Part shown: positions 1 through 28,680 of the stretch, one piece after another | How the letters are laid out: every line of letters begins with the position of its first letter | Position numbering within the stretch: position 1 is the first letter of the stretch | Virus record (IMG/VR): IMGVR_UViG_3300020183_000358 | Coordinates: 1-28,680 of that record | Direction: 5' to 3' (one strand) | DNA from: a virus | Length of the DNA: 28,680 nucleotides | Translations under genes and position numbers: made by a program | Notes under the pieces: model-generated | Databases searched by the model: none | The model's input: only the letters and a program-made list of their open reading frames with translations | Told to the model about the DNA's origin: nothing

Positions 1-1270
1 ATCCTGAACCATAAGGTGCAGCTTTACCCGCTTGTGGGTCTGATGCTTCTTTCATTTTACGTAAGCGTTCTGTTTTTTCTTTAGATGCCTCTTTTTTAGC
101 AGTAATATATTCAAGTCCTTTTTTTAAACGAGATTTTACTTTAGGATCTTTTGCTTTAGCATAAGCTGCTCTAACACGTTGGTGAATCAAATTAATAATT
201 TGAGATTTACGAGCGTGTTTTTTTGATTTAAACGATGTTTTAGATAACGTATCTTTTATATCTTGAGCAGTTTTAAATTTAATGCTAACTGTATCTTTGG
301 GATTTTCATCTGTGTATAAACGACGACCTGATCCTTTAGGTTTTTTGCCTGTGCCTGTTTTAGGATCTACTTCGTTTAATATGTCTATTAATTTAATTGA
401 TTCTTTTAATTTATCAGTTTTAAATTGAATTAAGTCTTCTTTGTCTAATACTTTAGTTTTAATTTTGTCTAGTCCTAAATTTAAAGCTTTTTCTAATCTA
501 TGCGTTCCATCTAGCATAGCAAATATTTTACCATTTTCATTTTGAACAGCAATAATAGGATAAGATAAATCAGCTTTCATTACTCTTTCTTTAGTTTTAG
601 ATGGATCACTATCTTGTCTTCCACTAAAGTTGTATTTTATATCTTTAGGATCTATTTCTTTTACAGGTGTATTTTTTGCTAAATCAATAACATCACTTAC
701 TTTAAATTTAATTTTAAAATCACTACCATCTTTAAATTTTTCATCAGTATCCCACACGCCTGCTGTCTTATCAATAGATTCATTTAAATCAGGTTTAAAA
801 CCTTTTTTTTTAAATCCATCATGAAACCATTGTGGTAAATTATTAAACTTAGTTTTAATAGCTGTTTTACCATTTTCAAACCAATCAGGATATAATGTAT
901 AATAACCTCCTATTTTTTTATATTCTGAAGGTATTTGGTTTTCAGGTGTTATTTTTAGTGGTTCAGATATTCCTGGGAATTGGTTTGCTGTAAAGTCAAC
1001 ACCATATCCATCTATAATAGTAAATATATGTGAATCACCCTCTTTACTTTTGCCAGGAAATTTTTTAATATCTTCAGGAGGAGCTAATAATAAAGCATTA
1101 GGTTCAAATCCTTTATTTTTTTTAAGCCAATTTATAAATTCAAAAGTAGAACGTTTACAGTCATGATTAGAATTATAACTATCAGAATTCATAAATTCTT
1201 TAGCTATACTAACAATTTCTTGCTGTTTATCATTTAAAACCTCTTTTAATATTTTAATTAAAGAAATCAT
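1..1270 (-). CDS. ParB-like domain phage protein, 3' end cut by window edge
   Basis: The frame is open from an ATG at 1270 to the left edge, giving at least 423 residues with no stop. The ATG overlaps the TGA of the preceding gene by 4 bases (ATGA), which fixes the start. Residues 1-11 (MISLIKILKEV) form the hydrophobic N-terminal tag seen on several proteins here. Residues about 228-275 look like a ParB/sulfiredoxin-type fold: KADLSYPIIAVQ followed by the box DGTHRLEKALNLG (254-266), where DGxHR is typical of ParB N-terminal domains. Residues 291-300 (SIKLIDILNE) repeat the tag-like pattern. They precede a basic Lys/Arg-rich region (about 305-410, starting KKPKGSGRRLYTDEN) that I recognise only as a conserved phage module of unknown role. 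ParB-like domains can be DNA-binding, CTPase or nuclease; none of these activities can be assigned from sequence. The real C-terminus lies outside the window. Confidence 0.85.
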   Translation of the reverse strand, partial: MISLIKILKEVLNDKQQEIVSIAKEFMNSDSYNSNHDCKRSTFEFINWLKKNKGFEPNALLLAPPEDIKKFPGKSKEGDSHIFTIIDGYGVDFTANQFPGISEPLKITPENQIPSEYKKIGGYYTLYPDWFENGKTAIKTKFNNLPQWFHDGFKKKGFKPDLNESIDKTAGVWDTDEKFKDGSDFKIKFKVSDVIDLAKNTPVKEIDPKDIKYNFSGRQDSDPSKTKERVMKADLSYPIIAVQNENGKIFAMLDGTHRLEKALNLGLDKIKTKVLDKEDLIQFKTDKLKESIKLIDILNEVDPKTGTGKKPKGSGRRLYTDENPKDTVSIKFKTAQDIKDTLSKTSFKSKKHARKSQIINLIHQRVRAAYAKAKDPKVKSRLKKGLEYITAKKEASKEKTERLRKMKEASDPQAGKAAPYGSG

Positions 1271-1677
1271 TTTGTTTTACCCCATTTTTTACCTTTACCT
1301 GGGTCTTTGCATTTTGCAGGTGTAGGGCGACATGAAGGATATTTTGAGCGGGTTTCACCCTTTTCTCTACCACAAGCTTTATAGCCTGTTATTTTACCAT
1401 CTTTTCTAATAGGTGCATTACAATCAACCCATCCACCTTTTTTACCAGGTGCTCCTTTACGTTTGAACCAAGTGCGAAGTGTTTCTTTTGCTTTTTCTCG
1501 AATTAATTCTTCTTTAATACCTTTCCAAATTTTACCTTTACGGCATCTAACTACAGCACCGGATTTATAAGCCGATGGTTTGTCAAATTTACGGTCAGCA
1601 ATACGTAAACATCTGTCACGTTTGCTTTTTTGTTCTTCAAGAACTTCGTTAATAAGTTTCTGTAGTCTATCTTCCAT
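1267..1677 (-). CDS. Small basic cysteine-containing phage protein
   Basis: 136 residues, strongly basic, function unknown. I chose the ATG at 1677 because the upstream gene's TGA shares its A (TGATG). An in-frame TTG at 1683 would add only two residues. Residues 1-12 (MEDRLQKLINEV) are a tag-like amphipathic helix ending in INE. The C-terminal half has a conserved-looking core: WFKRKGAPGKKGGWVDCN, then ACGREKGETRSKYPSC and a last Cys before a Lys/Gly tail. The spaced cysteines (CN, ACG, PSC, AKC) could bind a metal, but no standard zinc-finger spacing is clear. Similar basic GGW-containing proteins are known to me from other T4-like environmental phages as domains of unknown function. The charge suggests nucleic-acid contact, possibly inside the capsid; this is inference. 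Confidence 0.8.
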   Translation of the reverse strand: MEDRLQKLINEVLEEQKSKRDRCLRIADRKFDKPSAYKSGAVVRCRKGKIWKGIKEELIREKAKETLRTWFKRKGAPGKKGGWVDCNAPIRKDGKITGYKACGREKGETRSKYPSCRPTPAKCKDPGKGKKWGKTK

Positions 1678-2354
1678 CACCAAAATCCTGAAAATGAGCT
1701 TTTTAAACCTAATAAAGATGCGTATCTTGGGAGTCTACATGACCAGTATGACGCCTTTGTTCTATCTTTTTTATTTTTACAATCGTGACGTGCAGCAAAT
1801 GCTCTACGTGCTTTAGGATCGTTTATTTTAGCAGACATTCCTACTTGACCGAAAGATACTTTTTTAACTCCACCTCCAGGCTTTCTAACATAAACGTAGA
1901 ATTTTTTAGATCCGCCACGTTTTGGTTTTCCAATTGGTGGATTTTTCTTTTTACCTTCAGCTTCCTCAAGTTCTTCTTCCTCCAACATAGGTAATCCTAA
2001 AGGTACTCTTTGATTTTCATACATTCCATAGTTACCTAAATCAGTTTCCTCTAGAATTTCTTTATCATCATCATTTACATGAATGATTTCACGTAAATAT
2101 AAAGCACGAGCTTCTGCCCATAAATTAAGAAAAGCTTCCGAACCATATCGGAACGTGTTTTCGGTAAGTGGGAGTTGATTTACAACGTGATAACGCAAGT
2201 TTTCCGATAATATTTCCTTAGGTGCTATACTTTCGTTTAAAATAACACCAGCATTACCTACGTTTTCACAAGTATTACAACCACAACTACATTTTTCTTC
2301 TGTAACGTGGTGGTATACTTCTTTAATTAGTTGTTTTAGACGTGTCTTATCCAT
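1677..2354 (-). CDS. Putative internal/core virion protein with C-terminal ARHxC...YWSCRLPRY module
   Basis: 225 residues. It starts MDKTRLKQLIKEV, a tag-like helix with an IKE site, followed by a cysteine cluster CSCGCNTC (22-29) that could bind metal. The middle (about 40-135) is helical and acidic and ends in LEEEELEEAEG. A basic C-terminal module (about 140-225) reads KKFYVYVRKPGGGVKKVSFG, then AARHDC, YWSCRLPRYA and a final aromatic FW. I recognise this module from uncharacterised proteins of marine and other T4-like phages; its function is not known to me. The gene follows its upstream neighbour after an 11-base gap that contains a TATTTATA element, and overlaps the next gene by one base. 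LEE followed by A at 129-132 is a possible prohead-protease site separating the acidic part from the basic module. Confidence 0.82.
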   Translation of the reverse strand: MDKTRLKQLIKEVYHHVTEEKCSCGCNTCENVGNAGVILNESIAPKEILSENLRYHVVNQLPLTENTFRYGSEAFLNLWAEARALYLREIIHVNDDDKEILEETDLGNYGMYENQRVPLGLPMLEEEELEEAEGKKKNPPIGKPKRGGSKKFYVYVRKPGGGVKKVSFGQVGMSAKINDPKARRAFAARHDCKNKKDRTKASYWSCRLPRYASLLGLKSSFSGFW

Positions 2355-2357
2355 GTT

Positions 2358-2365
2358 TATAAATA
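2358..2365 (-). promoter_or_regulatory. TATTTATA element upstream of the 2354 start
   Basis: The minus strand reads AATATTTATAAAC ending 3 bases before the ATG, filling the short gap after the previous stop. The same element precedes the starts at 25232, 22615 and 28242. A 3-base distance is too short for an ordinary promoter of this gene, so a translation-initiation or RNA-level role is also possible. Confidence 0.4.
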
Positions 2366-3883
2366 TTAAGAGGCAGGTTGTATTTTCTGTATTTCAAGGG
2401 TTCCTTGAGTATTACCATTATTTCTAGCATTAATAGTAACTGAATAGGGTTTACCTCCCTTTTCAATGGTAAAATCTATTTTTAAACCTCCAAAGGTTGA
2501 TGAATCTTGAATTTCAATTGGATCATAATCACCGTCAACATTATAAAGTACAATATTTTGTCCTCTAGGAAATTCATCTACTTTACCAGGTTCACCACTT
2601 TTTTGTCCTGTTACTTTAAAAAATGTAGGGTTAATTCCTGAAAGAGATAATGCGAATCCTGCTAGGGCTACAATAGCATCATCAACTTGATCGTTAGGGA
2701 ATTGTCTAAATAAAAATTCAATAGATTTTAAAGCAGCATATTTGCCACGTAAGAATTTAACATCCGATTTAAGATTTCCAGAGTCTAATTTATATTGAAT
2801 ATTTGGGTTTCCTTGAATATATGATGAAATTTTCTTTCTTAATTCTTGTATACCATTGATATACTGTTGTTCATCAAAATCAATTTCATCTGAAGTTAAA
2901 TTGTAGTCGTCTTTAACTTTAGTGTATTTGTTAAGGAGTGCTTTTGCTTTACCTCCTTGAGCTTCTTGTTGTTTTAAAGAAACAGCTGTAAGGGGTTTTG
3001 AATTATCTCCCCAGGAATCATTAAACATATCATTTAATAATTCTATATTATCTGCATTTTCAATACCTTCAACAGGACCTAATTGAACATATAAATCACC
3101 AGGACACCACTTGTCTGCAGGAATACCAGTTAAAGATTGAGCTTTGTTTCGAATAACATTAAATACTCCTGTTCGTATAAGTTTTTGTCCAGGATAAGCC
3201 TCTTTAATAGCTAAAGCGGATGATAATGGTTGATTAATAAAATCGATATATTGTTTTTTAGGTTCTCCTGAAATAGCTTGAAGATAGGAGGCTACTTTTT
3301 TAGATGTTTCAGGACTTTCTCCGGAAATACCTTTATTAGAAATTTCTATAAGTTGAGATATTCTATTTTGATAATTTTCAGCATCAAATGGTGTTTCAAT
3401 ATTAGAAGAATAAAATAAAGAAACTAAAGCTTCTTTAACATCAGTATCACTTGATGTTTCTTCAGATGCACCTTTTACAATTAATCTATATCGTTTCCCA
3501 TCAAAATCAACTTGAGCACTTCCTAAACTTGATCCAGTAGCTAATTTTTTAAAATTTGAAATTGAATCACCTTTATCAGCTAATTGCTTGATAGCATCAT
3601 AAACATCAAGTCGCATTTGATCAGCTTGTTTTCCTCTTCCAGGAATATTTGAAAATATAAGTTTTAAAGTATCTTTTCCAGATGCTTCTATATCTCCATA
3701 TTCATCAAATAAACCAGATTGTTTTAGAGCATTAACTAGATCTTGATTTTCTAAAATCAAATTAATACCTAGTTTTTTAAATTCATTTTCTAAAATTAAA
3801 ATATCCTGCTCATTTTTCATGTCAGGATATCCTTTTGGAAATTTATATGCTATACTATATAAGAATTTTTCTAAAACGTCCAT
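2366..3883 (-). CDS. Conserved phage protein of unknown function, possible nuclease-like core
   Basis: 505 residues; start ATG at 3883 shares its A with the upstream TAA. No signal peptide or membrane segment. The N-terminal third is helical. Residues 254-305 contain IPADKWCPGDLYVQL, a conserved-looking LNDMFND (283-289) and LTAVSLKQQEAQGGKAK (298-314). This order (KWxPxD, then an xSLK strand followed by Ala/Gly-rich residues) is one I associate with phage and giant-virus proteins that may have a PD-(D/E)XK-like fold, but I cannot verify this. The C-terminal 110 residues are beta-rich (FGGLKIDFTIEKGGKPYSVTINAR). The neighbours are probable head/core proteins, so a virion component is a fair guess. 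I do not recognise a specific family. Confidence 0.8.
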   Translation of the reverse strand: MDVLEKFLYSIAYKFPKGYPDMKNEQDILILENEFKKLGINLILENQDLVNALKQSGLFDEYGDIEASGKDTLKLIFSNIPGRGKQADQMRLDVYDAIKQLADKGDSISNFKKLATGSSLGSAQVDFDGKRYRLIVKGASEETSSDTDVKEALVSLFYSSNIETPFDAENYQNRISQLIEISNKGISGESPETSKKVASYLQAISGEPKKQYIDFINQPLSSALAIKEAYPGQKLIRTGVFNVIRNKAQSLTGIPADKWCPGDLYVQLGPVEGIENADNIELLNDMFNDSWGDNSKPLTAVSLKQQEAQGGKAKALLNKYTKVKDDYNLTSDEIDFDEQQYINGIQELRKKISSYIQGNPNIQYKLDSGNLKSDVKFLRGKYAALKSIEFLFRQFPNDQVDDAIVALAGFALSLSGINPTFFKVTGQKSGEPGKVDEFPRGQNIVLYNVDGDYDPIEIQDSSTFGGLKIDFTIEKGGKPYSVTINARNNGNTQGTLEIQKIQPAS

Positions 3884-4362
3884 TATGCTTCAGGTGTTTC
3901 TTCTGGTGTTTCTGCTGGTGGGGTTTCTGCTGGTGCTTCAGCTCCTGGGAGTTCTGTTCCTAGATCAGCTGCACCACCTTCAGCTGCTCCTTCTTCAGCT
4001 TTAGCTCCATAGCGTAAAATATTTGCTATTGATTGAGCAGCTCTTTCTTCTTCTGGTAAATTAAGTAGGTAATACTTTTTACCTTCAATTTGTGCAATCC
4101 AACTACGTTTACCATAGATTAAATAAAATAATTGACCATTTTGTAAATTAATACGAAATGTAGTGGGACGTGGTGCAACCCAATCAATTGACTCTAGAAA
4201 ATTATCATATTCTAAAGTAAGTAAATCAACAATAACTTTCTTAAGTTCAGGAAACTTAGTTAATTCATCATACTCAATAGCCTCTTCAGGAGTAATTGTA
4301 GTAGCTGAGTAAACTTGTTTAGTTAAGTTTCTAATTCTATCAATTAATTGATCACGTGTCAT
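3883..4362 (-). CDS. Conserved phage protein with Ala/Pro/Glu-rich tail
   Basis: 159 residues, coupled at both ends by one-base stop/start overlaps. Residues 1-125 look folded: an N-terminal helix (MTRDQLIDRIRNLTKQV), then a beta-rich segment FRINLQNGQLFYLIYGKRSW and QIEGKKYYLLNLPEEE. From about 124 to the end the sequence is low-complexity and acidic, with repeated PAET/PEET units, and is probably disordered. There are no catalytic motifs. The upstream and downstream partners are conserved phage proteins of the putative core cluster, so a structural or assembly role is likely. I cannot name a family. Confidence 0.8.
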   Translation of the reverse strand: MTRDQLIDRIRNLTKQVYSATTITPEEAIEYDELTKFPELKKVIVDLLTLEYDNFLESIDWVAPRPTTFRINLQNGQLFYLIYGKRSWIAQIEGKKYYLLNLPEEERAAQSIANILRYGAKAEEGAAEGGAADLGTELPGAEAPAETPPAETPEETPEA

Positions 4363-5135
4363 TATTTTTCTTTAAGTTTAGCTAAAATAGCCTTTTTAAT
4401 TTCTTCTTCCATTGCCACTGATGTAGAAATAGGGCCTGCTTTTTTATCAGGCATACCTTGAGCTTTTAAAGCATCAAATACTTTACCACGTTTTTTAATT
4501 TGTTTTTTTGACATCTCGTCAATTACATCTTCTTGAGCAGCAACATCAACCATAGCATCGATTTGAGGTTCTTTAATTTCGAAATCAAGGTAATGTTTTG
4601 CTGAAACTAAGCAAGATTTGGCTTGAATAATTTTTGCTTGCCACCAATGAGGAAAATCAACTTCTTGTTCACCTTCATATTGATCAACCATTTTATAAAG
4701 TTCCATAGCGTATTTTCCAATACGATATAGATCTGCTTTAAGCATATGAGGTTCATCATCTGTATGGCCTAGATCAAGGTCTTCATCTACTTTACCTTTA
4801 GCTTTTTTAATAGCAATATCACGAGCCATTAAATAGTCTTTAGAATCAATTTTTCCATCTGGTTTTCCTTTAGGGCCTGTTAAATCTTTACCTTTTTTTT
4901 CAGATAATGGCTTAGATAAAGCCGCTTGAATCATTTCTTTTAATCTAGTATTTTCCATAGGGGTATCAGTTGTTTCTTCTTTAGCTTTTTTCTTTTTTTG
5001 GTTACTAACGGCGATACTATAAGCATATAGTTCACCATCAGCACCCTTTTCATCATAAAGTTTTTCTAAACGACTACCAACGATAGACTTAAAGTTCTGC
5101 ATTATTTCTTGTGAATCTTGAGAATTAAAGTCCAT
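4362..5135 (-). CDS. Conserved T4-like phage protein with EF-hand/dockerin-like loop
   Basis: 257 residues. Residues 1-50 are helical with a KKKKAK stretch. An internal MENTRLKEMIQAALSKPLSE (60-79) repeats the tag-like helix and could alternatively be a secondary start. DLTGPKGKPDGKIDSKDYL (about 85-103) resembles a dockerin or EF-hand calcium loop with poor ligand spacing. Residues about 128-200 (PHMLKADLYRIGKYAMELYK, then DFPHWWQAKII and SAKHYLDFEIK) form a helical domain I have seen in many environmental T4-like phages without known function. The start at 5135 lies 14 bases after the stop of the histone-like gene. The end shares one base with the next start. A prohead-core or internal virion role is inferred from context. 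Confidence 0.82.
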   Translation of the reverse strand: MDFNSQDSQEIMQNFKSIVGSRLEKLYDEKGADGELYAYSIAVSNQKKKKAKEETTDTPMENTRLKEMIQAALSKPLSEKKGKDLTGPKGKPDGKIDSKDYLMARDIAIKKAKGKVDEDLDLGHTDDEPHMLKADLYRIGKYAMELYKMVDQYEGEQEVDFPHWWQAKIIQAKSCLVSAKHYLDFEIKEPQIDAMVDVAAQEDVIDEMSKKQIKKRGKVFDALKAQGMPDKKAGPISTSVAMEEEIKKAILAKLKEK

Positions 5136-5149
5136 TATAGTATGTTTAA

Positions 5150-5320
5150 TTAAGCTTTGTCTTCTGCAGTTGAAGTCTTTTTAAAATCAGCTGCAAGTTT
5201 TTTAATGCTATTAGCTGCACTACGTGCACGTCCACGAGCTGCTTTTGATGTTTTAGCATGCTCAGTTTCCATAATAGCAACTTGTTCTTTAATTGTGTCT
5301 AAAATTTCAGTTGTGTTCAT
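5150..5320 (-). CDS. Histone H1/Hc1-like DNA-binding protein
   Basis: A 56-codon gene beginning MNTTEILDTIKEQV, ending TAEDKA and a TAA stop. The core (residues 23-50) contains SKAARGRARSAANSIKKL and DFKKTS. It follows the pattern KAA-x2-RAR-x-A, then KL, then F-(K/R)-K-x-S, that I know from the Hc1-type histone H1 proteins (Pfam Histone_HNS/Hc1-like group) found in Bacteroidota. These proteins are short helical DNA-compacting factors. An N-terminal acidic/hydrophobic helix precedes the basic half, as in that family. The gene sits between a very acidic protein (5350-5907) and a conserved core-like protein (4362-5135). I infer that it binds phage DNA or helps condense it during packaging, or modulates host chromatin. 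It has no Shine-Dalgarno sequence; the leader is A/T-only (AATAAAATTT before ATG). Confidence 0.8.
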   Translation of the reverse strand: MNTTEILDTIKEQVAIMETEHAKTSKAARGRARSAANSIKKLAADFKKTSTAEDKA

Positions 5321-5349
5321 AAATTTTATTAATTATAGATTATTAAATA

Positions 5350-5907
5350 TTAGTCTTGTCCACCCCCAATATATTCGCTAACGAAAAATTTAAGTGTGTT
5401 TCCAACTTGTGTTTCAAGTTTTTCATTGTTCATTCCTTTTGCAATCTGGAATGCTTTCATTAAGTGGTCCATAAGATCAGCTTCTGTACCTTTCATATCG
5501 GCTGCTAAATCTTCAATACCACCAGTTGCTTCAGGAGCATCTTCAATAGGAGCTTCTTCAGCAGGCATTTCTTCTTCAGTATCAGTTACTTCAACGTCTT
5601 CTACTTCTTCATCTTTTTTCTTTGCTTCTTCAAGTTCAGCATCTTCACCTTCGTAAACAGGATCAGTTTCATCTACAACTGTTTCTTCAGCTAATTCAGC
5701 AACAATCATTTCTTTGATTTTTTCTTTTAATGAAGCTTTTTTATCATTTTTCATATCATCTTCTAAATCGCGAATATGAGCAGCATCATCTTTTTCAGCG
5801 TCTTTATAATAATCCTTTTCATTTTCATTTAATGATTTAATTGAAGGATTTAAATTCTCAAGAGCTTTACTTTCCTTTAAGAATTTTTTTAAGTCAAAAT
5901 TGTCCAT
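5350..5907 (-). CDS. Very acidic phage protein, candidate prohead core/scaffold
   Basis: 185 residues. It begins MDNFDLKKFLKES, a tag-like helix with an LKE site. A second helix of the same kind, SLKEKIKEMIVAELAEE, lies at about 58-74. Residues 75-135 are dominated by Glu and Asp (EEVEDVEVTDTEEEMPAEEA) and are probably disordered. The last 50 residues form an amphipathic helical domain (LMDHLMKAFQIAKGMNNEKL) ending GGGQD. Acidic, helical, protease-site-rich proteins are typical of T4-like prohead cores (gp22, gp67 and gp68 in T4), but there is no direct sequence match I can claim. The start at 5907 shares its A with the previous TAA. The following gene is the basic histone-like protein, an acidic/basic pairing that may matter. 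Confidence 0.8.
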   Translation of the reverse strand: MDNFDLKKFLKESKALENLNPSIKSLNENEKDYYKDAEKDDAAHIRDLEDDMKNDKKASLKEKIKEMIVAELAEETVVDETDPVYEGEDAELEEAKKKDEEVEDVEVTDTEEEMPAEEAPIEDAPEATGGIEDLAADMKGTEADLMDHLMKAFQIAKGMNNEKLETQVGNTLKFFVSEYIGGGQD

Positions 5908-6533
5908 TATTTTTTCTTATTATTTGTGTATAAATATTCGGAGAGGAGTGTTCCTATAACTCCTGTCTTCTGTCTAATAAAAGACCATTCGTCTTTTACT
6001 AAATGATGTGGTTCTTTATATGATATACCTAATACACCAATTAAATGATTATCTAAACTGTATAAACCAAGCATACAACACGATCTAGTTCCAAATTGAA
6101 GTGTTAAATGTTCTAAACCGTATGTATCTTCTGCTGATGTTACATCATCAATTGCCAATTCTGTATCCTTGTATATTTTGGCTAATACTCTAGGGAATAA
6201 AGATACTGGGATATTTTGGAAGGTATGTTGAATGTTTTGGGTGTTTGGGGATGTTTTTTCGTGAAAAAGGGAAAACTTTTGAATAGATTTACCTGTGGGA
6301 TAAAAATGACCTCCATTATGGAATTGAGCCAACCATATACGATCACAATTGAGTTCATCCATCATTATATCTAATTGATCTTCTATTAGATTAGAAGTTT
6401 CAAGTGCCTCACGTACAGGAGTTTTTTCATCTTTTTTCTCCATTTTGAGTTTTACCCAATTTACTATAATTGGTCCAACTATAGCAGTAATTACCGCTAC
6501 AATTATAGTTTCAATCATTATAAGAGTATCCAT
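5907..6533 (-). CDS. Membrane-anchored GAF-domain protein
   Basis: 208 residues. Residues 3-27 (IETIIVAVITAIVGPIIVNW) form one strongly hydrophobic segment followed by a basic patch (KLKMEKK), predicting an N-terminal membrane anchor with the rest cytoplasmic. Residues about 45-200 look like a GAF domain: NLIEDQLDIMMDELNCDRIW, FHNGGHFYPTGK (71-82), a central Cys pair RSCCMLGLY and LIGVLGISY near the end. GAF domains bind small molecules such as cyclic nucleotides or act as redox sensors; no ligand can be assigned here. It is coupled by one-base overlaps to both neighbours. A holin or signalling role is possible but not shown. I recall similar TM-GAF proteins in environmental T4-like phages. 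Confidence 0.8.
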   Translation of the reverse strand: MDTLIMIETIIVAVITAIVGPIIVNWVKLKMEKKDEKTPVREALETSNLIEDQLDIMMDELNCDRIWLAQFHNGGHFYPTGKSIQKFSLFHEKTSPNTQNIQHTFQNIPVSLFPRVLAKIYKDTELAIDDVTSAEDTYGLEHLTLQFGTRSCCMLGLYSLDNHLIGVLGISYKEPHHLVKDEWSFIRQKTGVIGTLLSEYLYTNNKKK

Positions 6534-7105
6534 TATTTTTTAAGTGAATTTAAGTATTTGATTACATCGTCTAAAGACTGTTGGGCTTTTTCTTTGTCTA
6601 TACCACCAACCCATTTTTGTACTTCACCATTTTCAGAAACGAAACCATTAGCTGTATCAGCTAAAATATTTTCAAACCATTTTTTATATTCTTGTATTTG
6701 TTGATCAATTTCAGCATTAAATGTTTGGTTAGTGTAATCTGTCCAAGTACCAGCAAGTTTCATTTGTGTCTCGGTTTTAGCTCTACAATCAACACATTCA
6801 CCATATGCTTTAAAATAAAATGGATCTAACTGTTTATCCATTATCTGTTTACATTTTGGACAAAACAATGGAACTGCTACTTTTTTAAGTTTATCTAGTT
6901 TAGTAACATTTTCTTTAATACCATCTCGGATAGTCCAAGTTTTACCTCTTTCTTCCCAAACATCACCTTCTTTATGTGATTGTTGTTCTTCACCATTATA
7001 ACCAATTCCCATAGTAGTACGATCACCCGATTTACCTTTTACAAGGTTACGTAAACGTTCTACATCACGTTTGTTAAACTCTTTTTTTAAAATCGAATCT
7101 GCCAT
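6533..7105 (-). CDS. Zinc-ribbon conserved phage protein
   Basis: 190 residues. It has two CxxC knuckles, FCPKC (C82, C85) and ECVDC (C104, C107), 18 residues apart, forming a typical four-Cys zinc ribbon. The N-terminal part (MADSILKKEFNKRDVERLRN, then GDVWEERGKTWTIRDGIKEN) looks like a conserved phage-specific domain. The C-terminal helix region (IDQQIQEYKKWFENILADT) is probably alpha-helical. There are no enzymatic motifs. I recognise the overall pattern from other environmental myophages but know of no function; nucleic-acid or protein contact via the ribbon is a guess. It is joined to both neighbours by TAATG overlaps, so it is probably translated with the HAD enzyme and the GAF protein. 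Confidence 0.82.
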   Translation of the reverse strand: MADSILKKEFNKRDVERLRNLVKGKSGDRTTMGIGYNGEEQQSHKEGDVWEERGKTWTIRDGIKENVTKLDKLKKVAVPLFCPKCKQIMDKQLDPFYFKAYGECVDCRAKTETQMKLAGTWTDYTNQTFNAEIDQQIQEYKKWFENILADTANGFVSENGEVQKWVGGIDKEKAQQSLDDVIKYLNSLKK

Positions 7106-7680
7106 TATAACTTGTATTTTTCTTTAAGAATTTCTAATGTTTTTAGAGCTGAAGTATGAAGGATAGCTTTACCGCCACTTGCTTTCCAAGCATCAGTATT
7201 TTTTTCCATATCATCTATTAATATGTTTTTTGGACCAGCATATATAGCTTTTTGAGGAGCAGGTACAAATATTTCTTCACCTACACTACTAAGATTCCTT
7301 GAAATCCATTCTTTTTTTCCTTGAATAGCTTGATTTTTTTCAGGACTTAATTGTTCATCATATGGAAGACTAAAATCTACTGCTGGGGCTGAAAGGATAT
7401 TTGGAGTGTATTGTTGGATATGGGACCAAAGTTCTTTTCCTCCGGGTTGCCATTTTAGATTTGCCCAAAAATCTTTTTCTTTGATATTTTTTTCTTCAAG
7501 TTTTTCCCTAAATAATTCCCAAAAATAAGATTTTCCAACAGCATTAGCTTCTTGAGTTGACATATCTGTTAAATCAGCATATCCTTGGTCAAAATCACAA
7601 AGTACACCATCCATATCACAATAAATGGAATAAGGTCTAATTGCTTCGTATAAATCTAATAATGTAGGTGTTTTTTTCAT
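7105..7680 (-). CDS. HAD-superfamily 5'(3')-deoxyribonucleotidase-like phosphatase
   Basis: 191 residues. HAD motif I is CDMDGVLCDF with the nucleophile D22 and general acid D24. Motif II is probably ILSAP (95-99). A motif III lysine is likely in the KKEWISRNL or KAIYAG region. Motif IV is ILIDDMEKN with D156 and D157. The order, size and DMDGVLxDF start fit the NT5C-type 5'-nucleotidase group that removes phosphate from (deoxy)nucleoside monophosphates. Related T4-like phage proteins exist. The first 13 residues (MKKTPTLLDLYEA) precede the HAD fold and look like the N-terminal tag, with LYE before A. The substrate is inferred from family only. The downstream gene starts on the last base of this stop codon. 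Confidence 0.88.
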   Translation of the reverse strand: MKKTPTLLDLYEAIRPYSIYCDMDGVLCDFDQGYADLTDMSTQEANAVGKSYFWELFREKLEEKNIKEKDFWANLKWQPGGKELWSHIQQYTPNILSAPAVDFSLPYDEQLSPEKNQAIQGKKEWISRNLSSVGEEIFVPAPQKAIYAGPKNILIDDMEKNTDAWKASGGKAILHTSALKTLEILKEKYKL

Positions 7681-7698
7681 ATTAAAATTTAGGCAAAT

Positions 7699-9168
7699 TT
7701 ACAACATATCTTTTACTCGTTCAAGTAATTCTTCATTAAAATCAATTCCATGTCGAAATTTAAATTGTTTTTCTAACTTTTCTGTTGAAAATCCTTTATC
7801 TTTTAATAATAAATAAGCTCCTAAATCAGCATCCATTTCATCATCTGCTGAGTATGGGCCTGTATGTCCTAAAAGTAAATGGGCTATTTCATGTGCTTCA
7901 ACAATTTTCATGTCTTTAAAATCTAAATTAGAATTTACAAAAACCTCACCATCTAAAATAATTGTTTTATTTTCAGGATAGTAAAAACCATACCCATATT
8001 CATCAAATAAAGGTTCTAAATTTGGATAATTTTTATTATTTTTAAAAACAACTAATATATTTGTATCCGGTTTAAAATTGCTAGGATATGAAATTAAGTC
8101 ATCTTCTTTTTCTTCTTTTAAAACACCTTCAGTTAATGTATCTGTCCACTCTCTAAAAGTCATGGTTCCTTTCAGATTAGCTTCTTCTTCTAATTTATAT
8201 AGATAATCATCTTCATTAATATCAGTAGTAGATATATTATTTAAACGATTATCACAATTTTGCATATGGTGAATCATTTCATGCGCGTAAGAACGCATAA
8301 CATCTTTTGGATGACGATTCATTGTATAAAGTACTATAACGCGGTTATTCGGGTCGTAATACGCGGTTTTACCAAAGAAATTTTGTGCATTTTCAGCGTC
8401 ATCATCTACAAATTTTACTTTAGGTAAAGGACGTATATTCATACCTTTATCCAACATATATTCTGTAAGTGATTTAATCATTGGAGGGTAGCTAAATTTA
8501 CTTGGTTCAGCATACATTTCTTCAATTCCCCCAGGTGTATTTAATTTTTTACCAGTTGCAGCATCTATATTATAACCACAAGTACCTTCTTCTACAGGGG
8601 TTTTAGTTAAGATAGACCAAACTTTATCCTTTTCCTCGTCTGTAAGTTCAGTTGGAAGATATTGTTGAAATCTTTCTTTTTCTCCACCGATTAAAGCAGC
8701 ACGTGTGTTTGTACCACTAATACGATCTTCACCTTCTTCTGATTGAATTACAAGGGGTTTAAAATTATCGTATTTACCTTTTAAGCTATCAAAGCGTTTT
8801 AGATCACCTAAATCCATTTCATTACGAATACCTACTACAGGGTAGTACATATTTTGTGGGTTGTTTTTGATAATAGAAGCAACATCTGAAATAGGAGATG
8901 ATTTTTCTGCTATTTGAATTTCAACATTAGATGAAAGATATTTTTTGTAGAGATTCCAGATTTCTAAACTTTCCTCTTTAGAGACACCATCTCGATTTTT
9001 ATGTCCAATCAAGACGATTACTTTATCTATATTTGAATTTTTAGCTACTTCATCAACCAATGCAAAGTGACCAGCTGTAGGTGGTTTAAAACCACCAGGC
9101 ACTAGAGCAATGTTTTGTCCTTCTGTCTCTAGAATGGGTTGTATGAGTGATTTAACGAACGAATTCAT
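7699..9168 (-). CDS. Nucleotidyltransferase fused to two HExxH metallopeptidase domains
   Basis: 489 residues with three parts. Residues 18-185 form a cytidylyltransferase-like (HxGH-type) nucleotidyltransferase: ALVPGGFKPPTAGHFALV with T-x-G-H at 31-34, and RISGTNTRAAL (149-159) matching the ISSTxxR box of NMNAT/PPAT-type enzymes. Residues about 225-340 carry a first zincin site, AHEMIHHMQN (H296, E297, H300), with KLEEEAN (325-331) as a candidate third ligand. Residues 360-489 carry a second, ImmA/IrrE-like site: EAHEIAHLLLGH (H426, E427, H430) followed by DDEMDADLGAYLLL (442-455). The N-terminus (MNSFVKSLIQPILETEG) is tag-like. LTE before G at 345-348 lies exactly between the two protease domains and could be a processing site. 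The start overlaps the kinase gene by 17 bases. Substrates are unknown. An NAD-related reaction for the first domain is possible but not demonstrated. Confidence 0.85.
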   Translation of the reverse strand: MNSFVKSLIQPILETEGQNIALVPGGFKPPTAGHFALVDEVAKNSNIDKVIVLIGHKNRDGVSKEESLEIWNLYKKYLSSNVEIQIAEKSSPISDVASIIKNNPQNMYYPVVGIRNEMDLGDLKRFDSLKGKYDNFKPLVIQSEEGEDRISGTNTRAALIGGEKERFQQYLPTELTDEEKDKVWSILTKTPVEEGTCGYNIDAATGKKLNTPGGIEEMYAEPSKFSYPPMIKSLTEYMLDKGMNIRPLPKVKFVDDDAENAQNFFGKTAYYDPNNRVIVLYTMNRHPKDVMRSYAHEMIHHMQNCDNRLNNISTTDINEDDYLYKLEEEANLKGTMTFREWTDTLTEGVLKEEKEDDLISYPSNFKPDTNILVVFKNNKNYPNLEPLFDEYGYGFYYPENKTIILDGEVFVNSNLDFKDMKIVEAHEIAHLLLGHTGPYSADDEMDADLGAYLLLKDKGFSTEKLEKQFKFRHGIDFNEELLERVKDML

Positions 9169-9901
9169 TTACTTTACTTTTTGCTGTCTCTATAGAATCA
9201 AATTCAGGTTCTTTTTGGAGTAGAGATTGTATTTGTTGATTAACGGCTTCTTTTTCTGCTTTTGATTTTGCTAATTCCTCAGGTGATTTTTCTTTACCTT
9301 GTGGATTAGGGAACATTTTTTGGATTTCCTCTGAATTGAATGATTTATTAGCATCAGAAGGATCATTGTTGATTACAACTATGTTATTTTCAAATAATTG
9401 TCTGTATGATTCAATATTGTTCATTACACTAGCCCAGCTTTTTAATACTGCACTTGTAGGTAAACTTCTACCACGTTGTGCATTACGAATTAACGAGGTC
9501 ATCGGTGAAACATAAATTAAAATCATAAAAACATCATATCCCATGTTTTCTAGTTCCTCTTTTTTCTTTGACACTACTTTATATGAAGCACCAGTTCCAT
9601 CTATTACAACATTGTTTAGATTAGTTGTAGCTAGCAACTCTTTTTCTTTAGTTGTTGCTCTAGCTTTTCCCATCATTTTAGCTGCAATGGAAAGTTCTTC
9701 AGGGGACATTGAAGCAAAATCAGATTTACCTAATTCTTTTTGTAAAAGTGCTTCAAAATCATCATCTACATTAATTATAGTGAAATCTTTAAGACCAAGT
9801 TGGTTAAGTGTATATGATTTTCCTGCACCTGCAGGACCTGCCATCAAAATAGCTTTAGGTTGGGATTGAACCTCCTTTAACAATTGAACCAGACTTATCA
9901 T
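9152..9901 (-). CDS. Zeta-toxin/AAA_33-like P-loop kinase
   Basis: 249 residues. Walker A is GPAGAGKSY at 22-30, just after the tag-like N-terminus MISLVQLLKEV. NVDDDFEALL (about 44-53) corresponds to the acidic substrate-side motif of zeta toxins and polynucleotide-kinase-like P-loop proteins. VVIDGTGASY is the second core strand (DGTG is typical of AAA_33/zeta proteins). IYVSPMTSLIRNAQRGRSLP carries the arginine-rich lid region. The last 45 residues (KSPEELAKSKAEKEAVNQQ) are a charged helix outside the kinase core. The reaction is probably ATP-dependent phosphorylation of a small molecule, nucleic-acid end or protein; the family does not tell which. No antitoxin (epsilon-like) gene is adjacent, so a plasmid-style toxin-antitoxin role is unlikely. 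Confidence 0.85.
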   Translation of the reverse strand: MISLVQLLKEVQSQPKAILMAGPAGAGKSYTLNQLGLKDFTIINVDDDFEALLQKELGKSDFASMSPEELSIAAKMMGKARATTKEKELLATTNLNNVVIDGTGASYKVVSKKKEELENMGYDVFMILIYVSPMTSLIRNAQRGRSLPTSAVLKSWASVMNNIESYRQLFENNIVVINNDPSDANKSFNSEEIQKMFPNPQGKEKSPEELAKSKAEKEAVNQQIQSLLQKEPEFDSIETAKSKVNEFVR

Positions 9902-9912
9902 ACTTATACGTA

Positions 9913-10686
9913 TTACAATTCTCGTTTAGCCGTTGTTCTAAATTCAGTAAATACTGGAGAATGGGTTGGGTTTTCTAGATCAAACAGGCGTTTTACTGTT
10001 TTAAAGATGTCAATATTTTCTTCAAATGAACGAGTTGATTCAACTACTTCCCATCCTTTTCCTTGCATTTTATCTTTTTTAGCACCTCGTTTAGATGATT
10101 TCAACCATAAAATACCGTAACGGTCTATTTTCTTTCCAAAACATTCTTCATAACATTGACCATAAACTGCTGTTTGTAATTCATATGTTGTTTGAAGTTG
10201 GTTAGATGTTTTTAAATCTAATAACCACAGTTCACCATTAATTTCAACAATTAAATCGCATGTGCCTGCTACTTTAAGTTCATCTGAGAATAGATGTACT
10301 TCTGTTTCAATTAAATTTGGTTTAAACGTTTCCCAAAATTCAACAAAACGTAAAAACATTTGCCAAACATCAGGATTACATTGTGGGCTACCATTACTAT
10401 CTAAAAAATTTAATTCTTCACCATTTAAATATGCTTCACACAGTTCGTGAGTTTGGGTACCTTCTTCAGCTGCTTTTTTAACAATATAGTCAGCAGAGAA
10501 ACCTACTTGCTTTAACCAATTTTCAAAAAATTTACCTTTTGGATAGTATCCCAAAACATACGTTACCGAAGGATAATATTTCCCATTACGACGATAGTAA
10601 CGGGAATCAGGTAAAGTGATTTGAGTTGCATCATCAGAAATCTCAAGGATGCGGTCATAGGATTTTTTAATGTTCCTTTTTTTCAT
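9913..10686 (-). CDS. PD-(D/E)XK nuclease, Cas4/RecB-like
   Basis: 257 residues. The motif order is that of RecB/Cas4-family exonucleases: GTQTHELCEAYL (H80), an acidic residue in LIETEVHLF (E127/E129), AGTCDLIVE with D144, LLDLKTS with D157 and K159 (the D-x-K pair), and the QxxxY motif QTAVY (171-175). I see no cysteine cluster of the iron-sulfur Cas4 type. The start at 10686 overlaps the primase stop by 4 bases (ATGA), so the two are likely co-translated. A role in phage replication, recombination or host DNA degradation is probable. The N-terminus lacks the tag-like helix found on the following three genes, which fits an enzyme acting in the infected cell and not packaged. Confidence 0.88.
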   Translation of the reverse strand: MKKRNIKKSYDRILEISDDATQITLPDSRYYRRNGKYYPSVTYVLGYYPKGKFFENWLKQVGFSADYIVKKAAEEGTQTHELCEAYLNGEELNFLDSNGSPQCNPDVWQMFLRFVEFWETFKPNLIETEVHLFSDELKVAGTCDLIVEINGELWLLDLKTSNQLQTTYELQTAVYGQCYEECFGKKIDRYGILWLKSSKRGAKKDKMQGKGWEVVESTRSFEENIDIFKTVKRLFDLENPTHSPVFTEFRTTAKREL

Positions 10687-11618
10687 ATTATAGATAATTT
10701 TTTCTCCATTAACTTATATTGTGTTAAAGGGGAAACGGTTTGTACTAATTTGGTAAATTCTTCAAATCCCATTTCACTAGGATCTTTTCCTTTAAGTTCT
10801 ACCAAATACACTTCCTTACCAATGTCCAAAAGCTGTTCACAAAAACCAAGGGCTTTTGAAATAGCATCGTTGTCTAATGCAATATATATTTTTTGTACTT
10901 TGGATTCTACCAACTTTTTCATTAAAGATGGTTGGATATTTTTGCCTAAAAGTGGAATTACGTTGCGTTTGATTGCCATAGCATCAAATGGTCCTTCACA
11001 TATGATAATAGGCAAATCCCAGTTAATAAACAATTCAAACGGTATAATATCGCGAGACGTTTCAGGGTTGCGGTATTTGGTGAATGGATTTTTCTCAAAT
11101 GATCTTGCGGTGAAATAATTTAATTTACCGGTGTTATCATATGAGGGTATAACAATCATATTAGCAAATTGACCTGAATCACAATAGCCAATATTGTATT
11201 TAAGAATATCTTGTTTAGTAGTATTTCTCTTTCTAAGATAAGCTAGAGCATGTTTTGCTATAATATCTTTGTTGTTGAGAAATGTTTTGAATTCTTTTGG
11301 TAACTCAAGTAAAGTATGTTTTACCTCTCCTATATCTTCGGTAGATACGTTTTTAACTAGTTTACTTAGTTCTTGAAAGTAAGAGGCATCAACCTGGATT
11401 TGTTTAAAGAGGCTTTTAATGGTTTTACCTTTCTTACCACAAGCCCAACAAGCCCATTTATTTATTCCGTCTTTGTTTTCGGTAAAATTAACTTCAAGTT
11501 TTGGTTTGTGGTGATGGCAAAATGGACAAGTATATGCTTGATTTCCTCTAGCAGTACGTTTGCCAGGACCTAAGGCACGGTTGACCAAATTAACTAATAA
11601 CTCATTTACCATAGACAT
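10683..11618 (-). CDS. DNA primase (T4 gp61-like: zinc ribbon plus Toprim)
   Basis: 311 residues, close to T4 gp61 (about 340). The N-terminal zinc-binding domain has CPFC (C31, C34) and CWAC (C57, C60), with the beta strand LEVNF between them, as in DnaG/gp61 primases. The catalytic Toprim core has IIICEGPFDAMAI (E208) and YIALDNDAIS (D249, D251), followed by KDPSE (278-282). A linker domain (about 75-195) contains LAYLRKRNTTKQDILKYNIG, typical of the primase N-terminal part. The protein would synthesise RNA primers for lagging-strand replication with a gp41-type helicase, which is not in this window. An alternative ATG two codons in is possible. The next gene (PD-(D/E)XK nuclease) overlaps its stop. 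Confidence 0.92.
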   Translation of the reverse strand: MSMVNELLVNLVNRALGPGKRTARGNQAYTCPFCHHHKPKLEVNFTENKDGINKWACWACGKKGKTIKSLFKQIQVDASYFQELSKLVKNVSTEDIGEVKHTLLELPKEFKTFLNNKDIIAKHALAYLRKRNTTKQDILKYNIGYCDSGQFANMIVIPSYDNTGKLNYFTARSFEKNPFTKYRNPETSRDIIPFELFINWDLPIIICEGPFDAMAIKRNVIPLLGKNIQPSLMKKLVESKVQKIYIALDNDAISKALGFCEQLLDIGKEVYLVELKGKDPSEMGFEEFTKLVQTVSPLTQYKLMEKKLSII

Positions 11619-11635
11619 AAGATATGCTATCTTTT

Positions 11636-12085
11636 TTAGATATCAAAATCTTTTCGGAAAAATTTGCCTAGAATGTTGTCGTTGAAATATAAATCAGGTT
11701 CCTCTAATACTCTATAAACAAACAAAGTTTGTGTTTCATAGTATGTTAGAAGCTTTTTAGTAGGGCATATAATCAAAATTTCGCGTTTGAAATTTTCAAT
11801 TGGTTCCGTTTTTTTAAGTTCAAGTAGAGGTTTATTTGAACCCCAATATTTTTTCCAGTCTGATTCAGTTATTGCTAATTTATATGCGGGCCTGCGACCA
11901 ACTATACCTTCATATAATTCAAGATCTTTTTTGGTTAATTTTACTTTTTTGTTATGATAAAGTACTTTTTTACCAATATAGGATTTACCTGAAGGGGTAT
12001 GGGTTATCTTGTAGATGAATCCAAAGGTATTGTTTGGAAATTGAGAAAAGTCCCCAATTTCTTCTTTTTTATATAACCAATTCAT
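11636..12085 (-). CDS. SegE-like GIY-YIG endonuclease
   Basis: 149 residues. The GIY-YIG core is seen as GFIYKITHT (22-30) and KSYIGKK (34-40), followed by a conserved DWKKYWGSNK (76-85) and an ESY-type helix YYETQTLF (115-122) with the probable metal-binding Glu117. FKREILI (99-105) fits the third strand. The layout matches the SegE-type GIY-YIG domain of T4-like phages. These are free-standing homing-type or related endonucleases that cut DNA at or near their own locus. No DNA-recognition extension follows the catalytic domain, so target specificity is unclear. It sits between the tail genes and the primase with 3- and 17-base gaps. Confidence 0.88.
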   Translation of the reverse strand: MNWLYKKEEIGDFSQFPNNTFGFIYKITHTPSGKSYIGKKVLYHNKKVKLTKKDLELYEGIVGRRPAYKLAITESDWKKYWGSNKPLLELKKTEPIENFKREILIICPTKKLLTYYETQTLFVYRVLEEPDLYFNDNILGKFFRKDFDI

Positions 12086-12088
12086 AAT

Positions 12089-13396
12089 TTAAAGATCTAG
12101 GTTTACTAATATAGAAGTATCAGTAACAGCAGATGTAGGGAGAGGTTGGGCAAGTTTAGCTACAGCTAATAGATTGTAATTGTTATCATATAGTCCTACT
12201 GTAGTAACGTAGGGTGAAAAATAAGAACCTGTAGCAAAGTTATATAAAACTCCACTGTTTGAACTTCCTGAAATTAAAGTTGGGTTTTGAGAAAAATTAA
12301 ATTCATTCTCTCGCATAGTGCATTTATATTGTGTTTCGTAAATTGTAAGTGAAGATGAGAATGAGCAAGTTACATTAGAAGATGTAACAAAGTTAATTAT
12401 AGTTGAATCAACACCTTTTGTTAAAGCTGCAATTCCATGTTCATAAAATATATTTCCTATATTTGCAGGTTGAGGCAATAATTGAGAAGTAGCATTAAGT
12501 TGAAAAGCAAATCCTATGTCAAATGTATTACTACAAACATAATAAAAATAATAATCTACTCCAGTATTTAAAGTTGTTGTAAAGGAACCACTAAAAGTTG
12601 TTCCTAGAAATACAGGGCTAAATCCACTATATACTGGGGATAAACCTTCTGAAGAAGATAAATAAAAATCTACAGGTTGATCTAAACTATTTGCTGATCC
12701 AGTAATTGAAAAAGTAATACTTGCTGAGGGGAATGCATTGTTGGGAATTAAATTAATAACTCCTGTACTTGAATTATAAGAGATTCCATTAGATGAATTA
12801 ACATTCATGTTAGTCGCAATAGTAGGAGTTATTGTTGTTGCGGGGATTAATGAAGAAGAAAGAGAAAAAATAACATTTGAAGCTGAAGTGAACAATAGAT
12901 TTCCTTCTCCATCATCAGTAATTGATCCACTAGGTGAAGTCCAATAAAAAGTACCAGGTTTAATATATTCTCCAAATAAATTTGAAGGGATAGAAATCAT
13001 ACCTATAATACTATTTTGAGTAGTAGGAAAATATCTATTTGCTGGGAGAGTAGATGTTAAATAATTATAATAATTTGGGGTATAAGCAGCACCAGTTATT
13101 GTTCCATCAGTATTAAATGATGCAGTTGCTGCGGGAGAGCCATCTGGATTTAAAAGATAATTTGAATAATAAAGTTCTTTAATTGAACGATATACTAAAA
13201 TTTGATCTTGAGTATCGATTTGTCCTGTTGGATATGAACCAGATACCCATGGAAGTGTAGTAACATTACGTCCAAGATACCTATCAATTTCTACATTTGA
13301 AGCTATTAATTCATTTCCTTTAAAAGTAAATGATTTATTTACCTCAAAAGGAGATACAATAACATCAGACGTTATAAATGACTTGAATACGCTCAT
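12089..13396 (-). CDS. Tail-associated structural protein, shares C-terminal module with next gene upstream
   Basis: 435 residues, rich in Ser, Thr, Asn, Gly and aromatic residues, with SSS and TGS-type runs typical of beta-rich phage fibre or decoration proteins. No signal peptide or enzyme motif. The N-terminal 100 residues (MSVFKSFITSDVIVSPFEVN, then GRNVTTLPW) look like a conserved attachment domain. Residues about 365-435 (RENEFNFSQNP, LISGS, VTTVGLYDNNYNLLAVAK) closely match the C-terminal end of the protein encoded at 13403-14416, so the two are partial paralogues with different centres. Likely location is the tail fibre or baseplate periphery, by context and composition only. The start lies 6 bases after the previous stop. 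Confidence 0.82.
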   Translation of the reverse strand: MSVFKSFITSDVIVSPFEVNKSFTFKGNELIASNVEIDRYLGRNVTTLPWVSGSYPTGQIDTQDQILVYRSIKELYYSNYLLNPDGSPAATASFNTDGTITGAAYTPNYYNYLTSTLPANRYFPTTQNSIIGMISIPSNLFGEYIKPGTFYWTSPSGSITDDGEGNLLFTSASNVIFSLSSSLIPATTITPTIATNMNVNSSNGISYNSSTGVINLIPNNAFPSASITFSITGSANSLDQPVDFYLSSSEGLSPVYSGFSPVFLGTTFSGSFTTTLNTGVDYYFYYVCSNTFDIGFAFQLNATSQLLPQPANIGNIFYEHGIAALTKGVDSTIINFVTSSNVTCSFSSSLTIYETQYKCTMRENEFNFSQNPTLISGSSNSGVLYNFATGSYFSPYVTTVGLYDNNYNLLAVAKLAQPLPTSAVTDTSILVNLDL

Positions 13397-13402
13397 TCAT
13401 TC

Positions 13403-14416
13403 TTAGAAATCTAGTTTAACTCGTACGAGTGCTTCTTTTGTAAAATCTTTCAATAATGGACGTGACATTTTAGCTACTGCTAATAAGTCATTACTATCAT
13501 TGTACATTCCCACAGTTGTAATATAAACTTGAGGAGCATTAATAAAGTTACTATAAATTACTTCACCTGTTGAACCTGAGATAAATGATGGGTTTTCTGA
13601 GTAATTAAATTCTGAGTTTCTAGCTCTTACGAATACATAATCAGAGGTAATGGTTTCTTGGGAATTCAAAGCAAATGAATCACCTAGTAAAATAGCATTA
13701 AATAAACGTTGAGTATTTAAACCATCTGAATTGTTTGATCGAGATGGGAATAATCTAATTGATTGAGATACAGCAAATGGGTTAATCAAAATAGTGCCTA
13801 AATCAGGAAATACTAAACCATATGATCCTGAATTGGTTACATATCCACTACCAGCAAGTGATCCTGCTGTACCATTTGAACCTGAAATTAATTGATAAAC
13901 GCGAGTGGAACCAATAAATGTACTTACTGGATTATCGAGTGAGTTGTCTGTTAAATTTATAATACCTCCTGAACCTGAAAGGTGAAGATTTAAAGAACCA
14001 GGAAAAAGTGATTGTTTATAATTAGCTCTTTCAATAGATAATACCCAAAAGAAAGAACCTGTTATTGTATTATTTCCATTTCCAAAGATAAAATTTGAAT
14101 TTTCATCCTCTAAAATTAATGAACGATATTGCCCATAAATTGTTTTAGTATATGAATTTTGAGGTACAATTGAATTATATAATGTACTACCACTACCTAA
14201 TGAATCAGCATAAGCAATATCAAATTGTACTTGTGCTGTAGAAAGATTAGATGCAGTTTGGTATACACTTAAATAATAATTACCTGAGGATCCAGCTGCT
14301 TGGACAGAAGATGTATAAAATTCAGTTAATATAGGAGCTCCAGTTGACCATAAAGTAGAAGTGATTGAGTCACTACTTACTACGAAATCTTCAGGATCGA
14401 ATCTTTTAAATGCCAT
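13403..14416 (-). CDS. Tail-associated structural protein
   Basis: 337 residues, beta-rich, with many Ser/Gly turns (SGSGG, SGSNGTAGS). It begins MAFKRFDPEDFVVSSDSIT, which I recognise as a typical start of a conserved structural family in environmental T4-like phages. The C-terminal 70 residues (RNSEFNYSENPSFISGS, then VYITTVGMYNDSNDLLAVAK, ending VKLDF) align with the end of the following gene product. The middle has RVYQLISGSNG and a strand-rich core without enzyme motifs. It lies between a conserved small tail protein (14427-15098) and its partial paralogue (12089-13396). A role as a fibre or baseplate-attached protein is inferred. Confidence 0.82.
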   Translation of the reverse strand: MAFKRFDPEDFVVSSDSITSTLWSTGAPILTEFYTSSVQAAGSSGNYYLSVYQTASNLSTAQVQFDIAYADSLGSGSTLYNSIVPQNSYTKTIYGQYRSLILEDENSNFIFGNGNNTITGSFFWVLSIERANYKQSLFPGSLNLHLSGSGGIINLTDNSLDNPVSTFIGSTRVYQLISGSNGTAGSLAGSGYVTNSGSYGLVFPDLGTILINPFAVSQSIRLFPSRSNNSDGLNTQRLFNAILLGDSFALNSQETITSDYVFVRARNSEFNYSENPSFISGSTGEVIYSNFINAPQVYITTVGMYNDSNDLLAVAKMSRPLLKDFTKEALVRVKLDF

Positions 14417-14426
14417 TGTTTATATT

Positions 14427-15098
14427 TTAAACGTTTGTTTTATTAATTGTAACCGGGATAGTTAAACGAGCACCACTATCTAAACCTACAACTGTTAATG
14501 TAGCAGATAATTGGGTATTTGAACCAAATAATGTATTAACAGTAGTTGCACGTAAATTAATCTGTGAACCAATTACTGTTGTTGATACGTTTGTTCCAAG
14601 GGTTGTTGTTGAAGTTACGGCTGCATTAGCTGCTGTTGCTGCCGGAGTATTAATTCCAATTCCAGTAAATGTACTAAATAGGCGAACATCAGAAATAGTA
14701 GCTGAGTATCCGCTAGTTTCAAATGTTTGGTTATTTCCTAAATAGTTTAACGTTTGAGGAGTAATTGCAAGTGAAGCTCCTTGAACTAATGTAATTGCAG
14801 AGTAACCTAAATCAAGTACAGGTAATTTAGCTGTTCCACGAGGTAGAGTAGCTAATTTGTATTTCATGATTTGGGTTTCAATTGGAAACGCTTCAAGTAA
14901 AGGCATATTTTGAATTGCTTCTCCATAGAATGAAGAACCAGATGGGTGAGTTGGATTATATAAAGTATAATCAATTTCATCATCTGCTAAAGCAAATTGC
15001 GTAATACGGAATGAACCGTCATTTTTTGCTAAAAGTTCTCTACCTTTATTTGTTAAAATCGCATCAACTGTTACGACTTGGTTATTTAAATATCCCAT
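14427..15098 (-). CDS. Conserved tail-region structural protein
   Basis: 223 residues. Residues 4-45 carry the conserved-looking signature LNNQVVTVDAILTNKGREL and FRITQFALADDEIDYTLY. LLEAFPIETQIMKYKL and TLPRGTAKLPVLDLG follow at about 67-98. I know this arrangement from many environmental T4-like phage genomes, always in structural gene blocks, but its exact function is not known to me. The C-terminal 90 residues are Thr/Ala/Val-rich beta sequence (SATLTVVGLDSGARLTIPVT), resembling an Ig-like or decoration domain. The gene follows the 1997-residue protein after a 40-base gap holding an AATATTTATT element and a TATAAT box. Confidence 0.84.
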   Translation of the reverse strand: MGYLNNQVVTVDAILTNKGRELLAKNDGSFRITQFALADDEIDYTLYNPTHPSGSSFYGEAIQNMPLLEAFPIETQIMKYKLATLPRGTAKLPVLDLGYSAITLVQGASLAITPQTLNYLGNNQTFETSGYSATISDVRLFSTFTGIGINTPAATAANAAVTSTTTLGTNVSTTVIGSQINLRATTVNTLFGSNTQLSATLTVVGLDSGARLTIPVTINKTNV

Positions 15099-15138
15099 TT
15101 GTGTTTTATTATTGGTGTATTATATGTAATAAATATTG
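15099..15138 (-). promoter_or_regulatory. Intergenic A/T-rich start region with TATAAT and AATATTTATT
   Basis: This is the longest intergenic gap in the window (40 bases). On the minus strand it reads AATATTTATTACATATAAT, then about 24 bases to the ATG. AATATTTATT is a variant of the element seen before other unlinked starts. TATAAT matches a sigma-70 minus-10 box, but no clear minus-35 can be placed. It separates the giant tail gene from the three smaller structural genes, a sensible place for a promoter. Confidence 0.35.
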
Positions 15139-18100
15139 CTAAATCAAGCCTTTTTCGGTAAGAATTAATATAAATTCATCAACCCCTTTATCTAATTCAG
15201 GAGTTATATATTCTGGTTTTAAAATATATGGGCCATTTGAACCAACTGGTTTAAATCCTTCAATTAAAATTTGGGAAGCTTCATCAATATACCTTCTAAT
15301 TACAAAATGATCTAAATTAAATGCTGCAGAAGAAGCTGAAATTGGGAGTGGGTTATTAAAATGGACTTCAATAGACCCTGTAGGAAATATTCTTCCAGAA
15401 CCGCTATCTGTAGGGGCAAATATTTTTCCTACTTGGTAAACATAGGTTTCTCTTCCTTCAAATTTAAATTCATCTCCATATTTAATTGACCAAGGTAATG
15501 TTACTGAATTAAATCCTGATCCAGGAATATCTACCATTCTAATATTAGGATTACCATATAAACTAGTTAAAGTAACCTGAGAAGAAGTAATTATATATGG
15601 ATAACTTGATGAATTAGGCCAGTTCCATATTGAATTAACCCCTGATGATGTTACTGGGAGAGTAAATGCTGGGTATTGGGAGATTTTGAATTGGTTAGAA
15701 AATGAAGGTTGGAGAGTAGCTGAACCTATAGCTGGAGCAGTACATGTTATAAAGGCTTGTATAGAAATTAAATCTCCTTGATTAAATGTTCCTGCGGTTA
15801 ATGTTACTGGGGATTGGAGGGTGAAATTTACATCAGTGACATCATCATATGGTACTGTTATAGTAGTAGGAGTTGGGTCAGAATATACGGGGGATGAGTT
15901 TTTATAAACATGTAAAGTAGTATTATATGTTACATTAGTTCCTGAATTTTGGGAGTTATTCCCAAAACGAATAGTGAAAAATGTTTCAATATTTAAATCA
16001 ACACCATCTTGTATGGCTCCTAAAGGAATAGGATAAGAATTACTACTTAAATTTATTCCGGAAACCTTATTGTTAAAAAGGACTTGAGTTAATGAAGAGA
16101 AATTGAAACCTTGTGTTGTTGTTTTATTATATAAAGCAGAATAGTTTTGTGTTACTCCAGTAGCAGAAGGAATTATATCTTCAAAACTCATAGTAGTATT
16201 CCATGTTGAACCTGGGGCTTGTCCATATTGAGTATAAAGAATAGGTTCAATGCGAGTACCTCCACGGATTACTTTTCTTAAAGGAGTAGCTTGATTTCCC
16301 GTTCCTTGATATTGAATCAATATATTTTCTCCAGTTTCAAAAGTACCTTTGTTATCAGCAAGTGAATTTGGAGTTGTATTAGGAATAACTATAGTACCAT
16401 CTGATTTAATTAAATATTTTACAAATGCAGCAGATGCATTCTCTCTTTCAGGTGGCCATCCTCCAATATCATCACAATATGCAACCATAGTTTTTAAACT
16501 ATCTATAGTTGGTAATTTACCATATGTGCCTGTATCTCCAGGGGTCCATTGGTTTAAATATTGTGAAGTTGATTTAACACCTTCATAACGAGGTAAAGTT
16601 ACACGTTTTGAAGTATAGTTAGAATCTTGAACAGCTGCTTTTAAAGCACTTCCACTAATTAATAAATCAAAGTTAGTTGGGGTTGATATGCCTGTTGAAT
16701 AATCTACATCTTGATATATTGTACTTAAACGATCAACTAAAATATTATTAATTAATGAATTATAATCACTATTATAATAGTTGGGTTCAGTAACATATGG
16801 TTCAAAAATTACAAGTTCGCAATTTGAGGAACTTATTGCTCTACTTTGAGTAACTAAAAATGTACCATATGTTATAGCAAGAGTACCAGTTCCGTTATAT
16901 GGACCTTTTTGAACATAAATTTGATCTCCTTGAATAGGATATACTGAAGATGATAAATTTATAGTTAAAGGGGTACTAGTAGTATTAAAAATAATTTCTT
17001 GTAAAAGACTTTTTATTCCATTTCTTTCAGATACAAGTTGCATTCTTATATTTGCAGAAGAAACTCCTAACCCTACAATAGGTAAAGAAGCAGTTACTTG
17101 AAGAGGAGTATTTGGAGTATTTCCTAAAGTAAAAGTTCCAGAAGATGAATCCCAATAATTTAATGAGTTTCCTACAGTAATTTGATCAAAATCAATCACT
17201 TTACTAGGACTTGTTCCTGCTAAAAATGGTTGATATGTAGAAGGTCTAGAAGAAGATACATAATAATTTAATACTTGATTAGGATATGTTGAGGGGATAT
17301 AGAAAATTGACTGATTTAAATATTTTGCAGAGGTTACTTGGTATAAGTAATAATTTGGTTGTTCGTTTAAAACAACAACATCATATTGGATCCAAAGATT
17401 AGAAGAGTATCCAACAATTGGAGTGTTAATAAGTATAACATCTAGTTGTCCTAAAGCGGTAGTATTATTACTTCCACTACAATCTATTTTGGCTATTTTT
17501 AAATATTTTGGAATATATGAACCACCAAATCCAGGACCAGTTTCAAAAAATAGTATCTCTCCGTTTTGAGGAGATGTTGCATTATTTAAAAAATTATTTT
17601 CAAATGCATTATTTTCTACAGAACTAGTTCCATAATAATAAACTTGTTTGTAATTAAATGAAGTATTATCTAAAGGATAGGCTTGAGCTAAACTTTGAGT
17701 AGTTACAGTTAAAATAGATCCACTAAATTCACCATCATAAAATTCATCTTGTGAATCATGTAGTATTAAAACTGATCCTGAAGGGGTAATAGCTGTTTCG
17801 TACCAACTTTGGGTAATACCAAATATGTTTTGAGGACCTGTTCCATTTGGCCCATATGGAGAAGTATTAACTCCGTTAAACATATCCATAGTTCCACCAG
17901 TCCCACCACTAAAGTTTTCTATAGTACCAGGATTATAATCGTTCCATTGTGGGGCCACTGTACCAGATACTTCAATATTTTGGAAAATAAATGGTAAATT
18001 ATTTTGTGATCCACTACTATAATAAGCTATTGTTGAATTAATATCTGCTTGAGGTTGAGGATATTTATTTCTTTCTAAAAGTGTTTGTTTAATAACAACA

Positions 18101-21100
18101 CCAGAGGCAAGACTTGTACGTGCAGGTACAAAGTCCTTAATCATTTTAAATAATGAATTATCAAAAAACTTAATTAAACGAATATAATCGTTTAAATCAT
18201 AATTTTTAGTATATTTTTTAAAATATTCATTTCGTAAAGCATCTAAATCTGGATATGAAGTGGCTGATGAAGAACGTAAACGAGGGTCACCAATTAATTC
18301 ACCTATATTAAAATACCCAATTTGAGAAGAAATATCATCATTAATTTCATCTTGTGGAGAAAATGCTACCTCAAGTAAATTAGTATTTGCAGTATAGCTT
18401 TGACTTATAGCTAAATTTTGTGCTAATGATCTAAATGGAGATAAAACACTACCTGTTGGGATAATAGAATTTTCAAGTCTAATTTTATCAGAAATAGCAT
18501 TTTTAATACCTACTACTGGTTGATCGAAAAAGAAATGTTCTTTATTTGTTACAAATACTGGAGGGGAAGCAAATGAAGCACTACTATTTGTTGTAAATGA
18601 ACTTGTAGTAATCCAAGAACCAGTAATTTTAGGATGTATGGAAACAGATCCTGTATAGAGTTCTCCACCTAAAGTTAAACGGAAAGCTAATTGATCAGGA
18701 GAACTGTTTAAGTAATTACCTTCAGTTGAATAAGGATTCATAATATAATCCTTAAATACACTTTCACTTAATACAGTATTATAGTAACGTATCTCTTGGA
18801 GATACATTTCATTACCTTGAGGCATAAATTGGGAAGTAAGACCCCCAGTCCAAGCATTATTAGCTACTGTAATTGAAGAAGAAGCATAAAATCCTAATTG
18901 GGTTCCATTTTCTCCACCTTCGTAAATATTATTTCCAGCATATAATCCAAAATCACTTCCATTACGGGTTGCCATTACTGACCACCATCCTTCATTTGCA
19001 AATGGTAAATATACACTTGCTGATAAAGTTGGGGCACCTGTAAAATTAGGGAAAAAATCTAAATGAGTAAATTGGTAATATGGATCAATAATTGATCCTG
19101 AATATGAAGCTGTTGTTAAGCCTGATCCAGTATAACGTAATCTGATTTTAGAGTTTGTATTGGTTTGCCAAAGATCTACAGCTGCTGATCCACTTACAAC
19201 AGATAAATCAGGGATTTTAAATCTAAATTCTAGGGTAGAAGGTCTATTATCTGGGGAGTTCCAAAGAGAATTCAGGGTCCAATTTGTAGTGATATTATTT
19301 TCAATATTAGAAAACGCATAATTAAATGTATTTTGCCAATAATCCCAATCATTTGTATTAGATTTATCTTTACCTCCATATTCATTAATTCTTAATACAG
19401 TATCAGGAATACCATATGAAGTAATAAGAGTGCGCAAACCCGGTAATGTACCTTTTGATTTCAATAGGTACGGTAAATTATGATAAATTCGTTTATATAA
19501 CGATTTATTTACATCATCTAACGGTATATAATCGTTAGAGGCAGATATTAAAGTATCAACATATTCAAATCCACTAGGAGTTGGAAGTGATCCTGTAATA
19601 TTAGGGAAAGGGAATAATCCACCTTGAGGAGTTAAACCTAAAAACGCAGTATATAAATCTTCGTTTGAAAAATTATTTTGGTATAATTTAATTCCAAAAT
19701 CACGAATAGCATCCGCTACTATATCTTTTGAAATACCATATTCTAAACGGTTATCAGTATTATATTTTTGAGTAACATCTTTATAATAAATCCAAATATT
19801 ATCATAAAGTTGCCCCACCATTTCAACAAATATTTGATATGGTTCATTTGATGGATCATTTCTTAAATATTCTGGGATGGAATAATAGAGATTATTTTGA
19901 TTTAGATTGTCATAAATAGAGGCAGATAATGATATACCTCCATAATTTATGTTATTTTCATCAGAACTTCCAAACCAATTTATTACAGCAGCACTACCAG
20001 TTGTAGCTAATTGATATGGTTGTTGAGATGTTGTTTTTGGCCAAGCCCATGAACCACTTGAATAATATAAATAATAATCATATTCATCAAAATTAGTTAT
20101 AATATCACTTATTTTAGCTTCATAAATTGCTAAACTAGAACTTGGGTTATTATTTGTAGTATTATTTAAAATAGCAATAGAAGATGAATAATCTTCTAAT
20201 AAACTCATTTTATAATAAAAATTTTCTAAACGAGCTTCAACTGAACTAAAATGAATAAAATCATTAAAATCTGTAAAATCAATATTGATATCAAGACCTT
20301 TTTCTTCCAATAAACTTCGTAACTGGTTGCGTGAACTAGTTAATGCAGTTGAAGTTAAAGTAGTATAGTCTAAAGATACAGTTGAATTATTTATTTGATC
20401 CTTAACACTTAAATTAAAATTAGGACCACTTAAAGGAACAGTATCTGAGAGAACTATAGGTTCAGGGGGGAAAGTAACTTGATATGCTATAGGCTCTTCA
20501 ATTAATGTTACAACCCACAATGTAGAATTTACATCAAATTGAGATGGAAGAGATTCATATAATTTAATTAATATAGTTGGATTAGTTGGATCTTGATTAT
20601 CTAATTGAATGTTATTAGCTATTGCTAATTGATTGTCTCCAAAATTAAGATAAAAATCAAGAAAATAAGGACTATCTTCTCTTTGTTGAATTAAATTATT
20701 AACTTGTTCAACTATATCTGCATCAGTTAATGAAGTGCTATCTAAACGAATTTCAGTACGATCAGAAGAAATTTCAGTAATATAGAGTTGTTGAAGGTTA
20801 GAACCTACTTGTTTATTAAAAAAATTAAAATAGGTATTATAAATTCCTTGAGAATACCCTTCGGTTATTAATACTGCTTCAGGATCCACTTGGATAGTAG
20901 AAATAGTATTTTCTAATCCTGCTGATTGACCATCTGCTAATACTGTGTATTGAGTAAAATTATAATTAGAATTAAGAACATTTTTATTATTATCATAAAT
21001 AAAATATTCTATACAACTACTTGAAGATAAAAAAGTACCTACAGGAAAAGAAGCAATTAGATTAACATCTTGTGTTTTGTAGTTTTGGGATGTAAAATCC

Positions 21101-21132
21101 TGAGAGTTTATTTGTACAATTTCTGCTGCCAT
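15139..21132 (-). CDS. Giant baseplate/tail structural protein with LamG-like domain
   Basis: 1997 residues. Residues about 1-240 are beta-rich. Residues about 430-590 hold a conserved phage signature: PYQIFVEMVGQLYDNIWIYY, then KRIYHNLPYLLKSKGT (547-562), GLRTLITSYGIPDTVLRI and EYGG. I associate this signature with baseplate-attached proteins of T4-like environmental phages; it resembles P2 gpI-type domains only loosely. Residues about 630-805 look like a LamG/concanavalin fold (STLEFRFKI, GWWSVMATRNGSDFGLYAG, EMYLQEIRYYNTVLSESVF). The remainder to 1997 is Ser/Thr/Asn-rich beta sequence, probably repeated sandwich domains. It starts one base into the previous stop codon. A baseplate-wedge-to-fibre connector (in the position of T4 gp7) is likely. 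The LamG-like part may bind host surface glycans; that is inference. Confidence 0.88.
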   Translation of the reverse strand: MAAEIVQINSQDFTSQNYKTQDVNLIASFPVGTFLSSSSCIEYFIYDNNKNVLNSNYNFTQYTVLADGQSAGLENTISTIQVDPEAVLITEGYSQGIYNTYFNFFNKQVGSNLQQLYITEISSDRTEIRLDSTSLTDADIVEQVNNLIQQREDSPYFLDFYLNFGDNQLAIANNIQLDNQDPTNPTILIKLYESLPSQFDVNSTLWVVTLIEEPIAYQVTFPPEPIVLSDTVPLSGPNFNLSVKDQINNSTVSLDYTTLTSTALTSSRNQLRSLLEEKGLDINIDFTDFNDFIHFSSVEARLENFYYKMSLLEDYSSSIAILNNTTNNNPSSSLAIYEAKISDIITNFDEYDYYLYYSSGSWAWPKTTSQQPYQLATTGSAAVINWFGSSDENNINYGGISLSASIYDNLNQNNLYYSIPEYLRNDPSNEPYQIFVEMVGQLYDNIWIYYKDVTQKYNTDNRLEYGISKDIVADAIRDFGIKLYQNNFSNEDLYTAFLGLTPQGGLFPFPNITGSLPTPSGFEYVDTLISASNDYIPLDDVNKSLYKRIYHNLPYLLKSKGTLPGLRTLITSYGIPDTVLRINEYGGKDKSNTNDWDYWQNTFNYAFSNIENNITTNWTLNSLWNSPDNRPSTLEFRFKIPDLSVVSGSAAVDLWQTNTNSKIRLRYTGSGLTTASYSGSIIDPYYQFTHLDFFPNFTGAPTLSASVYLPFANEGWWSVMATRNGSDFGLYAGNNIYEGGENGTQLGFYASSSITVANNAWTGGLTSQFMPQGNEMYLQEIRYYNTVLSESVFKDYIMNPYSTEGNYLNSSPDQLAFRLTLGGELYTGSVSIHPKITGSWITTSSFTTNSSASFASPPVFVTNKEHFFFDQPVVGIKNAISDKIRLENSIIPTGSVLSPFRSLAQNLAISQSYTANTNLLEVAFSPQDEINDDISSQIGYFNIGELIGDPRLRSSSATSYPDLDALRNEYFKKYTKNYDLNDYIRLIKFFDNSLFKMIKDFVPARTSLASGVVIKQTLLERNKYPQPQADINSTIAYYSSGSQNNLPFIFQNIEVSGTVAPQWNDYNPGTIENFSGGTGGTMDMFNGVNTSPYGPNGTGPQNIFGITQSWYETAITPSGSVLILHDSQDEFYDGEFSGSILTVTTQSLAQAYPLDNTSFNYKQVYYYGTSSVENNAFENNFLNNATSPQNGEILFFETGPGFGGSYIPKYLKIAKIDCSGSNNTTALGQLDVILINTPIVGYSSNLWIQYDVVVLNEQPNYYLYQVTSAKYLNQSIFYIPSTYPNQVLNYYVSSSRPSTYQPFLAGTSPSKVIDFDQITVGNSLNYWDSSSGTFTLGNTPNTPLQVTASLPIVGLGVSSANIRMQLVSERNGIKSLLQEIIFNTTSTPLTINLSSSVYPIQGDQIYVQKGPYNGTGTLAITYGTFLVTQSRAISSSNCELVIFEPYVTEPNYYNSDYNSLINNILVDRLSTIYQDVDYSTGISTPTNFDLLISGSALKAAVQDSNYTSKRVTLPRYEGVKSTSQYLNQWTPGDTGTYGKLPTIDSLKTMVAYCDDIGGWPPERENASAAFVKYLIKSDGTIVIPNTTPNSLADNKGTFETGENILIQYQGTGNQATPLRKVIRGGTRIEPILYTQYGQAPGSTWNTTMSFEDIIPSATGVTQNYSALYNKTTTQGFNFSSLTQVLFNNKVSGINLSSNSYPIPLGAIQDGVDLNIETFFTIRFGNNSQNSGTNVTYNTTLHVYKNSSPVYSDPTPTTITVPYDDVTDVNFTLQSPVTLTAGTFNQGDLISIQAFITCTAPAIGSATLQPSFSNQFKISQYPAFTLPVTSSGVNSIWNWPNSSSYPYIITSSQVTLTSLYGNPNIRMVDIPGSGFNSVTLPWSIKYGDEFKFEGRETYVYQVGKIFAPTDSGSGRIFPTGSIEVHFNNPLPISASSAAFNLDHFVIRRYIDEASQILIEGFKPVGSNGPYILKPEYITPELDKGVDEFILILTEKGLI

Positions 21133-21494
21133 TATTGTGGGTTAGCTAATGTTGTTCCTGTTTGTAATTCTACTATTTGTCTTTGAGCATCAAGTAAATC
21201 TGTTCTTAATTGAGCGATTTCAGCTTGTAAAGCAGCTATTTCTTCTTGATTTGCTTCAAAATTAATATATTCACTACTTGTTTTAATTAAATACTCATGT
21301 GAATTAGTTTCACCCAATTCAGGTATATTATAAAAAAGTTCATTGTAAAGGGCAAAGAACTCTTCTGTAGTTGGTTGTTCTGCTATTCTCTCTTGAATAG
21401 TTTGAACACCTAATTCTTTAAAAGACGTATCTATAACTTTAGTATACTGTCTTTTATCATATACTTGTTTATTAAGATTTATGCTTTCACTCAT
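21132..21494 (-). CDS. Small coiled-coil tail protein
   Basis: 120 residues. Residues about 75-112 form a clear heptad pattern (EEIAALQAEIAQLRTDLLDA, then QRQIVELQ), predicting a parallel coiled coil. The N-terminal 70 residues (QVYDKRQYTKVIDTSFKELG) look globular and helical. It overlaps the DNRLRE-like gene by 4 bases (ATGA) and the giant tail gene by one base, so the three are likely made together. A trimeric connector or small whisker-like element of the tail or baseplate is plausible. I know no specific family. Confidence 0.8.
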   Translation of the reverse strand: MSESINLNKQVYDKRQYTKVIDTSFKELGVQTIQERIAEQPTTEEFFALYNELFYNIPELGETNSHEYLIKTSSEYINFEANQEEIAALQAEIAQLRTDLLDAQRQIVELQTGTTLANPQ

Positions 21495-22615
21495 CCGTTA
21501 ATAACTTTAAAGTAATAGCTATCATCATATACAATTGTAGAACCTTGAATAGTTGTTTTAATTAAAATCTTATAATATCTTTCAGGTTCTAAACCACTCA
21601 TATAAATTGTAAAATAATTACCAGTTGAGTCTGAACTAATTTGGGTATATTGGTCGTCGAAATCAACAACATATTCATTAGTATCTAAATCTTTTATAGC
21701 ATAATATGAAGCAGTTGGGAGATAATTTAAATTGGTGTATAAAGACGATGTTTGATATGTTCTTGTAGGATATAAAGGACTTACATTAATATAAAATCTA
21801 TTTATACTTTCGGGGAAGAAAACACCGGGGTTTTCAGCTAAAGCCATTTTAATATTAGAAGTAGTAACAATATTACTAGCCGCAGAACCTGTTAATACAG
21901 TTGTATAATCTCTCCATCTAAACTCTAGTGTTGGAGGATAAATTGTGTTTGTGTCAACACTATAATATTTTAATATAGGTTGAACATCTTCATTGTTTAC
22001 AAATTCAGATGAACTTGAAAGTTTAACAATAAATCCATAATTTGGTAAAGAAGAACTATACCAAGCATTTACAGTATTACTTACGTTTAGATTAAGATCT
22101 TTATTACTTCGTAAACCAAAGGATTCAGTAACTAGATAAGTTGAAGATGTATACCAGTTACCACCTCCTTGACTAGCATATGTAGCATTGAAAGAACTAG
22201 TGTAATATCCTCCTGAGTTGGAGCCACTTAAAGACCATATACCTGATCCAGATAATGAAGAATATGTCCAAGATACTCCATCTTCAACAATTGGGTTATC
22301 TAAAGTGTAACCTGTACCATTATTCCATTGTTGAGCAACGGGATGAATTTCTAAAGCTATATTAGCATTAATACCTTGAGCTTCAGCTATAAAATTTCTT
22401 AAGTATACTTTATAACTCTTTCCAGATATTTTATTGGTAATAACATCTTGAATTTCAGTAGTATCAAATTGAACTAAATATCTAGCTACATCGGGGGTTC
22501 CACTTAAACCTATTTGATTAGATGTCTCTAAAATAGCATCCAACCCTGTATTCATAGTAGGATAAAGTGAATATAGAGTAGCATCCTTTGTAGGAAAAAG
22601 TTTATATACAGCCAT
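21491..22615 (-). CDS. DNRLRE-like structural protein
   Basis: 374 residues. The N-terminal 200 residues look like a DNRLRE-type beta-sandwich: FPTKDATLYSLYPTMNTG, then VARYLVQFD (43-51), and PVAQQWNNGTGY followed by EDGVSWTY (111-118), where the W-x-x-G-T-G and DGxxW pairs are typical of that domain. The C-terminal part (SSYYAIKD-like strands, then GLEPERYYKILIKT) resembles a fibronectin-like sandwich. It sits directly after the gp6-like gene and before the coiled-coil and giant tail genes, so it is probably part of the baseplate or a fibre base. Ligand binding is unknown. A 26-base gap with a TATTTATA element precedes the start. Confidence 0.82.
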   Translation of the reverse strand: MAVYKLFPTKDATLYSLYPTMNTGLDAILETSNQIGLSGTPDVARYLVQFDTTEIQDVITNKISGKSYKVYLRNFIAEAQGINANIALEIHPVAQQWNNGTGYTLDNPIVEDGVSWTYSSLSGSGIWSLSGSNSGGYYTSSFNATYASQGGGNWYTSSTYLVTESFGLRSNKDLNLNVSNTVNAWYSSSLPNYGFIVKLSSSSEFVNNEDVQPILKYYSVDTNTIYPPTLEFRWRDYTTVLTGSAASNIVTTSNIKMALAENPGVFFPESINRFYINVSPLYPTRTYQTSSLYTNLNYLPTASYYAIKDLDTNEYVVDFDDQYTQISSDSTGNYFTIYMSGLEPERYYKILIKTTIQGSTIVYDDSYYFKVING

Positions 22616-22628
22616 TAATATATTTTAT

Positions 22629-22636
22629 TATAAATA
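22629..22636 (-). promoter_or_regulatory. TATTTATA element upstream of the 22615 start
   Basis: The minus strand reads CTATATTTATAATAAAATA ending 13 bases before the ATG, in the gap between the gp6-like gene and the DNRLRE-like gene. It matches the elements at 28256, 25238 and 2358. The role (promoter, RNA processing or translation start) is undetermined. Confidence 0.4.
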
Positions 22637-22641
22637 TAGCG

Positions 22642-24486
22642 TTATAAAGGAACTACTTTGCCTTTTATGTCTAAATTAGGGTATCTTACTTCAAAAATAC
22701 TAGGATCTAATGAAGGATAAATTACTTGATTTTGTGTTGCACCTGCTATATCATAAGCATATTGTGAATACCCTGAAAAAGTTCCTGCTTTATTTGATAT
22801 GGAAATATTTTTAACTGATTGTACTCCTGAAATTTTATCAAGGAGAATATATAAATCGCGGAGTAAAATAGGTTGGTTAAGTTGCCATTTATCTAATCTA
22901 AAATAATTTTGTAAAGCTGTGATGCAAGCTAACAATACTTCACTATTATTATATTCAGGTAATACTATAATTTCAAAATCAACACCAATATTAATAATAA
23001 ACGCATCACGGATTTCAATATTGTCTCCAATCATTCTATATTGAGATAGATAAGTTCGTAAATTATTTTTTAACGTAGAACTAGCATAATCTAATTGACC
23101 TTGAGCATTTAAAGATAAAACATATAAATTAAGTGTCTCAATAGTTGAAACTTGATTATCTGTTAATTTAGGTTGTTCAATAAATGCTTTAGATATTGAA
23201 CCATAATCAGAAGGCATACTTAAAGCACGAATTAAATAATCATCAGCCGTTACTGAACGTTGTTGGGATGATATAAGGGCTAAAGTATTTTGACGAATTT
23301 CTTCTAATGTGTCTCCTCCTTTTCCTCCTGAAGCTGCTACTTCATTAGTAGAGGTTAAAGATTCATACACATAATTAGCTGTTGCATCTACTAAATTTAT
23401 TTTGTTGAATTTAGTATTACTTTTGTTTAAAGAAGTTAATGTTCCAGAATTAACATTAGAATTAACACCACCTCCAGTTAAATATCTTACGGTTAATGTT
23501 GTATTTGATGGTGCAATACCATAGGTACCTGTAAATAAAAAGTTTGTAGGTGAATAAGCTACAGTTAATTTATCTTGTTCAAATGGTAATCCAATACCTA
23601 CATTATCTACATTTGGGGTAATTTCTTCAGTAACATCATTAGGGGCACCAGCACCAAACTGAATTTGTAAGTTGGAAAGGGAAATAAAACGGGTTGCAAA
23701 ACGACGAGCTACTTTTTTTAAACGAAGTAAATAAGGTGTATCTCCGTTTGCATTTGGATCATTTACATTAGTATTTTTAATAGTATCTAATACCATTTCT
23801 TGACCTAAATGATCTACCTCATACCATTTATTTCCATCAGAATCTATTACATCTAATATTTTAATAATATTAGTATCATTAATGTTTATAGTAGTAAACT
23901 GTTCAGGAGCTCCAAAAGTTAAATTTAATGTTTTAAGTTCAGCTGAAATAGCTCTTCTAGTTTTTTCAAGTAGATAATATTGAGGAACATTACCAGCAAT
24001 TTGATATACAGTAACTGTAGTTGGGTCTTGGGAACTAGAAACTGAGAAATCAGCTTTGTCTTGGATTAAAAAGGATTGACCATTTGGAGTTGTTACTGTA
24101 CTATTTTCTCCTACTGTTAATGCATAATCATAATCAGGAACATAATTACCACTAACTAATTTAGAGGGAATTTGTTGATATAAAGTAATAGTAGTTTGTG
24201 CTACACCTATTGTTTTTGGTTTGTAACCAAACATATATGCTAATTCAAATACATTATTTGTTTGTTGAGCATATTGAACAAATGTTTCTTGAAATTGGTT
24301 ATCTAAGTAGAAACTTAAAACATCCCCAACATAAGCAGCTTGTTCCATAAACATCATACCAGGAGATGTTGTTGAGAAATCATTGTATGTTTGAGGGAAG
24401 TATGTTCTAGCATACTCTATTAAACGTGCTCTAAAATCTGAAAAGTCACGGTTAATATATTTTATGTCTCTATTTGTTGTAGCCAT
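22642..24486 (-). CDS. Baseplate wedge protein, gp6/baseplate J-like
   Basis: 614 residues (T4 gp6 has 660). The N-terminus MATTNRDIKYINRDFSDFRA is characteristic of T4-like gp6 proteins. GMMFMEQAAYVGDVLSFYLD (about 43-62) is the conserved helix of the gp6/baseplate J family. A J-like core follows in the middle (RSVTADDYLIRALSMPSDYG, about 412-431, and TLNLYVLS). A C-terminal part (LRDLYILLDKISGVQSVKNI) is typical of the domain that closes the wedge. The protein forms the wedge dimer core of the myovirus baseplate. It directly follows the gp25-like gene with a 3-base gap, the same gp25-gp6 order as in T4. Confidence 0.93.
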   Translation of the reverse strand: MATTNRDIKYINRDFSDFRARLIEYARTYFPQTYNDFSTTSPGMMFMEQAAYVGDVLSFYLDNQFQETFVQYAQQTNNVFELAYMFGYKPKTIGVAQTTITLYQQIPSKLVSGNYVPDYDYALTVGENSTVTTPNGQSFLIQDKADFSVSSSQDPTTVTVYQIAGNVPQYYLLEKTRRAISAELKTLNLTFGAPEQFTTININDTNIIKILDVIDSDGNKWYEVDHLGQEMVLDTIKNTNVNDPNANGDTPYLLRLKKVARRFATRFISLSNLQIQFGAGAPNDVTEEITPNVDNVGIGLPFEQDKLTVAYSPTNFLFTGTYGIAPSNTTLTVRYLTGGGVNSNVNSGTLTSLNKSNTKFNKINLVDATANYVYESLTSTNEVAASGGKGGDTLEEIRQNTLALISSQQRSVTADDYLIRALSMPSDYGSISKAFIEQPKLTDNQVSTIETLNLYVLSLNAQGQLDYASSTLKNNLRTYLSQYRMIGDNIEIRDAFIINIGVDFEIIVLPEYNNSEVLLACITALQNYFRLDKWQLNQPILLRDLYILLDKISGVQSVKNISISNKAGTFSGYSQYAYDIAGATQNQVIYPSLDPSIFEVRYPNLDIKGKVVPL

Positions 24487-24489
24487 GGG

Positions 24490-24897
24490 TTAAAATTGGA
24501 AAGTTATATTTCCATTAATATTAGAATTAGGTATATAGTATTTTAATTGGACTATTAAAGTATTATTATCTTGTTGGGTGGTTAAAACTTGTAAAGAATC
24601 TATTTGAATCATAGGAAAAGCAGTTTCTAATTTTGATTGTACAAAAGCTCTAACATTATCTACAGTTACGTTAGATATTTGTTCAAATAAAAAATTTCTT
24701 AAACCAGCCCCAAAACTTGGATTTAATGGGATTTCTCCTGGGTTGGTTAGAAAATAATTAATTAGGTTAGTTTTAACTACTTCTTGAGTAGTGTAAGTAG
24801 AACTAAATACACTAGTATTATTAAAAGGAATAGAAACTCCCAATCCAGTATTTGGATTTAAATTTGCAGGAGATATAGTTTGTTGATTAAATGCCAT
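24490..24897 (-). CDS. Baseplate wedge protein, gp25/GPW-like
   Basis: 135 residues, matching T4 gp25 (132). The GPW/gp25 signature is NYFLTNPGEIPLNPSFGAGL (47-66), with the following FLFEQ helix. The strands DSLQVLTTQQDN and LIVQLKYYIPN finish the fold. The protein is the sheath-proximal wedge component that starts sheath polymerisation in contractile tails, so this gene identifies the phage as a myovirus. The start at 24897 shares its A with the upstream TAA. It precedes the gp6-like gene. Confidence 0.93.
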   Translation of the reverse strand: MAFNQQTISPANLNPNTGLGVSIPFNNTSVFSSTYTTQEVVKTNLINYFLTNPGEIPLNPSFGAGLRNFLFEQISNVTVDNVRAFVQSKLETAFPMIQIDSLQVLTTQQDNNTLIVQLKYYIPNSNINGNITFQF

Positions 24898-25232
24898 TAT
24901 TTGCTATTCAATAAACTCATAATTTGATCCATTCCTACTTCACCCGTACCTAAATTACCATTTATGGGGTCACTTACTTGTGGTCTAAATGGAACTTGAA
25001 CGTCTTGAGAAGTAAAACTAAGCATAGTTTCATTCATAATATCAGAATATGCTTTTCTTGTATCCATTACTGGTTGAGTAAATGTAGGTTTAGGTGTATC
25101 TATTGTTTGAATAGATTCCTTTACAATTGTTTTTGGAGTACGAACCGCCTCCAAAAGAATATCTTTTAGTTCCTCTTGGATTACCTCTCGTACAGCTTCT
25201 TTAATTAATTTTTTTAATCCGTCGGTTTTCAT
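24897..25232 (-). CDS. Small tagged phage protein, baseplate region
   Basis: 111 residues. The first 30 (MKTDGLKKLIKEAVREV, then IQEELKDILLEAV) form a long amphipathic helix with IKE-A and LLE-A sites, the strongest example of the tag in this window. Residues 35-85 are Thr/Pro-rich and probably flexible. The C-terminus (PFRPQVSDPINGNLGTGEVG, then MDQIMSLL) ends in a short motif I recall from other environmental phages. No enzymatic motif. It lies between the carboxypeptidase-regulatory-like protein and gp25. It may be an internal or assembly protein, and its location among baseplate genes is odd for a capsid cargo. Confidence 0.78.
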   Translation of the reverse strand: MKTDGLKKLIKEAVREVIQEELKDILLEAVRTPKTIVKESIQTIDTPKPTFTQPVMDTRKAYSDIMNETMLSFTSQDVQVPFRPQVSDPINGNLGTGEVGMDQIMSLLNSK

Positions 25233-25237
25233 ATGTT

Positions 25238-25245
25238 TATAAATA
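25238..25245 (-). promoter_or_regulatory. TATTTATA element upstream of the 25232 start
   Basis: The minus strand reads TTAATATTTATAAACAT ending 5 bases before the ATG. It is nearly identical to the element before the 2354 start (AATATTTATAAACAT). Both precede genes whose products begin with the tag-like helix. Confidence 0.4.
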
Positions 25246-25250
25246 TTAAA

Positions 25251-26564
25251 TTAGTCAGCTTTTAAATCATTTTGCTGAATGTAAAATACTAATTCATCTA
25301 TTAATATTTGGTCAATTGAACTAAATGACCATTCTCCTTTAAGCATTACTACACCTTGTTTGTTTCGGGCTATGGCTCTTCTACGTTTTAGAGTATTAGG
25401 TGAATTTTCTGTTTCAACACCCATTTCAAACCCATTTATATTTGTAACTACAGGGGATAATTGAACAGATTGTTGGGTAGTTAATGCTGTTAATTCAGCA
25501 GAAATTTGTTCTTGAGCAGCATCCGGATAACAATATTGAGTTAATATGTCTAAAAGTTTTAAAAGAGCAAGAACTTCAGTTAAAACACCTCTTAATAAAG
25601 TCAAAATTGCTAAAGTAGCAGTATTAACATAAAGTAATTTTTCTACTAAATTATCTAAAAATTTAAGTACGTCTTGAATACCTGTAATAACTCTTAAAGG
25701 AATACCAACTCCTCCAATAGCTACTGGCGTTGGTAATTGACGAATAATTTTAATAGTAGGAGAAGTAATGGCTAAAATTTGTTCTGATTTAGCTAGGATA
25801 TCAGTTGTTTTGTTAATAACAGTAAGTGTATCACTTATTTTTTTAACTAGTTTATTTTTAGTAGCTATTAATTTATCCATTTCAGGTTGTGAAGGACATA
25901 CTATTAAATTTTTAATTTCCTCAAGAGCAGCTTGAGGGTCTTTTTCATATTTTTCAATTAATTCTTTAGCTTTACTAATTCCATAGGCTGCAATAAGAGT
26001 TAATATTAAGGGGATTACTATGGCTTTTAATGTATCTATACTTACATTTAACTTCTTTTGAATTCTAAAGTCAACAGTTACACCTTTAGTAGCATAATCT
26101 TCTACCGTTGATGGAGGAAATTTTAAAAGATCTAAAATTTCTTTTTTAAGGTCTGATTCTAAAGGATTTAAGGTAATTATACCTAAATTAGATTTAATAT
26201 CTCCTGTTGATTTATAAGGAATAGTATTAAAAGGACCATATTTTATTTTTGTAAAATTTAAAGGAAATTTAGCAGGATCTAGTCCAGTACCTGCTATATC
26301 AGGATGTTTTATAGTAAATTCTCCTTTTTTATTTGTTGTATCTCTTTTTAATAATTTATTTGTAACTACAACTCCGGGGATAGGTTCATTAGTAATTTTA
26401 TTAACAACAATTCCTTGAATTTTTTTAAGTTTAATTTTTTTAGGTAATTCAGGAAGAGACCCAGTACTAGGAAGTTGAGGTATATCAATTCCAACTAAAG
26501 ATAATACTTTTTGTAAATCAATTTCTATTTCTATAGAACCAGTATTTTGAGTATCTACTGCCAT
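25251..26564 (-). CDS. Baseplate-region protein with carboxypeptidase-regulatory-like domain
   Basis: 437 residues. Residues about 48-135 look like a carboxypeptidase D regulatory-like beta-sandwich: KKIQGIVVNKITNEPIPGVV, then TNKKGEFTIK (77-86) and NLGIITLNP. This is the pattern G-x-V-x-(D/N)-x-x-T-x-x-P-(I/L)-x-G-V. Residues 178-196 (TLKAIVIPLILTLIAAYGI) form a hydrophobic helix, followed by long helical stretches (about 200-360, for example LEEIKNLIVCPSQPEMDKLI) and a hydrophobic part (LLRGVLTEVLALLKLLDILT). It carries no peptidase active site. The position between the gp5-like spike and gp25 suggests a baseplate or hub-associated protein. The hydrophobic helices could reach the host membrane during injection; that is speculation. 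Confidence 0.82.
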   Translation of the reverse strand: MAVDTQNTGSIEIEIDLQKVLSLVGIDIPQLPSTGSLPELPKKIKLKKIQGIVVNKITNEPIPGVVVTNKLLKRDTTNKKGEFTIKHPDIAGTGLDPAKFPLNFTKIKYGPFNTIPYKSTGDIKSNLGIITLNPLESDLKKEILDLLKFPPSTVEDYATKGVTVDFRIQKKLNVSIDTLKAIVIPLILTLIAAYGISKAKELIEKYEKDPQAALEEIKNLIVCPSQPEMDKLIATKNKLVKKISDTLTVINKTTDILAKSEQILAITSPTIKIIRQLPTPVAIGGVGIPLRVITGIQDVLKFLDNLVEKLLYVNTATLAILTLLRGVLTEVLALLKLLDILTQYCYPDAAQEQISAELTALTTQQSVQLSPVVTNINGFEMGVETENSPNTLKRRRAIARNKQGVVMLKGEWSFSSIDQILIDELVFYIQQNDLKAD

Positions 26565-27904
26565 TATTGAACTTTGGTAGTTTGAGATTTAAGACTATCA
26601 TTGTTTAATTGAGCTAAAATCCCATTTGTTGGATCATTTATTTGATTTAAGATATTACCTGCTACAGCATTATATGAAGTAGCTAATACCCCTCCAGGAT
26701 AATCTCTTTGAACTTGTAAAATAGAAGCTAAGCTTTTAACAGCTTCAGTTAATTGAGTAAGTAAATCAACAGTATTATCACCTAATAGAACTGGTTGAGT
26801 TGCGTTTTTAGATCCTAATTTTATATCATTTGAACTTATATAATGTGAAATTGCATCTATATTTACACTTCCATTTGAAGAAATACCTACTGATTTTTCT
26901 CCACTAATTAAAACACTATCAGATTTTGAATTTAAAACAATTCTATCTGAATTAAGAATGATTTGGGGGTTACTATATTGTGCAGGGGTAGTAGGGGGTG
27001 TAGTATAGGAAATAAAATTTTCATTTGCTATACTGAATGGAATTTTTTGATAGGAGGTTAAATAAATAGATGATAAATCACTAGTTATATTTTCTGTTAC
27101 AGGAATCCATCCTGAACCACTAATGTTTTTAGGAAGGCTTTCTTCAGGAGATTGTCCATTTCTTAAAATAGTAATAGGATCTCCATTTAATCCAGTAGTA
27201 GACCAATTATTATTAATTAATAATTTAGTATTTGTAGGAGTTGAAATAGTACTTCCAAAACGTAAACTATTACCCCATCTTCCTTCATAGATTATATCAC
27301 CATTAAACGGTAATAAAGGATGAACATCTGTTTTTTCAATAAATGTATCTTGACTTGGGTTAGCGTATTTAGTAAAATTTAAATTAATACCTGTTGGATC
27401 TTCATCTATTCTTCTAACGTAAGCACCATTTACAGAATCATAATCGTTACTTTGTTCTTCTTTTAATTTTGAATAATCTACAATTGCTGGGTATGCATTA
27501 TGGTGGGGATGATTCCAAATACCAATAGGAGGGAAATAGTAGTAAACCATATCGGTATTTTGCTCGGTTTCTACAAATTTTGAGGGAATACCTGCTAATA
27601 ATGCAACTTCATTAATTAAAGGATACATTTTAATTTGAGGAAAAATGGGATAAGCGTAATTAACACTTATTGATCTTCCATCCAAAGGTTCAAAATATAT
27701 TGTACCTATACCATTCCATTCACCTACATCAGGAAATCTGGGGTGATTATTATTGAGTACAATATCAAGAACTCTAACGCGTAAAAATGTAGTATTTGTT
27801 TGGGCTATTAAAGTTTGAAGATTATCTCTCCCTCCACTATTTGGTTGTGGATTAGAATATTTTGTACCTATAGTAGTAGATGTACCTTGTCTAAATATAG
27901 CCAT
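26564..27904 (-). CDS. gp5/VgrG-like baseplate hub spike protein (no lysozyme domain)
   Basis: 446 residues. Residues about 40-150 form an OB-fold-like N-terminal domain (TTFLRVRVLDIVLNNNHPRF, then GIGTIYFEPLDG). Residues about 195-222 contain PFNGDIIYEGRWGNSLRFGS, a signature I know from gp5-type spike proteins of T4-like phages. Residues about 313-380 are short beta repeats (QIILNSDRIVLNSKSDSVLI, then GISSNGSVNIDA and NDIKLGS), as in the triple-stranded beta-helix spike. I see no T4-type lysozyme domain with its catalytic Glu. The protein probably forms the membrane-piercing trimeric spike. It is coupled to both neighbours by one-base overlaps. Confidence 0.85.
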   Translation of the reverse strand: MAIFRQGTSTTIGTKYSNPQPNSGGRDNLQTLIAQTNTTFLRVRVLDIVLNNNHPRFPDVGEWNGIGTIYFEPLDGRSISVNYAYPIFPQIKMYPLINEVALLAGIPSKFVETEQNTDMVYYYFPPIGIWNHPHHNAYPAIVDYSKLKEEQSNDYDSVNGAYVRRIDEDPTGINLNFTKYANPSQDTFIEKTDVHPLLPFNGDIIYEGRWGNSLRFGSTISTPTNTKLLINNNWSTTGLNGDPITILRNGQSPEESLPKNISGSGWIPVTENITSDLSSIYLTSYQKIPFSIANENFISYTTPPTTPAQYSNPQIILNSDRIVLNSKSDSVLISGEKSVGISSNGSVNIDAISHYISSNDIKLGSKNATQPVLLGDNTVDLLTQLTEAVKSLASILQVQRDYPGGVLATSYNAVAGNILNQINDPTNGILAQLNNDSLKSQTTKVQ

Positions 27905-28242
27905 TAATCCTTAGGATTAAATTTTTTTACCTCAGATAATAATTGTGCTTTTTCCTCTTCGGTCATTCCAAATCCTTCTTCTTCTGATTTACCTGTAGCT
28001 AGGGCACGCTGGATGATAGTAGCCATTTTAATTAGCTGCTCATCATTTTTAATCCCTAATTCCATATATTCCTTGATTAAAGGAACAATCAAAGTAGCAT
28101 CACCAATATCATTGATAAGTGGTTTTAATTCACCTATCAAAGCGGTTATTTGCGTCTCCTTTTTCTTTTGGTTTTCGTAAATTTCCTTAAGAATGTCCGA
28201 GAATTTTTTCTTACCAAATATGTTTGATTCTAAATTACTCAT
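27904..28242 (-). CDS. Small conserved helical protein, baseplate region
   Basis: 112 residues, almost entirely helical and charged. The N-terminus MSNLESNIFGKKKFSDILKE, the middle ATLIVPLIKEYMELGIKNDE and LIKMATIIQRALATG are conserved-looking and known to me from environmental T4-like phages next to the gp5-like gene. No function is known to me. It shares one base with the spike gene start and is preceded by a TATTTATA element. A hub assembly or chaperone-like role is possible from position only. Confidence 0.8.
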   Translation of the reverse strand: MSNLESNIFGKKKFSDILKEIYENQKKKETQITALIGELKPLINDIGDATLIVPLIKEYMELGIKNDEQLIKMATIIQRALATGKSEEEGFGMTEEEKAQLLSEVKKFNPKD

Positions 28243-28255
28243 ATATATTATTTTT

Positions 28256-28263
28256 TATAAATA
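28256..28263 (-). promoter_or_regulatory. TATTTATA element upstream of the 28242 start
   Basis: The minus strand reads TTTATATTTATAAAAAATA ending 13 bases before the ATG at 28242, in the gap after the first gene. Spacing and sequence match the element at 22629. Confidence 0.4.
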
Positions 28264-28270
28264 TAAACAA

Positions 28271-28680
28271 CTACGAGAGTTGGAAATTCATATATCCATT
28301 TTCTAAATAGAACAGGTAGTTTTTCTTAAATATGTCATATAATATACCTGCTATTTTAGTAATTTTGGGTGTTTTAGCATCGGGTATCATCTCGTGGATA
28401 TAAATGTAAAGTGCTTTTTTATTAAATACATCAATATTATCTCGTTTTCTGAATAGTTCTAAAACAGCATCTGCAATTTTCGCGTCATATTCTTTAGGGA
28501 AAATTTCGTATAAATTAAAACTAACAAATTCAACATATTCGTCCATAAAATGGGATAATCGATCATCTGAATTGTTTGGTTCTATTGTATATGTGTGGCT
28601 AGAATCGTCTTTAGATAATTCATCAACTGAAACCTTGTTGATTTTACTTTTGTAATTTTTCTCATTATATAAAATACACC
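28271..28680 (-). CDS. Small helical baseplate-region protein, 5' end cut by window edge
   Basis: The frame ends with a TAG at 28271 and stays open to the right edge, giving at least 136 residues. An ATG at 28546 exists, but the 44 codons upstream are open and look coding (SVDELSKDDSSHTYTIEP and DRLSHF), so I treat the gene as truncated and the ATG as internal. The C-terminal 90 residues read DEYVEFVSFNLYEIFPKEYD, then FNKKALYIYIHEMIPDAKTP and YLFYLENGYMNF: helical, with many aromatics, and similar to small conserved proteins that lie just before the gp5 region in environmental T4-like phages. No known function. A G/C-poor 5-bp inverted repeat overlaps its stop. Confidence 0.75.
   Translation of the reverse strand, partial: CILYNEKNYKSKINKVSVDELSKDDSSHTYTIEPNNSDDRLSHFMDEYVEFVSFNLYEIFPKEYDAKIADAVLELFRKRDNIDVFNKKALYIYIHEMIPDAKTPKITKIAGILYDIFKKNYLFYLENGYMNFQLS

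Follow-up and report, generated by a model that had tools for sequence, protein, structure and literature searches.

Apparent T4-type capsid-targeting sequences, much expanded and extended to polyprotein joints, in relatives of Flavobacterium phage immuto

Introduction

Why do unrelated proteins of one phage begin with the same short helix? The window analysed here is the full 28,680-base virus record IMGVR_UViG_3300020183_000358, a fragment without head genes whose main genes all lie on the minus strand. Read from its high-coordinate end, it passes through baseplate and tail genes, a SegE-type GIY-YIG endonuclease, a DnaG-type primase and a PD-(D/E)XK exonuclease to a cluster below 9.9 kb, where the shared starts are found. 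A sequence-only reading of this DNA had proposed a portable capsid-targeting tag with a prohead-protease site, as on T4 internal proteins. T4-type capsid targeting is already known; what is new here is the presence of (L/I)xE at exchangeable joints of multidomain proteins, which the earlier reading had missed.

Results

Eight window proteins start with a helix of 10 to 14 residues ending in (L/I)xE, and all N-termini quoted earlier were found at their coordinates on the minus strand. Orthologs of seven tagged families were scored for LxE at residues 8 to 15 among distinct N-termini; these counts, like the breakpoint P values, treat related sequences of shared ancestry as independent. The zeta-toxin/PezT-like P-loop kinase begins with MISLVQLLKE/V (9872..9901; LxE in 44/44 orthologs; the slash follows the glutamate) and the open reading frame ORF 2-1270 with MISLIKILKE/V (1241..1270), the two starts being identical at 8 of 11 residues, as had been noted. 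Recent copying of the tag at the DNA level was considered and rejected, as the tag DNA of these two genes differs at many codons. Tags also open a basic DUF5872 protein (MEDRLQKLINE/V, 1645..1677; 16/17), the product that starts at 2354 (MDKTRLKQLIKE/V, 2319..2354; 25/25), an acidic core-like protein of pI 4.2 (MDNFDLKKFLKE/S, 5872..5907; 33/33) and a 5'(3')-deoxyribonucleotidase-like HAD protein (MKKTPTLLDLYE/A, 7645..7680; 28/33). The nucleotidyltransferase (NTase)-metallopeptidase polyprotein carries MNSFVKSLIQPILE/T (9127..9168), previously described as a looser form; with LxE kept in 31 of 32 orthologs, it is a real tag and that label needed correction. The start MKTDGLKKLIKE/A (25197..25232; 22/25) is present as reported, but its membership is doubtful, as this small protein is encoded amid baseplate genes and has a helix that continues for about 28 residues.

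Eight families of untagged neighbours lacked LxE throughout (0/38 for the primase, and 0/44, 0/37, 0/33, 0/48, 0/35, 0/31 and 0/36), and four other control families had it in 26/33 (the exonuclease), 10/49, 5/33 and 2/22 orthologs. The earlier statement that the neighbouring genes lack the tag thus held for the primase but not strictly for the exonuclease. In the window, the latter (9913-10686) has RILE at residue 15, though it resembles a replication protein.

We then compared the frequency of a strict pattern (E at residues 8-14, L or I two before it, and hydrophobics in helical register) with shuffled N-termini, as the sequence-only reading had suggested. The pattern was enriched in all four sequences: 6 of 26 genes in the window against 0.40 expected (0.20 from internal windows), 14/207 against 2.5 in the 166-kb relative G001, 13/212 against 2.4-2.9 in the cultured phage immuto and 6/68 against 0.8 in G009. 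A position-specific scoring matrix (PSSM) was trained on the window families, and immuto and G009 were kept out of the training; it matched 12 of 219 immuto genes where 0.8-1.8 were expected and, by our own count, none of the 43 annotated immuto replication and nucleotide enzymes. The motif is short and incompletely specific, as the PSSM also scores a terminase of G003, and a few improbable genes, as tagged. This terminase large subunit (24049-25647 in G003, within L183) starts with MAEDLKKAIRE/E and is probably a false positive.

Megablast found no match to the window among phage records, and long relatives were retrieved via two window proteins. The cultured one is Flavobacterium phage immuto (Immutovirus, NC_055915), in which baseplate, tail spikes, primase, exonuclease, NTase, nucleotidase and unknown genes are followed by terminase, gp20, gp21 (immuto gp070), a scaffold-like gene (gp067) and gp23 (gp066); its tagged genes include 103366, 103806, 113188, 117631 and 118632. 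Immuto and the window have gene order and tag classes in common and their cargo genes are homologous, but protein identity is only ~30-46% at the genes compared. Gene starts in the other relatives come from a simple caller; in G001 (L168), the span of the gp23 Pfam match holds two TAA stops, yet a 560-aa open gene was called there. The immuto record also contains, at 18607-37015 (in L210), queuosine-pathway genes and a DpdA-type transglycosylase, which suggests deazaguanine DNA modification.

Further unrelated proteins carry tags in G001 and immuto. Several classes could be told apart, namely MIKLxDILKE, MENFDLKKFLxEN, MKKSxLxxIIKEE, MDKxRLKKLIKEV and a longer one, MKKQILSEQFxRMQKLAGIITE/S, which precedes different proteins. 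Across families, hydrophobics concentrate at -6 (0.88), -3 (0.86) and -2 relative to the glutamate, so that these positions and the glutamate correspond to residues 4, 7, 8 and 10 of a 10-mer. Positions -2 and 0 were used to define the tag, and only -6 and -3 are independent support. In T4 IPIII, it is chiefly residues 4 and 7 that govern targeting, and residues 8 and 10 that govern processing (reviewed in PMC9026906). Judged by sequence, the conserved register of the tag is thus the targeting register mapped by mutation in IPIII; the NT5C tags deviate from it at -6/-3. Similar-looking starts occur in T4 itself (MKTYQEFIAE/A in IPII and IPIII, MAKINELLRE/S in gp24), and in a cross-test on 54 T4 genes the known gp21 substrates scored above the rest, although the separation was only moderate (P=0.0014), with a non-substrate ranking best. 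Features expected of T4-type capsid targeting were found: a putative N-terminal propeptide of ~10-20 residues ending in (L/I)xE, its occurrence on unrelated proteins and, with the exception of the NT5C family, hydrophobics at targeting positions 4 and 7.

The earlier reading had also called for a gp21-like protease gene. Five long relatives carry the gp21 family (PF03420) downstream of a syntenic tag module, the same five carry gp23 (PF07068), and gp21 is annotated in immuto as well. In G004, the orthologue of the window gene at 1677 lies at 33.0-33.4 kb, gp21 at 45.2 kb, the scaffold gene at 46.0 kb and gp23 at 47.3 kb, and from this spacing gp21 would be expected about 12 kb past the left edge of the window; by synteny, we infer that the window's own phage carries it. 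The cargo-trained PSSM picked the scaffold gp22 homologues of both held-out phages (MSNKDLLKQAIAE/A and MANKDLLKQAIAE/A), and the N-termini of the major capsid proteins contain SLLE, GLLE or (V/I)VxE close to the T4 gp23 processing point. In immuto, PSSM matches cluster between tail and head genes (8 of 12 fall in 31 of the 219 genes, P=2e-5), and in G001 16 of 23 lie in a head/late stretch of 36 of 219 genes (P=1e-9). A number of tagged genes are located away from the head region (1803 and 24569 in immuto, 105938 and 123246 in G001).

The sequence ATATTTATAAAC occurs on the minus strand at window positions 2355-2366 and 25235-25246, directly ahead of two tagged genes. In G001, 9 genes have a similar motif in the 60 bases upstream of them (23 motifs in total), and in G004 7 genes do (18 in total); several of these genes are structural or tagged. 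The motif is a possible late promoter; its count in the window alone is not above chance.

The enzymes among the window cargo are the zeta/PezT-like kinase, the NTase with metallopeptidase-like domains and the 5'-deoxyribonucleotidase. The basic products or parts of products, which recall the basic internal proteins of T4, comprise the one starting at 1677 (pI 10.2), part of ORF 2-1270 (pI 10.3) and the C-terminal part of the 2354 product (pI 10.9). The latter protein (1677-2354) has nine (L/I)xE in its first 131 residues and then a basic domain of 92 aa, an arrangement suggestive of a degradable front joined to a DNA-binding part. The acidic core-like tagged proteins, which the earlier reading had not set apart, may belong to the scaffold and not to the injected cargo. 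PDB searches with the NT5C protein and with ORF 2-1270 returned nothing useful.

Two very small tagged proteins (146-171 aa), immuto 103366 (L209:33366-33806) and L174:8928-9443, have kinase-like glycine-rich loops. An AlphaFold2 model of the former (mean pLDDT 87.7) matched protein kinases in Foldseek (E ~2e-5, probability 1.00), yet a Pfam match is absent. Residues 1-3 and 8-12 of the model have pLDDT below 50 and the domain from about residue 20 is mostly above 90, so that the tag appears to be loose in the predicted structure. In this kinase-fold family, E10 is invariant and L8 nearly so, and residues 5-6 vary freely. An ART-like assignment of G001 28407 was not supported (low-confidence model with pLDDT 58, best fold match E=0.8).

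Among NTase-type ORFs, domain content varies between phages, and the joints bear (L/I)xE. The joints of the L124 protein read TPIKE/F...ALQE/MYAEPS...TLTE/GVL...PLNE/GRYD, and in L086, L112 and L123 a nucleotidase is fused behind SLNE/N or PLNE/N. The window polyprotein has an exchangeable cassette, GTCGY..LNTPGGIEE (8518..8586, minus strand), between TPVEE/ and /MYAEPS, and a double site, TLTE/GVLKE/E (8113..8136, minus strand), at the joint to its second metallopeptidase domain, where relatives join other domains. The cassette, as GTCGY..LNTPGG(L/I)xE, is shared by NTase proteins and unrelated proteins of L125 and L140, flanked in both by glutamate-ending sites; the L125 protein is laid out as MIKLSHILKE/IIE-cassette-LKE/SDPKTGTG. 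Similarly, a domain of immuto 113188 is found inserted in NTase proteins of G001, L124 and others.

ORF 2-1270 (2..1270, minus strand; cut by the window edge) is a three-part polyprotein. It had been labelled ParB-like, a label without Pfam support; residues 11-164 are followed by a phrog_17560-like part (165-290), to which the ParB-like label corresponds, and, from residue 301, by the basic domain. LxE stands at both internal joints, as LNE/S at residue 164 between the first two parts (779..787, minus strand) and as an internal copy of the tag, ESIKLIDILNE/VDPKTGTG, before the basic domain (371..403, minus strand). The 423 residues hold only five (L/I)xE: the N-terminal tag, LNE/S at 164, LKE/S at 290, KLIDILNE/V and one before proline. 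In L125 and L140, the DPKTGTG domain is a separate gene with its own tag (MIKLSHILKE and MIKLINLLKE, respectively).

Breakpoints in homology were then counted if they had at least 8 supporting comparisons, and scored for (L/I)xE within 6 residues; four settings were run. In NTase-type polyproteins, 42 of 60 breakpoints lay near (L/I)xE against 8.3 expected, and the controls gave 2/33 against 3.7 (tail proteins) and 2/15 against 2.8 (other proteins). The acidic/core families (48/77 against 22.3) are rich in glutamate and were given little weight. In a first, looser count tail proteins were enriched too; under the stricter count the tail value fell and the NTase value rose.

Discussion

What the genomes themselves show is a tag that is conserved and reused on unrelated proteins, the register of that tag, LxE at the joints, and gp21, gp22 and gp23 genes in relatives. 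From these we infer binding, packaging, cleavage and injection, the last three on T4 precedent, and with a probability of roughly 0.8 we take the N-terminal helices to be T4-type capsid-targeting sequences that are cleaved by gp21 and serve head packaging and delivery. The original proposal of a portable tag with a prohead-protease site thus gains support from gp21 and gp23 in relatives, the clustering, the scaffold match and the T4 register; those of its suggested checks that sequence analysis could address all turned out in its favour, and its further steps of virion loading and injection reach beyond these data. Late in infection, tagged proteins would bind the prohead scaffold via the hydrophobic face of the helix and be enclosed in the prohead core, where a gp21-type protease would cut after (L/I)xE and remove the tag. 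The same protease would separate the domains of multidomain proteins at their LxE joints. Mature enzymes and basic proteins would be kept beside the DNA inside the head and, at the next infection, pass into the host; the acidic, site-rich members would probably be core proteins that are largely degraded. We lean, by a narrow measure, towards the further proposal that the prohead protease doubles as a polyprotein processor, so that LxE-bounded cassettes would be enclosed whole and cut in the head into injected effectors.

The helix could instead be a packaging or scaffold-docking signal that stays uncut, with LxE simply belonging to the surface that binds. Its hydrophobic positions could be enough for scaffold binding, and in T4 aspartate at position 10 stops processing while targeting is still possible (PMC9026906), which shows the two to be separable. 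We nevertheless consider this unlikely, as the glutamate is invariant in the aligned families, relatives encode gp21, and LxE is found again at internal joints, for which N-terminal docking would be needless. Less likely again is a partner outside the capsid, which might be a host factor, a regulator or else a protease controlling how long the protein lasts. The tags are tied to the head by sequence only and some of their genes lie outside the head region; however, the clustering beside head genes, the resemblance of the tags to scaffold and T4 gp21 substrates and the agreement of their register with the one mapped in T4 all speak against such a partner. That the start is an ordinary amphipathic helix prone to arise by chance, or a relic of the common descent of neighbouring genes, is the least probable reading, for although the motif is short, related genomes share ancestry and there are a few clear false positives, the window shows 15-30-fold enrichment and the held-out genomes several-fold, the bearers are unrelated, the pattern persists in their orthologs as other tag residues vary, and untagged neighbours do not have it.

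Compared with known systems, the predicted capsid-targeting sequences are closest in kind to the T4 propeptides of IPI, IPII, IPIII and Alt and their protease gp21: a helix of ~10 N-terminal residues, the hydrophobic spacing and the (L/I)xE cut motif are shared, and the window's relatives have gp21, gp22 and gp23 homologues. Unlike in T4, there are far more bearers per genome and several tag classes, most bearers are enzymes or unknown proteins with no relationship to the internal proteins of T4, and fused proteins have LxE at their joints as well. Ejection proteins of giant phages (SPN3US gp245, phiKZ gp175) are inner-head proteins whose propeptides a prohead protease cuts after glutamate, as predicted here; however, in SPN3US and phiKZ most propeptides exceed 100 residues and the motif of SPN3US is AxE (PMC5694885, PMC10052503), whereas the tags described here have 10-23 residues and L or I at P3. 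Phages and conjugative elements also encode polyvalent proteins, multidomain early effectors that combine peptidase and nucleotide-modifying domains, are encoded near virion genes and are predicted to be delivered with DNA, their release being credited to embedded metallopeptidases (PMC5512222). Several effector-type domains per polypeptide near virion genes were found here as well, but with LxE at their joints the prohead protease is the candidate releasing enzyme, metallopeptidase-like domains being present too. The literature on these phages yielded neither virion proteomics or cleavage data nor, as the sequence-only reading had supposed, any earlier description of such tags in the group, immuto included.

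Collectively, this apparently is a T4-type capsid-targeting system that has been much expanded and extended to polyprotein joints. If so, the capsid contents of a widespread, uncultured Bacteroidetes-type phage group would be readable from sequence alone, and the tag would predict which of many unknown proteins, including the protein-kinase-fold family, arrive at the start of infection. The joint sites would provide a testable rule for the evolutionary assembly and the in-head disassembly of injected multidomain proteins, and since the cultured phage immuto bears the same tags, direct testing is possible.

Follow-up and report, generated by a model that had tools for sequence, protein, structure and literature searches.

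A short Hc1-type (PF07432) mini-histone gene of aquatic phages and its possible role at DNA packaging

In chlamydial Hc1, the lysine-rich C-terminus is described as binding DNA and the N-terminus as dimerizing (PMC2848022), and the DNA-binding domain is likewise placed in the C-terminal region in PMC3469542. In phages, 'histone H1-like' proteins of the same family, PF07432, have been reported from four complete genomes of aquatic, mostly Bacteroidota-infecting jumbo phages, with the suggestion that they compact DNA for packaging (PMC12619734), so that the kind of protein considered here, a phage mini-histone, is already known. The available text of that paper does not mention a wider spread of these genes, a separate phage clade or a linkage to head genes; a search of PMC8557907 for the word 'histone' found none.

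The DNA analysed here, hereafter the window, is a single virus record of 28,680 bases. The initial annotation had pointed out in it an easily overlooked gene of 56 codons with the Hc1-type pattern KAA-x2-RAR-x-A, KL, F-K-K-x-S, and this gene is indeed found, as an open reading frame (ORF) on the minus strand that starts with ATG and reproduces the pattern letter for letter (Table 1).

Table 1. Positions of the mini-histone gene, its predicted second helix and nearby genes in the window
Feature	Position	Strand	Remarks
Hc1-type (PF07432) mini-histone gene	5150..5320	-	ATG start, 56 aa, net charge +3
Codons 26-55, predicted helix 2 with conserved basic face	5156..5245	-	AlphaFold2; coordinates from the ORF
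Acidic upstream neighbour	5350..5907	-	185 aa, net charge -32; starts MDNFDLKKFLKES; 29 bp before the mini-histone
Downstream neighbour	4362..5135	-	257 aa; residues 114-197 match residues 302-388 of immuto protein 191
Second downstream gene	3883..4362	-	159 aa; residues 34-119 match residues 705-790 of immuto protein 191
Protein encoded three genes upstream	6533..7105	-	190 aa; 38% identical to immuto 184

The sole Pfam family matched by the window protein is PF07432 (E=1.2e-4, 22.3 bits), residues 7-55 being aligned with positions 4-56 of a 57-position model which we take to represent the N-terminal half of chlamydial Hc1. The score lies 1.2 bits below the curated Pfam cut-off of 23.5 bits; hence, the Hc1 relationship is argued from homology to members above the cut-off, which is exceeded in 15 of 20 longer related records, the remaining five falling under it. 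When the window protein was combined with 43 distinct full-length relatives picked from 79 loci (alignment A1), PF07432 was matched at E<=0.01 by 42 of these 44 proteins, with a best value of 1.7e-10. A search of NCBIfam with the window protein gave no match, and a search of PHROGs gave weak matches to unnamed families alone (E 0.097 and 0.12). The profile of the phage proteins was also compared, using hhalign, with a Bacteroidota-only profile of six plasmid-record proteins (alignment A3), yielding a probability of 96% (E 3.8e-9, columns 5-55). Against the same Bacteroidota-only profile, the window protein scores 16.4 bits (unfiltered mode), a value reached by none of 4990 composition shuffles, the maximum of which was 11.7. 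Applied to the 57,053 ORFs of the collected loci, the Bacteroidota-only model recovered at E<0.01 no other ORF than mini-histones, namely, 145 of 233, a total in which the rows used for training are counted, as are contigs present in overlapping copies. By Pfam, hhalign and shuffles alike, the homology spans the whole 57-position domain. On these sequence comparisons, we consider it secure, the sub-cut-off score notwithstanding, that the window gene is homologous to the short Hc1 of the Bacteroidota type, as the initial annotation had proposed.

The gene is widespread. With the window protein as the query, 79 viral loci were found; when a divergent relative served as the query, 341 of 378 pattern-matching stretches proved to be relatives, and 80 were retained. 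Exactly one mini-histone ORF is present in each of the 158 viral loci from both scans, so the reading frame is kept in relatives, and exactly one PF07432 match was obtained in each of the 20 longer viral records. In one locus (L002, at about 5995), the frame is otherwise intact but starts with ATA, as against ATG in the other loci, which would be either a rare start or a sequencing error. Among 127 distinct coding sequences analysed, the median dN/dS is 0.20 over 53 comparisons close to the window and 0.25 over 3435 pairs with dS of 0.1-1.2; values near or above 1 appear in two of the 15 rows printed (L030 and L033), where synonymous changes are few. The mini-histone gene is under purifying selection. 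Since the 257-aa downstream neighbour, searched in the same way, finds only 6 relatives, the mini-histone appears to be far more constrained than this neighbour. The gene of the 190-aa protein served as an independent anchor for the presence or absence of the mini-histone: among 77 loci found via this gene (L183-L259, a count that leaves out L007, L033 and L048), the mini-histone is present in 51 and absent from 12, and 14 are too short. In all 12 loci that lack it, the anchor is at most 52% identical; a search of the whole records finds the mini-histone in two of them and none in the other 10, all of which are possible fragments.

Among cultured phages, nothing was found with the window protein as the query. 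A relative (L095) used as the query retrieved gene 74 of Flavobacterium phage immuto (protein QQO91992.1; 66% identity, E 1e-17) and a copy in an unannotated 635-kb phage (62% identity). Weak rows included a gene of Synechococcus phage S-SRM01 that bears the annotation 'histone H1' and an ORF of Prevotella Lak phages that is, by eye, a clear Hc1. The immuto homologue is annotated merely as hypothetical; immuto being a cultured phage, a role in the head could be tested in a laboratory phage.

The AlphaFold2 model, built with 51 rows, consists of two helices, at residues 3-22 and 26-55 (mean pLDDT 97.3, pTM 0.79), and the mini-histone is confidently predicted to be a two-helix hairpin with one basic face. 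Lysine or arginine occupies positions 26, 31, 33, 40, 41, 47, 48 and 55 in 98-100% of the 51 rows (in the window protein, K26, R31, R33, K40, K41, K47, K48 and K55). The basic residues of helix 2 lie on one side, opposite the hydrophobic side, an asymmetry that differs from shuffles at p<0.05 in 49 of the 51 rows, with p = 0.0115 for the basic moment of the window protein. The modelled hairpin would fit a face that binds DNA or an acidic partner. The net charge across 96 phage mini-histones ranges from 0 to +4. A cellular Hc1 protein of Fidelibacterota (L164), modelled from one sequence, gave the same hairpin at lower confidence (pLDDT 78.9). Of the 454 viral and 156 PDB matches returned by fold searches, none reached E<=0.001; the second viral row, at TM 0.91 and E 0.47, is named 'Histone H1', and the top PDB match, which is not significant, is the phage anti-activator Aqs1 (E 0.8). 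Sequence searches did not turn up a solved structure of the family: the best E values, 8.6 and 0.13, were too weak to be of use, and a match of a Bacteroidota copy to an ankyrin-repeat chain of solved structure (E 0.0011) was taken as chance. Processing of the T4 type at the I-M-E of residues 16-18 was considered and rejected, as the site is not kept in relatives, I/L-x-E near residue 18 being absent from L014, L066, L070 and others. When the pattern was read against the sequence, no capsid-targeting-like motif was seen in the N-terminus of the mini-histone.

The mini-histone shares its strand with the nearest upstream gene in 151 of 153 loci, and in 143 of the 153 no more than 50 bp separate the two; the nearest downstream gene is on the same strand in all 150 loci scored, so that co-transcription with the neighbours is likely. 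In the lineage of the window, the order acidic gene, mini-histone, 257-aa-like gene hardly varies. The initial annotation had assigned the gene to a head/core cluster, between a very acidic candidate core protein and a conserved core-like protein. The first neighbour is very acidic indeed (185 aa, net charge -32). Neither neighbour matches a PHROG with a function, and for the 257-aa protein, with its 6 relatives, the description 'conserved core-like' is not supported; within the window, the neighbours are thus not identified core proteins, and it is among the relatives that a tendency toward head genes becomes apparent. Twenty of the longer records (L030, L031 and L041 being among those left out) were searched for the portal (phrog_213) and the major head protein (phrog_138). 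In 17 of the 20 (17 of 18 with a usable portal), the mini-histone shares the strand of the portal and lies 4.8-21.3 kb upstream; in one record (G005), the two are at opposite contig ends, and in another (G008), the phrog_213 search gave no portal match. In the remaining record, that of L149, the mini-histone is located between the portal and the major head protein: here, the portal (2.6e-69) is followed by three genes, the head maturation protease (4.5e-51) and, 14 bp on, the mini-histone, then by a 396-aa acidic scaffold-like protein (net charge -82) and the major head protein (3.8e-76). The clusters around the mini-histone in L150 and L156 are arranged as in L149, and that in L151 likewise as far as the contig runs; as all four encode one and the same mini-histone protein, they are counted as one lineage. 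In immuto, by contrast with these head-linked copies, the gene directly follows groES-groEL at 42 kb, with the portal at 120 kb.

Several other features of this region were noted. The two genes at 3883-5135 of the window match separate parts of one 841-aa immuto protein (191), which, by sequence, is a case of gene split or fusion between relatives. Many proteins encoded around the mini-histone and the terminase (window 1-12100) start with a short amphipathic motif resembling L..(L/I)(L/I).E. In immuto (MW353176, 102.2-126 kb; L081), this motif is found in 12 of 26 proteins as compared with 10 of 180 elsewhere, the pattern having been drawn after some sequences of the immuto region had been seen; it was fixed before two further records (G002 and G005) were scored, with 7/27 vs 11/191 (p=0.0026) and 4/25 vs 7/160 (p=0.045). 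The motif resembles the capsid-targeting sequences of T4, and genes of the cluster may code for enzymes that are taken into the head. The best PHROG for the gene at 11636-12085 is labelled NAD synthetase; homing endonuclease families match as well (1.5e-10 and 3.7e-8), and the start of the protein, GFIYKITH...KSYIGKK, looks to us like that of a GIY-YIG nuclease. The NAD synthetase label, which immuto 170 bears as well, is doubtful. Beside the baseplate genes, the window holds a 1997-aa ORF (15139-21132) for which there was no PHROG match at E<=0.01.

The initial annotation had raised the question of an origin from the host. In a tree of 59 rows and 57 columns, 50 aquatic-phage rows, with immuto and two bacterial-bin contigs among them, are separated by a supported branch (96/87) from nine other rows, namely, five Bacteroidota copies, Lak-A1, S-SRM01 and two Fidelibacterota copies (L163 and L164) lying between; the data are short, many forks are weak or open, and S-SRM01 sits on a very long branch. 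A recent capture from the host was therefore rejected: the aquatic phage copies form a clade of their own apart from Bacteroidota. The Lak-A1 copy is placed among the Bacteroidota copies, which makes a separate capture there likely. The simplest reading of the tree would be an old phage lineage and at least one separate capture, in Lak.

The suggestion that the gene is a clue to a Bacteroidota host has fared better. In a tblastn search of plasmid records, all 12 matched records are from Bacteroidota, and when 28 window proteins were compared with 27 from the immuto block, 11 had a match there, in a similar gene order. These matches and the order in common with immuto, which itself has a homologue of the gene, make a Bacteroidota host likely for the window phage, if not proven. 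A genome scan with the phage alignment revealed no cellular copy, and a second scan gave four loci. One of these copies (L164) adjoins genes of DNA polymerase I and an ABC transporter and is, given these neighbours, probably chromosomal; within its phylum, Fidelibacterota, a match was obtained in only 3 of 100 genomes. Another of the four loci (L161, 1-5733) is on a contig assigned to Candidatus Pelagibacter and has a phage-type mini-histone and a gene of PHROG 7595, as at 1677-2354 of the window; this contig is probably phage DNA that was binned with Pelagibacter. On a contig of a genome drawn from Fidelibacterota (L265, 1498-1671, minus strand), a different PF07432 copy is found beside genes that, by eye, are dUTPase-like and deoxynucleotide-kinase-like; the contig looks to be from a further phage, whose Hc1 copy lies among genes of nucleotide metabolism.

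As possible functions, the initial annotation had named condensation of phage DNA in the head, protection of the incoming DNA and competition with the host histone. We tentatively suggest, granting it somewhat less than an even chance, that the protein is a phage-adapted, tail-less Hc1 hairpin that helps to neutralize or compact the phage DNA during or just before packaging. Such a hairpin would form dimers in the manner of the N-terminal part of chlamydial Hc1 and would contact the DNA through the conserved basic side of its second helix; the mini-histone would be made together with the head proteins, and some copies might stay in the head as a small internal protein. In favour of this reading are the PF07432 homology, the predicted fold with its basic face, the constraint on the gene, its linkage to head genes and the likely co-transcription. 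The basic face is conserved, and condensation of DNA is the function proposed for it; the lysine-rich tail being missing, it would not be safe to call the protein a DNA condenser from its name alone. The modest net charge and the missing tail count against an action at packaging, as do the N-terminus, with neither a capsid-targeting-like sequence nor a kept I/L-x-E site, the position of the immuto gene far from the portal, and the capacity of small helical hairpins to bind proteins, as exemplified by the non-significant top fold match. The location of the immuto gene in a groEL/DNA polymerase region, outside the head region, would better suit a nucleoid protein that acts within the cell and is not packaged, coating or bridging host or phage DNA and thereby shutting host transcription or organizing replication. 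The bacterial members on plasmid records are annotated 'histone H1', and chlamydial Hc1, when produced in E. coli, is described as compacting the nucleoid (PMC2848022) and, as reported in PMC12619734, as lowering DNA and protein synthesis. Nearly all other contexts, however, are those of late or head genes, and in one lineage the gene sits directly between the protease and a scaffold-like gene, so that we deem a purely intracellular role somewhat unlikely.

The same neighbourhood could be explained if the basic hairpin bound not DNA but the adjacent, very acidic protein of core or scaffold type, adjusting core assembly or being released upon DNA entry. The pair that flanks the mini-histone is the most acidic pair of neighbouring genes in 67 of 93 representative loci, and a different acidic protein takes this place in the protease-capsid lineage (L149); moreover, the half of Hc1 that is homologous to the hairpin is, as we take the mapping to be, the dimerizing and not the DNA-binding one (for the halves, see PMC2848022). 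However, the count is statistically weak, since most of the 93 loci represent one inherited arrangement and are not independent, and the pattern is missing from 26 of the 93, some neighbours there being just mildly acidic; we consider this role quite unlikely. That the hairpin aligns over its full length with the Bacteroidota copies also allows for mixed dimers in which it would disable or redirect the Hc1 of the host. Yet the Bacteroidota proteins, of 57-58 aa, are themselves tail-less, so that a missing tail would not make the phage protein dominant-negative, and in the tree, the phage copies show no sign of tracking host sequences; poisoning of the host histone is thus very improbable. Returning to packaging, a bolder form of the proposal would see in the gene an ancient lineage of tail-less Hc1 that became fixed in the head programme of a large group of T4-like aquatic phages as a dedicated capsid-associated mini-histone, working with the acidic core proteins in assembly and with the DNA at packaging; to this form we assign a low probability. 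The general view is that tailed phages package their DNA without histones. Should the bolder form hold, the virion DNA of these phages would be partly neutralized by protein. With a histone-family protein long retained in hundreds of phage contigs, and encoded in one lineage between the prohead protease and a scaffold-like gene, it becomes directly testable whether some tailed phages employ a nucleoid protein for packaging or inside the head.

When compared with the known systems, the mini-histone resembles the internal head proteins of T4 in being small, encoded near head genes and possibly DNA-associated. Those proteins, by definition, have a capsid-targeting N-terminus and a kept prohead-protease site, whereas the mini-histone has neither a capsid-targeting-like N-terminus nor a kept site for the protease, the specificity of which in T4 may not be that in these phages. 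The alpha3 'phage histones' are likewise phage-encoded and called histones, but, as described in PMC11390915, they combine a histone fold with a C-terminal tetramerization helix, unlike the two-helix hairpin of the window protein, which is devoid of a histone fold. Chlamydial Hc1 (HctA) belongs, by name, to the same Pfam family and has the conserved dimerizing N-terminal part; its lysine-rich DNA-binding tail is missing both from the phage protein, the ORF of which ends at residue 56, and from the Bacteroidota copies. With the moraphages, as far as they are characterized in PMC12619734, the window gene has in common the Pfam family, the kind of host, the habitat and the suggested role at packaging; the moraphage genomes are of jumbo size, up to 307 kb, as against 174 kb for the longest related records here, and their copies may fall in the same clade. 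The short Hc1, or histone H1, of Bacteroidota (plasmid-record copies from Chryseobacterium, Bacteroides, Flavobacterium, Myroides and Parabacteroides) is 57-58 aa long and aligns with the phage copies over the whole length, with K26, R31, R33, K41, K/R47, K48 and S50 in common and a similar net charge of +2 to +4. The phage copies differ in that they lack four residues before the KAA motif, have K at position 40 in place of the E or S of Bacteroidota, and form a separate clade.
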